Positions 1 to 48,921 of a stretch of 48,921 nt of DNA are shown in pieces. Every line of letters starts with the position of its first letter. Within the stretch, counting starts at the first letter, position 1. Under the pieces are notes generated by a model. The model did no database searches and had not been told where the DNA came from. It saw only the letters and a program-made list of their open reading frames with translations. Source of the stretch: an uncultured Microcaldota archaeon. Lineage in GTDB: Archaea > Micrarchaeota > Micrarchaeia > Micrarchaeales > Micrarchaeaceae. The position numbers and the translations under genes are program-made. Where the stretch lies: assembly GCA_903884115.1 (NCBI GenBank), contig CAISDH010000021.1, positions 1-48,921 of the forward strand, given 5' to 3'.

Positions 1-1
1 A

Positions 2-1537
2 ATCACATCAACTAACAACATTGCCGAGATACCACAGACTGCTGGAACCGGCATTACAGTATCAGGAAACACGATATCTCTTACAGGACTGACAGGCGTG
101 AACGGCATACAGATAACGTCAACAAACAACATAGACTGTCCAACCTGCGTCACTACCTCTGGAACCTTCAGCGCAATCACAGGCACAGGCACGACCAACA
201 CAGTGGATGCAAATGGGATATATGGAAATGCCATTTGGAGCCTAAGTACTGGTGGCATCTATGGCAACATTGCAGGCGCAAACACAGTCAACGCTCTTGG
301 CATAACGTTCAGCACACTCGGAGGTACCGGTGCTGGTGCAGCGGTGAACATACTCTCAGTGAATACGATCAACTTCAATACTCTCATAGGTAACGGTGCA
401 CCCCCCAGCGGGAACCTAATATCTGCAAACTACATTACTTTCAATGTTCTTACAGGAACAGGCAGTTTCTCAAGCATCTCATCATACAATGCGATTCACA
501 CAAATATCTATGGAATAATTCTTGGTGCAAACTCAATATCCTTCAGCACATTGACAGGCACAGGCTCGACAGGCACAAGCAACCTGATAACAGTAAACAT
601 GATAAACTTCAACTCTTTAGTTGGCATAGGTACACCAACAAGCGGAAACATCATAACTGTTAACTACCTCACTTTCAACATAATAACTGGGCTAGGTGCG
701 GGCATTCTTGGGCAGGGGAACACCATCTCTGCCAACTACATAAGTTTCAATGTCATAGTAGGGCAGGGTGCTGGAACTGCCTCAAACGCCATATCTGCCA
801 ACTACATAACATTCAACGTCCTCACAGGGAACGGTGCAGGTGCAGCCAGCAACATACTTTCCGTGAACACTATATCTGCCAGCAACACAGTATCTGCCAA
901 CATCTATGGCACTATCAAAGGCTCTAACGCCATAGCTGCTGGTGCAATTACCGGAACTTCCATTATAGGAACAACAGGCTTCTTTGGTAAAATTTCAGGT
1001 GCAAACTCAGTCAATTCAGTTAACGTCATCGCAACCAACCTGTATGGTGCTATTGTTGGAGCTAACACAGTCAACGCTCTTGGCATAACGTTCAGCACAC
1101 TCGGAGGTACCGGTGCTGGTGCAGCGGTGAACATACTCTCAGTGAATACGATCAACTTCAACACTCTCATAGGCAATGGCAACCCAACAAGCGGAAACAG
1201 CATATCTGTAAACATCATAACAGTCAATACCATTTCCTATGTCTCGGCTACGAGGCTCGCAGGCACATGGGTGTCAGGCACAAGCGTGTATAACACGAAC
1301 ACCATGCTCACTATTTACGTCCAGCCTGAGGTCGCAGGCAGCTTCGACTTTGACCTGTCACAGGGCAACAACGGAGTGGGTGCAAGCAAGTTCCTATTGG
1401 ACAGCGGTACAAACCAGATAATAACCCTTGCTTCAAACGGCCCATACGCAGTCTATACTCTAGAAGTGCCCTATGGCTTTACCTTCAACATGATCTGGAC
1501 AGGAACGTATGTGTTCAACACAGTGGTGTTGGGATAG
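2..1537 (+). CDS. Repetitive secreted surface/fibre-like protein, 5' end outside window
   Basis: The frame is open from base 2 with no stop upstream of the first ATG at 98, so the gene starts before the window. The visible 511 residues are mostly degenerate repeats of about 22-26 residues, each with the pattern N-x-I-[ST]-F-[NS]-x-L-x-G-x-G followed by a small Ser/Ala/Asn loop. Such Asn/Gly/Thr-rich repeats are typical of beta-solenoid or fibre proteins. The last 90 or so residues are non-repetitive; the ending, with VPYGFTF near the C-terminus, recalls the closing beta domain of phage or virus fibre proteins. Cysteines are almost absent apart from a CPTC near residue 45. No C-terminal membrane segment or sorting signal is seen. 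The general role as an extracellular structural or adhesive protein is inferred from composition; the exact function is unknown. Confidence 0.7.
   Translation: MTSTNNIAEIPQTAGTGITVSGNTISLTGLTGVNGIQITSTNNIDCPTCVTTSGTFSAITGTGTTNTVDANGIYGNAIWSLSTGGIYGNIAGANTVNALGITFSTLGGTGAGAAVNILSVNTINFNTLIGNGAPPSGNLISANYITFNVLTGTGSFSSISSYNAIHTNIYGIILGANSISFSTLTGTGSTGTSNLITVNMINFNSLVGIGTPTSGNIITVNYLTFNIITGLGAGILGQGNTISANYISFNVIVGQGAGTASNAISANYITFNVLTGNGAGAASNILSVNTISASNTVSANIYGTIKGSNAIAAGAITGTSIIGTTGFFGKISGANSVNSVNVIATNLYGAIVGANTVNALGITFSTLGGTGAGAAVNILSVNTINFNTLIGNGNPTSGNSISVNIITVNTISYVSATRLAGTWVSGTSVYNTNTMLTIYVQPEVAGSFDFDLSQGNNGVGASKFLLDSGTNQIITLASNGPYAVYTLEVPYGFTFNMIWTGTYVFNTVVLG
281..378 (+). repeat. 98-bp perfect direct repeat, copy 1
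   Basis: This segment is identical base for base to 1064-1161, inside the repetitive surface gene. It encodes the repeat unit that begins NTVNALGITF. The other repeats of the gene have diverged in DNA sequence, so perfect identity here indicates recent duplication or gene conversion. Confidence 0.95.
1064..1161 (+). repeat. 98-bp perfect direct repeat, copy 2
   Basis: Second copy of the 98-bp identical segment at 281-378, in the same reading frame. The spacing of 783 bp is a multiple of three, so recombination between the copies would remove or add 261 codons without a frameshift. Confidence 0.95.
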
Positions 1538-1567
1538 AGATAGAAAGTGCAATCAATAGAATATTAG

Positions 1568-1577
1568 AATATATTTA
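1568..1577 (+). promoter_or_regulatory. TATA box for the beta-propeller membrane protein
   Basis: AATATATTTA lies about 35-45 bases upstream of the ATG at 1613. This is consistent with an archaeal TATA box giving a short leader, and it supports the 1613 start over the internal ATGs at 1670 and 1697. Confidence 0.5.
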
Positions 1578-1612
1578 TGCAATCCTAACTACAAGCACGA
1601 GATGCACTACCT

Positions 1613-3802
1613 ATGAAACAGAGTGTTCTCTTATGCAAATTGAAAAAGTTCGAAATAATAGATGATTTGATGGAAGGACGATCAATTTCCTATTTTATGC
1701 AAAACTTAGTTCTAATTGCGATCCTAGTCGGAATTTCATGTGCAGTATTAATTGGAGGAACTTCAATAACCGGATTCAATTCGCCCTATGACGTCGCGAT
1801 CTTACCAAACCACACTTATTTCTATGTAACAAACTACGGCAGCAACACTGTGAGCATCGTTAGTGTGGTTGCCAACACAATAATCGGGACGATAAGCGGT
1901 TTCAGTATGCCTGCAGGCATAGCCAGTACTCCGAACGGCACCTTCGCTTATGTTGCTAACTTTGGTGCCAACGAACTGCTAAAGATAGACGCCGCAACCA
2001 ACACAATCACAGAAATTACTACGGGCTTTGATCAACCCTCCCATGTCTCTATATCTCCTGATGGGGCTGTTGGATATGTTACTAACCAAGGAAACGGTAC
2101 AGTAAGCATAGTGGATCTAACTTCGATAACTCCTGTTAACATCATAATCACTGGCCTTACAGTTAGCCCAAGCTCTGTTAGTGCAGGATTGCCTGTGACT
2201 TTCACCGTGAGCCTACTAAACAACGGACAATTAGCTTCTGGGACAATAGGTGTGAATCTTGTCATAGCAGGGCCTCAGAGCTTCACTTTCAGCGAATCTG
2301 TAGGTGCATTGTCGCCTGGTCAGAGCAAGCAGGTCTCGTTCGTGTTCGGCAACGTAACTGGCTCTGCTGGCTCCTATATGGTTAACGTCGCTGCAAATTT
2401 CATCTACAGTAATGCGATACTTCAGTCGAACGCAATGAATATTGCCTATTCTGTGACACAACCTGTGTCGTCCTCTGTTTCTTCCACAACGCCTACAACG
2501 TCTGTTGTGACCTTGCCGCAGTTGTCGCTCACGTCTGTACCTGTATACTCCTCTCTCACACTGGGCTCTGCCCAGCTGTCAAATATGGGTTTTAAGAACA
2601 CAATAGGGTCTCCTGAGCTCGTCTCCATGACTATACCTCAGCAGTTCTCAAAAATATTCAGCCTGTCTACGTCAAGTCTGTACCTTCTGCCCAACCAGGG
2701 CCTTACTGTGCAAATGGTGTTTGACTCCAACAACGTGAACCAGTCTGGTACTTATGTAATTCCAATTAACATAGGCCTAAAGACACTTAACGGAACTCAG
2801 GTTAACAGGACGCAGTACATGACTTATGTGGTGGTGAAAAGCACCAACAACGCGAGCATGTACAGTCAGATATCGCTTTCGCAGAACAATGCCACTGTGA
2901 CAACGACACTTGTAGGAGCAATAAACATAAACCTCACCAACGCCACGCTGACGACCATAGTGCCAGGCGACATACTAAGCCCCGCTTCAGAGATAAAGAC
3001 GTATGGGCTTCCTGCGACTGTGTCTATAATAAACGCCACAACAACAAGCATGGCCGGCCCTGCGCGACGCAACGGGAGTTCACCAGTTCCGTTCGTGCCT
3101 TCTGGAAGTGCCGTATCGCCATCATATGCCGCGATAAAGTGGCTTATTCCGTACCTGCCGGCAGGCAAGAGCCTGACTCTGTCATACACTATAAGCAATC
3201 CAATTAACGTCGGCCTGATGTCTTCCATCCAGAATCTCCTAACCGTGACATCGCCCGCCCCTTCAGCAAGCATACTCCGAGTGATACGCCTGCAGACTCC
3301 GACATTCTACACAAACTCTACAGATAAGATAATGGTCGGGGTACTATACACTGGAACTTCAGAGCAACAGGTAACGTTCACGCTTACTACGACAGGCGCT
3401 GTCGACATAATCAATCCCGTGCAGGTTGTGAATGCAACACCAAACCAACTGCTCCAGCGGACATTCACTGTGAATACGTATAACGCAACAGGCACTATGA
3501 TATTCGATCTCAGCGTAGAGACGCCAAATGCAAGCGTGAACTACGCCATTCCCGCTTTGGTGCTCATTAATCTTACCTCAATGTCATCAGGGGTTAATAG
3601 AACTAATGGAAACGTAACCCAAATCACAATACCGAATAATATCGGTCTGCAGTATGCCCCAGAGGTTTTGGGCGTCTTCGCACTCATCATCATCGCCATG
3701 ATGATAAGAAGCGCAAGAAGGAGGTCAAAGTACAATCCAAAGAGAACTAAAGAATTAATAAACATCAGGGAGCAGATAAAACGTGGTGACGAAGACGTCT
3801 AA
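1613..3802 (+). CDS. Membrane-anchored YVTN beta-propeller / CARDB-like surface protein
   Basis: A 729-residue protein with a hydrophobic N-terminal segment (about residues 29-55), then three YVTN-type beta-propeller blades (about 55-185, with YVTN and YVAN signatures). Next comes an Ig-like CARDB-type domain (about 190-285) and a Ser/Thr-rich linker. A long beta-rich ectodomain with many Asn-x-Ser/Thr sequons follows. It ends with one transmembrane helix near 690-705 and an Arg/Lys-rich cytoplasmic tail of about 30 residues. It should be anchored in the cytoplasmic membrane with its ectodomain outside, and the sequons suggest N-glycosylation. Its 3' end overlaps the MinD-like ATPase gene by 20 bases, so the two are probably translated together. 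Three blades alone are too few for a closed propeller. The ligand is unknown. Confidence 0.75.
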   Translation: MKQSVLLCKLKKFEIIDDLMEGRSISYFMQNLVLIAILVGISCAVLIGGTSITGFNSPYDVAILPNHTYFYVTNYGSNTVSIVSVVANTIIGTISGFSMPAGIASTPNGTFAYVANFGANELLKIDAATNTITEITTGFDQPSHVSISPDGAVGYVTNQGNGTVSIVDLTSITPVNIIITGLTVSPSSVSAGLPVTFTVSLLNNGQLASGTIGVNLVIAGPQSFTFSESVGALSPGQSKQVSFVFGNVTGSAGSYMVNVAANFIYSNAILQSNAMNIAYSVTQPVSSSVSSTTPTTSVVTLPQLSLTSVPVYSSLTLGSAQLSNMGFKNTIGSPELVSMTIPQQFSKIFSLSTSSLYLLPNQGLTVQMVFDSNNVNQSGTYVIPINIGLKTLNGTQVNRTQYMTYVVVKSTNNASMYSQISLSQNNATVTTTLVGAININLTNATLTTIVPGDILSPASEIKTYGLPATVSIINATTTSMAGPARRNGSSPVPFVPSGSAVSPSYAAIKWLIPYLPAGKSLTLSYTISNPINVGLMSSIQNLLTVTSPAPSASILRVIRLQTPTFYTNSTDKIMVGVLYTGTSEQQVTFTLTTTGAVDIINPVQVVNATPNQLLQRTFTVNTYNATGTMIFDLSVETPNASVNYAIPALVLINLTSMSSGVNRTNGNVTQITIPNNIGLQYAPEVLGVFALIIIAMMIRSARRRSKYNPKRTKELINIREQIKRGDEDV

Positions 3803-4616
3803 ACCCTACAGTATAATTGTATCCTCGCAGAAAGGTGGTGTCGGCAAGACCACCATCTCAGTCAATCTAGCTACTGCGATTAGACAGCATGGCTACAAAA
3901 CACTGCTTATCGATGCAGATTACTCAAATCCGTGCGTTGGCCTGCATCTTGGTATGGGAAGTGCAAACGCTGGGCTCAGGGCGGTAATCGCAGGCAAGGC
4001 TAAGCTGATAGATGTTGTTGCAGTACACAATCCTACAGGATTACACGTGCTAGTCAACGAGATGACGTCCAGAAATTTTAACCCTAGTATAAGCCAGCAG
4101 CAGATCCTGCGCAAAGAGCTTGTGAAGAGCGGCTATGATTTCGTGATCATAGACATGCCGCCTGGTGCTGAGAACATCGAAGGAGTGAAGGAATTCTGCG
4201 ATGAGAACAGCAGATCTGCGTTCTTGGTTCTTACTCCTGAAATGGCTGCATGTGCCAGCGCGATAAGGATGGCACAGATATGCGAAAAGCACCACATAAA
4301 TCACAGCATGCTTGCAAACAAAGTAAGGAATAGAAGGTATGAATTGCGCATGGATGAGATAGAGGAAGCTATCGGAGAAGGGCTCATAGGCGTCATACCC
4401 GATGACGAGAATGTTCCGATAAGTATAGCACAGCACATCCCTGTTGTGCTACTGAACGGCAGCTGCGACTTTTCGCGTTCTATAAAGAATATTTCAAGGA
4501 AGGTTTGCAGCCGTGTGGGCTATGAACCTGGGGGCGATATGGGCATTGGTATGCGCATGCGCAGTGGCGGCGGCCTATTCGGCTGGATAAGGTGGCTGCT
4601 TTTCGGAGAACGCTGA
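3783..4616 (+). CDS. MinD/ParA-family P-loop ATPase
   Basis: 277 residues starting at GTG, inside the last codons of the upstream membrane protein. The deviant Walker A motif KGGVGKTT is at residues 17-24 with the signature lysine at 17, and the switch-like LIDADYSNP follows at about 42-50. The DMPPG motif typical of MinD-type ATPases is near 122-126. The C-terminus (GWIRWLLFGER) is a short amphipathic, Trp/Leu/Arg-rich stretch resembling the membrane-targeting helix of MinD. The family dimerises on ATP and positions cargo on DNA or membranes. Because it is coupled to a gene for a surface protein with a cytoplasmic basic tail, it could organise that protein or a surface assembly; this is inference. 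A chromosomal ParA role is less likely since no ParB-like gene is adjacent. Confidence 0.85.
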   Translation: MVTKTSKPYSIIVSSQKGGVGKTTISVNLATAIRQHGYKTLLIDADYSNPCVGLHLGMGSANAGLRAVIAGKAKLIDVVAVHNPTGLHVLVNEMTSRNFNPSISQQQILRKELVKSGYDFVIIDMPPGAENIEGVKEFCDENSRSAFLVLTPEMAACASAIRMAQICEKHHINHSMLANKVRNRRYELRMDEIEEAIGEGLIGVIPDDENVPISIAQHIPVVLLNGSCDFSRSIKNISRKVCSRVGYEPGGDMGIGMRMRSGGGLFGWIRWLLFGER

Positions 4617-4680
4617 CCCAGCATCGCAACAAGCTACTTCTCATAAGGCGTTATATTTTGCCTTCGTAGTAAACAGAAAG

Positions 4681-4804
4681 CGCTGGAGGTGGGAATCGAA
4701 CCCACGGAGGCCCTATACGAGCCAAACAGCTTAGCGGGCTGCCGCCCTCTAGTGAGCTTTAGGTTGCAAAGCCTCCTAAAAGTTTACCACTAGGCGACTC
4801 CAGC
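4681..4804 (-). tRNA. tRNA, probably intron-containing; identity uncertain (possibly Cys-GCA)
   Basis: Read on the minus strand, GCTGGAG (4804-4798) pairs fully with CTCCAGC (4688-4682) as a 7-bp acceptor stem. GTGGG-TTCGATT-CCCAC is a perfect T arm. The 5' part carries a D-loop-like AGTGGTAA. The acceptor-to-acceptor length is 123 nt, about 50 too long, so an intron is likely. The best fold I found takes AGGCT and GGCCT as the anticodon stem with loop TTGCAA, which gives anticodon GCA (Cys) and a 50-nt intron. It needs a 12-nt D loop and a 2-nt variable region, and the discriminator is G73 where Cys tRNAs normally have U. I see no clean bulge-helix-bulge. The gene call is firm; intron limits and identity are not. 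No CCA is encoded. Confidence 0.75.
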
Positions 4805-4830
4805 ATGTGTATTGGTTTGTGCTGCAATGC

Positions 4831-4839
4831 TTTTAATAT
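4831..4839 (-). promoter_or_regulatory. TATA box for the tRNA gene
   Basis: On the minus strand ATATTAAAA sits about 27-35 bases upstream of the mature tRNA 5' end. It overlaps the 3' end of the SRP RNA gene, so the tRNA may have its own start site as well as readthrough from the SRP RNA. Confidence 0.5.
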
Positions 4840-5103
4840 GTGGCAGAAGTTGGTGTTGCACGGCCGAGCGCATGCAAAGTGCTGCGCATCTGCTTAGTCC
4901 TGTATCTTAAGAGCATGGCAAAATTGTGTTTAAGGTTGCTCCTTCCGGCCTGGCCTGGTTCGCATAATATGCCATCACCTAAGGCAGAACCTCAACGCTT
5001 AAGCGCAGTTCTGCAGGCGCACGACTGCACGCCATCAGCATTGGCCCGCCTAAAGGGATTTGCGGATGGGAAACCCTTAGCTTCCCGCCTATCTGCCACA
5101 TAT
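4836..5103 (-). ncRNA. ffs: Archaeal signal recognition particle 7S RNA
   Basis: On the minus strand the two ends ATATGTGGCAGA and TCTGCCACATAT pair over 12 bases (5103-5092 with 4847-4836), giving the closed terminal helix of archaeal SRP RNA. The diagnostic helix 8 lies at about 4965-4935. It has the GAACCAGGCCAGG strand, a GGAA tetraloop and the asymmetric-loop strand GGAGCAACC, which together form the SRP54-binding S domain. Near the 5' end, CTAAGGG pairs with CCCTTTAG as part of an Alu-domain hairpin. About 268 nt fits a compact archaeal 7S RNA. The RNA scaffolds SRP19 and SRP54 for co-translational membrane targeting. An open frame of about 95 codons over it on the plus strand is incidental. 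Confidence 0.9.
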
Positions 5104-5118
5104 GTGTTGTGTATTTCA

Positions 5119-5129
5119 CTTTATTAAGT
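5119..5129 (-). promoter_or_regulatory. TATA box for SRP RNA
   Basis: Minus strand ACTTAATAAAG is centred about 21-24 bases before the inferred SRP RNA 5' end at 5103. It occupies the short gap downstream of the DUF192 gene. Confidence 0.5.
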
Positions 5130-5143
5130 TTATGGGCAGGCGG

Positions 5144-5665
5144 TTATCCTGACTTGACCACGTCTCCCACCTGTAGCGGGATTCCGAGATCCTTTCCAAG
5201 CTCGAGCACGGCAGAGCCATTTGCACAAATAGTATCCGTGCTGTACGGAACTCCGTCATATATGTATGACACTGTTCCGTTCTTCGAAAGCCACGCCTGG
5301 ACGAGCGGTTCCGGCGTGTTCTCCATCCAGAAACACCATCTGCTAGAGTTGCCAAAAGAGAAGAGCTCGCCTACAACCTCATTCGTGCAGGCTGTTCGGT
5401 TTGCAGTGCAGTTATTGAAGGCGTAGTTCATCAGGCCTTCTGTCATTTGATGAGGCGTTGTTGCGTGGAATGCTGTGTAGTGCATCACTCCTGTTCCGTT
5501 GCGTATGGTTATTGAGACAAGAGGCGCACGTCCTGAGAACAGCGCGCCGTCAATCGCAAGTGCGCCTGCAGCTGATAGGCAGACAATCACTGCACATAAA
5601 ATCAGGATCTTTATTCCTGTTCTGTTCGATCTGGGCCGTCCTTCGCTGTCTTCTATGCTCTTCAT
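5144..5665 (-). CDS. DUF192 family protein, membrane-anchored
   Basis: 173 residues with a basic N-terminus and one transmembrane segment at about residues 19-42, followed by a domain with DUF192 hallmarks. These are EGLMNYAF (family E-x-GLM), the FWMENTPEPL block (family FWMKNT-x-x-PLD), a GTVSYIY strand, and a closing AVLEL...GIPLQVGD segment. Family members are small extracytoplasmic beta-barrel proteins of unknown biochemical role. This one is predicted to be anchored with the domain outside. It is the last gene of the long ribosomal operon and overlaps the DUF99 gene by 4 bases. Its function cannot be given beyond the family. Confidence 0.8.
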   Translation of the reverse strand: MKSIEDSEGRPRSNRTGIKILILCAVIVCLSAAGALAIDGALFSGRAPLVSITIRNGTGVMHYTAFHATTPHQMTEGLMNYAFNNCTANRTACTNEVVGELFSFGNSSRWCFWMENTPEPLVQAWLSKNGTVSYIYDGVPYSTDTICANGSAVLELGKDLGIPLQVGDVVKSG

Positions 5666-6225
5666 ATCCTGCCCCTCGATTCCCCTGTTTCGATGCCGCT
5701 TGCTATGAGGTGCGCGATGCGCAGCATCTCAAAGCTCTGCCTTGCGAACGCCCTTAATTCATAATTCTTCAGCATGCACTGTATGTGGAAGCCCTCAACG
5801 CTCTCGGGCTTTCTCTTGGCCTGCTCCCTGACCAACGCGATCCTCTCCTTCTTCTCCTTGGTGCTCATGCCGCTCTTCCTCGCAAACGCATTCAGCGCGT
5901 GCACGAGCTTTCTCGGGTCTGGCTTTGCCCTGGTGAACACGATCGTCTCAACGTGCAGCTCTTTCTCCAGCATTTGCACGTCCATTACATTGAGACCGGC
6001 GATCGCGACCCCGTTGAGCGCGACGATCCTTATCTGATCCTTGAAACGTGTCCTGGATATCATCCTGCTTATCATTCGCGTGGCGTCCTCTCCGTTGACT
6101 GCGACGCTGCCGGACAGTATGCCCTCGATACTGCCGTCTCTTGCCACTATTCCTACAAGAAGTGTGCGCTTCCTATCCTGTATAGGGCCGCTTGCTATTG
6201 CGATGAACCTTGCTCCGCTCTTCAT
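5662..6225 (-). CDS. DUF99 family (endonuclease V-like fold) protein
   Basis: 187 residues matching the archaeal DUF99/UPF0215 family, which is related in fold to endonuclease V. Visible blocks are an N-terminal IAIASGP, LVGIVARDG with IEGI, VNGEDAT, the QIRIVALNGVAIAGLNVMD core, and IVFTRAKPDPRK. The strand immediately after the start lacks the usual Gly-Ile-Asp-Asp acidic residues (here IAIASGP), so nuclease activity is doubtful. In other archaea DUF99 genes also sit near translation or RNA-processing genes. Here the gene follows Rpo11 with a 1-base gap. The function is unproven. Confidence 0.75.
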   Translation of the reverse strand: MKSGARFIAIASGPIQDRKRTLLVGIVARDGSIEGILSGSVAVNGEDATRMISRMISRTRFKDQIRIVALNGVAIAGLNVMDVQMLEKELHVETIVFTRAKPDPRKLVHALNAFARKSGMSTKEKKERIALVREQAKRKPESVEGFHIQCMLKNYELRAFARQSFEMLRIAHLIASGIETGESRGRI

Positions 6226-6226
6226 G

Positions 6227-6493
6227 CTATTTCTTCTTCGAGAGCTGGTCTTTCAAGTCTTCAAACTCTTTGTCTAGCTTCTCAATAGCCTTGAGGAGGT
6301 CGCTCTTCGCGCTGCGCTTGCTCTTTATGACAAGCAGCGGTTTCCCTACTTCTGGGTGATCTTTCGCAACGCCGGCGAATTCGACGCCCTCATTGTCGCG
6401 CAGCTCTGCAGCTAGCAGGTCCGGAATGGTAAGGTCGCCACTCTCGAATTCTAGCTGAAGTTCCTTCGCCTCATCCTTGATGACTTTTACCAT
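6227..6493 (-). CDS. rpo11: DNA-directed RNA polymerase subunit Rpo11 (RpoL)
   Basis: 88 residues. The N-terminal VKVIKDEAKELQLEFE, the NLL-equivalent IPDLLAAELRDNEGVEFAG block and the DHPEVGKPLL strand match archaeal Rpo11, the homologue of eukaryotic Rpb11 and the alpha N-terminal domain. It forms a heterodimer with Rpo3 to nucleate polymerase assembly. The C-terminal 30 residues are a charged helix as usual. I chose the ATG at 6493 over the one at 6517 because it gives the family N-terminus MVKVIK and avoids overlap with the csl4 stop at 6510. csl4 and rpo11 are neighbours in other archaea as well. Confidence 0.9.
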   Translation of the reverse strand: MVKVIKDEAKELQLEFESGDLTIPDLLAAELRDNEGVEFAGVAKDHPEVGKPLLVIKSKRSAKSDLLKAIEKLDKEFEDLKDQLSKKK

Positions 6494-6509
6494 CGTATCA
6501 CACAAAGTA

Positions 6510-7133
6510 TTACGCAAACATCTTCCTTATCGCTTCAGGCTTGTCGTAGTAGACGCTGACCTTCCTGCGCTCCCTGTGCTTGCACACCGCGCACTCCAGC
6601 ACTCCCGCGCCATCATGCCTCATCTCGCTCCCGCAGAGCTCGCAGTTCGAATGGACCACGCCAGTTTCCGGGTTTCTTATGTCAAGAGTGTAAGCATCCT
6701 TGTCGTTGTATGCGACCGTAGCGATCATGGTGTCGCCGACCTTGCACGGCTTCATCTCCTCCTCCCTTGGTCCTCGCCCGTAGCTTTGCGGCCTGTCGTG
6801 CGACCTGAAGTCTGGCCTTCTAGGCCTTGCCAGTACTATCTTCCCGTCCTTGAGCGCAAGGAATTCCTTGCCTTCGGACCTTATGTTGTCCAGTTTTATG
6901 AATATGACGCTCTTCATGTAGTCAGTGACGCTGCCGATGACGGTCATGCCCTTGTCAATCTCGTGTATCTCCCTGCCTATGGGGCTGACCTCTATGCTGC
7001 CGTTCTTCATCACCACCCTGCCCAGAAGCATGGAGTATATGTTGCTGTTCTCCACGTATGTGTTGCTCCCGTGTAGGTATTCCTCTTCAGCGGCCAGCTT
7101 CTCTCCCGGCACCACTATGTCGTTCTCTTTCAT
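6510..7133 (-). CDS. csl4: Archaeal exosome RNA-binding subunit Csl4
   Basis: 207 residues. The N-terminal domain contains the family motif VPGEKLAAEEEY with a short beta-barrel. A central S1 domain follows (about 65-140), interrupted by a basic Arg/Pro-rich loop (RPRRPDFRSHDRP). The C-terminal zinc ribbon has CELC and CAVC knuckles. Csl4 forms the cap of the Rrp41-Rrp42 exosome ring and recruits DnaG, guiding RNA into the phosphorolytic core for 3'-5' degradation. Its position directly behind uS5 puts RNA decay in the same transcript as ribosomal proteins, followed by rpo11. Confidence 0.92.
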   Translation of the reverse strand: MKENDIVVPGEKLAAEEEYLHGSNTYVENSNIYSMLLGRVVMKNGSIEVSPIGREIHEIDKGMTVIGSVTDYMKSVIFIKLDNIRSEGKEFLALKDGKIVLARPRRPDFRSHDRPQSYGRGPREEEMKPCKVGDTMIATVAYNDKDAYTLDIRNPETGVVHSNCELCGSEMRHDGAGVLECAVCKHRERRKVSVYYDKPEAIRKMFA

Positions 7134-7140
7134 GCAATCC

Positions 7141-7827
7141 TCATTTTGTCTCTGATATGCCGTGCTCGTGCTTTGTCTCCGATATGTTCTTCATGCGGTT
7201 CATGCTGTCCAGTGCAGTGTACGCGGCGACCATCGTGTTGTATTTGGCCTTAGTCCTTCCCCTGGAGAAGCTCCAGGCATCCTTCACTCCGGCAAGCGCC
7301 AGCAGCTTCCTGACAGGCCCGCTTGCAACTATGCCTATGCCTCGCGGCGCAGGCTTGAGTACGACTTCCACGCTGCCGCACCTGCCCTCTATCTTGAACG
7401 GCATGCTGTGCTTCGTGCCGCAAAGGCACTGCCACGATCCGCAGCCCAGCAGCACGGGTATGACGTTCCTTTTTGCACTGATTATCGCGCTTGTTATCGC
7501 CGCCTTGACCTCAATGTCCTTGCCTGAGCCCACTCCGACATGGCCGTTGCCGTCGCCAACTATGACCGTGGCGCGGAACTTCTGCTTGCGGCCGTTCTTG
7601 GTCGCTCGCTGCGTGCTTGCTATCTCTATGACCTCGCTGTCTATGTTCGGAAGCAGCGCGTCGATTATCGCAGGCTCCTGTATTGGCTTGCCCATGTGGA
7701 ATATCTCTTCGATGCTCGTTATCTTGTGCGACTTGACATCCTTGCCCAGCTGTGTCTTGGGCTGCCACGCCTCTGCGTTGAAAGTCTCCCTTTCGCGCTC
7801 CTTGTAGTCTCTTTTCTTGAACGGCAA
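7141..7827 (-). CDS. rps5: Ribosomal protein uS5
   Basis: 228 residues, start TTG at 7827 preceded on the minus strand by GTGATTGA. The double-stranded-RNA-binding-like N-terminal domain has KFRATVIVGDGNGHVGVGSGKD. The C-terminal domain has PAPRGIGIVASGPVRKLLALAG and the SFSRGRTKAKYN block, all diagnostic of archaeal S5. The last 15 residues (ETKHEHGISETK) form an unusual hydrophilic tail with a repeated SETK. uS5 lies in the small subunit near the mRNA entry site. The gene abuts uL18, and downstream the usual uL30-uL15-SecY genes are replaced by csl4. Confidence 0.95.
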   Translation of the reverse strand: MPFKKRDYKERERETFNAEAWQPKTQLGKDVKSHKITSIEEIFHMGKPIQEPAIIDALLPNIDSEVIEIASTQRATKNGRKQKFRATVIVGDGNGHVGVGSGKDIEVKAAITSAIISAKRNVIPVLLGCGSWQCLCGTKHSMPFKIEGRCGSVEVVLKPAPRGIGIVASGPVRKLLALAGVKDAWSFSRGRTKAKYNTMVAAYTALDSMNRMKNISETKHEHGISETK

Positions 7828-8370
7828 TCAATCACTCAATATTTTTTTCTTGACGGTCTCGAATGCGTCGCTGATCTTCGCAACGTCGAATCCTGATTTT
7901 ACATAGCTCGCAAACTGCGACCCCTTCGGCTTCATCGCAGCGTATTTTGCGATGTGCGCTCCGGTTATCCTGCTTGCATCGAACTCCGCATTGAACCTGA
8001 GGGCCATGCCTCCGTCCTTTGAGCCCTTTGCAGCTGCGAACTCGACAGAGCCCTGGACCGGCCTGTACAGCCCTATGTCCAGTATGCATCCTTTCTCTGC
8101 AAGCTTCTTAGCCTTTTTCGCAAGCAGCATGCCTGTTAAGTATGCAGTCGGTATGTTGCTCCTGGGCTCCCAGCCCATCTTCTTGAGCTCCTTGGAACCT
8201 GCACTAGCGAGCACCACGTCGCCGTTCTCCTTATAGCCCACTAGCTGCACCAGGATCTGCCTGTTGCTCTTCCTGACAACGACACGCGGCATTCCGCTCT
8301 TGAGCATGGCTATCCTCTTGGCGTAGTTCGTGCTTGCGTCGCTCCTTCTGGATCTTGCGATTCTCATCAA
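7828..8370 (-). CDS. rpl18: Ribosomal protein uL18
   Basis: 180 residues, shorter than the roughly 200 usual for archaeal L18. Recognisable parts are the basic N-terminus, RVVVRKSNRQILVQLVGY, the AYLTGMLLAKKA helix, and the DIGLYRPVQGSVEFAAAKGSKDGG block that contacts 5S rRNA. It belongs to the central protuberance with uL5. Start and stop overlap the flanking genes (4 bases with eL19; immediate abutment with uS5), indicating translational coupling. Confidence 0.95.
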   Translation of the reverse strand: MMRIARSRRSDASTNYAKRIAMLKSGMPRVVVRKSNRQILVQLVGYKENGDVVLASAGSKELKKMGWEPRSNIPTAYLTGMLLAKKAKKLAEKGCILDIGLYRPVQGSVEFAAAKGSKDGGMALRFNAEFDASRITGAHIAKYAAMKPKGSQFASYVKSGFDVAKISDAFETVKKKILSD

Positions 8371-8846
8371 ATATGCCTCAGCTTCTCGTACTTCTCGTTC
8401 GACAGCTCTATTCCTGAGCTCTTTATCCTGGTAAGCAGCGAAACCTTGCTCATGAATGTGCCTCCGCTTACAAGCGCATACAGGTGCTTGAACTGCTCAT
8501 TGTCTATAGTCTTATCCTCTTTAAGCACTTTCAGCAGGCGTCTTTGAGCACGGACTCTCTTCTTGTGATCCATGTCACCATGCCTTGCCTTTGCAGTGCC
8601 TCTCCTTCTGCCTGGCCCGCGGCCCCTGCCTTGCTTGCGCTTTTCACGCAGCTTCTTGCCATACAGGCTGAGGTTGTGCTTCTCCTCGATGGCGTAGACC
8701 TTGCCGTCCTTTATGAGGCCGCGCACGTCGTCCCTTGTCAGCACGTTCTTCACGTCATCCATGGCGCTCGGCTTTATTCTGATTTTGCTCTGGCCTCTGC
8801 TCATGATATTGCCGGCCATTCTCCTTACAAGTGTTACTTTGCTCAT
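8367..8846 (-). CDS. rpl19e: Ribosomal protein eL19
   Basis: 159 residues. It carries the archaeal/eukaryotic L19e signatures RMAGNIMSRGQSKI near the N-terminus, DDVRGLIKDGKVYAI, and the very basic RKQGRGRGPGRRRGTAKARH segment. A C-terminal helical tail follows. The protein binds 23S rRNA near the exit tunnel and has no bacterial equivalent. The ATG is preceded by GGTGTGTATAA, a good archaeal Shine-Dalgarno, and overlaps the eL32 stop. Confidence 0.95.
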   Translation of the reverse strand: MSKVTLVRRMAGNIMSRGQSKIRIKPSAMDDVKNVLTRDDVRGLIKDGKVYAIEEKHNLSLYGKKLREKRKQGRGRGPGRRRGTAKARHGDMDHKKRVRAQRRLLKVLKEDKTIDNEQFKHLYALVSGGTFMSKVSLLTRIKSSGIELSNEKYEKLRHI

Positions 8847-9208
8847 TTATACACACCATTGGTCACGCGCAGGTTGTGCTGCGCCGCAAACTTTGTCATC
8901 TCAATGCGCTTTCTTGTTGCCACGGGCTTCGCTATTATCGCCACAAATTCCTCTGTGCGCTTTGCCTCTATCAGGGCCTGCAGCTCTTTCATGTTGTGCA
9001 CTAGCATTGCCCTTGTGTTGTCGCACCTGAGCCCGCGCAGCTGTGCAGGGTTCCTGTAGCCGATCTCCGGGGATGCTCCCATCTTTTTCATCTTTATGCG
9101 CTTCTTGTTGTCTATGCCGCGCTGCTTCCTCCAGCTGTCCTTGATCCTGCCCCTGCCATAAGTGCCCTGATTCGGAACGTTGAACTTAGGATGTGTTTTC
9201 TTCTGCAT
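8843..9208 (-). CDS. rpl32e: Ribosomal protein eL32
   Basis: 121 residues from the ATG at 9208. That start gives the normal beginning MQKKTHPKFNVPNQG, sits just after the uL6 stop at 9213, and has GTGATTGT before it; the longer frame to 9280 would bury uL6. Motifs are WRKQRGIDNKKRIKMKKMGASPEIGYRNP in short blocks and the ALIEAKRTEEFVAI helix. This is an archaeal/eukaryotic-specific large-subunit protein within the spc-like cluster. Confidence 0.95.
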   Translation of the reverse strand: MQKKTHPKFNVPNQGTYGRGRIKDSWRKQRGIDNKKRIKMKKMGASPEIGYRNPAQLRGLRCDNTRAMLVHNMKELQALIEAKRTEEFVAIIAKPVATRKRIEMTKFAAQHNLRVTNGVYK

Positions 9209-9212
9209 ACAA

Positions 9213-9731
9213 TCACTCGATCTCGTAGTACGCGCCGTCCTGGAAAGCACGCGTGTCCTTGTTGCGTATCTTGCACGCAAGCCTTATGTTTCCCGCTGTC
9301 TGCGACACATCGTCCTTGCTTGTGCCGTACACTCTTATATCCGGGCCCTTAACCTCAACCTTGGAGCTGGCGCATATGTTTGCCGCTCGCGGATAGCGCT
9401 CGCCGATCAGGTTGTTGATGAACACCTTGCCCATCTTGACCTCTATGCTCATCGGGAAGTGCGCGAAAACTGTCTTCATGCGCACCTCGAAGTATTTGTT
9501 GACTCCGAGCATGTCGTTCTGGATCTCCTTAGCAAGCGACCTCTCTGCCTGCATCGCCTTCTTGGCCAGCTTTCCTTTCTTGAGAGGCTCGATCACTACG
9601 GTGTCGCCCTGCTTGGCCAGGCTCAAGAATCTTGTGTTTGCCGACCTCGTGTTGGTGCCCAGGCTGCCCTTCGTAGTGATTGTGCTGTCCTTCACTTCGA
9701 CGTTCACGCCTGTTGGTATCTGTATTATCAT
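9213..9731 (-). CDS. rpl6: Ribosomal protein uL6
   Basis: 172 residues from the ATG at 9731 (MIIQIPTGV), which is the family-like start; the frame to 9755 would overlap uS8. The two tandem alpha/beta domains of L6 are visible. The second has FINNLIGERYPRAANIC and VYGTSKDDVSQTAGNI, matching the archaeal binding motif near the sarcin-ricin loop. Cysteines are few. It is coupled to uS8 upstream (8-base gap). Confidence 0.94.
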   Translation of the reverse strand: MIIQIPTGVNVEVKDSTITTKGSLGTNTRSANTRFLSLAKQGDTVVIEPLKKGKLAKKAMQAERSLAKEIQNDMLGVNKYFEVRMKTVFAHFPMSIEVKMGKVFINNLIGERYPRAANICASSKVEVKGPDIRVYGTSKDDVSQTAGNIRLACKIRNKDTRAFQDGAYYEIE

Positions 9732-9738
9732 GATATCA

Positions 9739-10119
9739 TCAATACACGTATGCAAGCAACCTTCCGCCTGTCCTCTTCTCCTTCGCCTGCCTGTTCGTCA
9801 TTATGCCCTGAGGCGTTGAAAGTATCAGCACACCGAAGTTGCCGCTGGGGATGTAGCGCATCTCGTATTTCTGTATGTCCGTGCACTGCACAGCGTAGCG
9901 AGGCTTTATCACGCCTATGCTGTTTATCTTGTTCGAGAGCTTCACGCGCAGCATCTTGAACTTCTTGTCAACGAACTCCTCGTAGCTGCTTACGTACGAC
10001 TCGCTCTTGAGCAGGTCGAGGACCGTCCTCATCAGCTTTGTCGAGTCTATCACGCACTCCTGCCTGCCTATGCGCTCGTTCGTCTTTATCTTGTTTATTG
10101 CGTCAGCGAATTTGTCCAT
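9739..10119 (-). CDS. rps8: Ribosomal protein uS8
   Basis: 126 residues of archaeal S8 type. N-terminal DKFADAINKIKTNERIG; middle KINSIGVIKPRYAVQ; C-terminal RYIPSGNFGVLILSTPQGIMTNRQA, the 16S helix 21-binding segment. It is a primary binder of the 16S central domain. The stop and the next gene are separated by 7 bases. Confidence 0.95.
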   Translation of the reverse strand: MDKFADAINKIKTNERIGRQECVIDSTKLMRTVLDLLKSESYVSSYEEFVDKKFKMLRVKLSNKINSIGVIKPRYAVQCTDIQKYEMRYIPSGNFGVLILSTPQGIMTNRQAKEKRTGGRLLAYVY

Positions 10120-10123
10120 TGCA

Positions 10124-10282
10124 TCAACCGTATTTCTCGAAGCCCAGGCTTCCTGCCACTTCGCGGAAGCATCGTCTGCAGATCTGGAGCCCGTGCGCCC
10201 TTATGAGGCCCCTGCTCGTCCCGCAGAACCTGCACTTCCTTGCACTCCTGCCCTTGAATTTCTCTTCTTGTCTAACCTTCAT
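10124..10282 (-). CDS. rps14: Ribosomal protein uS14, zinc-binding type
   Basis: A 52-residue protein found by reading the gap between uS8 and uL5. It begins [17 protein letters not shown] and ends LGFEKYG. Zinc ligands are CRFC and CRRC, 12 residues apart, as in archaeal S14. The ATG at 10282 lies inside the last codons of uL5, an 11-base overlap, and is preceded by GGAGGGAGC as Shine-Dalgarno. It binds the 3' major domain of 16S rRNA in the small-subunit head. Confidence 0.95.
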
Positions 10283-10832
10283 GCTCCCTCCTCGATTTTA
10301 CCTCTTCGTTTGTGAGGCAGTTCACGTTGAATTCCTTCTTGATGTAATCGCGCAACTCTTCAGAGCTTATGATCTTGTGGTATTTAGGCACTCTGCTGCC
10401 GTGCCTCTTCTTCAGTTCCACGCGCATGCCCGCGCGCTTGAACGCCAGGTTCACGTTCATGCCCAGCATGCCTATCTTCGGGTCGTATTTTATCCCTGAG
10501 ATGTCTATGTACTCCCTGATACCGAAGCTTATGCTGTTGTCCGTCACCGATCTTTCGCTTACGACATTGTTCACAGCGTCGAACATCTTGGCCGCTAGCT
10601 TCTTTGCGCTGGCGCCCCTGAGCGTTACGAATGTCCCTATCTTCTGGCCTTTTGCGGTCTTGTATCCTGGTATGCGCTTCTTAGATAGCTCATCGGCCGG
10701 CTTCCTCTCGGTTATGAGCTCCAGGAGCTTCCTTGCATTTCCGAGCAGTTGCTGATCAACGCCTGTGCCTATGTTGACCACGACCTTGTCGAGCCTTATT
10801 GCACGCATCGGATTGTCATCCAAGATAATCAC
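10272..10832 (-). CDS. rpl5: Ribosomal protein uL5
   Basis: 186 residues. [16 protein letters not shown] matches the archaeal L5 N-terminus; further signatures are [11 protein letters not shown]-like ([11 protein letters not shown]), [10 protein letters not shown], and [13 protein letters not shown]. It binds 5S rRNA and contacts the P-site tRNA. The annotated start is GTG at 10832, overlapping eS4 by 4. The same GTGAT could instead be the ribosome-binding site for a TTG three codons later at 10823, as seen before carS. The last codons supply the Shine-Dalgarno of uS14. Confidence 0.94.
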
Positions 10833-11512
10833 TTAGTAACCATTATGTTCCTGACAGGGGTCTGGAACGTGCTGCCGTCCGTCGCCTCTATTATCACGGA
10901 ACTGGCCCTGTTCATGCCTCCCTTCACCAGCTCCTTGATCGCGCCGTGCGTTCCTACGTGTGCGCCCTCTATCACCCTGCACTTTGCGCCTGCATCCATC
11001 TTCAAGTGTGACATGATGTTCCTCGAGTTGTCTATCAATACGGAATCGCTGACGCTGATGTCCGCCTTGCCTGCGACCACGCTGCCGTCATGCAGCCTGA
11101 GCATGAGCTTGCCTCCCTTGACCTTGTACTTTCCGAGTACCTTGTAGAGATTTGTGCTCTCCGGCTTGTCCATCGGTACCGGGGTGACATGTCCCTGGCT
11201 GTTGATGTCTATCTTGTAGTACTTGCCCTCTGATGTTATCTCCACGATGTCGTTCAGCCCCACTGCGTATTTGCTGTCTTTTACGACTTTACCGTTGACC
11301 TTCACGCTGCGCACGCTGAGCATCCTCTTGGCTTCGTCCATGCTCTTTGCAGCAGCTGTCTTCTCAAGCAGCAATGCCAGCGGTATTGCCCTCTCAAGCG
11401 TGTGCCTGCCCGCGCGCGGCTTTGTAACGTACTTGTTCTCCTTCCTGTGTATGCTGAAAAACCTCGGCGCATTGAGGCTTTTCATGTGTCTTGAGTTTCC
11501 TTTCTTTCCCAT
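10829..11512 (-). CDS. rps4e: Ribosomal protein eS4
   Basis: 227 residues from the ATG at 11512 (MGKKGNSRHMK), the standard S4e beginning, preceded by GTGATAACG. Domains in order: basic N-terminus with APRFFSIHRKE, an S4 RNA-binding domain (about 45-105), a central S4e domain, and a KOW-like C-terminal part with GAHVGTHG. It is an archaeal/eukaryotic small-subunit protein. Order uL24-eS4-uL5 is the classical archaeal one. Confidence 0.95.
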   Translation of the reverse strand: MGKKGNSRHMKSLNAPRFFSIHRKENKYVTKPRAGRHTLERAIPLALLLEKTAAAKSMDEAKRMLSVRSVKVNGKVVKDSKYAVGLNDIVEITSEGKYYKIDINSQGHVTPVPMDKPESTNLYKVLGKYKVKGGKLMLRLHDGSVVAGKADISVSDSVLIDNSRNIMSHLKMDAGAKCRVIEGAHVGTHGAIKELVKGGMNRASSVIIEATDGSTFQTPVRNIMVTK

Positions 11513-11517
11513 CGTTA

Positions 11518-11940
11518 TCACTTTGTAGCTGTCGTTGCCGCTTTCTGCGTCGGCTCTGCCCTTGCAGCAGCGCCCGCATTGGCAGGCATGAGCTTCTTCA
11601 CACGGAGCTTGTCTTCGAGATTGAGCTCTGTGATGTAAACGTTATTGGCGCTGATCGGTATGCCGTACTCCTTTCCGCGCGCGTTCTTCCTAGTTACCGT
11701 GCTGATTGTAATCTTGCTTGTGTGCAGGTTCACGTCTGTGACCTTGCCGCTCTTGCCCTTGCTGCCTCCCGTCATGACCTTGACAGTGTCGCCCCTGTGC
11801 ACCTGTGTGCTTCTTGTCTTTATGCCCAGCTTCTGCCGGACTGTCTTGTCTATGTGCGCATGCACGAAGTTCTGGCGCGCATGCAGCGGCGCATTGAACC
11901 TGAACAGCCTTTGCTTCCTAGCCTGCCCTCCGATCATCAT
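11518..11940 (-). CDS. rpl24: Ribosomal protein uL24
   Basis: 140 residues. N-terminal QRLFRFNAPLHARQNFVHAH matches archaeal L24. The KOW motif follows at VHRGDTVKVMTGGSKGKSGKV, and the C-terminal 25 residues are an Ala/Thr-rich extension (ANAGAAARAEPTQKAATTATK) not seen in most homologues. The start is Met1 or Met2. It initiates assembly of the large subunit near the tunnel exit. Confidence 0.94.
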   Translation of the reverse strand: MMIGGQARKQRLFRFNAPLHARQNFVHAHIDKTVRQKLGIKTRSTQVHRGDTVKVMTGGSKGKSGKVTDVNLHTSKITISTVTRKNARGKEYGIPISANNVYITELNLEDKLRVKKLMPANAGAAARAEPTQKAATTATK

Positions 11941-12338
11941 ATCACCCTGGAAGCTATGCCTGCAAGCTTGATGTAGCGTTCTACCACTTCACGCGCCATT
12001 GCGCCCTTGATCTCAGTGCCAACCGCGATGTCTGCATCAGTGACAAGCACGCCTGCATTGTCCTCGAACTTGACGCGGAGGCCATTCGCCCTTCTTATCG
12101 TCTGCTTCTGCCTTATTATGACTGCGCGCACCTTCTTCTTGACCATCTGGGGCGTGCCAGTCTTCACGCTTGCAATTATGACATCGCCTATGCCTGCTGC
12201 AGGCATCCTTCCTTTCCTTGCCGCGCTCCTGCCGATCACGCCTATCATCATAAGCGTGTGCGCTCCGCTGTTGTCTGCGCACGTTATCGTGCTGGTAGGC
12301 ACCAGCCCCTTTGTTACTCTTGAAGAAAGTGCTTTCAT
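11937..12338 (-). CDS. rpl14: Ribosomal protein uL14
   Basis: 133 residues. Key blocks are TITCADNSGAHTLMMIGV, the GIGDVIIASVKTGTPQMVKKK turn, AVIIRQKQ and FEDNAGVLV, with a C-terminal AREVVERYIKLAGIA, all archaeal L14. It lies at the subunit interface and contacts 16S helix 14. A 4-base overlap joins it to uL24. Confidence 0.96.
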   Translation of the reverse strand: MKALSSRVTKGLVPTSTITCADNSGAHTLMMIGVIGRSAARKGRMPAAGIGDVIIASVKTGTPQMVKKKVRAVIIRQKQTIRRANGLRVKFEDNAGVLVTDADIAVGTEIKGAMAREVVERYIKLAGIASRVI

Positions 12339-12631
12339 TGGCTCGCCTTTTTGACTATCTGCGTCACGACAAACGACTTCATCTTGCTCAGCCTCCTGGT
12401 GCCTGCTATGCGCACTGTGTCGCCAGTTTTAGCTCCAATGCACTCTGGGCTGTACGCCGCTATCCTGGAAGTCCTCCTGAGCGAACGTTCGTACTTGTGC
12501 AAGTATATAGTGTATGACCTCTCGATCACTGCGGTTTTCTTAGCTTTGTCGCTGACGACAACGCCCTCAAGCACCATTCCGTGCGTTTTAAGGTTCCCAT
12601 GAATTGGGCACTTCACATCGTTGCATTCCAT
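12335..12631 (-). CDS. rps17: Ribosomal protein uS17
   Basis: 98 residues. The archaeal N-terminus CNDVKCPIHGNLKTHG is present with two cysteines. The OB-fold includes LEGVVVSDKAKKTAVIER, YLHKYERSLRRTSRIAAYSPEC and KTGDTVRIAGTRRLSKMKSFVV. It binds 16S rRNA helices 7 and 11. It follows the RNase P subunit gene by 8 bases, the conserved archaeal order. Confidence 0.95.
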   Translation of the reverse strand: MECNDVKCPIHGNLKTHGMVLEGVVVSDKAKKTAVIERSYTIYLHKYERSLRRTSRIAAYSPECIGAKTGDTVRIAGTRRLSKMKSFVVTQIVKKASQ

Positions 12632-12639
12632 TTCTGCAC

Positions 12640-12933
12640 CTATAACTTCCGTTTCTTGTAGTACTTCAAGCTTTTCTCGATGCGCTCATGAGGTCTGAAG
12701 TCTATCTCTTCACCGTTCACAACAAAGCCCTGCCCGTTGTGGCGGAACCGGAACACGCAGCTCTTCTTGACGACCTTCCTTGTCGCATCATCGCATTTGA
12801 TAAGCAGCAGATTCTTCGTTTCGTTTATTATCCTGCCTTTAACGCCTATCTGCGAGCGATCGCTGCAGTTTATGACCTCTGCATCCAAGCCTATAAGCTC
12901 GTGCAGCACTATGCTCTTGTTATTGTAGCTCAT
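12640..12933 (-). CDS. rnp1: RNase P protein component 1 (Rpp29/Pop4 family)
   Basis: 97 residues with the Sm-like beta-barrel of archaeal Rpp29: ELIGLDAEVINCSD, GVKGRIINETKNLLLI, KVVKKSCVFRF and the GEEIDFRPHERI closing block. Together with Rpp21 it supports the specificity domain of the RNase P RNA in tRNA 5' maturation. It is the first gene of the ribosomal operon here. The 98-base gap upstream (12934-13031) contains TTTAAAT directly before the start but no well-placed TATA box. Confidence 0.9.
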   Translation of the reverse strand: MSYNNKSIVLHELIGLDAEVINCSDRSQIGVKGRIINETKNLLLIKCDDATRKVVKKSCVFRFRHNGQGFVVNGEEIDFRPHERIEKSLKYYKKRKL

Positions 12934-13031
12934 AGATTTAAACCTTTGCGCTAAGTCCGTACCTGCCGTTTACAGGTGCATCTCGCCATTCATTAGACTT
13001 ATTGGACAGATATGCCCCTGTGCAGCGCCCG

Positions 13032-14252
13032 CTACCTTATGATTACCCTGTCTGCAACGCCTGTTATCCTGTCAACATCGTAGCGCAGCACGCTGCCGTA
13101 CTCTGTCTTCACGAATATCAGCCCGTGCCTGGGATCAACAGTGGTTATCTTGCCTATATAGGCGCCTATCTCGTTGATTACGTGCTTGCCCTTTATCTTG
13201 GCTTTTTTTATCGCGCGCACGCGCAGGAATGTGCTGAACGCAGATACGCCGTAGCCTATCGCCAGCCCCACTGCCCCGAATAGCAGGAACTCCCAGAAGT
13301 ACAGCTGGCCGACTATCCATGCGGATGCGATGTACATCATCGATACCGCCACTATCGCATAGCCTATGTAAGCGCCCTGCGTTATCGTCCTGTAGCGCAT
13401 GCGCTTGTTTCTCAGGTCTATGACCCTGCCTGCAAGGTACAGCAACAGGCATATCGGGAAGAGCGTCAGGAAGCCCTCAACGAAGCTTGCGCCTGTCACG
13501 AGCCCGTTCGTAGTTGTGGAAGCTGCGCCTGCGTACGATCCGTATGCCACAATGATGCTTATCAAGAAGAACAGTATGGAGCCTATATAGAAGATGAAAC
13601 TGAGCCTCTCCGCGCTGAAGCCGAGGCCCCTGAATGACTCGGAGAGCGCATCCATCAGGCCGAAGCCCTGCAATATCAGGTATATGCCTATAAGCGCCAC
13701 GGGGAACTCCCATCCCAGCTTGAGGTAGTAGCTCAGCGCAAAGAGCAGCAGAAGTATCGCAGGTATGCCGAACACTATCCTTGCATAGTGCGGCTCCTTG
13801 AGCTTTTCAAGCACTGTGAAGTACGTGTTTTCCAGTTGTTCTGCCTGCTTCATGCGCACAAGGTCGACGCTGTTGAGCTTTATCCTGTTCTTCAGCAGCG
13901 GCACCACGCGGGAGTCGCTCGCGCCGTCAGTGACAAGCACGCACGAATCGCTCTTCAGCCGATCAACAACGCTCTCTATCTGCCTGGACAGCTCCCTGTC
14001 CGCGACATAGCCTTCCTTCTCGGCACCGGTTATCGTCGCAATAGAAACGGAAAAGCCCTTCTTCTTCAGCTCGTCATACTTGCGCACGGCCTCGAACATC
14101 GCGTTCGCATCGGAATCCTGGGGGTCTGCAAGCGCAAGCTTTGAAGCCGCGTGCAGATTGTCGCTCCTGCCTATCACTGGACCAACTATCTTTGCCTTCT
14201 TATATAGGTCGTTGTCGGCGTCGACATCCAGTACAAGAATCCTCTCAGCCAT
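13032..14252 (-). CDS. DUF373 family integral membrane protein
   Basis: 406 residues from the ATG at 14252 (MAERILVLDVD). The N-terminal half is a cytoplasmic Rossmann-like domain with VLDVDADND and LVTDGASDS motifs. Then come about seven hydrophobic segments between residues 160 and 345, and a C-terminal cytoplasmic segment with GAYIGKITTVDPRHGLIF. This matches archaeal DUF373, a family of unknown function. The longer frame to 14282 is rejected because a TATA box (14279-14289) overlaps it and predicts transcription starting near 14258. It stands alone between the ribosomal operon and a divergent small gene. Confidence 0.85.
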   Translation of the reverse strand: MAERILVLDVDADNDLYKKAKIVGPVIGRSDNLHAASKLALADPQDSDANAMFEAVRKYDELKKKGFSVSIATITGAEKEGYVADRELSRQIESVVDRLKSDSCVLVTDGASDSRVVPLLKNRIKLNSVDLVRMKQAEQLENTYFTVLEKLKEPHYARIVFGIPAILLLLFALSYYLKLGWEFPVALIGIYLILQGFGLMDALSESFRGLGFSAERLSFIFYIGSILFFLISIIVAYGSYAGAASTTTNGLVTGASFVEGFLTLFPICLLLYLAGRVIDLRNKRMRYRTITQGAYIGYAIVAVSMMYIASAWIVGQLYFWEFLLFGAVGLAIGYGVSAFSTFLRVRAIKKAKIKGKHVINEIGAYIGKITTVDPRHGLIFVKTEYGSVLRYDVDRITGVADRVIIR

Positions 14253-14278
14253 GCATTCACAATAATAGGGGACAAGCA

Positions 14279-14289
14279 GCATAAAAAGC
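14279..14289 (-). promoter_or_regulatory. TATA box for the DUF373 gene
   Basis: Minus strand GCTTTTTATGC is centred about 32 bases from the ATG at 14252. This spacing predicts a nearly leaderless transcript and decides the start. Confidence 0.6.
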
Positions 14290-14443
14290 TTGTCTTTGCG
14301 TTCGCAGACGTGCCCTGCGGCAATCGCAGAATTACCCTATCCAAAACCTCCCTTTCTTTGTATTTTTCATGACCAGGCCGCTAGGCAGCGGAAGCAGGGT
14401 TTTACAAAAACACAAACTTCCGCAAACAAACAGTCAGAAAACC

Positions 14444-14454
14444 AAATATTTAAG
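14444..14454 (+). promoter_or_regulatory. TATA box for the 156-aa unknown gene
   Basis: AAATATTTAAG lies 34-44 bases before the ATG at 14488, with AAGTGATTAT directly ahead of that ATG as ribosome-binding site. The remaining 14290-14440 stretch shows no gene. Confidence 0.6.
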
Positions 14455-14487
14455 TATCTCTGAAAACTTACAAACGTAAGTGATTAT

Positions 14488-14958
14488 ATGACTGGTGCAT
14501 TGAAAGAGGTCTCCCTAAAAGATGCCGGTTCTGCTCGTGCATTTGAGTATGAGGGATGTGCGCAGAAAGCGCGCATCAGAGCAGACGCGTACGCAGGCGA
14601 CGCCCTGACAAAAACACACCTGCAGTGGTATTATAGAGGCGCCGCATCTTTTTATGAAGATGCCGCACTTACTTACTGCCAGGAAGCTGCACAATACGGG
14701 ATGTTAAGCAAGAAAGAGGCGCAAGGTTCAGCAGAAAGTGATGCGCTACTGATGCTACAGACCCATGCGAACAAGAATGCACTGTTGATGTATAAGGCCC
14801 AGGCGCTGTGTTCAGACCTGATAAAAGATTGGAAGATGTCGCAATCTGCTTACGAGAATGCCAGGAACGTATGCAAGACGCTGAATGATGCTGCGGGTGC
14901 CAAAGCTATGCGGTCAAAGGCAAAAGAAGCCGAGGCGAAGGGCCTGGTGCGCACATAA
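14488..14958 (+). CDS. Unknown Ala-rich helical protein, 156 aa
   Basis: I do not recognise a family. The protein is predicted almost entirely helical and rich in Ala, Lys and Glu, with segments such as YYRGAASFYEDAALTY and MYKAQALCSDLI that recall TPR-like paired helices. It has three cysteines in the body and no membrane segment or signal peptide. TATA box and GTGAT sites are well placed, so expression is likely. The next small gene at 15016 has the same promoter/leader layout, so the two may be related in regulation. A helical scaffold or binding protein is only a guess. Confidence 0.7.
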   Translation: MTGALKEVSLKDAGSARAFEYEGCAQKARIRADAYAGDALTKTHLQWYYRGAASFYEDAALTYCQEAAQYGMLSKKEAQGSAESDALLMLQTHANKNALLMYKAQALCSDLIKDWKMSQSAYENARNVCKTLNDAAGAKAMRSKAKEAEAKGLVRT

Positions 14959-14975
14959 ACGCAATTTCTAGAAAG

Positions 14976-14988
14976 TTTTATATATTTC
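14976..14988 (+). promoter_or_regulatory. TATA box for the 59-aa unknown gene
   Basis: TTTTATATATTTC follows the previous stop by 17 bases. It predicts a start site near 15005, so the ATG at 14989 would lie upstream of the transcript and the ATG at 15016 or 15019 is used. Confidence 0.6.
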
Positions 14989-15015
14989 ATGAAACTCACG
15001 ACTGTTGATGTGATT

Positions 15016-15195
15016 ATGATGAACAAGGACTACAAAAAGCAAGATAATGCAAACGATAAGGCGGAGTCTGCAGCGCTTCTGCGCAAGAAAACGGCCCAGG
15101 AGTGGGCGAATAATTCCGCACTGTTTGGGGATGGCGGAGCTCTGGATATGTTCTCGCCGCCAGCAAATATGCCAAAGAAGTCCAAGAAGTCCTGA
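15016..15195 (+). CDS. Unknown small charged protein, 59 aa
   Basis: Not recognised. Start taken at ATG 15016 (MMNKDYKK; 15019 equally possible) because GTGAT lies 2-6 bases ahead and the TATA box at 14976 excludes the earlier ATG. The sequence is hydrophilic, with an Ala-rich helix in the middle (AESAALLRKKTAQEW), an acidic/Gly turn and a Pro-Lys-Ser-rich tail ending KKSKKS. No cysteine and no membrane segment. A nucleic-acid- or protein-binding adaptor is possible but unsupported. Confidence 0.55.
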   Translation: MMNKDYKKQDNANDKAESAALLRKKTAQEWANNSALFGDGGALDMFSPPANMPKKSKKS

Positions 15196-15263
15196 TAAGG
15201 CAGATGCTCGTTTCGGACACTGATAATGTTATTCTGATGCTAAACGTACTGCAGAAATAATAT

Positions 15264-15280
15264 CTGCGCTTTCAGCGCAG
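15264..15280. terminator. Stem-loop between convergent genes
   Basis: CTGCGC pairs perfectly with GCGCAG around a 5-base loop, in the gap between the small gene ending at 15195 and PriS on the opposite strand ending at 15308. Position fits a shared terminator; no long T tract follows. Confidence 0.4.
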
Positions 15281-15307
15281 GGCAGGAAAGTGCAGGAGAT
15301 GGATCCT

Positions 15308-16474
15308 TCATAGCAGTGTCGCAACTCTCTTCAATATCAGATAGGCCGCAGCATACACCGGCAGTTCCGGCTTTTCATTGTTGTACGGTCCTAGCTGCGC
15401 ACCGCCCATCGAGAAAGCGGGGACTTTCTGCGTCGCGACTCTCACAGTGCTTCCTTTGAACGCTATCGCCTCCTTCATGGGGTCGAAATTGTTAAGGGCG
15501 CTTATGGAATCTATTTTTTTCGCCATCAATCCGGTGTCGCCGTGTATCGTGCCCGGCAACCTTATCAGATGGTACGTGTCGCTCGTCACATTTTTGTCTA
15601 TCGAGCTGCTTTGCGCTATCGCGAGGCTCCCGAGGACATTGCTCCAGAACTGCGCCTTGTTGGGTATGCGCACCTTGTCCCAGTTGCCCGTAGTTAGGCC
15701 GAGTATTATCTCGACTCTTTTCTTGTAGAGCATGCTTGCATAGCGCTTGTCTATTCCTAGCGCCATCAATGTGTCCGGGCCTTTGTTGAGCGCGACGATC
15801 ACTGCATTGGCGAGCTTGCCTCCCCAGCCTGCGTCAGTGGGCTTCGGTCCGTCAAGGCGCACGCCGCGCACTCCGAGCGCAGGGAAGAACATGCTGAGCT
15901 CTATGCCCCTGCATGTGATGTAGTTCGCTATGCCCCTTCTCGCATCGGCACCGAGGCCGTACACCAGGTCGCTTGATACGTGGACGTGGTAGCCCCTGTT
16001 TCCGCTGAAGTTTATTGCCATCTCCTTAGCAGAGAATCCGAAATCAGGCACTAGGAAGTCCTCAATGAGCCTCATCGTCTGCTCCTTCACGGCATCAAGG
16101 CATTTCTCGCATATCCAGCCGTCGCCATGCTCGTTCTTGCAAGCAAGCTTTATGTCGCTGCTATCAAGGTCGAACACGAGCTCAGAGCCTAGCAGGCCCT
16201 TGCTCTCCATCGGCCTGCCGTCGGGCCTCTGGTATTCTGCGCTGGAATAGGATACAAAAGCGGGTGCGTTCCTGGCAAGGTACTCCTTCAGATCGCGCTC
16301 GTCGCGGAACGCATAATGCCTGAACGCTATCTTCTTCTCGAAATCTCCGAAGCCGAACTCCCTTTTCGCTATGTTAATGGGAGCGATGTTTGCGATTCCA
16401 GTGTAGTAATGCTTCAGAAGCCTGCTCACAAAGAGCGCTGATTTGTTGTCCAGCAAGAAAGCACCGCTGTGCAT
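15308..16474 (-). CDS. priS: Archaeal DNA primase small catalytic subunit PriS
   Basis: 388 residues from the ATG at 16474 (MHSGAFLLDN); the frame to 16528 adds a non-homologous tail. The catalytic acidic pair is in ELVFDLDSSD (Asp102 and Asp104). The zinc site is C112, H116, C122, C125 (last two as CEKC). FSGNRGYHVHV and YHLIRLPGTIHGDTGL are the nucleotide-binding motifs of the AEP superfamily. PriS synthesises RNA/DNA primers with PriL, which is not in this window. Its neighbours are unrelated. Good family length. Confidence 0.93.
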   Translation of the reverse strand: MHSGAFLLDNKSALFVSRLLKHYYTGIANIAPINIAKREFGFGDFEKKIAFRHYAFRDERDLKEYLARNAPAFVSYSSAEYQRPDGRPMESKGLLGSELVFDLDSSDIKLACKNEHGDGWICEKCLDAVKEQTMRLIEDFLVPDFGFSAKEMAINFSGNRGYHVHVSSDLVYGLGADARRGIANYITCRGIELSMFFPALGVRGVRLDGPKPTDAGWGGKLANAVIVALNKGPDTLMALGIDKRYASMLYKKRVEIILGLTTGNWDKVRIPNKAQFWSNVLGSLAIAQSSSIDKNVTSDTYHLIRLPGTIHGDTGLMAKKIDSISALNNFDPMKEAIAFKGSTVRVATQKVPAFSMGGAQLGPYNNEKPELPVYAAAYLILKRVATLL

Positions 16475-16596
16475 AAATATGAGATACTGATTACTAAAGC
16501 CTTTTGATGGAGTCACGATAATTATCAAATGATAATCAACGGCGCGCCAATCTTATCACCGCATTCTATAAAAATACAGACTGCCATGCCTATAGC

Positions 16597-16962
16597 ATGC
16601 AGATTAAAGACGAGATAAAGCAGGCTATTATCGTACGGATGGACATAGACATGGGCCGGGGCAAGCTCGCAGCGCAATGCGCGCACGCTTCGCTCATGAG
16701 TTACTTTGAGGTTGAGAAAGAGGACAAGGCTATCGCTAAACAGTGGCTAGACAGCGGGGAGAAGAAGATCGTGCTCAAAGTGCGCGATGTGAACGACCTG
16801 GAGAAGCTGTTCAAGGCGTTCAAGTACAAGAAAGTTCCGTGCGCCCTCGTGACGGATGCGGGCCTGACGGAATTGCCTCCAGGCACCGTCACTGCGCTTG
16901 GAGTCGGGCCCTGGAAAAGCCCTGAAATAGACCAGTTCACTTCGACGCTCAAGCTGCTCTAG
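16597..16962 (+). CDS. pth2: Peptidyl-tRNA hydrolase Pth2
   Basis: 121 residues, typical for the archaeal/eukaryotic Pth2. Diagnostic motifs: RMDIDMGRGKLAAQCAHAS at about 14-32 with the family Lys and the CAHAS helix, KIVLKV, and the C-terminal LVTDAGLTELPPGTVTALGVGPW. It hydrolyses the ester bond of peptidyl-tRNA released prematurely from ribosomes. The gene is convergent with ilvE (3-base gap) and divergent from priS. Confidence 0.95.
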   Translation: MQIKDEIKQAIIVRMDIDMGRGKLAAQCAHASLMSYFEVEKEDKAIAKQWLDSGEKKIVLKVRDVNDLEKLFKAFKYKKVPCALVTDAGLTELPPGTVTALGVGPWKSPEIDQFTSTLKLL

Positions 16963-16965
16963 CTG

Positions 16966-17883
16966 TCATACGTATGTGAGCCAGCTTGCGAATTCTTTGT
17001 TCCTTCCGTGGACCACGTCAGAGTAAGCCTTGGAGAGTGCGCTTGTCATCACGCCGACCTTGCCGGTGCCGACCTTTGTGCCGTCAATGTTCGTTATCGG
17101 CGTGATCTCCGCCGCGGTGCCGCTGAAGAACGCCTCATCGCAGGTGTAGAGCTCTTCCCTGTGCACGTTCCTCTCCTCAATCACCATGCCCATCGCTTCC
17201 GCGATCTGTATGATGGAGTCCCTAGTTATCCCGAGCAGTATGTCTGCCTCTCTTGGCGGTGTTATCAGCTTGTCGCGCTCCACAAAGAATATGTTCTCTC
17301 CCGGTCCCTCCGCAACGTAGCCGGCAGTTGATAGGAGGATTGACTCGTCAAAGCCCGAATGCCTTGCCTCTATGCTCGATAGTATGGAGTTTATGTAGTT
17401 GCCGCTGGCCTTTGCCTCAGGGGGCAGTATCAGCGAATTTATCCTGTGCCAGGATGAGACCTTGCACTTTATGCCTGCATCCTCTCCCTTTCCGTAATAC
17501 GCGCCAAACGGCACCGCAGCAACGAACACGCTTACCTTCTTGCCGAACGTGCTTATGCCTATCTGCGTGTCGTTGTAGAAAGCGAACGGCCTTATGTAGC
17601 CTGACAAGAGCGCGTTCTTCTTCACCACTGCAATTATGGCATCGGATATCTCATCCGCAGTGAATCCAAGATCTATGGAGTATATCTTTGCAGTGTTCAT
17701 GAATCGCTTTACATGGTCCTGAAGCCTGAATATCGCGGCGCCCCTGTCCGTCTCATAGACGCGCAGGCCCTCGAACATGCCGCTGCCGTATTGAAGCGAA
17801 TGCGTCAGCACCGGAACCCTGACATTCTTCTCCTCTGTAAGCTTTCCATCCATCCACACATACTGCGTCTTGTTAGCGGGCAT
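16966..17883 (-). CDS. ilvE: Branched-chain amino acid aminotransferase (class IV PLP enzyme)
   Basis: 305 residues of IlvE fold type. The PLP lysine is Lys158 in PPEAKASGNY. Other markers are HSLQYGSGMFEGLRVYET at about 28-45, GYVAEGPGENIFFV, and GITRDSI. It transfers amino groups between glutamate and the keto acids of Val, Leu and Ile. No other branched-chain genes are adjacent; the acetolactate-synthase-like gene 18 kb away belongs to the sugar cluster. Selectivity against D-alanine or ADC-lyase relatives is judged by the YGSG/EGLR blocks. Confidence 0.9.
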   Translation of the reverse strand: MPANKTQYVWMDGKLTEEKNVRVPVLTHSLQYGSGMFEGLRVYETDRGAAIFRLQDHVKRFMNTAKIYSIDLGFTADEISDAIIAVVKKNALLSGYIRPFAFYNDTQIGISTFGKKVSVFVAAVPFGAYYGKGEDAGIKCKVSSWHRINSLILPPEAKASGNYINSILSSIEARHSGFDESILLSTAGYVAEGPGENIFFVERDKLITPPREADILLGITRDSIIQIAEAMGMVIEERNVHREELYTCDEAFFSGTAAEITPITNIDGTKVGTGKVGVMTSALSKAYSDVVHGRNKEFASWLTYV

Positions 17884-17941
17884 AGCATCAGACTCCTATT
17901 CTCTCTTAAACTTAAAAAGCTTACTCGCCTATGCATCAGAC

Positions 17942-18225
17942 ATGAAAGCTTCAAGATTGCTCAGCGGATTCAAGCTTAGCGAATTCCAAAGGAGAACTTT
18001 GCTTGCAGTGTGTGCCATACCTCTGGGTAAGAGGCCTACAAGCAGACAGGCAACCCTAGTGCATGCGGGGCTGTGGGCCGCGCCCTGAACAAAAATTAAC
18101 TGCCACCGCTCGTGCCCTGTCACAGAGTCGTAAGGAGTGACGGGAAAATCGGAGGCTACAAGTTCGGAATGAAACGAAAAATATCAACACTGAGAAGCGA
18201 GGGCGCAATCAGTTCGAGATTTTAG
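17942..18225 (+). pseudogene. Broken single-domain MGMT (O6-alkylguanine-DNA alkyltransferase)
   Basis: From the ATG at 17942 the frame reads FQRRTLLAVCAIPLGK, the DNA-binding helix region of MGMT. The reading then has to shift near 18030. The next frame gives AYKQTGNPSACGAVGRALNKN, a TAA stop at 18097, then LPPLVPCHRVVRSDGKIGGY and KRKISTLRSEGAI, ending at TAG 18223-18225. PCHRV is the active-site motif with the alkyl-acceptor cysteine at about 18118. So at least one frameshift and one nonsense codon break an otherwise clear gene of about 94 codons. The single-domain length (no N-terminal domain) fits short archaeal versions. It diverges from ilvE. Sequencing error could explain one lesion but hardly both. 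Confidence 0.85.
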
Positions 18226-18317
18226 CTTTCTACTGCCTCTAAGTAGACTAGATTTAGCTCCATCATAACTGCAGATTAATCCGGAGATAACCGTGCGCAC
18301 CTGTATAAATATGAATA

Positions 18318-18342
18318 GTGCTGGCATCCGTCATGCCAGCAC
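18318..18342. terminator. Perfect 10-bp stem-loop downstream of the winged-helix gene
   Basis: GTGCTGGCAT pairs with ATGCCAGCAC around CCGTC. It lies 8 bases past the stop of the minus-strand regulator gene and is followed on that strand by a TATTCATATTTATA stretch, so a terminator is likely. The rest of 18226-18350 shows no gene. Confidence 0.5.
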
Positions 18343-18350
18343 CTCCCACC

Positions 18351-18719
18351 CTACCCGGGCCATCTGCTAATCGCAGATCCCCTCTGCGCTAGCATGCTGT
18401 ATGCCACGTTGCTGAAATAGTTGAGAAGCTCGCCCTTAGATTTCTCTATGGAGTACAGCTCCAGCGCGCCCTCTTTCGTGAGCAGCAGCGGCTTGCCGAG
18501 CTCCTCCCTGTTCGCGAACTCCACCAGGCCCTGCTCCTTGAGCTTGTTCAGGCAGTACCACGCCGAGCTCTTGGAGAACCCATATGCGCCGTTTATGTAG
18601 TCGACGAAACTGGACGCAGTGTCTATCCTATCCTTGCCTATTTCCAGAACCAGCAGTTGCTCTCTCCTGCTGAGTCTGTTTTTATTTAATATAGTATTAT
18701 CATGAGCCACACAAAACAC
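18351..18719 (-). CDS. Winged helix-turn-helix protein, probable transcription regulator
   Basis: 122 residues. After a short N-terminal leader, LSRREQLLVLEIGKD, the segment SSFVDYINGAYGFSKSSAWYCLNKLKEQGLVEF forms a helix-turn-helix. LGKPLLLTKEGALEL would be the wing and last strand, as in MarR/PadR-like winged helices. The rest is a helical tail, possibly for dimerisation. The start at GTG 18719 is uncertain: ACTATATTAAATAAAAAC inside the first codons looks like a TATA box, but no later start codon fits. Targets unknown; the large inverted repeat just upstream (18753-18845) could be its leader or operator. Confidence 0.65.
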   Translation of the reverse strand: MFCVAHDNTILNKNRLSRREQLLVLEIGKDRIDTASSFVDYINGAYGFSKSSAWYCLNKLKEQGLVEFANREELGKPLLLTKEGALELYSIEKSKGELLNYFSNVAYSMLAQRGSAISRWPG

Positions 18720-18752
18720 CCCAAAAAACAGGAAATGATTTATGCAGCCCAG

Positions 18753-18845
18753 GATGCTGATATAATTCTATACTTGCAGACGCTACCTGTAAAGAGATTC
18801 AAGACATGCATGCTTTTGTATTGCGTCTGCATTGCTATCAGCATC
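18753..18845. other. Nested inverted repeat, candidate structured RNA or operator
   Basis: GATGCTGATA (18753-18762) pairs perfectly with TATCAGCATC (18836-18845). Inside it TGCAGACGC (18775-18783) pairs with GCGTCTGCA (18823-18831). The two stems share one axis with an asymmetric internal loop and a 39-base apical region. It lies in the non-coding stretch 18720-19005 between the winged-helix gene and a small plus-strand gene; I see no coding region there. A minus-strand TATA-like ATTTAAG abuts one arm. Confidence 0.55.
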
Positions 18846-19005
18846 TTAAATACAACGAAGGTATATGCATGAATAGGGATTTAAAGCTTTTGTGCAGCTT
18901 CCACGTGTGCCGAAGTGTTGGATGAGTATCGCTACCTGAATCTCTAGGACAATAACAATAAATGTTTAAGAAGAAGCTGTGAAGGCGTTCAGGAAGGTGA
19001 CTGCA

Positions 19006-19188
19006 ATGAAGTACGGAAAACGGAAAGGTTACGTAGACAAAGTAGCAGCCTGTGCTATACAAGAAAGGATAAAGCGGCATGATGAAGCGGTTGTTGTGCG
19101 CGCTCTCAGGCTTCTTGAGACAGGAATGCGGATGAAGCGGTGGCATTTTAACAGAGATAGGCTACACGCCAGACAAACAGCTCTTTGA
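19006..19188 (+). CDS. Unknown small basic protein, 60 aa
   Basis: Not recognised. The start is ATG 19006 because GGTGACTGCA precedes it as a strong archaeal Shine-Dalgarno, and an ATAAATGTTTAAG TATA-like element lies near 18957. The product is basic, mostly helical (KVAACAIQERIKRHDEAVVVRALRLLETG), with one cysteine and no membrane segment. It could be a nucleic-acid-binding peptide. It is convergent with pelA, 19 bases apart. Confidence 0.5.
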   Translation: MKYGKRKGYVDKVAACAIQERIKRHDEAVVVRALRLLETGMRMKRWHFNRDRLHARQTAL

Positions 19189-19207
19189 CACTAACCAGCT
19201 ATCAATT

Positions 19208-20236
19208 TCAGCGCATGCTCGCTATGCCCTTGAATCCGCCTAGCTGCATTCCTGCCTCGTCGTCCGCGTTGAATATCTCGATGGTGAGCCTGCGCTTCTC
19301 CGCCTTTTCAAGGACATCCTCGGTATTCTTGTCCCATAGCGTGCTGTCGTTCACCAGCACTATGCCCGCAGTGGCGTCGTCTATGGCCGTGCTGACGTTC
19401 TCGATTCCGTATTTCGAAGTCCCTGCCCCAAGGCCCTGAAGGAACTGCTCCATGAGCGCGAACTCCCTGCTTATGCGCTCCCTCTGCATCAGCTTTGCGA
19501 CGCTCTCGCTCTTTATGAGCTCATAAATGCCGGAGCGCTCGGCGTTGCTGGCGCTCCCGAACACCAGGTTCTTGACGCTCTTTTTCAGTGCGCCTGACTC
19601 GTTCGCGTACGCCTTGATGTCGTCCTTTGTGAAGCCAGGGCCTGCTATCACCACAGTGTCGACGTTCATCCTGGCCGCCACGCCAAGCACCTCGTCGAAG
19701 TATTTCTTCTCCTGCTCGCGGAAATCCTTCTGGGACATGCGCTTGCTCAGGTTGCTGTATATCGTGTTCTTGAATTCAATGCCGTAGCCAAGGAGGTATG
19801 CCGGCAGCGCCTTCTCGTCGTCGACAACGATAAGGCCCAGGCGCGGCCTTTTCGATTCCAGGACTGCGTTCCTCACCACGTCTACGAGATACCTGTGCCA
19901 CTTGCTCTTCGATATTTCCAGTTCAGTGTCAGGCGCAATGTTCAGCGTGTGGTAGCTGTTCAGCTTCACGTATTCCAGGGGCTTGCCCTCCATGATCTTA
20001 CCGAGTATGCGGAGCCTCCCCGCGCTCTTGTCAAGCTCTGTCTTCTCCACGCGCAGCGTTATCACGACTGTCTTGAACTCGCCCTCAGAGCCTTCTTCAG
20101 GCTTGAACTTGCGCTCGCTTTCTGCCTTCACTATGTCTCCTGCGAACACCACGCGCTGCAGGGCCCAGAGGTCCTCAAGGTTGTCCACCCTGGCCTTGAG
20201 CGTGCCGAATTCCTCAGAGAACCTTATGAGCTTCAT
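19208..20236 (-). CDS. pelA: Pelota, mRNA surveillance/ribosome rescue factor
   Basis: 342 residues with the three-domain Pelota layout. The N-terminal Sm-like domain has EDLWALQRVVFAGDIVKAE. The central eRF1-like domain 2 begins about residue 130 (RLGLIVVDDEKA) and lacks the GGQ motif that release factors carry. The C-terminal L7Ae-like domain contains IVLVNDSTLW. With aEF1A-GTP it recognises stalled ribosomes with an empty A site and then acts with ABCE1 to split them. Normal length for archaeal homologues. Confidence 0.94.
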   Translation of the reverse strand: MKLIRFSEEFGTLKARVDNLEDLWALQRVVFAGDIVKAESERKFKPEEGSEGEFKTVVITLRVEKTELDKSAGRLRILGKIMEGKPLEYVKLNSYHTLNIAPDTELEISKSKWHRYLVDVVRNAVLESKRPRLGLIVVDDEKALPAYLLGYGIEFKNTIYSNLSKRMSQKDFREQEKKYFDEVLGVAARMNVDTVVIAGPGFTKDDIKAYANESGALKKSVKNLVFGSASNAERSGIYELIKSESVAKLMQRERISREFALMEQFLQGLGAGTSKYGIENVSTAIDDATAGIVLVNDSTLWDKNTEDVLEKAEKRRLTIEIFNADDEAGMQLGGFKGIASMR

Positions 20237-20304
20237 AACATCCGCCTTTGTCTTATTATCTTCTGAAACAAAACCTTTTATACGGGCGCAGCATAGACGG
20301 TTAC

Positions 20305-20937
20305 GTGTACGTGTACCTTTTCGGCATAGTCACGGGGCTCTTCTCGAATTCCTACGCGACCATATCAAATCTCATAGGCAGTTACGGTTATTCTGCTGTC
20401 TTCGTGCTTATGCTTTTTGAAAGCTCTTCATTGCCTGTGCCGAGCGAGGTTGTGCTCCCGCTGGCGGGCCTGCTGGCATCCAAGGGCATATTGGAATTCT
20501 ATCTCGCATTTGCAGCTGCGCTTGCGGGAAGCATAGGCGGCCTTGCAGTTGACTATTTCATAGGCTACTATCTCGGCAAGGACATAGTGTACAAGCATCT
20601 GCGCGCCTTCCACATAAAGAAGAACGATCTCGATGCGTTTGACGTGTGGTTCGACAGGAATGCTGTCGTGGCAGTGTTCTTCTCAAGGCTTATACCTATT
20701 GCGAGGACTGTCATGAGTCTGCCAGCGGGCTTCGCGCGCATGCCTCTGAAGCAATTCTTTGCCTACTCTATACTGGGCTCGTTCATATGGGACATAGTGC
20801 TCATGTATTTCGGCTTCTACCTTCTTTCTGCAAGCAGCGCATCTATTGTGCTTGGATCGATAGGCGCGTTCGCGATAATCATCTATCTGATATACGCACT
20901 CTTCATGCGTCACATCAATTCTCATGGGAAAAGATAG
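20305..20937 (+). CDS. DedA/SNARE-associated family membrane protein
   Basis: About 210 residues, multi-pass. Family motifs are FESSSLPVPSEVVLPLAG, the central GSIGGLAVDYFIGYYLGKD, and FFSRLIPIARTVMSLPAGFARMPLKQF with the conserved Arg and Gly. DedA proteins are membrane transporters involved in lipid-carrier recycling and membrane homeostasis. In this genome the polyprenyl or dolichyl phosphate carrier used by the glycan cluster is a possible substrate (inference). The frame extends back to a TTG at 20248, but AACCTTTTATACGG at 20270-20283 looks like the TATA box, so I prefer GTG 20305 or 20311. Confidence 0.8.
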   Translation: MYVYLFGIVTGLFSNSYATISNLIGSYGYSAVFVLMLFESSSLPVPSEVVLPLAGLLASKGILEFYLAFAAALAGSIGGLAVDYFIGYYLGKDIVYKHLRAFHIKKNDLDAFDVWFDRNAVVAVFFSRLIPIARTVMSLPAGFARMPLKQFFAYSILGSFIWDIVLMYFGFYLLSASSASIVLGSIGAFAIIIYLIYALFMRHINSHGKR

Positions 20938-20958
20938 CTGCGATTCCAAACAACACAT

Positions 20959-20979
20959 GGTATTTATACTTATAAAGCA
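20959..20979 (+). promoter_or_regulatory. TATA box for the C/D sRNA
   Basis: Two overlapping TATA-like elements, GGTATTTATA and CTTATAAAG, end 12 bases before the C box. This is the right place for an archaeal promoter driving a short RNA gene. Confidence 0.55.
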
Positions 20980-20990
20980 AAGTAGCGTCT

Positions 20991-21045
20991 GTGATGATTG
21001 AGGTTATCGCTGAGCAATTGCTGTGAAGATAGGTAGGCGGGCTGA
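20991..21045 (+). ncRNA. C/D box sRNA guiding 2'-O-methylation
   Basis: All four boxes appear in order with archaeal spacing. C box GTGATGA (20991-20997), a 12-nt guide TTGAGGTTATCG, and D' box CTGA (21010-21013). Then a 9-nt linker, C' box GTGAAGA (21023-21029, one mismatch to consensus), a 12-nt guide TAGGTAGGCGGG, and D box CTGA (21042-21045). Both guides are exactly 12 nt, as in the dual-guide archaeal sRNPs built from L7Ae, Nop5 and fibrillarin. The methylated target base would pair with the fifth guide base upstream of each D box. A TATA box lies just upstream and hairpins follow. Targets, probably rRNA or tRNA, were not identified. Confidence 0.75.
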
Positions 21046-21061
21046 ATATGTTTTGTGCCCG

Positions 21062-21077
21062 CACGGATCAATCCGTG
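21062..21077 (+). terminator. Stem-loop downstream of the sRNA
   Basis: CACGGA and TCCGTG form a perfect 6-bp stem with loop TCAA. Just before it GCGGGC (21037-21042) can pair with GCCCGC (21057-21062). These compact hairpins 17 bases past the D box may end transcription or protect the RNA 3' end. Confidence 0.4.
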
Positions 21078-21097
21078 AACCTCATATGTTATTCGAT

Positions 21098-21113
21098 TGC
21101 AGCGTTCGCTGCA
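21098..21113. other. Palindromic stem-loop ahead of the nuclease promoter
   Basis: TGCAGCGTTCGCTGCA is a perfect palindrome that can form a hairpin with a GTTC or TT loop. It abuts the TATA-like CATATTTAAAG at 21113-21123 and could be an operator for the nuclease-alaS transcript. Confidence 0.4.
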
Positions 21114-21162
21114 CATATTTAAAGATGAACTAAGATTACTATTCGGTGTTCTCCTGAGCGTC

Positions 21163-22017
21163 TTGAGCGAGCTGCACAAGAGCAGCATAAGCATATCCGA
21201 CATATCCTCGCAGTACTGGTGCGAGCGCCAGATGGAGTACAACTACAAGTATGGCAAGCGCATAACCGAGCAGATAAAGGGCGGCAGGCAGATACACGAG
21301 GAGCTCGAGAACGAGACGAACGTACCTGTGATACTGGAGCCCAGGAGCTATGCCGACGCAATGTACAAGAACCTCTATGAGAGCTGCATGGCGCTTGATG
21401 CCCTCAAGAAGAACGGCAAGACAAGGGAGGTGAAGATCTACGGATCGGTCTCTGGCTACAAGCTGGTGGGCAAGATCGACGAGCTGCAGCTCAAGGACGG
21501 CCTAACCGTGATCAGGGAGGATAAGACGCGTGCCAGCTCGAAGATACCATCAGAATCGCAGATGCTCACGCACAAGATACAGGTGCTGCTATACCGGCGG
21601 CTTCTCGGCGACATCGTCGGGGGCCTCTACAACATCGAGAACTTCAGGAAGGCCTACGGAATTTCAATGCTGCGCCCCACCGACGAGTTCAAGCGCCAGA
21701 TGAGCGCGCTGGGCATCGCAGCTGCGCTGCAGAGCGTCGACGCGGTGGCAGGCAACTATTTCAAGGGCATGACGTCATTGCGCATAAGCGACACGCTCCA
21801 GCTGCGCTACATCGACCAGTTCACGGGCAATGAAATAAAGCTATATACGTTTCAATACAGCAATGAAGAAGCGCAGCAGATAGTCCAATACTCTCTGAAG
21901 TACTGGAACGGGGAGCGCGAATCCATGCCCGTTCCAGAGCAGGAAAGCTGGAAGTGCAACTACTGTGTGTTCTTCGGCAAAGAATGCAAGGTGTGGTCGC
22001 CGCAAAAGGTGCTTTGA
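21163..22017 (+). CDS. PD-(D/E)XK nuclease with Fe-S cluster motif (Cas4/Exo5-like)
   Basis: About 284 residues. YWCERQMEYNYKYG near the N-terminus supplies a first cysteine, and CNYCVFFGKEC near the C-terminus the other three, the spacing of a 4Fe-4S cluster in RecB-family Cas4/Exo5 nucleases. The catalytic core is visible as GKIDEL then VIREDKT (the D...E-x-K of PD-(D/E)XK), followed by HKIQVLLYRRLL with the motif QxxxY-like helix. Such enzymes are single-strand exonucleases. No cas genes are nearby, so a DNA repair or replication role is likelier than CRISPR. TTG 21163 is chosen because a TATA box at 21113-21126 overlaps the upstream ATG 21097. It overlaps alaS as TGATG. Confidence 0.75.
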   Translation: MSELHKSSISISDISSQYWCERQMEYNYKYGKRITEQIKGGRQIHEELENETNVPVILEPRSYADAMYKNLYESCMALDALKKNGKTREVKIYGSVSGYKLVGKIDELQLKDGLTVIREDKTRASSKIPSESQMLTHKIQVLLYRRLLGDIVGGLYNIENFRKAYGISMLRPTDEFKRQMSALGIAAALQSVDAVAGNYFKGMTSLRISDTLQLRYIDQFTGNEIKLYTFQYSNEEAQQIVQYSLKYWNGERESMPVPEQESWKCNYCVFFGKECKVWSPQKVL

Positions 22018-24692
22018 TGCCGAACAAGGAAGAGTTACGCAAGCAGTTCTCAAAGGAGCCGCGCAAGTATTACGAAGTTGGCCTGTTCAAGGAGCAGGGC
22101 TTCGAAAGGCGCAGCTGCACGATATGCGGGAAGTATTTCTGGAGCGCAGACCCTTCAAGGAAGCTTTGCGGAGATTCCTCCCACGAGCCATACTCTTTCA
22201 TCAAGAAGACCGCAAGCAATGTCGACTATGCAGAGTTCTGGGGCCGCTTCTCAAAATTCTTCAAGAAGGAAGGCCATGCGATAATAGGCAGCTACCCAGT
22301 TGTCAGCAGGTGGCGTCAGGACCTCTATTACACAATAGCAGGCATACAGGATTTCCAGCGCATCGAGCACGGCAAGATAAGTTTTGAGTATCCTGCCAAT
22401 CCTCTCATGGTGCCCCAGATGTGCATGCGTTTCAATGACATCGCGAACGTAGGGGTGACAGGCAGGCACTTTACCGCGTTCATGATGGCAAACCAGACTG
22501 CTTTCAACTATCCAAAAGAGGGCTACTGGCGCGACAGGACGATAGAGCTCAACTACAAGGTTCTCACAGAGCTCCTTGGAATCAAGAAGGAAACAATCAC
22601 ATACATAGAGGACGTCTGGGCGATGGGCGACTTCTCGGAATTCGGCCCAAGCGTAGAGGCTTTCTCTGGAGGACTCGAACTTGTAAACAACGTCTTCACG
22701 CAGTTCGAATACACCAACGGCGCGATCAAAGAGCTCGCAGGCAAGGTCGTCGATGTCGGTTGGGGCTTCGAGCGTCTTCTCTGGTTCATATCTGGCACGC
22801 AGACCGTTTATGATGCTGTGTTCAAGCGTCAGCTCGAATACATACACAAAAGTTCCGGAATAAAACCAAACGTTGACCTGTATTCCAAGCTAGCGAAAGA
22901 GTTCGGAAGCATAGACATGACAGAGACCAACGATGCGAACAGCATCGAGGCCCGCATACTGCAGAAAGCCGGAGTAGATGTCAAGCAGTACCGCACTGAG
23001 ATAAAACCTCTGCAGGCTTCATACGCCATGGCCGACCATGCAAGAACGCTGCTCTTCGCGATAAACGATGGCGCCCTGCCGAGCAACGTTGGTGGAGGTT
23101 ACAACCTGCGCATATTGCTGAGAAGGATATTCGACTTCTCCAGAGAGTACGGCATGAACATCGACCTGCTGAAGCTGATGGAGATCCATGCGAACGAGCT
23201 CTCGGGCATATACCCGAATCTTAGCAACGGCATCGAGACCGCAAAGGCCGTGATAGACATAGAGAGGAAGCGCTATGAGAGCACCAAGATCGCAGCCACA
23301 AGGATCGTTGACACTATAATAGAAAAGAAAGAGTCATTGACTGCCGACCGGATGAAGACGCTGTACGAGAGCAACGGCATCACTCCAGAATTCATAGAAG
23401 CCATAGCAAAGGAGAAGCACGCACGGATAGACGTTCCTCAAGAGGCGTATACAAAACTTCTGAAAAGTGACTTTGTTGAGAAGATAAAGAAGCAGAAAGA
23501 GGCAGGCATAGACATCGAGAACCTGCACGAGACCGAGAAGCTCTACTACGACGGCAAGTGCGAGGCCGATGCAAAAGTGCTGCGCAGCTCGGGAAATCTT
23601 CTTATCCTGGACAGGACTCCTTTCTATCCTGAGGGTGGCGGCCAGGAAACCGACAAAGGAACGATAAACGGCATAGGTGTTGCAGAAGTGCAGATGGTCA
23701 ACGGCATAATAGTGCATTCGCTTGTCAAGAGAACAAGCTTCAAGAACGGTGCCGTAGTTCACTGCAATGTCGATAGAGAGCGCAGAATGAATCTCATGGC
23801 GCACCACACCGCAACGCATCTGGTGAGCGCGGCATGCAGAAGCGTATTGGGCAAGCACGCATGGCAGGAAGGCGCAAAGAAATCAGCGGACAAGGCGCAC
23901 ATAGACATAGCCCATTACGACAAGCTGAGCGAAGCGCAGGTCCAGGCCATAGAGGACAAGGCCAATTCATACATAACGCACGGGATACGCGTGTCTGTGC
24001 AAGAGCTACCGCGAAGCGTAGCAGAGGAGAAGTTCGGTTTCGCGATATACCAGGGCCACGGTACTCCGGCGAACAAGCTGAGGATCGTCCAGGTGCACGA
24101 CGCTGAAGGCAACCTGATAGACGCGGAAGCCTGCGGAGGCCTTCATCTTGCGGGCTGCGAGTCAGGAATAGGCCTGATCAAGATCATAGGCACATACCAC
24201 ATACACGACGGCATCAACAGGATAGAGTTCGTGGCCGGCAACGCAGCGGTAAACAGGATAAATGCCCTTGACGCAAGCATAGACGGGCTTGCAAAGACGG
24301 CTGGCGTGGACAGCGATAAGCTCAGCGAGGGCCTGCAGGCGCGTCTGAACGAGCTGCAGGACTACAAGGCGAGGCTTGAAAAGAGCGACAGCGAGCTTAT
24401 GGCGTATATCGTGTCTGACCTTCTAGCAGAGTCGAAAGGCGCCGAGACCGTGAAGCAGATGGAGCACGGCAGGAAGACGCTGCGCAACATAGCGACGCAG
24501 TTCGTCGAAGCGAAGCCGGGAAGCCTGCTGATGCTGTACAACAAGGCTGGCGATGCCGTCTGCATCGCGGGCAGCGGGTCCAGCGCCAGCGCGATCGATT
24601 TCATCATGGGCTATGCGAAGAAGTCCGGCAAGGAGTTCAAGGGCGGAGGCACCGATCGCATAGCGGAAGGCCTGCTCCTGGCGGGCAAGTGA
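22017..24692 (+). CDS. alaS: Alanyl-tRNA synthetase, archaeal type
   Basis: 891 residues from ATG 22017 (MPNKEELRKQF), where the preceding TGA overlaps and GGTG lies ahead. An archaeal-specific N-terminal part contains CTICGKYFWSADPSRKLCGD. The class II catalytic domain has FHAxFMM-like RHFTAFMMANQTAF and AGIQDFQ. The editing domain has HHTATH (the HxxxH zinc/catalytic motif) and CGGLHLAGC. The C-terminal part is coiled coil plus a DHHA1-like domain ending FKGGGTDRIAEG. It charges tRNA-Ala through the G3:U70 identity pair and clears Ser/Gly mischarges. Full length. Confidence 0.95.
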   Translation: MPNKEELRKQFSKEPRKYYEVGLFKEQGFERRSCTICGKYFWSADPSRKLCGDSSHEPYSFIKKTASNVDYAEFWGRFSKFFKKEGHAIIGSYPVVSRWRQDLYYTIAGIQDFQRIEHGKISFEYPANPLMVPQMCMRFNDIANVGVTGRHFTAFMMANQTAFNYPKEGYWRDRTIELNYKVLTELLGIKKETITYIEDVWAMGDFSEFGPSVEAFSGGLELVNNVFTQFEYTNGAIKELAGKVVDVGWGFERLLWFISGTQTVYDAVFKRQLEYIHKSSGIKPNVDLYSKLAKEFGSIDMTETNDANSIEARILQKAGVDVKQYRTEIKPLQASYAMADHARTLLFAINDGALPSNVGGGYNLRILLRRIFDFSREYGMNIDLLKLMEIHANELSGIYPNLSNGIETAKAVIDIERKRYESTKIAATRIVDTIIEKKESLTADRMKTLYESNGITPEFIEAIAKEKHARIDVPQEAYTKLLKSDFVEKIKKQKEAGIDIENLHETEKLYYDGKCEADAKVLRSSGNLLILDRTPFYPEGGGQETDKGTINGIGVAEVQMVNGIIVHSLVKRTSFKNGAVVHCNVDRERRMNLMAHHTATHLVSAACRSVLGKHAWQEGAKKSADKAHIDIAHYDKLSEAQVQAIEDKANSYITHGIRVSVQELPRSVAEEKFGFAIYQGHGTPANKLRIVQVHDAEGNLIDAEACGGLHLAGCESGIGLIKIIGTYHIHDGINRIEFVAGNAAVNRINALDASIDGLAKTAGVDSDKLSEGLQARLNELQDYKARLEKSDSELMAYIVSDLLAESKGAETVKQMEHGRKTLRNIATQFVEAKPGSLLMLYNKAGDAVCIAGSGSSASAIDFIMGYAKKSGKEFKGGGTDRIAEGLLLAGK

Positions 24693-24696
24693 TATC

Positions 24697-25227
24697 TTGA
24701 CTTTGCAGGCACTCTACGCAGTGTTCGTGTATCCCGTCATATACATACTGCCCGCATACGTGGCAAACGGCTCTCCCGTGCTGTTCGGAAAGGGCAGCAG
24801 GCCTCTTGATTTCAAGATGAAAATAAAAGGGAAGCGCATACTTGGAGACAACAAGACCATACGCGGCACTGCGCTAGGCATTGCAAGCGGCATTGTTGTC
24901 GGCGCAGTCGAGTATCCTCTTTTCCATATGTTTGCAGCTGTTCCTTTCTTCGCCCTGATTGCGATAGCCGCGCTGCTTTCTGCAGGCGCTCTTGCAGGGG
25001 ACATACTGGGCAGCTTCATAAAAAGGCGCGTAGGCGTGGAGTCAGGCAAGAGCGTTCCGGTGCTTGACCAGTACGGCTTCTTTGTCGTTGCGCTGCTGTT
25101 GGCATCGCCGCTTGGATATCTGCCCGGCGCATACGGCCTGCTGTTTCTTGTGGCTCTGACAGGAATCCTGCACGTGCTCACGAACGTGGGTGCGCACAAG
25201 CTGGGCATCAAGAAGGTTCCGTGGTAA
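24697..25227 (+). CDS. carS: CDP-archaeol synthase CarS
   Basis: 176 residues, multi-pass (about five helices). The cytidylyltransferase signature of the CarS/DUF46 family is visible: PAYVANGSPVLFGKG, DFKMKIKGKRILGDNKTIRG, and GDILGSFIKRRVGVESGKSVPVLDQYGF with metal-binding acids. It makes CDP-archaeol from CTP and unsaturated archaetidic acid, the branch point for polar archaeal lipids. Start TTG 24697 with GTGATATC ahead, 4 bases after alaS, so probably the same transcript. Its last 18 coding bases recur 756 bp downstream, beyond the toxin-antitoxin pair. Confidence 0.93.
   Translation: MTLQALYAVFVYPVIYILPAYVANGSPVLFGKGSRPLDFKMKIKGKRILGDNKTIRGTALGIASGIVVGAVEYPLFHMFAAVPFFALIAIAALLSAGALAGDILGSFIKRRVGVESGKSVPVLDQYGFFVVALLLASPLGYLPGAYGLLFLVALTGILHVLTNVGAHKLGIKKVPW
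25209..25226 (+). repeat. 18-bp direct repeat, copy in the carS 3' end
   Basis: CAAGAAGGTTCCGTGGTA forms the last codons and part of the stop of carS. An identical copy is at 25965-25982, and the VapBC-like pair lies exactly between the two. Confidence 0.9.
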
Positions 25228-25241
25228 ATCACGAAAGCTAT

Positions 25242-25643
25242 CTACATTTTGCAAATGTCTGCTACGGTAGTGACTTCAGTATATGCCAAAATTTTCTTTG
25301 CTAGTTTATTGTCCTCGGTTACCAGGACTGCATCATTCTTCTTTGCAAAGTACACATAAGCCGCATCATAGAATGACAGGTTGTATTTCATTGCAAGATT
25401 CACTACCTCTTGCTCGCAGCCTCCTATATTCGAAGTAATCATAAGATTCATAGAGCGAGCGACCAAAGCCAATAATGCTACTTGTTCTGGCTCATTTATT
25501 GCCTTTCTCCGATGCCGTTCAGTTAGCAGAATGTTTCCAATCTCATATCGTGCCAAGTCGCACGTGCCATTTAGGATCAGAAGCTGGGATTTTTCCGCCT
25601 TAATTATCGCATATATCGACGATGCGTCAAAGAAGTATCTCAT
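25242..25643 (-). CDS. vapC: PIN-domain ribonuclease toxin (VapC family)
   Basis: 133 residues. The four acidic PIN residues can be placed at Asp6 (FFDASS), Glu34 (ARYEIGN), Asp93 (SFYDAAYV) and Asp111 (VTEDNKL), the usual active site for Mg-dependent endoribonuclease cleavage. VapC toxins mostly cut tRNAs or the sarcin-ricin loop. The start ATG overlaps the antitoxin stop as TAATG, the normal antitoxin-first arrangement. Convergent with carS. Confidence 0.88.
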   Translation of the reverse strand: MRYFFDASSIYAIIKAEKSQLLILNGTCDLARYEIGNILLTERHRRKAINEPEQVALLALVARSMNLMITSNIGGCEQEVVNLAMKYNLSFYDAAYVYFAKKNDAVLVTEDNKLAKKILAYTEVTTVADICKM

Positions 25644-25870
25644 TATCTCGCCCTGTCTTCTCTCAAGTCATTAACAACCGCTTCTACGCTCAACCTGTCA
25701 AAACTCTTTTTGTGTTTTTTAACCTCCTCGTTAATCTCGCGTGCTTCCTCTTCAAGTACCTGCCGCTCCAGCAAATTGCGTACGACTTTAGACATCTTCA
25801 CGCGGGACTTTTTTATCCTCTCTCTAAGGCCTCTGGGGACTTTTACCGATATAGTGACCATCTGTTCCAT
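25643..25870 (-). CDS. vapB: VapB-type antitoxin, ribbon-helix-helix-like
   Basis: 75 residues from ATG 25870. The N-terminal VTISVKVPRGLRERIKKSRVKMSKVVRNLL has the beta-strand then two-helix pattern of RHH DNA-binding antitoxins. The C-terminal KSFDRLSVEAVVNDLREDR would wrap the toxin active site. ATG 25870 is chosen because the TATA box at 25891-25900 puts the transcript start there, making it leaderless; ATG 25861 is an alternative. Antitoxins of this type repress their own operon. Confidence 0.8.
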   Translation of the reverse strand: MEQMVTISVKVPRGLRERIKKSRVKMSKVVRNLLERQVLEEEAREINEEVKKHKKSFDRLSVEAVVNDLREDRAR

Positions 25871-25890
25871 GGTTGATTCATGCACTTGAA

Positions 25891-25900
25891 GATATATAAA
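25891..25900 (-). promoter_or_regulatory. TATA box for vapBC
   Basis: Minus strand TTTATATATC, centred 25 bases from ATG 25870. The promoter travels with the pair inside the repeat-bounded segment. Confidence 0.65.
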
Positions 25901-25964
25901 GTTTACTATATTGTATTACTGCAGGTATTATTTTTGTATGGGTGAAAACAGGAGTGCGTAGTTC

Positions 25965-25982
25965 CAAGAAGGTTCCGTGGTA
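25965..25982 (+). repeat. 18-bp direct repeat, orphan copy of the carS end
   Basis: Identical to 25209-25226. Upstream bases (GAGTGCGTAG) weakly echo the carS codons for GAH, so it may be a decayed remnant of a longer carS 3' duplicate. It lies 16 bases before the end of the ABC transporter operon. Confidence 0.9.
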
Positions 25983-25997
25983 GCCAGGATCGTACAG

Positions 25998-26738
25998 TCA
26001 CAGTTTCAGTATCCTGCTTATGTTGTCGACAGCGTCAAGGAACTGCTTGCTGCGCTTGTCGCGCGGCCTTTCAAGGTCTATGTGCACTATCTTCTTGACC
26101 TTGGTCGGCTTGTTAGAGAGCACGACAATGTCATCTGAAAGCTCAATAGCTTCCTCTATGTTGTGCGTGATCATTATCATGGAAATAACTGCTATCTTCT
26201 TGTCGAGAAGCATGCGCACCAGCTCTGCTCTCAGCGCGTTTGCGGTCAGTTCATCAAGCGAACTGAAAGGCTCATCCATCAGAAGCGCAACAGGCTCCGA
26301 TACAACGGCCCTTGCCAGTCCCACCCTTTGTTTCATTCCGCCGCTGAGAACGTTTGGGTAGGAGTTCTCAAAGCCCTCAAGCCCGAAATTCTTGAGTATG
26401 CTCATGGATCTCTGCGTTTTCTCCTCATTGCTCATCTTCAGCATTGATAGGCCAAGCTTCACATTCTCCACGTTGCTGAGCCACGGCAGAAGTCCGAAAT
26501 CCTGGAACACGAACGATATCTCCCTTATCGGCTCTGTTATCTTCTTGCCTTTGAAGAGGACTCTGCCTCCAGTGGCGGGTACGAGCCCTGCGATGATCCT
26601 GAGCAGCGTGCTCTTTCCACAACCGGAAGGGCCTATCACAGAAACGAACTTCTCCTTCCTTGCTATGAAGGATACGTTGTCTATTATGGCTGCGTCCTTT
26701 ATCGAATATTTCACGTTGTCGACGCTTATTATGTCCAT
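25998..26738 (-). CDS. ABC transporter ATPase, SsuB/TauB/NrtD-like
   Basis: 246 residues. Walker A GPSGCGKST at 36-44, Q-loop in FVFQDFGLLPW, signature LSGGMKQR, Walker B ALLMDEPF and switch His in MIMITHNIEEA. The FGLLPW and MDEPF-SSLDELT features match the ATPases of nitrate/sulfonate/taurine-type importers. It follows the fused permease by 4 bases with GTGAT before its ATG. No substrate-binding protein gene is in the window, so the substrate is open. Confidence 0.9.
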   Translation of the reverse strand: MDIISVDNVKYSIKDAAIIDNVSFIARKEKFVSVIGPSGCGKSTLLRIIAGLVPATGGRVLFKGKKITEPIREISFVFQDFGLLPWLSNVENVKLGLSMLKMSNEEKTQRSMSILKNFGLEGFENSYPNVLSGGMKQRVGLARAVVSEPVALLMDEPFSSLDELTANALRAELVRMLLDKKIAVISMIMITHNIEEAIELSDDIVVLSNKPTKVKKIVHIDLERPRDKRSKQFLDAVDNISRILKL

Positions 26739-26742
26739 GCGA

Positions 26743-28350
26743 TCACTTGTAGCTCCTTGCCATCTTGTCGTACAGCCTGCGCCACACGACCTTGTTCAAG
26801 ATTAGTATCATGACTGTAAGGTTTATTAGGGCAAGCAGCATCAGCGTGAGATTGCCTGCCTGCAGAGACGTGTCCAGGAGCACCCCTATGCCCGTGTGCA
26901 CCGCAGTTATCACCGTGCCTGCGCTTACTGCGGATGTGGTGAAGTACTCTGCCACAATGCACGCGTTCCATTCTGCCGCTACTGCGGTGATTCCGCCCGT
27001 TATAAGCCCGGGCAGTATCGCCTTGATATAGATGTTCTTCCACGCATCGACTCCTTTTACGTGGAACAGGTTCCTCACCTCAAACAGCCACCTGTGAATG
27101 TAGCTCCTGTCTGCGAAGATGCCGAACAGCACGTACCAGATGCTGCTCAGGAACAGTATGGCGAAGGCAACAAGCTCGGCGTGCCCCGGCTCATTCTTGA
27201 GTGCGCTTACAATCACAGGCAGCAATAGTGTGGCAGGCACTGACGCGAGTATCTGGAAAGTGAGCAGATACTGCTCAATGTGCTTGGACATGAACAGCAG
27301 GTATATGCTCAAAGGTATCGCAATTGCAAGCACTATTGCAAACACCACCCAGACCCTGGTAAATGATGCAAGAAGCGCAGTAAGCACGATGTACTCTTCG
27401 TGTATCAGCCCTTTGACCGTCATGGCGGCATAGAGCACTGCGGCAACTGCGACTATCGCCGTGATTGAGATTGCAAACAGGGTAAACATGGCTTTCTTCT
27501 TCTTTCTCGCAAGTGCATGTTCCGGCGTCTCAACAACGCGCAATATCCTGTGGCTTATGCCCCTTGCGTGCACGAACCCAGGCCTCACATGCACTTGTGG
27601 CGGTGCCATCTTGACGTTGGTCTTTATGGTGTGCATCTGCTGTTCTGTTCTTTGCACGTGCGCCCTCCTCGCCTTTACCACGTGCTCCTCGTTGAACTTG
27701 TTGAAGTGGCGCCTCACAGGTTGGAACAGCAGGAACCTGGTGAGCACCACGAATATGATGAAAATGACAATGCCCATCAGATACTGTCCGAAGTTCCCGG
27801 AAAGCGCAAGCGCCGTCAGAGCCACGCCTATGCCGTGCCTCACCTCATATATGGTGCTGCCGGTTGAGAATATTTCGCTCGTCACAAGGTAGAAGAGGCC
27901 TATTGACCATGATAGCATGGACTGGTCGACGACCTTTGGCATGCTTGCTGGTATGTATATTCTCCTCATCCTCTCGAGGAAGTCCATGTCGTACAGCCTT
28001 GCAACTTCGTTCATCCCGTTGGGCAGCGCCTTCACGGCCTCGTATGCGCCGAACGCTATGTTCCAGATCATGCTCGTTATTATCAGGAATATGACCGCGG
28101 CGTCTATTCCGATGGCGCTGGGAACGGTGGCAACTATCACGTATACTACAAAAGGAAAGAAGGCAAGTATCGGCAGGGTCTGGAACACGTCCAAGATGGG
28201 TATCAGTATGTGCTCTGCCTTGCTTGAAATCGCCGCATATATTCCAAGAAGCATACCAAGTACTATTGAGATTGCAAGCGCAATGAGCAGCCTCGCCCAT
28301 GAGTACGACGCATCTATAACTAGGGAGACTGCTAACCCCAACAGCGTCAT
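26743..28350 (-). CDS. Fused double ABC permease (two BPD_transp_1 domains)
   Basis: 535 residues holding two permease units in one chain. Unit one (about 1-230) has the coupling-helix EAA-like segment EVARLYDMDFLERMRRIYIPASMPKV. Unit two (about 285-530) has EVRNLFHVKGVDAWKNIYIKAILPGLITGG. About 12 transmembrane helices are expected. The linker (230-285) is basic and His/Gln-rich and should be cytoplasmic. Importers of this class normally use two identical single permeases, so the fusion yields a monomeric membrane part with potentially different halves. A TATA box GCTTATAAGC lies 21-30 bases before the ATG, indicating a leaderless message. Confidence 0.85.
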   Translation of the reverse strand: MTLLGLAVSLVIDASYSWARLLIALAISIVLGMLLGIYAAISSKAEHILIPILDVFQTLPILAFFPFVVYVIVATVPSAIGIDAAVIFLIITSMIWNIAFGAYEAVKALPNGMNEVARLYDMDFLERMRRIYIPASMPKVVDQSMLSWSIGLFYLVTSEIFSTGSTIYEVRHGIGVALTALALSGNFGQYLMGIVIFIIFVVLTRFLLFQPVRRHFNKFNEEHVVKARRAHVQRTEQQMHTIKTNVKMAPPQVHVRPGFVHARGISHRILRVVETPEHALARKKKKAMFTLFAISITAIVAVAAVLYAAMTVKGLIHEEYIVLTALLASFTRVWVVFAIVLAIAIPLSIYLLFMSKHIEQYLLTFQILASVPATLLLPVIVSALKNEPGHAELVAFAILFLSSIWYVLFGIFADRSYIHRWLFEVRNLFHVKGVDAWKNIYIKAILPGLITGGITAVAAEWNACIVAEYFTTSAVSAGTVITAVHTGIGVLLDTSLQAGNLTLMLLALINLTVMILILNKVVWRRLYDKMARSYK

Positions 28351-28370
28351 ATGGGTATTGCTCTAGAAAT

Positions 28371-28380
28371 GCTTATAAGC
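28371..28380 (-). promoter_or_regulatory. TATA box for the ABC operon
   Basis: GCTTATAAGC, itself palindromic, centred 25 bases from ATG 28350. Only 50 bases separate the starts of the divergent ABC operon and the glycosyltransferase gene. Confidence 0.6.
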
Positions 28381-28397
28381 AACAAACTACGAGCGAA

Positions 28398-28408
28398 ACG
28401 CTTTTAAG
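28398..28408 (+). promoter_or_regulatory. TATA box for the first glycan-cluster gene
   Basis: ACGCTTTTAAG lies 24-34 bases before ATG 28432. It opens the plus-strand glycan region. Confidence 0.55.
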
Positions 28409-28431
28409 CAGAGGACTGCCACGTGATTTGC

Positions 28432-29184
28432 ATGGCTGCAGCTAGCATACCTGCACAACCGCGCCGCAGACACCGCGCTCGCGTGGAACCGTATTCCGAT
28501 CTGACAGTCGTAATACCGACGCTCAACGAGGAGGGAAGCATAGGCAAGGTGCTTTCGGCGCTCACGGGCAGCTATCCTGGGATAAGAGTCTTGGTCGCGG
28601 ACGACGGCTCATCGGACGGCACCAGCCGCATAGTGGGCCGCTTCCACAGAAGGCATCGTAACGTGGAATTCATTGACAGGTCATCCAAGCGTGTGCACGG
28701 TCTCACCGCCAGCGTGACAGACGCCGCGATGCGCGCCAGGACTGGTAAGATAATAGTGATGGATGGAGACATGCAGCATCCGCCGGCAAAGGTCAGGCAG
28801 CTCTTCCTTGCCTTGGACTCTTGTCCGATAGCTGTGTGCGTGCGCACTGACGTCAGGAATTGGGGGCTCCACAGAAGGCTGATTTCCAAGGGCATGGCTG
28901 GAATCGCCTACGCTGCCTTCAAACTCAGGCGGAGGCCGACCACGCGCGACATGATGTCAGGATTCTTCGGAATAAGAAGCAGCGACTTCAAGCGACTGAT
29001 ACGCAAGCATCGCGGCGGCTTCGTTATGCAAGGCTACAAAGTGTTCCTGGACATACTGCGCATGAGCGAACCTGGCACTCGCGTAGCCGAGGTGCCCTAT
29101 GCAACGTTCCACGAGAGAAAAGAGGGCAAGTCCAAATTCAACCCAAAACACATGGCACACACCCTTGCATCCGCTTTCAGGTGA
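28432..29184 (+). CDS. Glycosyltransferase family 2, dolichyl-phosphate mannosyl/glucosyltransferase-like
   Basis: 250 residues from ATG 28432, which has GTGATTTGC before it; the GTG of that site could be misread as a start. GT2 motifs: VVIPTLNEEGSIGKVL, VADDGSSDGT, and the metal-binding MDGDMQHPP, close to DPM1-like synthases. ISKGMAGIAY and MSGFFGIRSSDF are typical of that subgroup. No membrane segment follows, unlike larger DPM relatives. It would move a sugar from a nucleotide donor to polyprenyl phosphate on the cytoplasmic face. The gap 29185-29395 after it shows no gene; TATA-like GGATAAAAG near 29286 may serve the next gene. Confidence 0.85.
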   Translation: MAAASIPAQPRRRHRARVEPYSDLTVVIPTLNEEGSIGKVLSALTGSYPGIRVLVADDGSSDGTSRIVGRFHRRHRNVEFIDRSSKRVHGLTASVTDAAMRARTGKIIVMDGDMQHPPAKVRQLFLALDSCPIAVCVRTDVRNWGLHRRLISKGMAGIAYAAFKLRRRPTTRDMMSGFFGIRSSDFKRLIRKHRGGFVMQGYKVFLDILRMSEPGTRVAEVPYATFHERKEGKSKFNPKHMAHTLASAFR

Positions 29185-29395
29185 TTCTTCGCAGCAAGCT
29201 CTTTTTTCCCTATCCCGAGCAGGCAGTGCATTTCCTCCCTTTTCCCAATCATGCCTTCTGGGGTCTGTACGGTGGCATGAAGTTAAGGATAAAAGTGTTG
29301 CTACCCCATCTATATCGGATATGCTTGGGCTCTCAGACCTCTGGAATTAGTATGGCGAGGTTGCAGGTCTGCTATGAGCTGTGTGCGTTGATAAA

Positions 29396-30169
29396 ATGAA
29401 AGTCTTAATACTGGCCGGCGGATATGGGACTAGGCTGAGCGAAGAGACTTCGGCAATACCAAAGCCACTGGTAGAGATTGCCGGGAAGCCCTTGATATGG
29501 TATGTGATGAAGACCTATTCTCACTACGGGTTCAACGACTTCGTGGTTGCGTGCGGCTACAAGGGTGAGCTGCTCAAGGAATATTTTGCGCACATGTCCC
29601 GCTATTCAAGCGACTTCACTGTGAACATGGCCAACCATGATATGGACATCATAAAGGACAAAAGAGAGAAATGGAAAGTTACGCTCATAGACACTGGCCT
29701 TGACACTCTCACAGGGGGCCGGATGAGGCGGCTTGCGAAGTATATAGACGGCGACACATTCATGCTGACGTATGGCGACGGAGTCTCGGACATAGACATT
29801 GACAAACTGCTGACCTTCCATAAATCCCATGGTGGGAAGGCAACCATAACCGCGGTAAGGATGCCGAGATTCGGCATAGTGAACCTGGAGAAGAGTGGAA
29901 AAGTGCTATCCTTCCAAGAAAAGCGGCTGGAGGACAGCCCGTTCATAAACGGTGGCTTCATGGTCCTCTCGAAGAGCGTGCTTGACTATATCAAGGATGA
30001 CAAGACTGCCTTTGAAACTTATCCGTTGCAGAAGCTGGCCGAAGAGGGCGAGCTGTATGCTTACAAGCATGAAGGGTTCTGGAAGTGCGTAGACACTCTA
30101 AGGGACAAGCGCGAGCTCGAAGACATCATGAATAGCAACGATGATAAGGTCAAATTATGGAAAGCTTGA
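29396..30169 (+). CDS. rfbF: Glucose-1-phosphate cytidylyltransferase
   Basis: 257 residues from ATG 29396. The nucleotidyltransferase signature LAGGYGTRLSEET and IPKPLVEI with the sugar-phosphate lysine are followed by LTYGDGVSDID (metal Asp) and FINGGFMVL. The order and the HMSRYSSDFTVNM block match RfbF/DdhA and not the dTDP enzyme RmlA. It makes CDP-glucose from CTP and glucose-1-phosphate, the first step toward 3,6-dideoxyhexoses. It is followed after 88 non-coding bases by the split transketolase and CDP-glucose dehydratase genes. Confidence 0.93.
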   Translation: MKVLILAGGYGTRLSEETSAIPKPLVEIAGKPLIWYVMKTYSHYGFNDFVVACGYKGELLKEYFAHMSRYSSDFTVNMANHDMDIIKDKREKWKVTLIDTGLDTLTGGRMRRLAKYIDGDTFMLTYGDGVSDIDIDKLLTFHKSHGGKATITAVRMPRFGIVNLEKSGKVLSFQEKRLEDSPFINGGFMVLSKSVLDYIKDDKTAFETYPLQKLAEEGELYAYKHEGFWKCVDTLRDKRELEDIMNSNDDKVKLWKA

Positions 30170-30257
30170 GAATAGCAGAATGAACAATATCGATACGGCG
30201 TCGTTAAGGGAAGGTCTGGAAAAACAAGGAAATTGATGGCCGAGAACATCGGCTTTT

Positions 30258-31040
30258 ATGATGAATATGGGAATGACAAATGTGCCAGATCTAAAGTCCA
30301 TAGCTAACGAGCTCAGAAAAGAGCTTGTAGTCGTGCACGCTGCCGCGAATGCACCCCACATAGGCTCTGATCTCTCGTGCATAGACATACTCATAACGCT
30401 GTATTTCAAGGTTCTGGGCAAGAACGACCATTTCATACTAAGCAAGGGGCACGCTGCGCTTGCACTGTACGCCGTCTTGCACAAGAAGGGCATAATATCT
30501 GCAGACGATTACGGCTCTATCGGGAAGGATGGGTCTTTGCTGGCAGAGCACCCCCTTCACGGGATGAAAGGTGTTGAGGTGGCGACCGGATCCCTGGGCC
30601 ACGGACTTTCTATTGCGGCAGGGATGGCCCTTGTCAATAAACGTGACAACAAGAGCGGCACCACATATGTGCTGCTGGGCGATGGAGAGTGCCAAGAGGG
30701 CAGCATCTTCGAGGCCATGAACTTCGCAGTTAGAGAACGCCTGAACCATCTTGTTGCGATAGTTGATAGCAACAGATGGCAGGGACTAGACAGGACGCTG
30801 TTAAACGCAGAAACGGTAAATAAGGAGTTCTCCGCCGCCGGATGGACTGTAAATGAGATAGATGGCCACAACTTCGATGAGATTGCTGCCGCACTAAAAT
30901 CAAATTCAGATGCGCCCACGCTTATCATTGCAAACACAATTCTAGGGAAGGGCATCAAGTCAATGGAGGACAAACTTGAATGGCACTACAGGTCTCCAAG
31001 CGGCAATAGTGTAAAGGATTTCATATCGGAGATATCATGA
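30258..31040 (+). CDS. Transketolase-like enzyme, N-terminal (TPP-binding) subunit
   Basis: 260 residues, only the first half of a transketolase. HIGSDLSCIDIL, SKGHAALALYAVL, TGSLGHGLSIAAGMA and the TPP/metal motif GDGECQEGSIFEA at about 141-153 are intact. Family members with separate N and C chains are common in archaea and in polysaccharide clusters. It overlaps the C-terminal subunit gene by 4 bases, so an alpha2-beta2 complex is expected. Placed between rfbF and rfbG it more likely transfers a two-carbon ketol unit to a sugar nucleotide than works in the pentose phosphate pathway; that is inference. Confidence 0.9.
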   Translation: MMNMGMTNVPDLKSIANELRKELVVVHAAANAPHIGSDLSCIDILITLYFKVLGKNDHFILSKGHAALALYAVLHKKGIISADDYGSIGKDGSLLAEHPLHGMKGVEVATGSLGHGLSIAAGMALVNKRDNKSGTTYVLLGDGECQEGSIFEAMNFAVRERLNHLVAIVDSNRWQGLDRTLLNAETVNKEFSAAGWTVNEIDGHNFDEIAAALKSNSDAPTLIIANTILGKGIKSMEDKLEWHYRSPSGNSVKDFISEIS

Positions 31041-31963
31041 GACGTGCATTTGTAAACGGATTGCTGGACATAATGGGGACTGAAAGGAAAGAAAGCAAGG
31101 AGCTTACCTATCTGCTAGCCGGTGATCTCGGATTCTCCGCATTTGAAAATATACGGGAAGATTATCCTAAGCGCTTCATGAACATGGGCCTTTCAGAGCA
31201 GAATATGGTAGGTGTATCTGCAGGCATGGCATACGCAGGCAAAAAAGTGTTCCTTTATTCAATAATACCCTTCTTGCTGTACCGTACCTTTGAACAGGTC
31301 CGGAATGACCTGTGCTATCCCCGTCTTCCGGTTAGGATGGTCGGCGTAGGTGCAGGCCTGGCGTATGCCGACGCAGGAGCAACCCACCAACCACTAGAAG
31401 ATTTGAAGGTGGCAGACGCTCTGCCCAATCTGACAATCCTGAACCCCTCTGATGCACAGGAAGTCGGGCTGTTCATGCAGAAAATCGACAGCATAAAAGG
31501 CCCATCATACATGCGGCTTTCAAAGAACGAGGATATCGTGCTGCACACCGAAGACCTGCGCATCAACATAGGCAAAGCTCTAAGACTGGTCACAGGCAAA
31601 AGAATATTGATAGTATCGAGCGGAGTCCTTACCAAGGTGGCGCTCGAAGTTGCTGGCCTGCTCAACAAGGGCGAGAAAGGTGCTGCCGAGGTGCTGGAAA
31701 TACACACATTCAAGCCTTTTGACTATGGTGCAGTCATAGGCTCTGCAAGGGGCAAAGAGCTGATAGTGACCATAGAAGACAATACCGGAGCTCTTGCTGA
31801 GAAAGTCGCAAGCGCACTGGCTGGAAAAGAGGTCCAGAAGTTCCTTTCTTTCAAATTGCCCGATGAGTTTACGCATGTTGCCGGCACCAAAGAATACTTA
31901 TTCAAGAGCTATGGCATAAGTACATCAGACATTTATGGCAGGATCAAGAGTGTAATGAAATGA
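31037..31963 (+). CDS. Transketolase-like enzyme, C-terminal subunit
   Basis: 308 residues. The Pyr domain carries the TPP-activating glutamate in MGLSEQNMVG (Glu54) and AGMAYAGKKVFLYSIIPF; GAGLAYADAGATHQPLEDL is the substrate-side loop. A transketolase C-domain follows (KRILIVSSGVLTKVALEVA). It completes the enzyme begun by the upstream gene. It overlaps rfbG by 4 bases, so all three are translationally coupled. Confidence 0.9.
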   Translation: MRRAFVNGLLDIMGTERKESKELTYLLAGDLGFSAFENIREDYPKRFMNMGLSEQNMVGVSAGMAYAGKKVFLYSIIPFLLYRTFEQVRNDLCYPRLPVRMVGVGAGLAYADAGATHQPLEDLKVADALPNLTILNPSDAQEVGLFMQKIDSIKGPSYMRLSKNEDIVLHTEDLRINIGKALRLVTGKRILIVSSGVLTKVALEVAGLLNKGEKGAAEVLEIHTFKPFDYGAVIGSARGKELIVTIEDNTGALAEKVASALAGKEVQKFLSFKLPDEFTHVAGTKEYLFKSYGISTSDIYGRIKSVMK

Positions 31964-33012
31964 CCCATCTCTCTAATTTCTATAAGAACAAGCAGGTTCT
32001 AGTCACAGGCCATACGGGCTTCATAGGTTCATGGCTCACTTTGTGGCTTACTGAATTGGGTGCTGACGTAATCGGCTTTTCTTTAAAACCCCCCTCTAAC
32101 CCTTATCACTATAGATTTCTGGGCCTCGAGGACAAAGTAACCAACGTACGTGGCGACATACGGAAAAAAGACCAAGTGCTCAATCTGATAAAGAAGCATG
32201 AACCAGAAGTAGTATTCCACTTGGCTGCCCGTCCGATACTTCTAGACTCCTATATCGATCCCATCGATACATACATTACAAATGCGATAGGCACACTGAA
32301 CTTGTTGGATGCGATAAGAAGGACTGGCAAGACAAAAGCCATACTTAACATGACCACTGATAAGGTCTACGAGAACAAAGGAACAAGAGTGGCTTATAAA
32401 GAAGATGATAAACTTGGTGGATACGATCCCTATAGTTCTAGCAAGGCCTGTTCAGAGCTGATAACAAAATCCTACAAGAACAGCTTCCTGTCAGATGCGG
32501 GAGTTGCGACAGTGCGCGCCGGGAACATTATCGGAGGTGGGGACTGGGGCGCGTTAAGGCTCATGCCTGATCTCATACTCTCTCATGTGAATAACAACAC
32601 AATAACAATAAGAAATCCAAGCGCCATACGGCCTTGGACTTATGTGCTGGACTTCCTGAACGGCTATCTTACCCTTGGAGAGAAACTCTATACTGATCCA
32701 AGCAGGTACTCAGGAGCATGGAACTTATCATCCAGTTATGCGAAGACAGTGATGGATCTGATAACGGAAATGTCGAAATATCTAAACATCAAATACAAAG
32801 TCCATAACGGCCGTAAAGGGCATGAAGACATGATTCTGTTGCTGAATTCTGATAAATCCAAGAAAGAACTGAGGTGGAAACCCATGAACAGTTTTGAGGA
32901 CACTGTAAGAAGCACTGCTTCATGGTATGCTCACTTCTACAAGGATCACAGAGTTCCATTCACCTACTCGCGGACGCAACTCTCCGAGTTTAAAAAACGA
33001 TTGCATGAATAA
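31960..33012 (+). CDS. rfbG: CDP-glucose 4,6-dehydratase
   Basis: 350 residues of extended SDR type. The NAD-binding GHTGFIGSW is at 17-25. The catalytic triad region has MTTDKVYEN (Thr133, Asp134, Lys135) and Y158-x3-K162 in YDPYSSSKA. ARPILLDSYIDP and GNIIGGGDWG match RfbG. It converts CDP-glucose to CDP-4-keto-6-deoxyglucose, the substrate of RfbH located on the other strand. The base composition is more AT-rich than in the housekeeping half, as for the next gene. Confidence 0.93.
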   Translation: MTHLSNFYKNKQVLVTGHTGFIGSWLTLWLTELGADVIGFSLKPPSNPYHYRFLGLEDKVTNVRGDIRKKDQVLNLIKKHEPEVVFHLAARPILLDSYIDPIDTYITNAIGTLNLLDAIRRTGKTKAILNMTTDKVYENKGTRVAYKEDDKLGGYDPYSSSKACSELITKSYKNSFLSDAGVATVRAGNIIGGGDWGALRLMPDLILSHVNNNTITIRNPSAIRPWTYVLDFLNGYLTLGEKLYTDPSRYSGAWNLSSSYAKTVMDLITEMSKYLNIKYKVHNGRKGHEDMILLLNSDKSKKELRWKPMNSFEDTVRSTASWYAHFYKDHRVPFTYSRTQLSEFKKRLHE

Positions 33013-33988
33013 GCTTGGAATATACATCCCAACTCGTAACAGAAGAGACGACCTGGAAAAATGCATAAGGCACTTCATACCCCAATTGAAGAAATACGGG
33101 CTTTCTATCTACATATCTGACAACAACTCTACCGACGGAACTGAAGAGGCACTCAAGGTTCTAAAGAAAGAGTACCGTAACATATTCTACAAGAGGAACA
33201 GAAATAAGCTTGGAGGCACTTACGCGTCTAATCTGATAAATTTGCTTGGCATGGGCGATACCGAATTCGCCTGGATATTCGGCGATGACGACATAGTGAA
33301 GGAACATGCAATTGACACTATACTGAAGCATCTAGAGGGCGGATGCGATTTCCTGCAGATCAATGCAGAGGTGTGGAATGACTCATTCTCTAAAAAATTC
33401 GAGGATCTGAAGATACACGCAAGAAATGACGTAGCCTATTCGAAGGGCGACCATGCTGCCGTGCTCTCTCAAGCAAAAAGCGGCTATGCTGGGTTCATGG
33501 GCAGCATAATAACAAGGACGCGATACTTGAGAAGTGAATTGAGAAAGATAAAGGACGATGATCTGGCACAGAAAGAGTTTTTGCACACAACGCTCTTCTT
33601 CAGAGCAATTGTAGGTAGAACTGGCATGCTGATAGCGCAGCCCCTGATAAAATATCATACAAGAAGCACTGTGCCTAATTTCGCGCTCAAGACGTGGTTG
33701 GTGAGTTTTCCAGCAGAATTAAAAGAGCTAAGTTCTGCTTACCCTGATGAAGTCCTTAAGGCAGCGGGCACACTTCCAACAATCAATTTGATCGGAATAG
33801 CGTGCATCAACAAGCTTCAAAATCCCCAAGAGACCGACACTTACAAAGCATATGTACGATCCAACAGCAATCTGGGCGTGCCTGCAAAGGCCGCTCTGCT
33901 CTCCATGTTGGATCTGCCTGACGCATTCGTACATTATGTGATATATCCGGTCATAAAGAGATCAAGAGACTTGACAATGGAACTCTGA
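33005..33988 (+). CDS. Glycosyltransferase family 2, abequosyltransferase (RfbV)-like
   Basis: 327 residues from ATG 33005, inside the end of rfbG (8-base overlap). The GT2 core shows IYIPTRNRRDDLEKC, YISDNNSTDGT and WIFGDDDIV. The layout, with LGGTYASNLINL before the DDD, resembles the 3,6-dideoxyhexose transferases of enteric O-antigen clusters. It would attach the deoxysugar made by this cluster to a lipid-linked glycan. Acceptor and exact donor are not predictable. The 150 bases after it hold no gene. Confidence 0.8.
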   Translation: MNKLGIYIPTRNRRDDLEKCIRHFIPQLKKYGLSIYISDNNSTDGTEEALKVLKKEYRNIFYKRNRNKLGGTYASNLINLLGMGDTEFAWIFGDDDIVKEHAIDTILKHLEGGCDFLQINAEVWNDSFSKKFEDLKIHARNDVAYSKGDHAAVLSQAKSGYAGFMGSIITRTRYLRSELRKIKDDDLAQKEFLHTTLFFRAIVGRTGMLIAQPLIKYHTRSTVPNFALKTWLVSFPAELKELSSAYPDEVLKAAGTLPTINLIGIACINKLQNPQETDTYKAYVRSNSNLGVPAKAALLSMLDLPDAFVHYVIYPVIKRSRDLTMEL

Positions 33989-34138
33989 GCATGTCTGCTA
34001 TCTGCCTTCAATAACAAGGACTTTCTCAATCAAGCGGAATGCTTTGCTACGGGCAGGGATGGGAAAGGAATAAATGCAGACGTTGCACTTATTCTCACAG
34101 TCGCTTTGACAAGATAATCGGGGCGCAGGACGAGATGC

Positions 34139-35044
34139 GTGCGAGTATTCATAACCGGTGCCGGGGGATTTATCGGGAGGAATGCATGCGAATATCTGGG
34201 AAAGAGGCACAAGGTTTTCGCTCCTTCCCACAGCGAGCTGGAGCTTAACGATGCCGAAGCAGTGCTTAACTATGTGCAGGAGCATGACATTGACGTGATA
34301 CTCCACTGCGCGAACAAGGGCGGTGGGCGCGGTGCCGTAGGGCTGCAGAGTGTCGTCGATGACAACCTGCGCAGTTTCTTCAGCATAGCAAGAGCCAGCA
34401 AGGAGGTCTCGCGAATATTCTATTACGGCTCCGGTGCAGAGTTCGACAAGTCCAGGGACTTGAAAGAGGTCAGGGAGGACCAATTCGGGGAACGTGTGCC
34501 AAAAGACGATTACGGCTTCTACAAATATGTGTGCAACAACCATGCAAGGGCCTCTGACAATATAACAAACTTGAGACTCTTCGGTGTCTTCGGGAAATAC
34601 GAGCAGTATGGGTTCCGCTTCATCTCTAATGCGATAGTAAAGAACCTGCTCGGCATGGACATAAAGGTAAAACAGAATGTAGTGTTCGACTTTCTATACA
34701 TAACGGACCTCATGAAAATAACAGAGCACTTCCTCAGCATCGACCCCAAATATAGAGATTATAACGTAACGCCGAGCGAATCAATAGATTTGCTGGACGC
34801 ATGTAAGATAATAAACAGCTCCGCCACTAAGGCATCAAAGGTCGAAGTGCTGAATCCTGGGCTGAACTTCGAGTACACAGGAAGCAACTCGAGGCTGATG
34901 GAAGAATTAGGACAATACCAGTTTATGAGCTACGGCGAGTCGATAACTGATCTCTACAAGTATTACGAAGAAAATATTGAACGCATAGACAGTACGCTTG
35001 TCATGGAAGACCCGTATCTCAAAAATGGCCAGGTCAGGAAATAG
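34139..35044 (+). CDS. NAD(P)-dependent SDR, sugar-nucleotide reductase/epimerase
   Basis: 301 residues, start GTG 34139. VFITGAGGFIGRN is the Rossmann motif; the catalytic Y-x3-K is in DDYGFYKYV, and SGAEFDKS is the preceding Ser region. NLRLFGVFGKYEQYGFRF and DFLYITDLMKI are normal extended-SDR blocks. Its place behind the RfbV-like transferase suggests the C4 ketoreductase that turns the CDP-4-keto-3,6-dideoxy sugar into a final hexose. Epimerase activity is an equal alternative. Confidence 0.8.
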   Translation: MRVFITGAGGFIGRNACEYLGKRHKVFAPSHSELELNDAEAVLNYVQEHDIDVILHCANKGGGRGAVGLQSVVDDNLRSFFSIARASKEVSRIFYYGSGAEFDKSRDLKEVREDQFGERVPKDDYGFYKYVCNNHARASDNITNLRLFGVFGKYEQYGFRFISNAIVKNLLGMDIKVKQNVVFDFLYITDLMKITEHFLSIDPKYRDYNVTPSESIDLLDACKIINSSATKASKVEVLNPGLNFEYTGSNSRLMEELGQYQFMSYGESITDLYKYYEENIERIDSTLVMEDPYLKNGQVRK

Positions 35045-35050
35045 GCAGTG

Positions 35051-36847
35051 CTATTCGTCCAGAGGTGGTATTATCATGTTCTGTCTGAATTCCTCCCTGC
35101 TTAGGAAGGGGTACATGTCCTCCATGGGCCTCGATACTAGCGTGCCGTCCGGTTTGGTGAATGAGCTCACAGCGGGCACGACCTCCTGGTCGCGTATGCA
35201 CATGACCTCGCAGATGACTGGTCCGGGATGCGCAAGTACGTCCCTGATGGTGTCTGCAAGAGTTGCGCTGCTGTCTGCCTTGAAGTATCTTATCCCATAG
35301 GCATCGGCGATTTTCTTTGTGTCAGGGAAAGAAACCCCAGAGGTACTGTCTGTCCCCATGAACCTAGAGTTGAAGAAATTGCGCTGGGTTGCTCTTATGG
35401 AGAGGTATCCGTCGTTGTTCCAGACGAATAGCTTGACAGGCAGGTTGTGATACACCAATGTCTGGAGCTCATGTATGTTCATCTGGAAAGAGCCATCGCC
35501 TGTGATACCTATCACGGCCTTCTTGTCACGCGCGAAACTGACTCCTACGCACGCAGGAAGAGTGTAACCCATCTCGGCCTGTCCTCCGGAGGTGATATAT
35601 CTCTGCCCCTCTTTGAGATTTATCGCCTGCGTGGTAACGTAGAACGCTGAACCCGCATCTGAAACTACCACTGCGTCAGGTTCCATGACTCTGGAAAGCA
35701 CATCAACAAAATAATAAAGGTTGATTCCTTTGCTGTCGTCCTTGTATTCTGAAAGGCACACTGGATACCTTTCTTTCCATTCTATGCACTTCACCGACCA
35801 CGAGGAGATGTCTTGCATTTTACCGAACTTTGCTGCCTGCAGAAACTTCTTGGCGTCCGCATTCACGAAGAGGTCTATATTTATCGTCTTCTTCTTGTGC
35901 TCTTCGGTGTCAATGTCAACTACTATCTTCTTTGCCGCGCGCGCAAATTTGGTATACTCGTGCGCCACTGAACTAACATGCATACTGCTGCCTATAGAAA
36001 GCACGAGATCCGAGTTCTGGACTGCAAAGTTTCCTGCCCTTGATCCCTTGCTTCCGATGCAGCCTATATATTGCGGGTGGCCTGTCGGCAGCACACCAAC
36101 GCCAAGGTATGGCGAAACGCAAGGGATCTTGTACTCTTCAACGAACCTCTTGAATTCCGGGATCGCCTTGGCAAGCATTATGCCATGGCCCATTATTATA
36201 ACGGGCCTTTTTGAAGCAGCTAGCAATTTACCGACTTCGGCCATCTCTTCGGCGGTCGGCTCTTCCTTGTAATTACTCTTCAATTCTCTCTCGTTGAAAT
36301 GTTTAAGAGACGCCTCGTCTATCTTTGTACTCTGCACGTCCATCGGAACATCTATCCACACTGGACCAGGCCGCCCGTGTATGGCCAGGTAAGCTGCTTT
36401 TTCTAAATGGTATGCTATTTCGCTTGGTTCGTTCACCATCACCGCGTATTTCGTGATAGGCTCCACGATTGAGACAATATCTGCTTCCTGAACTCCAAAA
36501 ACACGCAGATTAAGCCCGGAGTTCCTTTTTGTCTGGGCACGCTTGACCTGACCTGAGATGAACATACAGGGAGTGCTGTCCTGATATCCATTAAGCAGGC
36601 CCGTGATTGCGTTAGTGCCCCCGCAGCCTGTTGTTACGAAGCACGCCCCGATATTTCCGGTGTACTTTGCATAAGAGACTGCTGCCATTGCCGCCGCCTG
36701 CTCGTGGTGAGTGCAAACAGGCTTGATCTTCTGGTTCACGGCCATAGCATCCAGAAGGAACATCATCCCGCCTCCGCTGACCATGAATAGGTGTTTCACG
36801 CCGAGTTTAGAAAGAAAATCAAGTATGTAATCGGCTACGCGCATCAT
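35051..36847 (-). CDS. TPP-dependent enzyme of acetolactate-synthase fold, sugar-cluster type
   Basis: 598 residues from ATG 36847, directly after the aminotransferase stop with GTGATGTG ahead; the frame to 36952 would overlap that gene. Glu49 in THHEQAAAMAA is the cofactor-activating glutamate. The central domain spans about 195-330 and the TPP/Mg motif GDGSFQMN starts at 450. The beginning, VSGGGMMFLLDAM, matches members found in lipopolysaccharide clusters and not biosynthetic IlvB; no regulatory subunit gene is nearby. YerE, which adds a two-carbon unit from pyruvate to a CDP-4-keto-dideoxy sugar to make yersiniose, belongs to this superfamily. That activity is plausible here but unproven. 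Confidence 0.85.
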   Translation of the reverse strand: MMRVADYILDFLSKLGVKHLFMVSGGGMMFLLDAMAVNQKIKPVCTHHEQAAAMAAVSYAKYTGNIGACFVTTGCGGTNAITGLLNGYQDSTPCMFISGQVKRAQTKRNSGLNLRVFGVQEADIVSIVEPITKYAVMVNEPSEIAYHLEKAAYLAIHGRPGPVWIDVPMDVQSTKIDEASLKHFNERELKSNYKEEPTAEEMAEVGKLLAASKRPVIIMGHGIMLAKAIPEFKRFVEEYKIPCVSPYLGVGVLPTGHPQYIGCIGSKGSRAGNFAVQNSDLVLSIGSSMHVSSVAHEYTKFARAAKKIVVDIDTEEHKKKTINIDLFVNADAKKFLQAAKFGKMQDISSWSVKCIEWKERYPVCLSEYKDDSKGINLYYFVDVLSRVMEPDAVVVSDAGSAFYVTTQAINLKEGQRYITSGGQAEMGYTLPACVGVSFARDKKAVIGITGDGSFQMNIHELQTLVYHNLPVKLFVWNNDGYLSIRATQRNFFNSRFMGTDSTSGVSFPDTKKIADAYGIRYFKADSSATLADTIRDVLAHPGPVICEVMCIRDQEVVPAVSSFTKPDGTLVSRPMEDMYPFLSREEFRQNMIIPPLDE

Positions 36848-36851
36848 CACA

Positions 36852-38048
36852 TCACTTACCTGACTTGAGCGGGAGTTTTCCAGCAGCCACCTGCAGCCGC
36901 CGTATTCCTTCAGAGATTCGCTCCCTCGAAGTGGCGTAGCAGAGACGGACATAGCCCTCTCCGGCTTTGCCGAAGCTGCTGCCAGGTGTCACGGCAACTC
37001 CTGCCTTGTCCAGTGCATATTCTGCAAACTGATCGCTCGTCAAACCGGTTCCTGTTATGTTAGGGAAGACGTAGATCGCGCCGCCCGGTTTTAGGCACCG
37101 CATCCCAGGCACTTTGTTGAGGCCGTCGACCAGAAGGTCCCTCCTCGCCTTGTATTCTGCCATCATCTTATTCACTTCGGACTGGTCCCCGCGCAGCGCC
37201 TCCAAACCGGCCTTTTGTATAAAGGGAGAAACACAAGAGGATGTTGTCTGTAGCAGAAGGCTCATCTTTTCTATCACATCCTCAGGACCTATCGCCACTC
37301 CAAGGCGCCAGCCTGTCATCGCAAAGGCCTTGCTGAACCCGTTGAGCAGTATTGTGCGCTTCTGGCACTTGTCCCGTATGGATGGCGTGCTAAACTTCGC
37401 TATTTTCTCGAACATCATCCGAGAATACACTTCGTCGGTCAAGAGAAAAACATCCTTTTCCTCTGCTATGTCTGCCATTTGGGATATTTCTTCCGCAGTC
37501 ATGACTGAGCCTGTCGGATTCTGCGGCGAATTCATTATTATGAGGCGCGTCCTGTCAGTTATCCTTTTACGCACGTCATCAGGATTCATCCTGAACGCAT
37601 TCTCCTCCTTCAGGGGCACAGGCACTGCCTTGGCACTGCAGAACTTTATCGCAGAGTAATATGTAGGAAAGCCAGGATCCGGGGCGATCACCTCGTCGCC
37701 AGGTTCAACCAGGCAGCTTATCGCATAGTAGATGATGATGTTCGCGCCAGGACACACGAGAACCTGGTTCATTGTTGGTCGGAAGCCCCTTGAGGCTTCT
37801 GTCGCCTTGCAGATCGCTTCCCGAAACTCTATATCGCCATAAGAATTGGTGTAGTGCGTTTCCCCTCTTTGTATGGAATCGCATGCGGCGCGCACTATGT
37901 TCTGCGGCGTGCTGAAGTCTGGGTCGCCTATCTCGAAATGCACTATGTCCTTTCCTTCCTTCTCAAGCTGCTGAACTTTGGCCAGAATCTTGAACATAGG
38001 CTGCCCTTCCAATGCGTTAGCAGCTTTCGTAAGTCTGTATTTAATCAA
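36852..38048 (-). CDS. Class I (AspC-like) PLP aminotransferase
   Basis: 398 residues. GDPDFSTP at 41-48, SPQNPTGSVMT, the substrate Tyr region DEVYSRMM and Lys240 in LNGFSKAFAMTGWRLG are standard. The closest classes are aspartate/aromatic aminotransferases. The start would be TTG 38048 with GGTGAT immediately adjacent, an unusually tight spacing; ATG 37997 is possible but would cut the first helix. The promoter probably lies in 38060-38110 (CTATAAGGC, CTAAAAAG). It shares a transcript with the TPP enzyme, so it may supply the amino acid or keto acid used by it, or aminate a sugar. The gap to rfbH is 149 bases without a gene. Confidence 0.88.
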   Translation of the reverse strand: MIKYRLTKAANALEGQPMFKILAKVQQLEKEGKDIVHFEIGDPDFSTPQNIVRAACDSIQRGETHYTNSYGDIEFREAICKATEASRGFRPTMNQVLVCPGANIIIYYAISCLVEPGDEVIAPDPGFPTYYSAIKFCSAKAVPVPLKEENAFRMNPDDVRKRITDRTRLIIMNSPQNPTGSVMTAEEISQMADIAEEKDVFLLTDEVYSRMMFEKIAKFSTPSIRDKCQKRTILLNGFSKAFAMTGWRLGVAIGPEDVIEKMSLLLQTTSSCVSPFIQKAGLEALRGDQSEVNKMMAEYKARRDLLVDGLNKVPGMRCLKPGGAIYVFPNITGTGLTSDQFAEYALDKAGVAVTPGSSFGKAGEGYVRLCYATSRERISEGIRRLQVAAGKLPLKSGK

Positions 38049-38197
38049 ATCACCCGCGCCTTACAGTGTTACTATAGGAATAGCACATCTATCTTTTTAG
38101 CCTTATAGGACTGTCCCTATCAAATTCGCAAACTGGCGCAAAAAGAGTTCCCGCACACCAAGGGATCTGACGCGTGATCGCTGAGCAGTTTTGCTAT

Positions 38198-39523
38198 TTA
38201 TCTCTCTTTCTCCTTTACAAACTCGTCGAACACGCTTATGATGTACTCAAGCATCTGCTTGGTAAGTCCTGGATAGACGCCTATCCAGAATGTGTTGTTC
38301 ATCACGAAGTCAGAGTTCTCAAGTTTTCCTATCCTTTCCTGCTCCATTCCGATATAGGCTGGTTGCCTGACCAAGTTGCCTCCGAACAGCATCCTTGTCT
38401 GTATGCCTTTGGATTCCAGCCTCTCTACGATGTCGTTCTTAGTGAATTTGGCATCCTTTCTGACTGACAGCGGGAACCCAAATGGGCTGATGTCTGCTTT
38501 TGCGTACTTTTTCGGCATTATGAATACGTCATCATGCTCCTTTAGGCTGGAGAGGAGGAACTGGAAGTTCTCCTTTCTCTTTCTCAAGAATTCTGGCAGT
38601 TTCTTTAGCTGGGCGACTCCCACTGCAGCTTGCATGTCTGTGACCTTTAGGTTGTACCCGATATTGGAGTATGTGTATTTGTGGTCGTAGCCCCTGGGGA
38701 GCTCTCCAAGCTTCTGTCCGAACCTCTTTCCGCATGTGTTGTCCTTTCCCGCAGGGCAATAGCAATCCCTGCCCCAGTCGCGGAAAGACTCGACAAGCTT
38801 CTTGTAAATGGCATTGGAAGTCATAACTGCGCCTCCTTCTCCCATGGTCATCTGGTGCGCAGGATAGAAGCTAACCGTCCCAAACTCTCCAAAAGTTCCT
38901 ACCGGCTTTCCATCCCACTTGGCACCTACCGCATCGCAACAATCCTCTATGACATATAGTCCGTGCTCCTTTGCAACCTTCATCGTCGTGTCAAGGTCGA
39001 AAGGATTTCCAAGAGTGTGCGCCAGCATTATTGCCCTGGCTCCTTTTTCCGCGGCTTCCTCTATTCCAGCAGGGAGCGGGTTGTAAGTGCCTATCTCCGC
39101 GTCGACGAAGATGGGTATGAGGCCGTTCTGGTAGATCGGGTTGAGCGTTGTAGGGAAGCCGGTGGCGCAGGTTATCACCTTGTCTCCGCGCCTAAGCTTG
39201 TCTTTGCCGAGCGCGTTGCTTGTAAGCGCTGAGAGCGCAAGCAGATTTGCAGACGAACCAGAGTTCGTAAGGGAGCAATACCGCGTGCCGAAGAACTCTG
39301 CATACTCCTTCTCAAAGCGTTCAGCGTACTTTCCAGCTGTAAGCCAGAAATCGAGCGCACTATCCACTAGTGTTGTCATCTCTTCATAGTCGTAGATCCT
39401 GCCCGCGTAAGGTATCTTTGTCTTGCCAGGAACGAATTCCTGCTCTGTTCTGAGATTGGAGAACTGCTTTACTTTTTTAAGTATTTCCTCTCTGAGCGTG
39501 TTTTGCTCAACGTCTGATGTCAT
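38198..39523 (-). CDS. rfbH: CDP-4-keto-6-deoxyglucose 3-dehydrase (E1)
   Basis: 441 residues from ATG 39523 (MTSDVEQN); upstream in-frame codons fall in an AT-rich promoter. It is an aspartate-aminotransferase fold with two E1 hallmarks. His223 replaces the PLP lysine in YPAHQMTMGEGG. The 2Fe-2S ligands are C254-x-C256-x7-C264, offset by three from enteric E1 (H220, C251, C253, C261). It uses pyridoxamine phosphate to remove the C3 hydroxyl of CDP-4-keto-6-deoxyglucose. The partner reductase E3 (RfbI/DdhD) is absent from this window, so electrons must come from elsewhere. Confidence 0.95.
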   Translation of the reverse strand: MTSDVEQNTLREEILKKVKQFSNLRTEQEFVPGKTKIPYAGRIYDYEEMTTLVDSALDFWLTAGKYAERFEKEYAEFFGTRYCSLTNSGSSANLLALSALTSNALGKDKLRRGDKVITCATGFPTTLNPIYQNGLIPIFVDAEIGTYNPLPAGIEEAAEKGARAIMLAHTLGNPFDLDTTMKVAKEHGLYVIEDCCDAVGAKWDGKPVGTFGEFGTVSFYPAHQMTMGEGGAVMTSNAIYKKLVESFRDWGRDCYCPAGKDNTCGKRFGQKLGELPRGYDHKYTYSNIGYNLKVTDMQAAVGVAQLKKLPEFLRKRKENFQFLLSSLKEHDDVFIMPKKYAKADISPFGFPLSVRKDAKFTKNDIVERLESKGIQTRMLFGGNLVRQPAYIGMEQERIGKLENSDFVMNNTFWIGVYPGLTKQMLEYIISVFDEFVKEKER

Positions 39524-39578
39524 GCTATGATTATGATATATTACTTTATTATTTTTATGCATCCTGCCCATATCCCTG

Positions 39579-40658
39579 TTAAGATTGCTCTTGTAAGCCC
39601 TGTGCCGCGCCATGAACTTTCTCATAGACCTTTAGTGTTTCCTCTGCTGTCTTTCTCCATGTGAACTCCCTGGCGTAGTTCATCGCCTTCATGCGCAGTT
39701 GCTCATCGTACCCGTTGTCCTTCAGATCTTTTATTATCTGCGCCATGCGATCCTCATCTTCCACCTCATAGCAGTATTTTTTGACCTCTTCAGGAATTTG
39801 AGCTTTTTTGCTTATGATTACGGGCACTCCTCTCGCCTGGGCTTCAAGCAGCTCCATCTCAAATCCTGCGTACAGGACCGGATGCAGGTACACGTCGAAG
39901 CTGTCGTAGACGTTCACCATCTGATCGCTAGGAACGAATCCTTTGAACGCTATCCTGCTGTCTCCTGCAGCCATGCGTACCAGTTCGTCATAAATGCCTG
40001 CTGGCTTGCCCCATAGCTCATACCTGATGTCCTTGTCTGTAAGCTTCTTAAAGGCCCTCATGGTGAATGCAACGTTCTTTCCGGGCATGAATGAGCCAAG
40101 ATGTCCCACCACAAACGGCCTTCCTTTGTCCTCTTTAGGTTTGAGCGGCGTCTGAATGAACTCATCATCGACTCCTATATTCACTACAGAAATCCTGTCC
40201 TTGTCACATCCCAGCTTTATGGCCTCTTCCCTGACGAGTGTTGAGATCACAATCATATGATCAGAGCCCAGCGCCTGCTTCTGGCATGCCTCATTTATCG
40301 TGTTTCCTAAGAAGGAGCTGGCTTTCGGCATCGCTGCCAACGGATTGTCCTCATCGATCAGGCGAAACTCTGGCACGGTGGTTATGATTGTTGCTTTTCC
40401 ACGTCGAAACGGATCAAATGCAATAGGGGCAGGTATGTTTATTATGTCATAATAAGACAATTTTTTGACAAGCGTGAGCAGTGTGAATGAAAGTTCCCGC
40501 ATCAGTAGGTCATTACCAATGCCTAGCTCTACCTTGTCTATTGTGTGCTTTGACTTGAGTGCCAGGAGATTCTGCCATATGCAGTAGATGTATTTTTGCA
40601 CTCCTTGGCCTAGGTCTTTGTTAAAATTGCCCTTCATGCTGAGGATTCCAACCTTCAT
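39579..40658 (-). CDS. Glycosyltransferase family 4 (GT-B)
   Basis: 359 residues with the GT1/GT4 C-terminal half: VVGHLGSFMPGKNVAFTMRAFK, the ELWGKPAG segment, AFKGFVPSDQMVNVYDSFDVYLHPVLYAGFEMELLEAQARGVPVI with the E-x7-E nucleotide-sugar motif. The N-terminal acceptor domain begins MKVGILSMKGNFNKD. It would use a nucleotide sugar to extend a lipid-linked glycan on the cytoplasmic side. Shine-Dalgarno GGGAGAAA precedes ATG 40658. Confidence 0.87.
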   Translation of the reverse strand: MKVGILSMKGNFNKDLGQGVQKYIYCIWQNLLALKSKHTIDKVELGIGNDLLMRELSFTLLTLVKKLSYYDIINIPAPIAFDPFRRGKATIITTVPEFRLIDEDNPLAAMPKASSFLGNTINEACQKQALGSDHMIVISTLVREEAIKLGCDKDRISVVNIGVDDEFIQTPLKPKEDKGRPFVVGHLGSFMPGKNVAFTMRAFKKLTDKDIRYELWGKPAGIYDELVRMAAGDSRIAFKGFVPSDQMVNVYDSFDVYLHPVLYAGFEMELLEAQARGVPVIISKKAQIPEEVKKYCYEVEDEDRMAQIIKDLKDNGYDEQLRMKAMNYAREFTWRKTAEETLKVYEKVHGAAQGLQEQS

Positions 40659-40749
40659 TTTCTCCCTTTCTTCGGATTATCTGCTCTAATAAGCAAGTCT
40701 GTAGACATCGAGAATCCTTATTTTGAATTGATTCTCGAATCCAGCGAGC

Positions 40750-41715
40750 TCATCTGCTCTGATTGCTCTTAAGATAGCTGATTGTCTTTTTGAGGCCTTC
40801 TTCAAGGCTTGTTCGTGGTTCCCATCCAAGCAACTTCTTGGCCTTTGAGTTGTCTCCCCTGAGCACATACGCATCAAGAGGCCTTTTCGGAGTAGCATTC
40901 CAGAATATATTTTTCTTGAAGTCCGTAAGTTTTGCAATAAGTTCTGCCGTTTCCTTTGTAGTGTATGCCTTCCCGGTGCAGAGCTGTATGTCCTCTCCTA
41001 TTGCTTTCTCATTTGCCAATGCCTTTAGGTACCCATCGACATGGTCGTCCACATACACCCAGTCCCTCACTGCGCCAGGATCGCCAAGGTAGACCTCTCC
41101 CTGCTTCAGCATCTGCGATATGGTGCGCTCTATGAAGAAATGGGCGTTATTCTTTCTGCCATAGGTGTTGTACGGCCTAAGCACAGTGAATGGGAAATTG
41201 TATGCCTTGTGCATGTACTTGAGGTACAGGTCGCTTGCGACCTTCGCTACTGCATAAGGGCTGTTAGGGTTCAGCGCAGATTCTTCTGTCAGCACCTCGC
41301 TCTTTTCCTTGAGTGTGGTGCCATACTCCTCGCTTGTGCCCGCAAAAATGAACTGTTTGAAGTTGTTCGCGTTTCGATAGCACGCCTCTGCAAGGTTCAC
41401 AGTTCCTAGGTAGTCCGTTTCGCCAATCTCTATGTAGTGGTCATACGAGAAGGACACTGCGCTGATTGCTGCCAGGTGTATCACGTAATCTGGCTGCGAC
41501 TCCCTGATTATATTCTTCACAGCTGGATAGTCTGTGAGGTTTGCGTAATGCATGAGGCAGTCAGTCCCTTTATTCATTGTGTACCTTCCGGTTACATACC
41601 TCTCAAGGATCTCTACCTCATAGCCTTTGGCCATCAGTTTCGGTATCAATTCAGATCCTATAAAGCCCGTACCTCCTGTAACAAGGACTTTTCCAGTCGG
41701 TTCATGCGCTACCAT
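40750..41715 (-). CDS. NAD-dependent epimerase/dehydratase (extended SDR, GMD-like)
   Basis: 321 residues. LVTGGTGFIGSELIPKL binds NAD; TSEEYGTT and Y-x3-K in SPYAVAKVASD form the active site; LRPYNTYGRKN and RDWVYVDDHVDGYLKAL close the fold. The SEEYG Ser-Glu-Glu pattern resembles GDP-mannose 4,6-dehydratase/GDP-6-deoxy-4-keto reductase relatives, so a 6-deoxysugar step is possible. A TATA-like TTTTAAAATAATTAAATT lies just upstream (41727-41744). Confidence 0.82.
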   Translation of the reverse strand: MVAHEPTGKVLVTGGTGFIGSELIPKLMAKGYEVEILERYVTGRYTMNKGTDCLMHYANLTDYPAVKNIIRESQPDYVIHLAAISAVSFSYDHYIEIGETDYLGTVNLAEACYRNANNFKQFIFAGTSEEYGTTLKEKSEVLTEESALNPNSPYAVAKVASDLYLKYMHKAYNFPFTVLRPYNTYGRKNNAHFFIERTISQMLKQGEVYLGDPGAVRDWVYVDDHVDGYLKALANEKAIGEDIQLCTGKAYTTKETAELIAKLTDFKKNIFWNATPKRPLDAYVLRGDNSKAKKLLGWEPRTSLEEGLKKTISYLKSNQSR

Positions 41716-41883
41716 CTAACTACCCCTAATTTAATTATTTTAAAAGGCAATTGCTATTTCTGGCCTTTATGCCGAATTAATAATATTGAATGAACAAGTC
41801 TTATAAATGTGCCTTTTTACATGAAATTCTCTCTGCATATGCCTTTGGCTTTCAGAGTTGCATCCGTGCAAATCAAAGATTAG

Positions 41884-41899
41884 GTATATATATCTAAAG
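41884..41899 (+). promoter_or_regulatory. TATA box for the UDP-sugar dehydrogenase
   Basis: GTATATATATCTAAAG lies about 48-63 bases before ATG 41947. The divergent spacer 41716-41946 carries no gene. Confidence 0.55.
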
Positions 41900-41946
41900 A
41901 GCATCAGAATGATAATCTGCTGTAAGTTGGCCGAAAAGGTGTGTGT

Positions 41947-43137
41947 ATGCATTATGACATTTGTGTGATAGGCGGATTTGGACATGTGGGCTTGCCCCTA
42001 TCAATAGCGTTTGCCGACAAAGGGCTGAAAGTATGTGCATTGGACATCAACAAGGATGTCTACAAGGCGCTGTCCGAAGGCCGTATGCCTTTCTTCGAGG
42101 ACGGCGCAGACAGTCTTCTAAAAAAAGTCTTGGACAAAAAGACGCTGGACGTCTCGTTGGATCCCTCGTGCATAAGTCAGAGCGACACAGTCATTGTAAC
42201 GATCGGCACTCCAATAGATGTGCACTCGAGTCCGCAGCTCAATGTTCTAGAGAAGGCGATAAACTCTTACATGCAGTATTTCAGGGACGGGCAGCTCATA
42301 GTGCTGAGGAGCACGGCATACCCCAACACCACTGTGAAATTGCAGAAGTTCTTCGATGGAAAAGGGAAAAAGGTCGATGTCGCTTTCTGTCCTGAGCGCA
42401 TCGTACAGGGATATGCGCTGAAAGAGCTGTCTGAGCTGCCGCAGATAGTTTCTGCTGCCACCGCGCAAGGCTTGGAAAAGGCAAAGAAGCTCTTCGGACA
42501 GCTGACAGCCGATGTCGTCGCAGTCAATCCCACCGAGGCAGAATATGCTAAACTGTTCACGAACGCATGGCGCTACATAAAGTTCAGCGCCGCAAACCAG
42601 TTCTTCATGCTGGCCAACGATGCGGGTCTAGATTTTGCCAAGATTCACAAGGCGATGACGCACAACTACAAACGTGCCGTTGACATGCCCTTGGCAGGGT
42701 TTGCCGCAGGTCCGTGCCTATTCAAGGACACTGCGCAGCTCAGCGCGTCCAACAACAACGACTTTGCGCTGGGAAATGCTGCAATACTGGTCAACGAGGG
42801 GCTTCCTTTCTACATAACAAAGAAGCTGAAGCAGAAGTACGACCTGCAGAACAAGTCAGTAGGCATACTGGGCATGGCATTCAAGGCGGATATTGACGAC
42901 ATACGCGATTCTCTGTCATACAAGCTCAAGGATTTGCTGGAATTCGAGACAAAGCAGGTCTACTGCTCAGACCCATACGTGAAGGATCCAAGCTTCCTAA
43001 GTGCTGAAGAGCTGATCAAGAAGTCGGACATAGTGATACTCGCCACGCCTCACAAGCAGTATGCAAGTCTCAATATCGGGGATGGCAAGGTGCTCATAGA
43101 CATATGGGACTTCTACAAGAAAGGCTGCCGCATATGA
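41947..43137 (+). CDS. UDP-sugar 6-dehydrogenase (WecC/UDP-ManNAc dehydrogenase-like)
   Basis: 396 residues from ATG 41947, with GGTGTGTGT ahead. The NAD-binding motif GGFGHVGLPLS, VTIGTPID and VLRSTAYPNTT match the UDP-glucose/UDP-HexNAc dehydrogenase family. FCPERIVQGYALKEL, the TNAWRYIKFSAANQF helix and the catalytic cysteine in AGPCLFKDT follow. The last domain has GMAFKADIDDIRDS. It oxidises C6 of a UDP sugar to a uronate in two steps, four electrons. ERIVQG and GPCLFKDT favour UDP-N-acetylmannosamine or a related amino sugar over UDP-glucose. Confidence 0.87.
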   Translation: MHYDICVIGGFGHVGLPLSIAFADKGLKVCALDINKDVYKALSEGRMPFFEDGADSLLKKVLDKKTLDVSLDPSCISQSDTVIVTIGTPIDVHSSPQLNVLEKAINSYMQYFRDGQLIVLRSTAYPNTTVKLQKFFDGKGKKVDVAFCPERIVQGYALKELSELPQIVSAATAQGLEKAKKLFGQLTADVVAVNPTEAEYAKLFTNAWRYIKFSAANQFFMLANDAGLDFAKIHKAMTHNYKRAVDMPLAGFAAGPCLFKDTAQLSASNNNDFALGNAAILVNEGLPFYITKKLKQKYDLQNKSVGILGMAFKADIDDIRDSLSYKLKDLLEFETKQVYCSDPYVKDPSFLSAEELIKKSDIVILATPHKQYASLNIGDGKVLIDIWDFYKKGCRI

Positions 43138-43146
43138 TGCTGCGCT

Positions 43147-44130
43147 TCAGGCTTGAATGTGATTCTTAACGAACTGGTACGTGTCCTTTATGATGTAGTC
43201 CAGTTCGTGCTTTGGCTTCCATCCCAGTATTCTCTCTGCCTTTTCTGATTTTCCCACCCTGAACCTGACGTCGTCCTTTGGTGCCTCTGTGTGCTTCACC
43301 TCTGGGAACTTTGAGCTCTTGTTGATGGCAGCCCACACTCTCTCTGCCAGCTCGCCCATAGAAATAGTGCTGTTGCCGCACACGTTGAAGTCGTCATTCT
43401 TGACTTTCCTGCTGACCATGAGGCTTAGCGCTTCGGCTATGTCCTCTGCATGCGTGAACGTCCTAACCTGCTTGCCATCGCCCATTATCTCAAACGGCGT
43501 CTGCTTTATCATCGCTTTGTATATGAAGTCAGGTATCACGTGCGCCATGCCGAACTCCAACTCTCCTTTGGAATTGACGTGTGGAAGTTCACCGCTGCCC
43601 ACGGCGTTGAACGGCCTCACTACCAAATAATTCAGCCCGAATTCCTTGTTGGCTCCTCTGACAAGGAACTCGCCAAAGAGTTTCTGCATGCCATAGTTCG
43701 TTATTGGTATCTGCTGGTTCAATGCATCCTCTTCCGTGACCGGTCTCTGCATCCTCTCGTACACCATTGACGAGGAGAAGTAGTATAGCGTCGCATTCGG
43801 AGATGAGGACAATGTGCAGTCTATGGCATGGGTCAGTATCTCTGTGTTGTCCCTGGCTATCTGGTAGGGTATCCTGTGAAAATAGCCTATGCCTCCTATC
43901 AATGCTGCAAAACACATCACAATGTCATAATCCTTGAATTCCATAGGATACATGTTCCTGATATCCTTCTTCACCAGTTTGAAATTCTTGTTCTTGTAGA
44001 AATCGTGCTCCAGGAATCCGTACTTGGAAAAATTGTCAACCGACGTGACTTCGTGGCCATCAAGCAGCAGCCTGCGCACCGCGTAAGAGCCTATGAACCC
44101 GCAACCTCCCAACGCCAATATCCTAGCCAT
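43147..44130 (-). CDS. NAD-dependent epimerase (GalE-like extended SDR)
   Basis: 327 residues. LALGGCGFIGSYAVRRLL is the nucleotide-binding motif; SSSMVYERM and Y-x3-K in TNYGMQKLFGE are the catalytic elements; RPFNAVGSGE, RTFTHAEDIAEAL and ILGWKPKHEL complete the family. The preceding GTGATTGA is a clear ribosome site and AATATAAAG (44172-44180) a TATA box, so it can be transcribed apart from the radical SAM gene. It is likely a C4 or C5 sugar-nucleotide epimerase; substrate unknown. Convergent with the dehydrogenase, 9 bases apart. Confidence 0.85.
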   Translation of the reverse strand: MARILALGGCGFIGSYAVRRLLLDGHEVTSVDNFSKYGFLEHDFYKNKNFKLVKKDIRNMYPMEFKDYDIVMCFAALIGGIGYFHRIPYQIARDNTEILTHAIDCTLSSSPNATLYYFSSSMVYERMQRPVTEEDALNQQIPITNYGMQKLFGEFLVRGANKEFGLNYLVVRPFNAVGSGELPHVNSKGELEFGMAHVIPDFIYKAMIKQTPFEIMGDGKQVRTFTHAEDIAEALSLMVSRKVKNDDFNVCGNSTISMGELAERVWAAINKSSKFPEVKHTEAPKDDVRFRVGKSEKAERILGWKPKHELDYIIKDTYQFVKNHIQA

Positions 44131-44169
44131 TCAATCACATCACGAGGCATTCCAAATCTACGTACTTCC

Positions 44170-45627
44170 TCACTTTATATTGTTGATCGCGAGCTTTGCG
44201 GTCCCACGGACTCCCCGCGTCTTGATGCACAACGGCACGAATCTTTTCAAATGATTAAAAGACCACAGATGCCTCTCCCATTCCCCGCCAGCATACTTGA
44301 ATAGCTCCTCTATCTCTGTGCTCTTCAGCTGCGGAGAGTTTATTACACTGTAATTCGCTCCGTCAAATTTGTTAAAGTCCTCTGAAGCCAACCAGCCGTT
44401 AGCCTTCACTTCGTCGTAAAACGGCGTACCTGGCAGCGGAGTGACGATTGAAATCTGCAGACTGTCCGGATCAAGTTTCTTGGCGAATTCTATGGTGGCT
44501 TTTATCGATTCTATGGTGTCCGTGGGGTGCCCGACGCTGAAGGTGGCATGTGCCCATATGTCCTCTTCCATGAGGAACTTCCTAAACGTAAGCGTCTTAT
44601 CCATGGAGATTATGCCTTTGTGCATCTGCTTCAATACTGCCGGATCTGCCGACTCCACTCCAAACTTCAGGCCTATGCAGCCTGCCCTCTTCATCAGGCG
44701 CACATTCTCGTGCGATATTGTTATGTCTGCCATGGCCGTCCATGGTATGTCCACTTTGTTCTGAATCATATAATTGCAGAGGTCCTGAAGATGCTTCGGA
44801 TTTATCGAGAGAGTGTCGTCATCAAAATATATCTGCTTTGCCCCGAACTCCTTCTTCACGTAGAGCATTTCTTCAACAACATTTTCAGGAGTCCTGACTC
44901 TGTATTTCGGATTTCTGTAGAACACATTTGTGTAACAGAACCTGCATCCGACAGGGCAGGATCTTGACGTCATCATCTGTACTGTGGGCTTGCCCCTGAG
45001 CGCAAAGTCGTTGTACATGTTGATTACGTGCTTCTGCCTTTCTGGGAACGGGTATCTTGAGATGTTGTCATCGATTGGCCTTAACCCGTTAGATACCACA
45101 GTGTCGCCCTTCCTCCAGATCAAGCCAGTCACGTTTGTAGGATCAAGCTCTTTGTTAACCAGCTCTGCGAGTGTCAATTCCATCTCGCCGATCAGAGCAA
45201 AATCTATGACGCTTTCACCTTTCATGACCTCTGTTCCAAGACCGGACACGTGGTATCCTGCCACGGCTATCTTAAGCTCTGGAACATCCGTCTTGATCTC
45301 GTGCAATAAGCGCATCAACAGTGAAAAACTGACAGTTGGCGTCTCTATAAGAAGCAGATCCGGACGTAATTGCGCCACGCGATCGCGGAATTCCTTCTCA
45401 TTCATAAGTTCTGCGCAGGCATCAAGGAACGTGATATCCGCACTGGAGTTGGCTCTCAAGTAACTAGAGGCGTATCCGAGGAAAAACGGGTACGGCAAAT
45501 ACATCAATGTCCTTTTGGCCAGAGAACGAGACATGTGGTAGCTATGGCTCCACCTGCTCCCTCCTTGTACGTAACGTCTGTTTTCATCGTACAAATATGC
45601 TGGCGGGTTTGCGATAAGAACTTTCAT
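44170..45627 (-). CDS. Radical SAM protein with N-terminal B12-binding-type domain
   Basis: 485 residues from ATG 45627, preferred over 45648 because TAATATAAATATTTG at 45649-45663 is the TATA box. The N-terminal 170 residues have the Rossmann-like cobalamin-binding fold (KVLIANPPA, LLLIETPTVSFSL, IAVAGYHVSGLGTEV) but no DxHxxG. The 4Fe-4S motif C224-x3-C228-x2-C231 is in SCPVGCRFCYTN, followed by YFDDDTLSIN and FGVESADPAVL. Relatives methylate or rearrange unactivated carbons in sugars, lipids and peptides. In this cluster a C-methylation of a sugar is plausible. Confidence 0.85.
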   Translation of the reverse strand: MKVLIANPPAYLYDENRRYVQGGSRWSHSYHMSRSLAKRTLMYLPYPFFLGYASSYLRANSSADITFLDACAELMNEKEFRDRVAQLRPDLLLIETPTVSFSLLMRLLHEIKTDVPELKIAVAGYHVSGLGTEVMKGESVIDFALIGEMELTLAELVNKELDPTNVTGLIWRKGDTVVSNGLRPIDDNISRYPFPERQKHVINMYNDFALRGKPTVQMMTSRSCPVGCRFCYTNVFYRNPKYRVRTPENVVEEMLYVKKEFGAKQIYFDDDTLSINPKHLQDLCNYMIQNKVDIPWTAMADITISHENVRLMKRAGCIGLKFGVESADPAVLKQMHKGIISMDKTLTFRKFLMEEDIWAHATFSVGHPTDTIESIKATIEFAKKLDPDSLQISIVTPLPGTPFYDEVKANGWLASEDFNKFDGANYSVINSPQLKSTEIEELFKYAGGEWERHLWSFNHLKRFVPLCIKTRGVRGTAKLAINNIK

Positions 45628-45683
45628 AGTTACAAATCCCTCATTCAAATATTTATATTAGCCGTTACTGCCTGCAGTTGTGA

Positions 45684-46154
45684 TCAGTCTTTGTCTGCCC
45701 GATTTTTTATCGATTTCGCGGGCACTCCTGCCACTACATCATAAGGTTTTACATCATGCGTTACAACCGCACCGGCAGCTATGGTGGCGCCTTTGCCTAT
45801 CTTCAATGACATGAGCAGTATCGCACCGTACCCTATCCATGCCTTGTCGCCTATCTCCAAGTTGCATTCCTTATTGTGGTCGCGCGCCACGAATGCGACA
45901 TTTGGGGCAATCCCTACATCGCTACCTATCTTTATTTTTGTCGGGTTATTGCCGATGCCCACTATGTCAATGGCTTCGCCTGTGCTCCTGTCGCCAACAG
46001 ATATGTCAAGCGTGGAGTAAGGGTAGATGTTGAAGCACATCCATGCATTCGGGAACTTGCGGAGCCAGTGGCAGCGCAGGTAGAAGTCGTAGAACGGCTT
46101 TAACAGCGTCCTGCCTAGAAGTATCTGGAGTGCTGAGAATGATTTTGTTGCCAC
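45684..46154 (-). CDS. Left-handed beta-helix (hexapeptide) acyltransferase
   Basis: 156 residues from GTG 46154, which follows the upstream TGA and has GAGGGG ahead; the longer frame starts inside the previous gene. Hexapeptide repeats IKIGSDVGIAPNVAF, LEIGDKAWIGYGAIL, LKIGKGATIAAGAVV and the closing DVKPYDVVAGVPAKSI are typical of sugar O-acetyltransferases. The conserved His is in FVARDHNKE. Acceptor unknown. It is coupled to the GT2 gene. Confidence 0.87.
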   Translation of the reverse strand: MATKSFSALQILLGRTLLKPFYDFYLRCHWLRKFPNAWMCFNIYPYSTLDISVGDRSTGEAIDIVGIGNNPTKIKIGSDVGIAPNVAFVARDHNKECNLEIGDKAWIGYGAILLMSLKIGKGATIAAGAVVTHDVKPYDVVAGVPAKSIKNRADKD

Positions 46155-46158
46155 CCCC

Positions 46159-46848
46159 TCATCTCTTCGTGTTCTTCTTGCGCGGCGTCCTGTGATCCTC
46201 AACCTTGTCAAATATCTTGTAGGAATACCTCACAAAACCGTATATCTCTCCAAGCAAGATCATCAGGGCGTGTATGAATTCATAACCTCGGGACATGGCC
46301 ATCCTCTTGAGGTTCATGTTTGGTTTGTGGTACTGCAGGTATATTCTTGCATATGCAACGCCGGTATCAAAGCCCCAGACTATTGCCTTTCTGACAGTTA
46401 TCTTCTTGAAATGCCACACCACCGGTTGCCTTGTGCGCTTTATGTCATAGTTGTCCTGCCTAAGTTTTTCATGGAATTCCACATCTTCAGATATTCCAAA
46501 GCTTTCATCAAAGCGGTGGGTTCTGGCCACGCTCGCAGTCATTCCTAGGTTGCAAACAGAATCCACCCTGTCGTCCACGATCACTTCGTCGGCTTTTACA
46601 ATCTGGTACGTGTCTATGAGCTTGACCATCTTCTCGAGCCAGTCATTATCAAAAACTCGGGTATCTCCTTCCAGCAAAATAATTTTCTTGCCCTTGGCTT
46701 TCTCTAGGCCTCTGTTCCACGCAGACGAGATGTGCATCTTTCCTCCAACTAGCACTATCTCGAAGTCCTTGAACGTCTGCTTATTCAGGTCATTGTATAG
46801 CTCCTCAGGCTTCTTGAGAGCAGGTATGATGATGCTTACTTCTACCAT
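46159..46848 (-). CDS. Glycosyltransferase family 2-like protein
   Basis: 229 residues. VSIIIPALKKPEELYNDL and QTFKDFEIVLVGG open a GT-A fold; the nucleotide-binding DxD is replaced by LEGDTRVFD, so the metal site differs from the standard DGS/DxD pair. FDESFGISEDVEFHEKLR is the typical acceptor-side ED motif. A C-terminal hydrophobic helix (HALMILLGEIYGFVRY) could attach it to the membrane. ATTAATTAAATATC about 40 bases upstream is a TATA box. Confidence 0.78.
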   Translation of the reverse strand: MVEVSIIIPALKKPEELYNDLNKQTFKDFEIVLVGGKMHISSAWNRGLEKAKGKKIILLEGDTRVFDNDWLEKMVKLIDTYQIVKADEVIVDDRVDSVCNLGMTASVARTHRFDESFGISEDVEFHEKLRQDNYDIKRTRQPVVWHFKKITVRKAIVWGFDTGVAYARIYLQYHKPNMNLKRMAMSRGYEFIHALMILLGEIYGFVRYSYKIFDKVEDHRTPRKKNTKR

Positions 46849-46964
46849 GTCAAAACCAGTTGAATATCCACCTATTGAACATCAGATATTTAATTAATGT
46901 TGTGTGTGCCTTTTGATTGCACACGATTTCTTTGTTGATCATCCGGTGCCGCTAGTTCTCATTG

Positions 46965-47957
46965 CTATTTTGCGTAGGGAGTTCTCTCTGCAAACAGAAG
47001 CCCTACATACTCTTTTGTACTGGAATTAGAACCGTAATAAAACTGAGGCGCAGTGTGCCTGACTTTGAAACCGCACTCTTTGAGTTTAGTCTCGAGGTTC
47101 TTGTAGCCATAATGATACTCTATCACTATCTGCTCAAACTTCCTAAGCACCGATGCATCCTCATTAAGTATTATCCCATATTCGTAGCCTTCGCAATCCA
47201 TCTTTAGCATGCAATTATCTAGTCCGTATTTTTTGGCTATGTCTTCTAGCTTAACTATCTTTATGAGAGTTCCTTTTCCGCCTCTCTTCAAAATCACATC
47301 ACCAGAGTTCTTAAACAACGGATCTGTTCTGATGTTGCCTCTTTCGCCTCCACATGCCTCATTAACAAGTGTTATCTTGCTTCCAAGTCTGTTGAGCTCC
47401 ACGTTTTTCTTTGCGATCATGTAGGAATACGGCCACGGTTCATACGCATATACGTGCGTTGCCCCTTTTTGTGCGAAGTAGATTGCAGTGTCTCCCACGT
47501 TGGCACCGATGTCTAGGACAGTTCGAGCTTTTACGTTGAGCCACGCGTATTGGCCCTTGAAGAACTGCTCCACCATCAAACCCACTGCGTTTTGCATCTG
47601 CATGTCAGAATCAAAATAGAAGCGCACCTTGTTTCTTTGGCCATACGTTGCAACGTTCCTGCCTATCTTTATTGGTAAATGGTCCTTCTTTATTTGTGCA
47701 GACAGTACCTCTCTGTTTGTCCAAAATTCAGAATAGTCCTCTTTCTTTGATAGCGTGATGCTCTTGCTTTTGTCGAGCCGTATCGTGGTGCGGTGCAAGA
47801 CATTCAGTCTGAACAACATCAGAGATAGGAAATTACGCAGTCCGAACAGATCGATCTGCGACATGAATGATTTCAGGTAGCTTCCGTTCAGGGTCAGATA
47901 TTCGTGCAACCTTATGTTGGTGCGCATTCCGTACTGCTTCGTATCTGATTTTTGCAT
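46965..47957 (-). CDS. FkbM-family SAM-dependent methyltransferase
   Basis: 330 residues. SAM-binding motif I is VLDIGANVGDTAIYFA, with AYEPWPYSYMIAKKN (acidic loop) and CMLKMDCEGYEYGIIL as the FkbM-specific motif. The N-terminal 110 residues are unassigned. FkbM enzymes O-methylate sugars or polyketides. Here methylation of a surface glycan is the natural reading. Met1 (47957) or Met11 (47927) may be the start. A minus-strand TATA-like GGTTTTATAGTAAT is near 48030-48043. Confidence 0.87.
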   Translation of the reverse strand: MQKSDTKQYGMRTNIRLHEYLTLNGSYLKSFMSQIDLFGLRNFLSLMLFRLNVLHRTTIRLDKSKSITLSKKEDYSEFWTNREVLSAQIKKDHLPIKIGRNVATYGQRNKVRFYFDSDMQMQNAVGLMVEQFFKGQYAWLNVKARTVLDIGANVGDTAIYFAQKGATHVYAYEPWPYSYMIAKKNVELNRLGSKITLVNEACGGERGNIRTDPLFKNSGDVILKRGGKGTLIKIVKLEDIAKKYGLDNCMLKMDCEGYEYGIILNEDASVLRKFEQIVIEYHYGYKNLETKLKECGFKVRHTAPQFYYGSNSSTKEYVGLLFAERTPYAK

Positions 47958-48162
47958 AACAAACCACGAGAATTCACGAGTGACTGCTTGAACGCTGCCT
48001 GCTGTAGACAGAAAAGCAATGATGCTCTGGTATTACTATAAAACCTCTCATTTTTATCTCTTTCTGCCTGCTGTATTCCGCCCAGAAAATCTCGGCTCAC
48101 GAGGTAGAATACGCTGCAGTGCTCTATCGCCAAACTTGGGTTGTCCAATAATTCCGCTATTT

Positions 48163-48183
48163 CCCAGGGTATTTAACCCTGGG
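48163..48183. repeat. Perfect inverted repeat at the IS left side
   Basis: CCCAGGGT and ACCCTGGG face each other around ATTTA. It may be the terminator that insulates the element or part of the left end of the IS. The non-coding stretch 47958-48162 before it shows only the FkbM promoter. Confidence 0.5.
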
Positions 48184-48185
48184 TA

Positions 48186-48212
48186 GCATACTGATTTTGG
48201 CGACCAGTATGC
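48186..48212 (+). promoter_or_regulatory. Stem-loop covering the transposase start codon
   Basis: GCATACTG (48186-48193) pairs with CAGTATGC (48205-48212), and the ATG at 48209-48211 lies in the right arm. In a readthrough transcript this hairpin would hide the start, a device used by many insertion sequences to limit transposase. Confidence 0.45.
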
Positions 48213-48921
48213 GGAAAGATAGTAGAGATTGGAGTTTGTATAATAGACAGTTGGTGGACCGGGGCAGGGTAGTTGACATCTACGTCTCAAAACCCCTCTT
48301 ACAGAGCGCCAATGAACTAATGAGAATAAACACAAACAAGGTCGGGCGCCCTTACAAATACAGTAACTGCCTGATCCTTGGTCTGTACGGATTGAAGTGT
48401 GTATTGCGGTTTGCGTACCGTCAGATCGAGGGGTTTGCACAAAATGTCGCGTTGCTGTTGAAATATGCGGTGCCTAATTTCAGGACGATATGATGGCGCA
48501 TCAGTGTCCTGAAGAAGTCTGAAATAAGACTAAACGTTCGGTCATTACCTTGCGAAGGGAAACTTGTAGTTGCCATAGACTCGACCGGAATAAAATCAAT
48601 AAACGACGGAGAGTACAGGACGTATGTGTATGATAAAAGGAAAGACTGGTTTAAACTCCACATCGTGGTCGACTCATTTGGAAAGATACTGAATGCAAGG
48701 ATCACGAACAGCAAGACTGGCGACTCCAAGATGTTCCAGACTTTGTTGGCACCGATAAAAGACAGTATATCGATGGTGAGGGGTGATGGCGCATACGACA
48801 CAAACAAGATATTCAAATTCTGTGATTACAACGGGATACCGCCGAACATACCGGTTAGGATCACCGCTGCAAAAGACGCGCGTCACAAGGCGCGCAGAAA
48901 CGAGGTCGTAAAGCAGCTAGG
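48209..48921 (+). pseudogene. IS5-like DDE transposase with in-frame TGA, 3' end outside window
   Basis: From ATG 48209 the frame reads MRKDSRDWSLYNRQLVDRG, VGRPYKYSNCLILGLYGLK and FAYRQIEGFAQNVALLL, the N-terminal region of IS5-group transposases, then meets TGA at 48491-48493. The same frame continues without any shift to WRISVLKKSEIR, LVVAIDSTGIKS (first catalytic Asp), YDKRKDWFKLHIVVDS and VRGDGAYDTNKIF (second Asp), open to the window end. So a single nonsense codon splits an otherwise normal gene. The third catalytic acid (Glu) would lie past 48921. Other genes here use TGA as a true stop, so recoding is unlikely. Confidence 0.8.

Follow-up and report, generated by a model that had tools for sequence, protein, structure and literature searches.

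The 55 bases at positions 20991-21045 of the forward strand of the analyzed window are, judged from their sequence, a real dual-guide C/D box sRNA of a known kind, of which they form a new and unusually well-conserved representative. The window, i.e., the whole stretch of 48,921 nucleotides that was analyzed, is one contig of a Micrarchaeota genome of 1.02 Mb in 57 contigs. Most probably, the sRNA directs the 2'-O-methylation of C1402 of the 16S rRNA (Cm1402) through box D and binds the 3' tail of the 16S through box D'. Our preferred explanation, to which we assign a probability of about 0.88, is a dual-guide sRNA with two roles, the methylation of C1402 and the chaperoning of the 3' end of the 16S. 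The nucleotide C1402 is 2'-O-methylated in bacteria, archaea, and eukaryotes, and a likely RNA guide for it is now identified in a phylum of tiny archaea.

Layout, promoter, and conservation of the element

The boxes C, D', C', and D, in this order and with two guides of exactly 12 nt, were read directly from the window sequence, as the preliminary description had stated. Box C (GTGATGA, 20991-20997) reads RTGATGA in all 84 distinct variants of the element. It is followed, on the same forward strand, by guide 1 (TTGAGGTTATCG, 12 nt, 20998-21009), box D' (CTGA, 21010-21013, read directly and invariant in our alignment A1), a D'-C' spacer of 9 nt (GCAATTGCT, 21014-21022) with a short GC...GC hairpin that is predicted to close the internal kink-turn, and box C' (GTGAAGA, 21023-21029), which differs from RUGAUGA by one change and reads RTGANGA in 84 of the 84 variants. 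Guide 2 (TAGGTAGGCGGG, 12 nt, 21030-21041) and box D (CTGA, 21042-21045) complete the element. A descriptor of the C/D layout, run on both strands of the window, had this element as its single match, and the same descriptor gave no match in 150 Markov-1 shuffles (7.3 Mb in total), in agreement with the earlier statement that such a spacing has low odds of arising at random. The mature sRNA would probably be around 55-62 nt long.

The predicted promoter of the sRNA is a TATA box (TTTATA, 20963-20968, forward strand) located at -28 from box C and conserved in relatives. Among 94 distinct upstream stretches of relatives, the motif TTWAWA peaks between -32 and -27 from box C (57 occurrences) and is rare elsewhere upstream, apart from a small group near -12. 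The conserved TATA box at -28 thus places the predicted transcription start at, or just before, box C. The preliminary description had set the TATA box 12 bases before the element: a TTATAAA does exist there (20970-20976), but the main conserved element is the TTTATA at -28.

To follow the element across the phylum, we combined several searches. A BLASTN search of positions 20940-21162 against 60 relatives gave matches in many genera, whose limits mostly fell at query positions 52-106, i.e., from box C to box D. A pattern made of box C, parts of guide 1, D', and C' matched 97 stretches in the genome collection. This pattern did not require a D box, and one was present after the second guide in 96 of the 97 hits; in these, the second guide was 12 nt long in all except one (11 nt). 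Both guides have 12 nt in 83 of the 84 distinct variants. A covariance model matched 241 of the 301 genomes of the phylum at E-values up to 0.01, of which the weakest could represent different C/D RNAs. In other families of the class, both guides are kept in the hits, which were inspected singly. The named carriers are Micrarchaeota and include Ca. Micrarchaeum A_DKE, Ca. Mancarchaeum, and Ca. Fermentimicrarchaeum limneticum. A few carriers are recorded under the title Marsarchaeota, and one under "uncultured archaeon". Since the complete genome of Ca. Micrarchaeum A_DKE contains the sRNA, the latter should be testable.

The D'-C' spacer starts and ends with GC in all variants, although for most of them the GC was required by the search pattern. 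The next inner pair of the spacer is complementary in 27 of 47 spacers, compared with 19.3 when shuffled, a modest covariation (0.0085 by shuffling). The C'/D' motif therefore has both the conserved boxes and the closing hairpin of a kink-turn or kink-loop.

Two relatives depart from the common arrangement. In genome G001 (L027/L147), guide 1 is kept and guide 2 is replaced by an unrelated 11-nt sequence, an arrangement in which the helix 44 arm has been lost naturally. In G028 (L028, L260), there is a second C/D RNA besides the true orthologue, with different guides and the same D'-spacer-C' core, which suggests a duplicated sRNA gene.

The searches of Rfam at gathering score returned no match at the locus, and with a relaxed threshold only generic C/D families were found, far below cut-off. 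The best Rfam score was for sR2 (RF01139), which has the same box order and spacing as the window element. We rejected membership in this family, as the score was 23.5 bits against a gathering value of 42 and the guides failed to align. In the open-access literature, we found no paper on small RNAs of Micrarchaeota.

Pairing of the two guides with the 16S rRNA

The preliminary description had proposed to search the guide complements against the 16S, 23S, and tRNA genes, and this search revealed complementary 16S sites for both guides. The part of its refuting condition that concerns the lack of a complementary rRNA site is thereby contradicted. In the genome of the window, the 16S gene is in L030, with its sense on the minus strand, and the 23S gene is in L031. 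The best sense-strand 16S match of guide 2 is ACCGCCTGCCAA, at the start of helix 44, and its predicted target is CCGCCUGCC, E. coli positions 1399-1407. Over 29 genomes, helix 44 is the best column of the whole 16S for guide 2, with a mean score of 8.67 (z 4.8). The 23S was rejected as the target of either guide, because its best columns, computed over 11 genomes, are weaker than the 16S sites: 7.45 for guide 2, and 8.05 for guide 1, which has a mean score of 9.14 at its 16S site (see below). The fifth base of guide 2 before box D forms a Watson-Crick pair with C1402 (E. coli rrsH numbering). This nucleotide is m4Cm in E. coli and other bacteria and Cm1376 in P. abyssi (PMC7005279, Table 4), and its 18S equivalents are Cm1639 in yeast and Cm1703 in human (PMC7005279, Table 4; PMC11542601), as well as Cm1645 in Arabidopsis, with AtU43 (PMC11542601).

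The guide and its target appear to change together. Positions 2-10 of guide 2 form 337 of 396 possible Watson-Crick pairs over 44 genomes, compared with a mean of 298.5 and a maximum of 318 in 5000 rounds where helix 44 sequences were reassigned, counts that are inflated by the kinship of the sequences. At 16S position 1406, a U is accompanied by guide A9 in 15 of 15 genomes and a C by a G in 25 of 29, and three genomes have A9 opposite C1406 with no Watson-Crick pair. At position 1404, all 30 genomes with a U have a guide A, and 8 of the 14 with a C have G7, A7 being retained opposite C1404 in the other six. Position 1400, normally a C, is a U in five genomes; four of these have guide A3 and the fifth keeps a G.U pair. 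The combination of U1400 and guide A is found in at least two different families. These compensatory changes at 1400, 1404, and 1406 would thus maintain the pairing of guide 2 across the 44 genomes. A count based on the tree, which is itself distorted by 16S introns, gives 2-3 well-supported independent pairs of coupled change per site and none to the contrary, too few for a sign test to reach significance. An A faces C1402, a mismatch, in 7 of the 84 guide 2 variants, including that of Fermentimicrarchaeum. In this genus and its relatives, C1402 is mismatched, yet the compensatory pairs further along are kept.

Two features of the 16S genes themselves deserve mention. The near-universal P-site base C1400 is a U (ACACACTGCC vs ACACACCGCC) in several Micrarchaeota 16S genes, namely L143, L086, G009, G197, and L105 (loci L225, L229, L275, L270, and L221, respectively). 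In addition, the 16S gene of the window's genome is around 500 bases longer than usual. The insert lies at L030 1960-2440 on the minus strand and contains an open frame of 172 aa with no Pfam match above cut-off; it is possibly an intron with a homing-endonuclease-like gene. Long 16S genes are also found in several relatives.

For guide 1, the sense-strand 16S match that scores best in the window's genome is AGATCACCTCAA, in the 3' tail that carries the anti-Shine-Dalgarno, with AGAUCACCUCAA as the predicted target. This tail is the best column of the whole 16S for guide 1 over 29 genomes (z 5.0). In the window's genome alone, the complementarity of guide 1 to the tail has a score of 10 of 12, which is no better than one tRNA match. 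That tRNA match (CGATGGACTCAA, score 10.0, L212), the best of the genome (G000) in a scan covering 30 of its 37 tRNAs, was rejected, because its position 5 is a G.U pair and guide 1 in the forms that it takes in other lineages would fail to pair there. Guide pairing is reportedly subject to a 10-nt limit, described by Yang et al. in 2016.

We examined the pairing patterns between guide 1 and the 16S tail in 45 genomes. The fifth base before D' faces C1533 (E. coli rrsH), and in the window's genome the two form a U x C mismatch. Positions 2, 3, 4, 6, and 8 of guide 1 are identical in 84 of 84 variants, while position 5 is an A in 36, a G in 47, and a T in one, the window's own; this contrast is partly built in, since positions 2-4 and 6 had been fixed in the search pattern. 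Among the BLAST and model hits, which are free of this bias, the contrast is the same, with two exceptions at positions 2-4 (G028 and G271). As C1533 is identical in all 45 16S sequences read, 37 of the 84 variants are unable to form the catalytic pair. This mismatch at the base to be methylated, here and in these variants, indicates that guide 1 probably binds the 16S tail without methylating it. One might instead suppose that both guides methylate in most lineages, at C1402 and C1533, and that the mismatch in the window is a recent decay without any binding role. The match at position 5 in 47 of the 84 variants speaks for this, but on the 16S tree position 5 has undergone seven or more changes, and the pairing around it is kept without the catalytic pair, so that we regard this alternative as unlikely. 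That the pairing is conserved while the catalytic base varies freely gives comparative support to a binding without methylation.

Proposed mode of action and comparison with known systems

From the sequence, its conservation, the promoter, the complementarity, and the covariation, we infer the following course of events. The 55-nt element would be transcribed as a dual-guide C/D box sRNA, whose C/D and C'/D' kink-turns would be bound by L7Ae, Nop5, and fibrillarin. Guide 2 would pair with the 16S at E. coli positions 1399-1407 and bring C1402 to face the fifth base upstream of box D. Fibrillarin would accordingly 2'-O-methylate C1402, in the P-site/decoding region. Guide 1 would pair with the 3' tail (anti-Shine-Dalgarno), around 130 nt beyond the guide 2 site. 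Given the mismatch at its own target base in the window's genome and in many relatives, this arm would hold the tail and not modify it. The sRNA RNP would then be a folding chaperone for the 16S 3' end during 30S assembly. Fibrillarin and Nop5 genes are encoded in the genome (PF01269, 1.7e-79, and PF01798, 1.7e-48), and together with the conserved boxes, guides, and promoter and the 16S complementarity they support the initial identification of a dual-guide C/D box sRNA.

A more elaborate version of this scheme can be put forward tentatively. Guide 1 might be a catalytically silent clamp on the anti-Shine-Dalgarno tail of the pre-16S, with the RNP bridging 1399-1407 and the 3' end, so that 3'-end cleavage or mRNA binding would wait for the methylation of C1402. 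In that case, a modification guide would serve as an assembly checkpoint throughout Micrarchaeota. We find this conceivable and rather doubtful.

The element resembles other archaeal dual-guide C/D box sRNAs (PMC4644070; PMC7994747) in having C/D and C'/D' boxes with two guides of 12 nt, in its targets being rRNA, and in the target base lying five positions upstream of box D or D'. Dennis et al. (2015) described 16 dual-guide sRNAs out of 262 with one mismatched target base, in which both duplexes are believed to form, and chaperone roles were proposed for them (PMC4644070). The chaperone role of C/D guides has so far been proposed from single examples; the Micrarchaeota data fit this proposal and would add evolutionary evidence to it. 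Predictions in helix 44 are sparse in that study, with A1408 in two species and G1494 in one, and position 1402 is absent from its text (PMC4644070). In contrast to the archaeal sRNAs of Dennis et al., the Micrarchaeota RNA has a further site in the 16S 3' tail, and its conservation extends over a DPANN phylum.

Eukaryotic C/D snoRNAs perform the reaction proposed here, the 2'-O-methylation of the C1402-equivalent nucleotide (PMC11542601), whereas in the archaeal RNA the two guides are symmetric and each 12 nt long; the two are likened by target site, not by guide homology. The end product of bacterial RsmI/RsmH likewise includes a 2'-O-methyl on C1402, but these enzymes are stand-alone proteins that work without guide RNA (PMC5053481). 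Finally, TIGR-Tas systems have RNA guides beside nuclease-bearing proteins (PMC12045711), and the window sRNA likewise adjoins a nuclease gene. We rejected this assignment, since there is no array (the window has a single C/D unit, and the model matches once in the genome), the neighbouring nuclease matches only Exo5 and PDDEXK_1 in Pfam, and the targets are rRNA.

Genomic neighbourhood

The sRNA lies between a VTT-domain (DedA-like) gene (20248-20937) and the gene of an Exo5-family/PD-(D/E)XK nuclease, in line with the location between dedA and a nuclease gene given earlier. The longest frame of the nuclease spans 21097-22017 on the forward strand (PF09810, E 1.5e-47), and its true start is probably at about 21148-21163. 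A nuclease homologue is directly downstream on the same strand in 78 of 96 loci, its homology beginning no more than around 66 nt past box D. As the nuclease start falls 0-60 nt after box D in most relatives, the sRNA stands at or in the nuclease leader. Judging from this arrangement, the sRNA gene would often share its promoter and transcript with the nuclease.

This proximity, seen in 78 of the 96 loci, raises the alternative that the element mainly serves the nuclease mRNA, as a kink-turn in its leader through which L7Ae would regulate translation, a type of control that has been proposed in archaea (PMC5539422). However, in around a dozen loci the intact element has unrelated neighbours, such as genes for an integrase, a riboflavin synthase, a HIT-domain protein, or a transcription regulator (names from reading the sequence), which indicates that the sRNA is a gene of its own. 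Moreover, leader control does not need 12-nt guides complementary to the 16S with compensatory changes, and in the window around 100 nt separate the sRNA from the nuclease homology, an interval that contains two short perfect hairpins and, for the nuclease itself, a separate TATA-like site. We thus consider a leader function very improbable. Even less credible is the idea that guide 1 is a plain Shine-Dalgarno sequence: its GAGGTnATC is complementary to the 16S 3' end, but at least some 40 nt separate it from the nuclease start downstream, it always sits exactly between the C and D' boxes, and it has an AUC conserved past the Shine-Dalgarno core. A chance resemblance to C/D RNA, in favour of which we found nothing, can practically be dismissed, given the 7.3 Mb of shuffles with no match and the conservation through the phylum.

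Directly after box D, the window has inverted repeats (21037-21115): GCGGGC/GCCCGC, which overlaps guide 2, CACGGATCAATCCGTG, and TGCAGCGTTCGCTGCA. None was seen in the relatives read. They could alter processing or sequester guide 2. The larger fold of 20985-21120 has a stability just marginally above that of shuffles (z -1.66).

Elsewhere in the window, at 4681-5100 on the minus strand, a tRNA gene with a 124-base insert adjoins an SRP RNA. The latter scores best with the bacterial large SRP model, and a similar tRNA-SRP neighbourhood is found in L107.

Follow-up and report, generated by a model that had tools for sequence, protein, structure and literature searches.

The window, i.e. the whole 48,921-nucleotide stretch of DNA analysed here, contains a cluster of genes whose function is, very probably, the synthesis of rare branched sugars for the cell surface. 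In the reading that we favour, and hold to be somewhat probable, two ThDP enzymes of this cell-surface sugar cluster form two branching arms acting on CDP-4-keto sugars, one with a split transketolase and the other with a YerE-like carboligase. The split transketolase belongs to a sugar-type family, so far little noticed, whose members in further archaea and in bacteria are likewise found together with these sugar genes. The contig itself is archaeal, since S4e, L18, the small primase subunit, endonuclease dU and DUF373 are encoded on it.

Gene content of the cluster

The genes are as follows (coordinates, strand, product, basis):
29396..30169, +, RfbF, glucose-1-phosphate cytidylyltransferase, yielding CDP-glucose (TIGR02623, 336 bits, cut-off 300)
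30258..31040, +, tktN, split transketolase of the sugar-cluster clade, ThDP-binding half (Pfam Transketolase_N)
31037..31963, +, tktC, pyrimidine and C-terminal half of the split transketolase (Pfam match)
31960..33012, +, RfbG, CDP-glucose 4,6-dehydratase, yielding CDP-4-keto-6-deoxyglucose (TIGR02622, 402 bits, cut-off 278)
33005..33988, +, GT2 glycosyltransferase (Pfam match; overlaps rfbG)
34139..35044, +, sdr1, extended SDR (Pfam Epimerase)
35051..36844, -, YerE-like ThDP carboligase of AHAS fold (JanthE 8rph, 452.8 bits; 100/100 clade)
36852..38048, -, class I aminotransferase (profile match; 7 bases before the carboligase)
38198..39514 (alternative start 39625), -, RfbH, CDP-4-keto-6-deoxyglucose 3-dehydrase (NF011936, 669 bits, cut-off 423)
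39579..40658, -, GT4 glycosyltransferase (60% identical in genome G100)
40750..41715, -, sdr2, 4,6-dehydratase/epimerase-type SDR (75% identical in G100)

Every gene named in the original prediction was found on the strand proposed for it: rfbF, tktN, tktC and rfbG lie on the + strand, with profile matches in agreement, and the ThDP enzyme, the aminotransferase and rfbH on the facing strand. The + genes had also been described as translationally coupled, which holds for tktN, tktC and rfbG, joined by 4-base overlaps (tktN-tktC and tktC-rfbG), and not for rfbF, which is separated from tktN by 88 bases and is linked rather than coupled. An 8-base overlap joins rfbG to the GT2 gene, and a GT2 gene follows rfbG in G100 and G162 too (loci L038 and L039). 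Two tests point to the identity of RfbH, namely its score above the equivalog cut-off and the hallmark His at the position where most of the superfamily has the PLP Lys, SFYPAHQMTMGEGG.

The sdr1 gene is a further member of the cluster, absent from the earlier gene list, and a candidate ketoreductase of the branch. A PDB search with its product gave two weak matches, both dTDP-4-dehydrorhamnose reductase. It was found in 11 of 44 chosen genomes, 10 of which have a carboligase, and it occurs next to either carboligase kind; 14 of the 24 carboligase genomes are without it. The class I aminotransferase is a candidate supplier of the carboligase donor. It is not the only class I enzyme of its genome, a second one being encoded at G000:C23, and in G235, which has the nearest kin of the carboligase, no such gene was seen next to it.

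A YerE-like carboligase

The nearest solved relative of the ThDP enzyme is JanthE (452.8 bits, 39% identity), plant AHAS scoring 254 bits. In a tree including JanthE as the sole characterised YerE-like sequence and five AHAS, the genome's own IlvB among them, the window enzyme and JanthE formed one 100/100 clade, and AHAS stood apart at 100/100. The enzyme is therefore not IlvB, of which the genome has a separate copy grouping with AHAS, and the YerE-type assignment suggested earlier stands up to phylogeny. By its sequence it is a YerE-like carboligase, predicted to take an acyl anion from a 2-keto acid and add it to a ketone.

Motifs agree with the tree. The NNDGYLxI(K/R)xTQ motif and the C-terminal DGxxVSxPxED are those of YerE-like enzymes (YerE of Yersinia pseudotuberculosis, ErwE and JanthE; the sequence comparison was with JanthE), and the latter is missing from the AHAS rows. 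At the column of JanthE P293, all five AHAS rows have a conserved Arg, and the window enzyme has a Ser. JanthE sites 268, 293, 297 and 567 are K, S, H and A in the window enzyme, which also has GDG where JanthE has CDG. Of the seven archaeal rows in the JanthE clade, one (G057) has the AHAS-type Arg, as do all five rows of a second archaeal ThDP clade, some members of which also accompany rfb genes (G039, G096).

The carboligase lies in the neighbourhood of RfbF, RfbG and RfbH, i.e. a deoxy-keto-sugar pathway, the same company as that of YerE-like enzymes; it differs from these in being archaeal and preceded by a class I aminotransferase. Its best NCBIfam model is acetolactate synthase TIGR00118 (386 bits, below the cut-off of 538), as might be expected if the ThDP enzyme and the aminotransferase served amino-acid or keto-acid metabolism and lay in the cluster by accident. 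Such an accident is very improbable given the separate IlvB, the tree and motifs placing the enzyme with JanthE, and the stretches around relatives of the carboligase, which include rfbF in 7 of 10 cases (rfbH, above 300 bits, in 5 of 10). Among the 25 listed of 93 records from a plasmid tblastn with this enzyme, annotations were AHAS or none, and the search added no bacterial YerE-like locus.

In three genomes, kin of the carboligase adjoin DmpG/DmpF-type genes (4-hydroxy-2-oxovalerate aldolase and acetaldehyde dehydrogenase). ErwE, a tested relative, is reported in a review to prefer such hydroxy-keto acids. Such neighbours hint that each carboligase is accompanied by genes for making its own donor.

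A split transketolase with a replaced active site

Both the ThDP-binding half and the pyrimidine/C-terminal half are matched by Pfam, which places the pair in the transketolase superfamily as a split enzyme. Sequence comparison and Foldseek agree on the split transketolase of Carboxydothermus hydrogenoformans (6yaj/6yak; best for tktN, the 6yak N-chain) as the nearest solved structure, with the same two-chain architecture; the tktC model has a pLDDT of 94.5. The donor-side His of tktN are kept (H34, H65, H98 and H243). In tktC, Gly105 stands at human H416, the phosphate-site His, and Ala113 at human D424, the acceptor-side Asp, whereas the C. hydrogenoformans enzyme has His and Asp at these columns. 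The window pair thus lacks the pentose-phosphate transketolase signature (H416, D424).

These replacements extend to the clade. At the H416 column, Gly is found in 15/15 archaeal sugar-type rows versus His in 16/16 housekeeping rows. The Asp of the D424 column is lost in the same 15 rows and kept in the 16, the archaeal rows alone being free of selection by search pattern at this column; in the wider genome-contigs set, one of two search patterns fixes Leu/Ala there. The R474 column is still basic (Lys or Arg, 15/15 archaeal sugar-type rows), and the catalytic Glu is kept in 114/114 rows (15 + 16 + 80 + 3; sugar-type, housekeeping and plasmid). In a tktC tree, which took 20 of the 80 fetched rows, the sugar-type clade was split from housekeeping transketolases at 100/99. 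Signature and tree served to define the sugar-type class, since E-values leave hardly any gap (6.1e-49 for G235, 4.9e-48 for G203).

Donor use deserves separate consideration. The tktC model fits DXS and split transketolase equally by VIA (Z 36-37), and some transketolase models score below DXS models for tktC. The pair could then resemble DXS, or AviB1/AviB2, which a passage of PMC4753412 proposes to add acetyl branches using pyruvate, and transfer an acetyl group from pyruvate. We judge this improbable, since in both halves the best DXS is outscored by the top transketolase, among models as among solved structures. Moreover, one kept tktN His is, on our assumption, the equivalent of E. coli H100. 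In the E. coli enzyme, a change of H100 to Leu was used to admit pyruvate, according to a passage of PMC10787763, and retention of the His argues against that donor.

Genomic company of the transketolase

The best 30 match places corresponded to the window, 14 sugar-type loci and 15 housekeeping loci; with a second G179 copy, 16 housekeeping rows were inspected, and the remaining genomes with a transketolase match were counted as housekeeping without inspection. Sugar-type loci had rfbF or rfbG in 13/14 cases, versus 0/18 housekeeping control stretches, a set excluding the housekeeping-type copy of G179, which adjoins rfbF. This exception is explained by that copy belonging to an RPE-transketolase-transaldolase operon. 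As G179 has this copy and a sugar-type copy (beside sdr1) in one cluster, neither kind is a substitute for the other. An RfbG-type match was found in 14/15 genomes with a sugar-type transketolase, over a background of 43/295, hypergeometric co-occurrence values ignoring kinship between genomes.

These data bear on a more conventional role, in which the split transketolase would branch no sugar and would instead supply the cluster, or metabolism, with a phosphorylated precursor (sedoheptulose 7-phosphate, erythrose 4-phosphate or a pentose phosphate). The enzyme has the transketolase fold and a basic residue at the R474 column, it is the sole transketolase found in its own genome, and the G179 operon is a true RPE-transketolase-transaldolase operon within a sugar cluster. 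Yet its own assembly, G000, gave no match to transaldolase, RPE or any further transketolase, absences that are provisional at 92% completeness, and in six genomes the sugar type is joined by another transketolase match. Together with the 13/14 versus 0/18 loci and the loss of both the phosphate-site His and the acceptor Asp in all archaeal rows, this makes the role distinctly unlikely, and we set it aside as first choice. The possibility, raised with the original prediction, that the enzyme acts on pentose phosphates only is opposed, at the sequence level, by the active site and the missing companion enzymes.

A proposed pathway with two arms

Our preferred scheme of two branching arms would start from a shared intermediate, RfbF making CDP-glucose and RfbG converting it to CDP-4-keto-6-deoxyglucose. 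In arm A, the split transketolase would take a two-carbon ketol (hydroxyacetyl) from hydroxypyruvate or a ketose phosphate and attach it at the C4 ketone, yielding a C4-branched 6-deoxyhexose; from the genomic evidence, we infer that it accepts a ketone. In arm B, RfbH would strip the 3-OH to give CDP-4-keto-3,6-dideoxyglucose, to which the YerE-like enzyme would add an acyl group; its source would be a 2-keto acid, which the adjacent aminotransferase may provide. The branch ketone may be reduced by sdr1, and the neighbouring glycosyltransferases would use the products. The analysis establishes the families of the enzymes, their conserved linkage and the altered active site; acceptors, donors, the position of the branch, the products and their use are predictions from these.

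We also advance, tentatively and at slightly less than even expectation, a broader statement in two joint parts: that the distinct and widespread sugar-type clade (Gly for the phosphate-site His, no acceptor Asp) consists of hydroxyacetyl-adding branching enzymes whose acceptor is a ketone of CDP-keto and other NDP-keto sugars, and that the window archaeon runs both carboligases to make two branched sugars from one CDP-4-keto-6-deoxyglucose pool.

The two carboligases had been taken to suggest a branched sugar. The clades and active sites of both enzymes support branching; the singular is less secure, and two arms rather than one sugar may apply, since, of the four nearest kin, three have the transketolase operon and no RfbH was found in them (G100, G018 and G248; G162 differs). 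Both enzymes might instead be alternatives or successive steps for a single product. In favour of this, RfbF, RfbG, RfbH and sdr1 accompany both locus kinds, and G235 appears to have both carboligases in one cluster, parts of rfbG lying at two contig ends. On the other hand, only 2 genomes have both kinds at the thresholds used, while 13 have the transketolase alone and 9 have a ThDP carboligase alone (JanthE clade in 5, second clade in 4); in addition to the three kin above, G080 has transketolase and rfbG with no RfbH found over the cut-off. A single product is unlikely on these counts.

Relation to known branching systems

The scheme with two arms shares RfbF, RfbG, RfbH, a ThDP carboligase and an SDR with the yersiniose/erwiniose pathway, and the window adds a second carboligase, from the transketolase superfamily. 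YerE-type branched-sugar chemistry would thereby extend to archaea with very small genomes. No Micrarchaeota branched sugar came up in the literature listings and passages covered.

For transketolases, a 2025 review names acceptance of a ketone as open, describes ketone-branching transketolases as proposals only, none characterised in vitro, and gives 13 further candidate sequences, all from Streptomyces. The split transketolases of miharamycin and amipurimycin and these 13 sequences are likewise split, in sugar-building clusters, with a proposed ketone acceptor. Here, the setting differs: in Micrarchaeota the genes lie in CDP-sugar clusters, and in many bacteria they lie in sugar clusters. 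The titles and abstract openings covered, on transketolase in connection with branched sugars, CDP-sugars and O-antigens and on Micrarchaeota or archaeal dideoxysugars, contain no description of a sugar-type transketolase family. The sugar-type clade offers more candidates beyond Streptomyces, with an active-site signature, and the CDP-keto sugar made by neighbouring genes is a ready acceptor; the question of ketone acceptance is therefore directly testable. Enzymes building tertiary alcohols from ketols would serve biocatalysis.

The family is broad. A contig scan of genomes with tktC alone found no relative, and a wider search (tblastn, E <= 1e-3) returned at least 574 stretches. Among the best 80 of these loci, 60 have no rfbF/rfbG at the thresholds used, so that acceptors may differ. 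A relative in Paenibacillus cellulosilyticus has an SDR::tktN fusion adjoining rfbF-rfbG.

Organization of the cluster

All eleven genes, rfbF through sdr2, were verified by ORF and profile scans of the window, and RfbF, RfbG and RfbH passed the curated NCBIfam equivalog cut-offs. The contig is archaeal, as its other genes indicate.

Genes of the cluster, in order along each strand
29396-30169, + strand, rfbF
30258-31040, + strand, tktN (split transketolase)
31037-31963, + strand, tktC (split transketolase)
31960-33012, + strand, rfbG
33005-33988, + strand, GT2
34139-35044, + strand, sdr1
40750-41715, - strand, sdr2
39579-40658, - strand, GT4
38198-39514, - strand, rfbH
36852-38048, - strand, aminotransferase
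35051-36844, - strand, ThDP enzyme

An 88-base gap separates rfbF from tktN; tktN/tktC and tktC/rfbG each overlap by 4 bases, and rfbG/GT2 by 8. The aminotransferase and ThDP enzyme genes are 7 bases apart, and 6 bases separate the end of the latter from that of sdr1. A B12-binding radical SAM protein, possibly involved in further sugar modification, is encoded at 44170-45648 within the sugar region. Positions 5144-14282 carry genes for ribosomal proteins S4e, L18 and L6, endonuclease dU, an RRP4 N-terminal domain protein and DUF373.

A YerE-like enzyme in an archaeon

The genome yielded two TPP_enzyme_N genes: the cluster gene and an IlvB-type gene on a different contig, whose products are 32% identical. 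The closest solved structure to the cluster enzyme is 8rph (452.8 bits), ahead of plant acetolactate synthase (AHAS; 254). This structure is that of JanthE, described in the accessible text as a YerE-like enzyme of Janthinobacterium (PMC12188165). The original prediction had called for a phylogeny against IlvB, and the tree of 18 proteins (window, Micrarchaeota, JanthE, own IlvB, plasmid and plant AHAS) bears it out: the window enzyme, six other Micrarchaeota proteins and JanthE form one clade (100/100), and the genome's own IlvB falls in a second, with three plasmid AHAS and plant AHAS. A third contains five Micrarchaeota proteins (G048, G034, G259, G096b, G039). The window enzyme and JanthE have in common an NNDGYLxI(K/R)xTQ stretch and a C-terminal DGxxVSxPxED motif. 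In AHAS, an Arg holds the carboxylate of the acceptor. This residue is Arg in 5/5 AHAS and in 5/5 members of the third clade, whereas the window enzyme has Ser and JanthE has Pro; the seven archaeal members of the JanthE clade have Ser (5), Ala (1) or Arg (1). By sequence, the cluster enzyme is YerE-like, and there is a good chance that a YerE-like carboligase pathway operates in an archaeon.

Matches to this enzyme at E <= 1e-75 were found in 11 of 295 genomes of the phylum, the window's included. Of the ten stretches around the other copies, 7 contain rfbF; RfbH (> 300 bits) and sdr1 each occur in 5. The genes adjoining the carboligase look like donor makers. In G208, G187 and G252 they are a 4-hydroxy-2-oxovalerate aldolase and an acetylating acetaldehyde dehydrogenase (Pfam), NCBIfam cut-offs being passed by both in G208 and by the aldolase only in G252.

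YerE-like carboligase with aldolase/dehydrogenase genes in three Micrarchaeota genomes
L070:3215-6925
L073:37-4034
L074:5398-9276

ErwE favours hydroxy-keto acids, 4-hydroxy-2-oxopentanoate among them, according to the accessible text of a review (PMC12247030), and the aldolase/dehydrogenase pair is likely to make the donor for an erwiniose-like branch. Elsewhere the neighbour is a Cys/Met-metabolism PLP enzyme (G235) or an AroB-related sugar phosphate phospholyase (G057, L072:11769-12839, TIGR04425 over cut-off). In the window this place is occupied by the class I aminotransferase, which may likewise supply a donor; the solved structures closest to it bear the names aromatic and aspartate aminotransferase. 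A Fic-domain protein adjoins rfbH and the carboligase in G235 (L069:4930-5823). G096 has two sdr1 copies, and two ThDP carboligases of different clades at most 8 kb apart (L071:8366-15903).

A separate clade of split transketolases

By tblastn, tktC has matches in 111/295 genomes, and the best of them fall into two kinds upon alignment, which separate in the tree at 100/99; its sequence puts the window transketolase in a clade apart from the housekeeping enzymes. The position of human H416 is Gly in 15/15 archaeal sequences of the window kind versus His in 16/16 housekeeping ones, and that of D424 is Asp in 0/15 versus 16/16; at R474, Lys or Arg is found in 15/15 of the window kind. In the ThDP half, both kinds keep the His residues that we take to correspond functionally to human H37, H77, H110 and H258 (14 and 16 sequences). 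Judging from equal spacing, human H416 and D424 presumably correspond to E. coli H461 and D469. The accessible text on the E. coli enzyme reports that H461 normally binds the phosphate of natural substrates, and that changes at D469 broaden acceptor use (PMC3657141). The predicted tktC model (pLDDT 94.5) had the split transketolase 6yaj as best Foldseek match, and by VIA fits DXS and 6yaj equally.

In Micrarchaeota, rfbF or rfbG lies in the stretch around 13/14 sugar-type copies (window excluded) versus 0/18 housekeeping copies, and loose sugar-gene matches in 14/14 versus 3/18, with a mean stretch of 15 kb in both sets. Outside the 18, G179 has a housekeeping-type copy that does adjoin rfbF-rfbG-rfbH, and forms an operon with ribulose-phosphate epimerase (RPE) and transaldolase. 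As it lies 1 kb from the sugar-type copy, which adjoins sdr1, a single cluster holds both kinds.

Operon of G179
L050:10235-16712, RPE, housekeeping split transketolase and transaldolase, running straight into rfbF-rfbG-rfbH

This pentose-phosphate operon might supply a ketol donor to the branching enzyme. A second transketolase match accompanies the sugar type in G033, G215, G123, G179, G118 and G105. RfbG-type matches occur in 14/15 genomes with the sugar type, against a background of 43/295 (E <= 1e-40; 12 over cut-off), and RfbH over cut-off in 9/15 (27/295 overall). The order rfbF-SDR-tktN-tktC-rfbG is found in G100, G162, G018 and G248, followed by GT2 in G100 and G162; among these four, only G162 has RfbH over cut-off.

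Co-occurrence of the carboligases and role of sdr1

At the thresholds used, only the window's genome and G235 have both carboligases (2/295). In G235 these are on separate contigs, whose ends bear different parts of rfbG, so that they likely share one cluster there too.

Among 44 chosen genomes, sdr1 is present in 11, ten of which have a carboligase of either kind (the exception is G094). Thirteen genomes have RfbH over cut-off but no carboligase by the thresholds applied, and sdr1 is present in one of them. This distribution suits a branch-ketone reductase more than a ring-ketone reductase. However, 14/24 carboligase genomes are without sdr1, and the four nearest transketolase kin lack it, another SDR standing between their rfbF and tktN.

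Relation to known pathways

In its accessible text, the review of ketone-accepting ThDP enzymes states that, of the decarboxylases, YerE-like enzymes are the sole subclass known to act on isolated ketones. It treats transketolases as only proposed to accept them, for miharamycin and amipurimycin and in 13 further sequences, all from Streptomycetes, none of these enzymes being characterised in vitro; a word search of this text found no "archaea" (PMC12247030). The window ThDP enzyme thus adds an archaeal member to a known family, and we propose that the transketolase is a new variant of the suspected ketone-accepting kind. That it branches a nucleotide keto sugar is roughly an even bet. We lean slightly towards the general scheme in which the transketolase adds a hydroxyacetyl arm, and RfbH with the YerE-like enzyme an acyl branch, both to CDP-4-keto sugars; specific products and donors are candidates only.

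The genome (92% complete) gave no match for transaldolase or RPE; candidate ketol donors are fructose 6-phosphate and hydroxypyruvate. Its sole other Transket_pyr gene found encodes a PDH-type E1 beta, beside E1 alpha. In the accessible text of two Micrarchaeota surveys, pentose-phosphate genes are patchy, and word searches found no mention of transketolase or CDP (PMC5864196, PMC12892359).

Relatives outside the archaea and in a wider contig set

A plasmid of Paenibacillus cellulosilyticus carries rfbF, rfbG, a methyltransferase gene, tktC and, adjoining rfbF, rfbG and tktC, a gene for a 635-residue fusion, SDR first and TktN second (L081:7097-9004), whose TktN part is 38% identical to window tktN. 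A scan of genome contigs found tktC relatives in at least 574 stretches. Among the best 80 of these, 4 are archaeal by their titles, and the H416 position is Gly in 79 and Ala in 1; rfbF or rfbG is present in 20, RfbH (> 300 bits) in 12, and at least one SDR, RfbF, RfbG or DegT-type match, at loose thresholds, in 71. Many members thus act in sugar contexts of another sort, the CDP association characterising one part of the family. On a Solidesulfovibrio plasmid, a transketolase C half (L083:6953-7891) lies near pseB and pseC; its branch in the tree is long and falls on the side of the sugar type.
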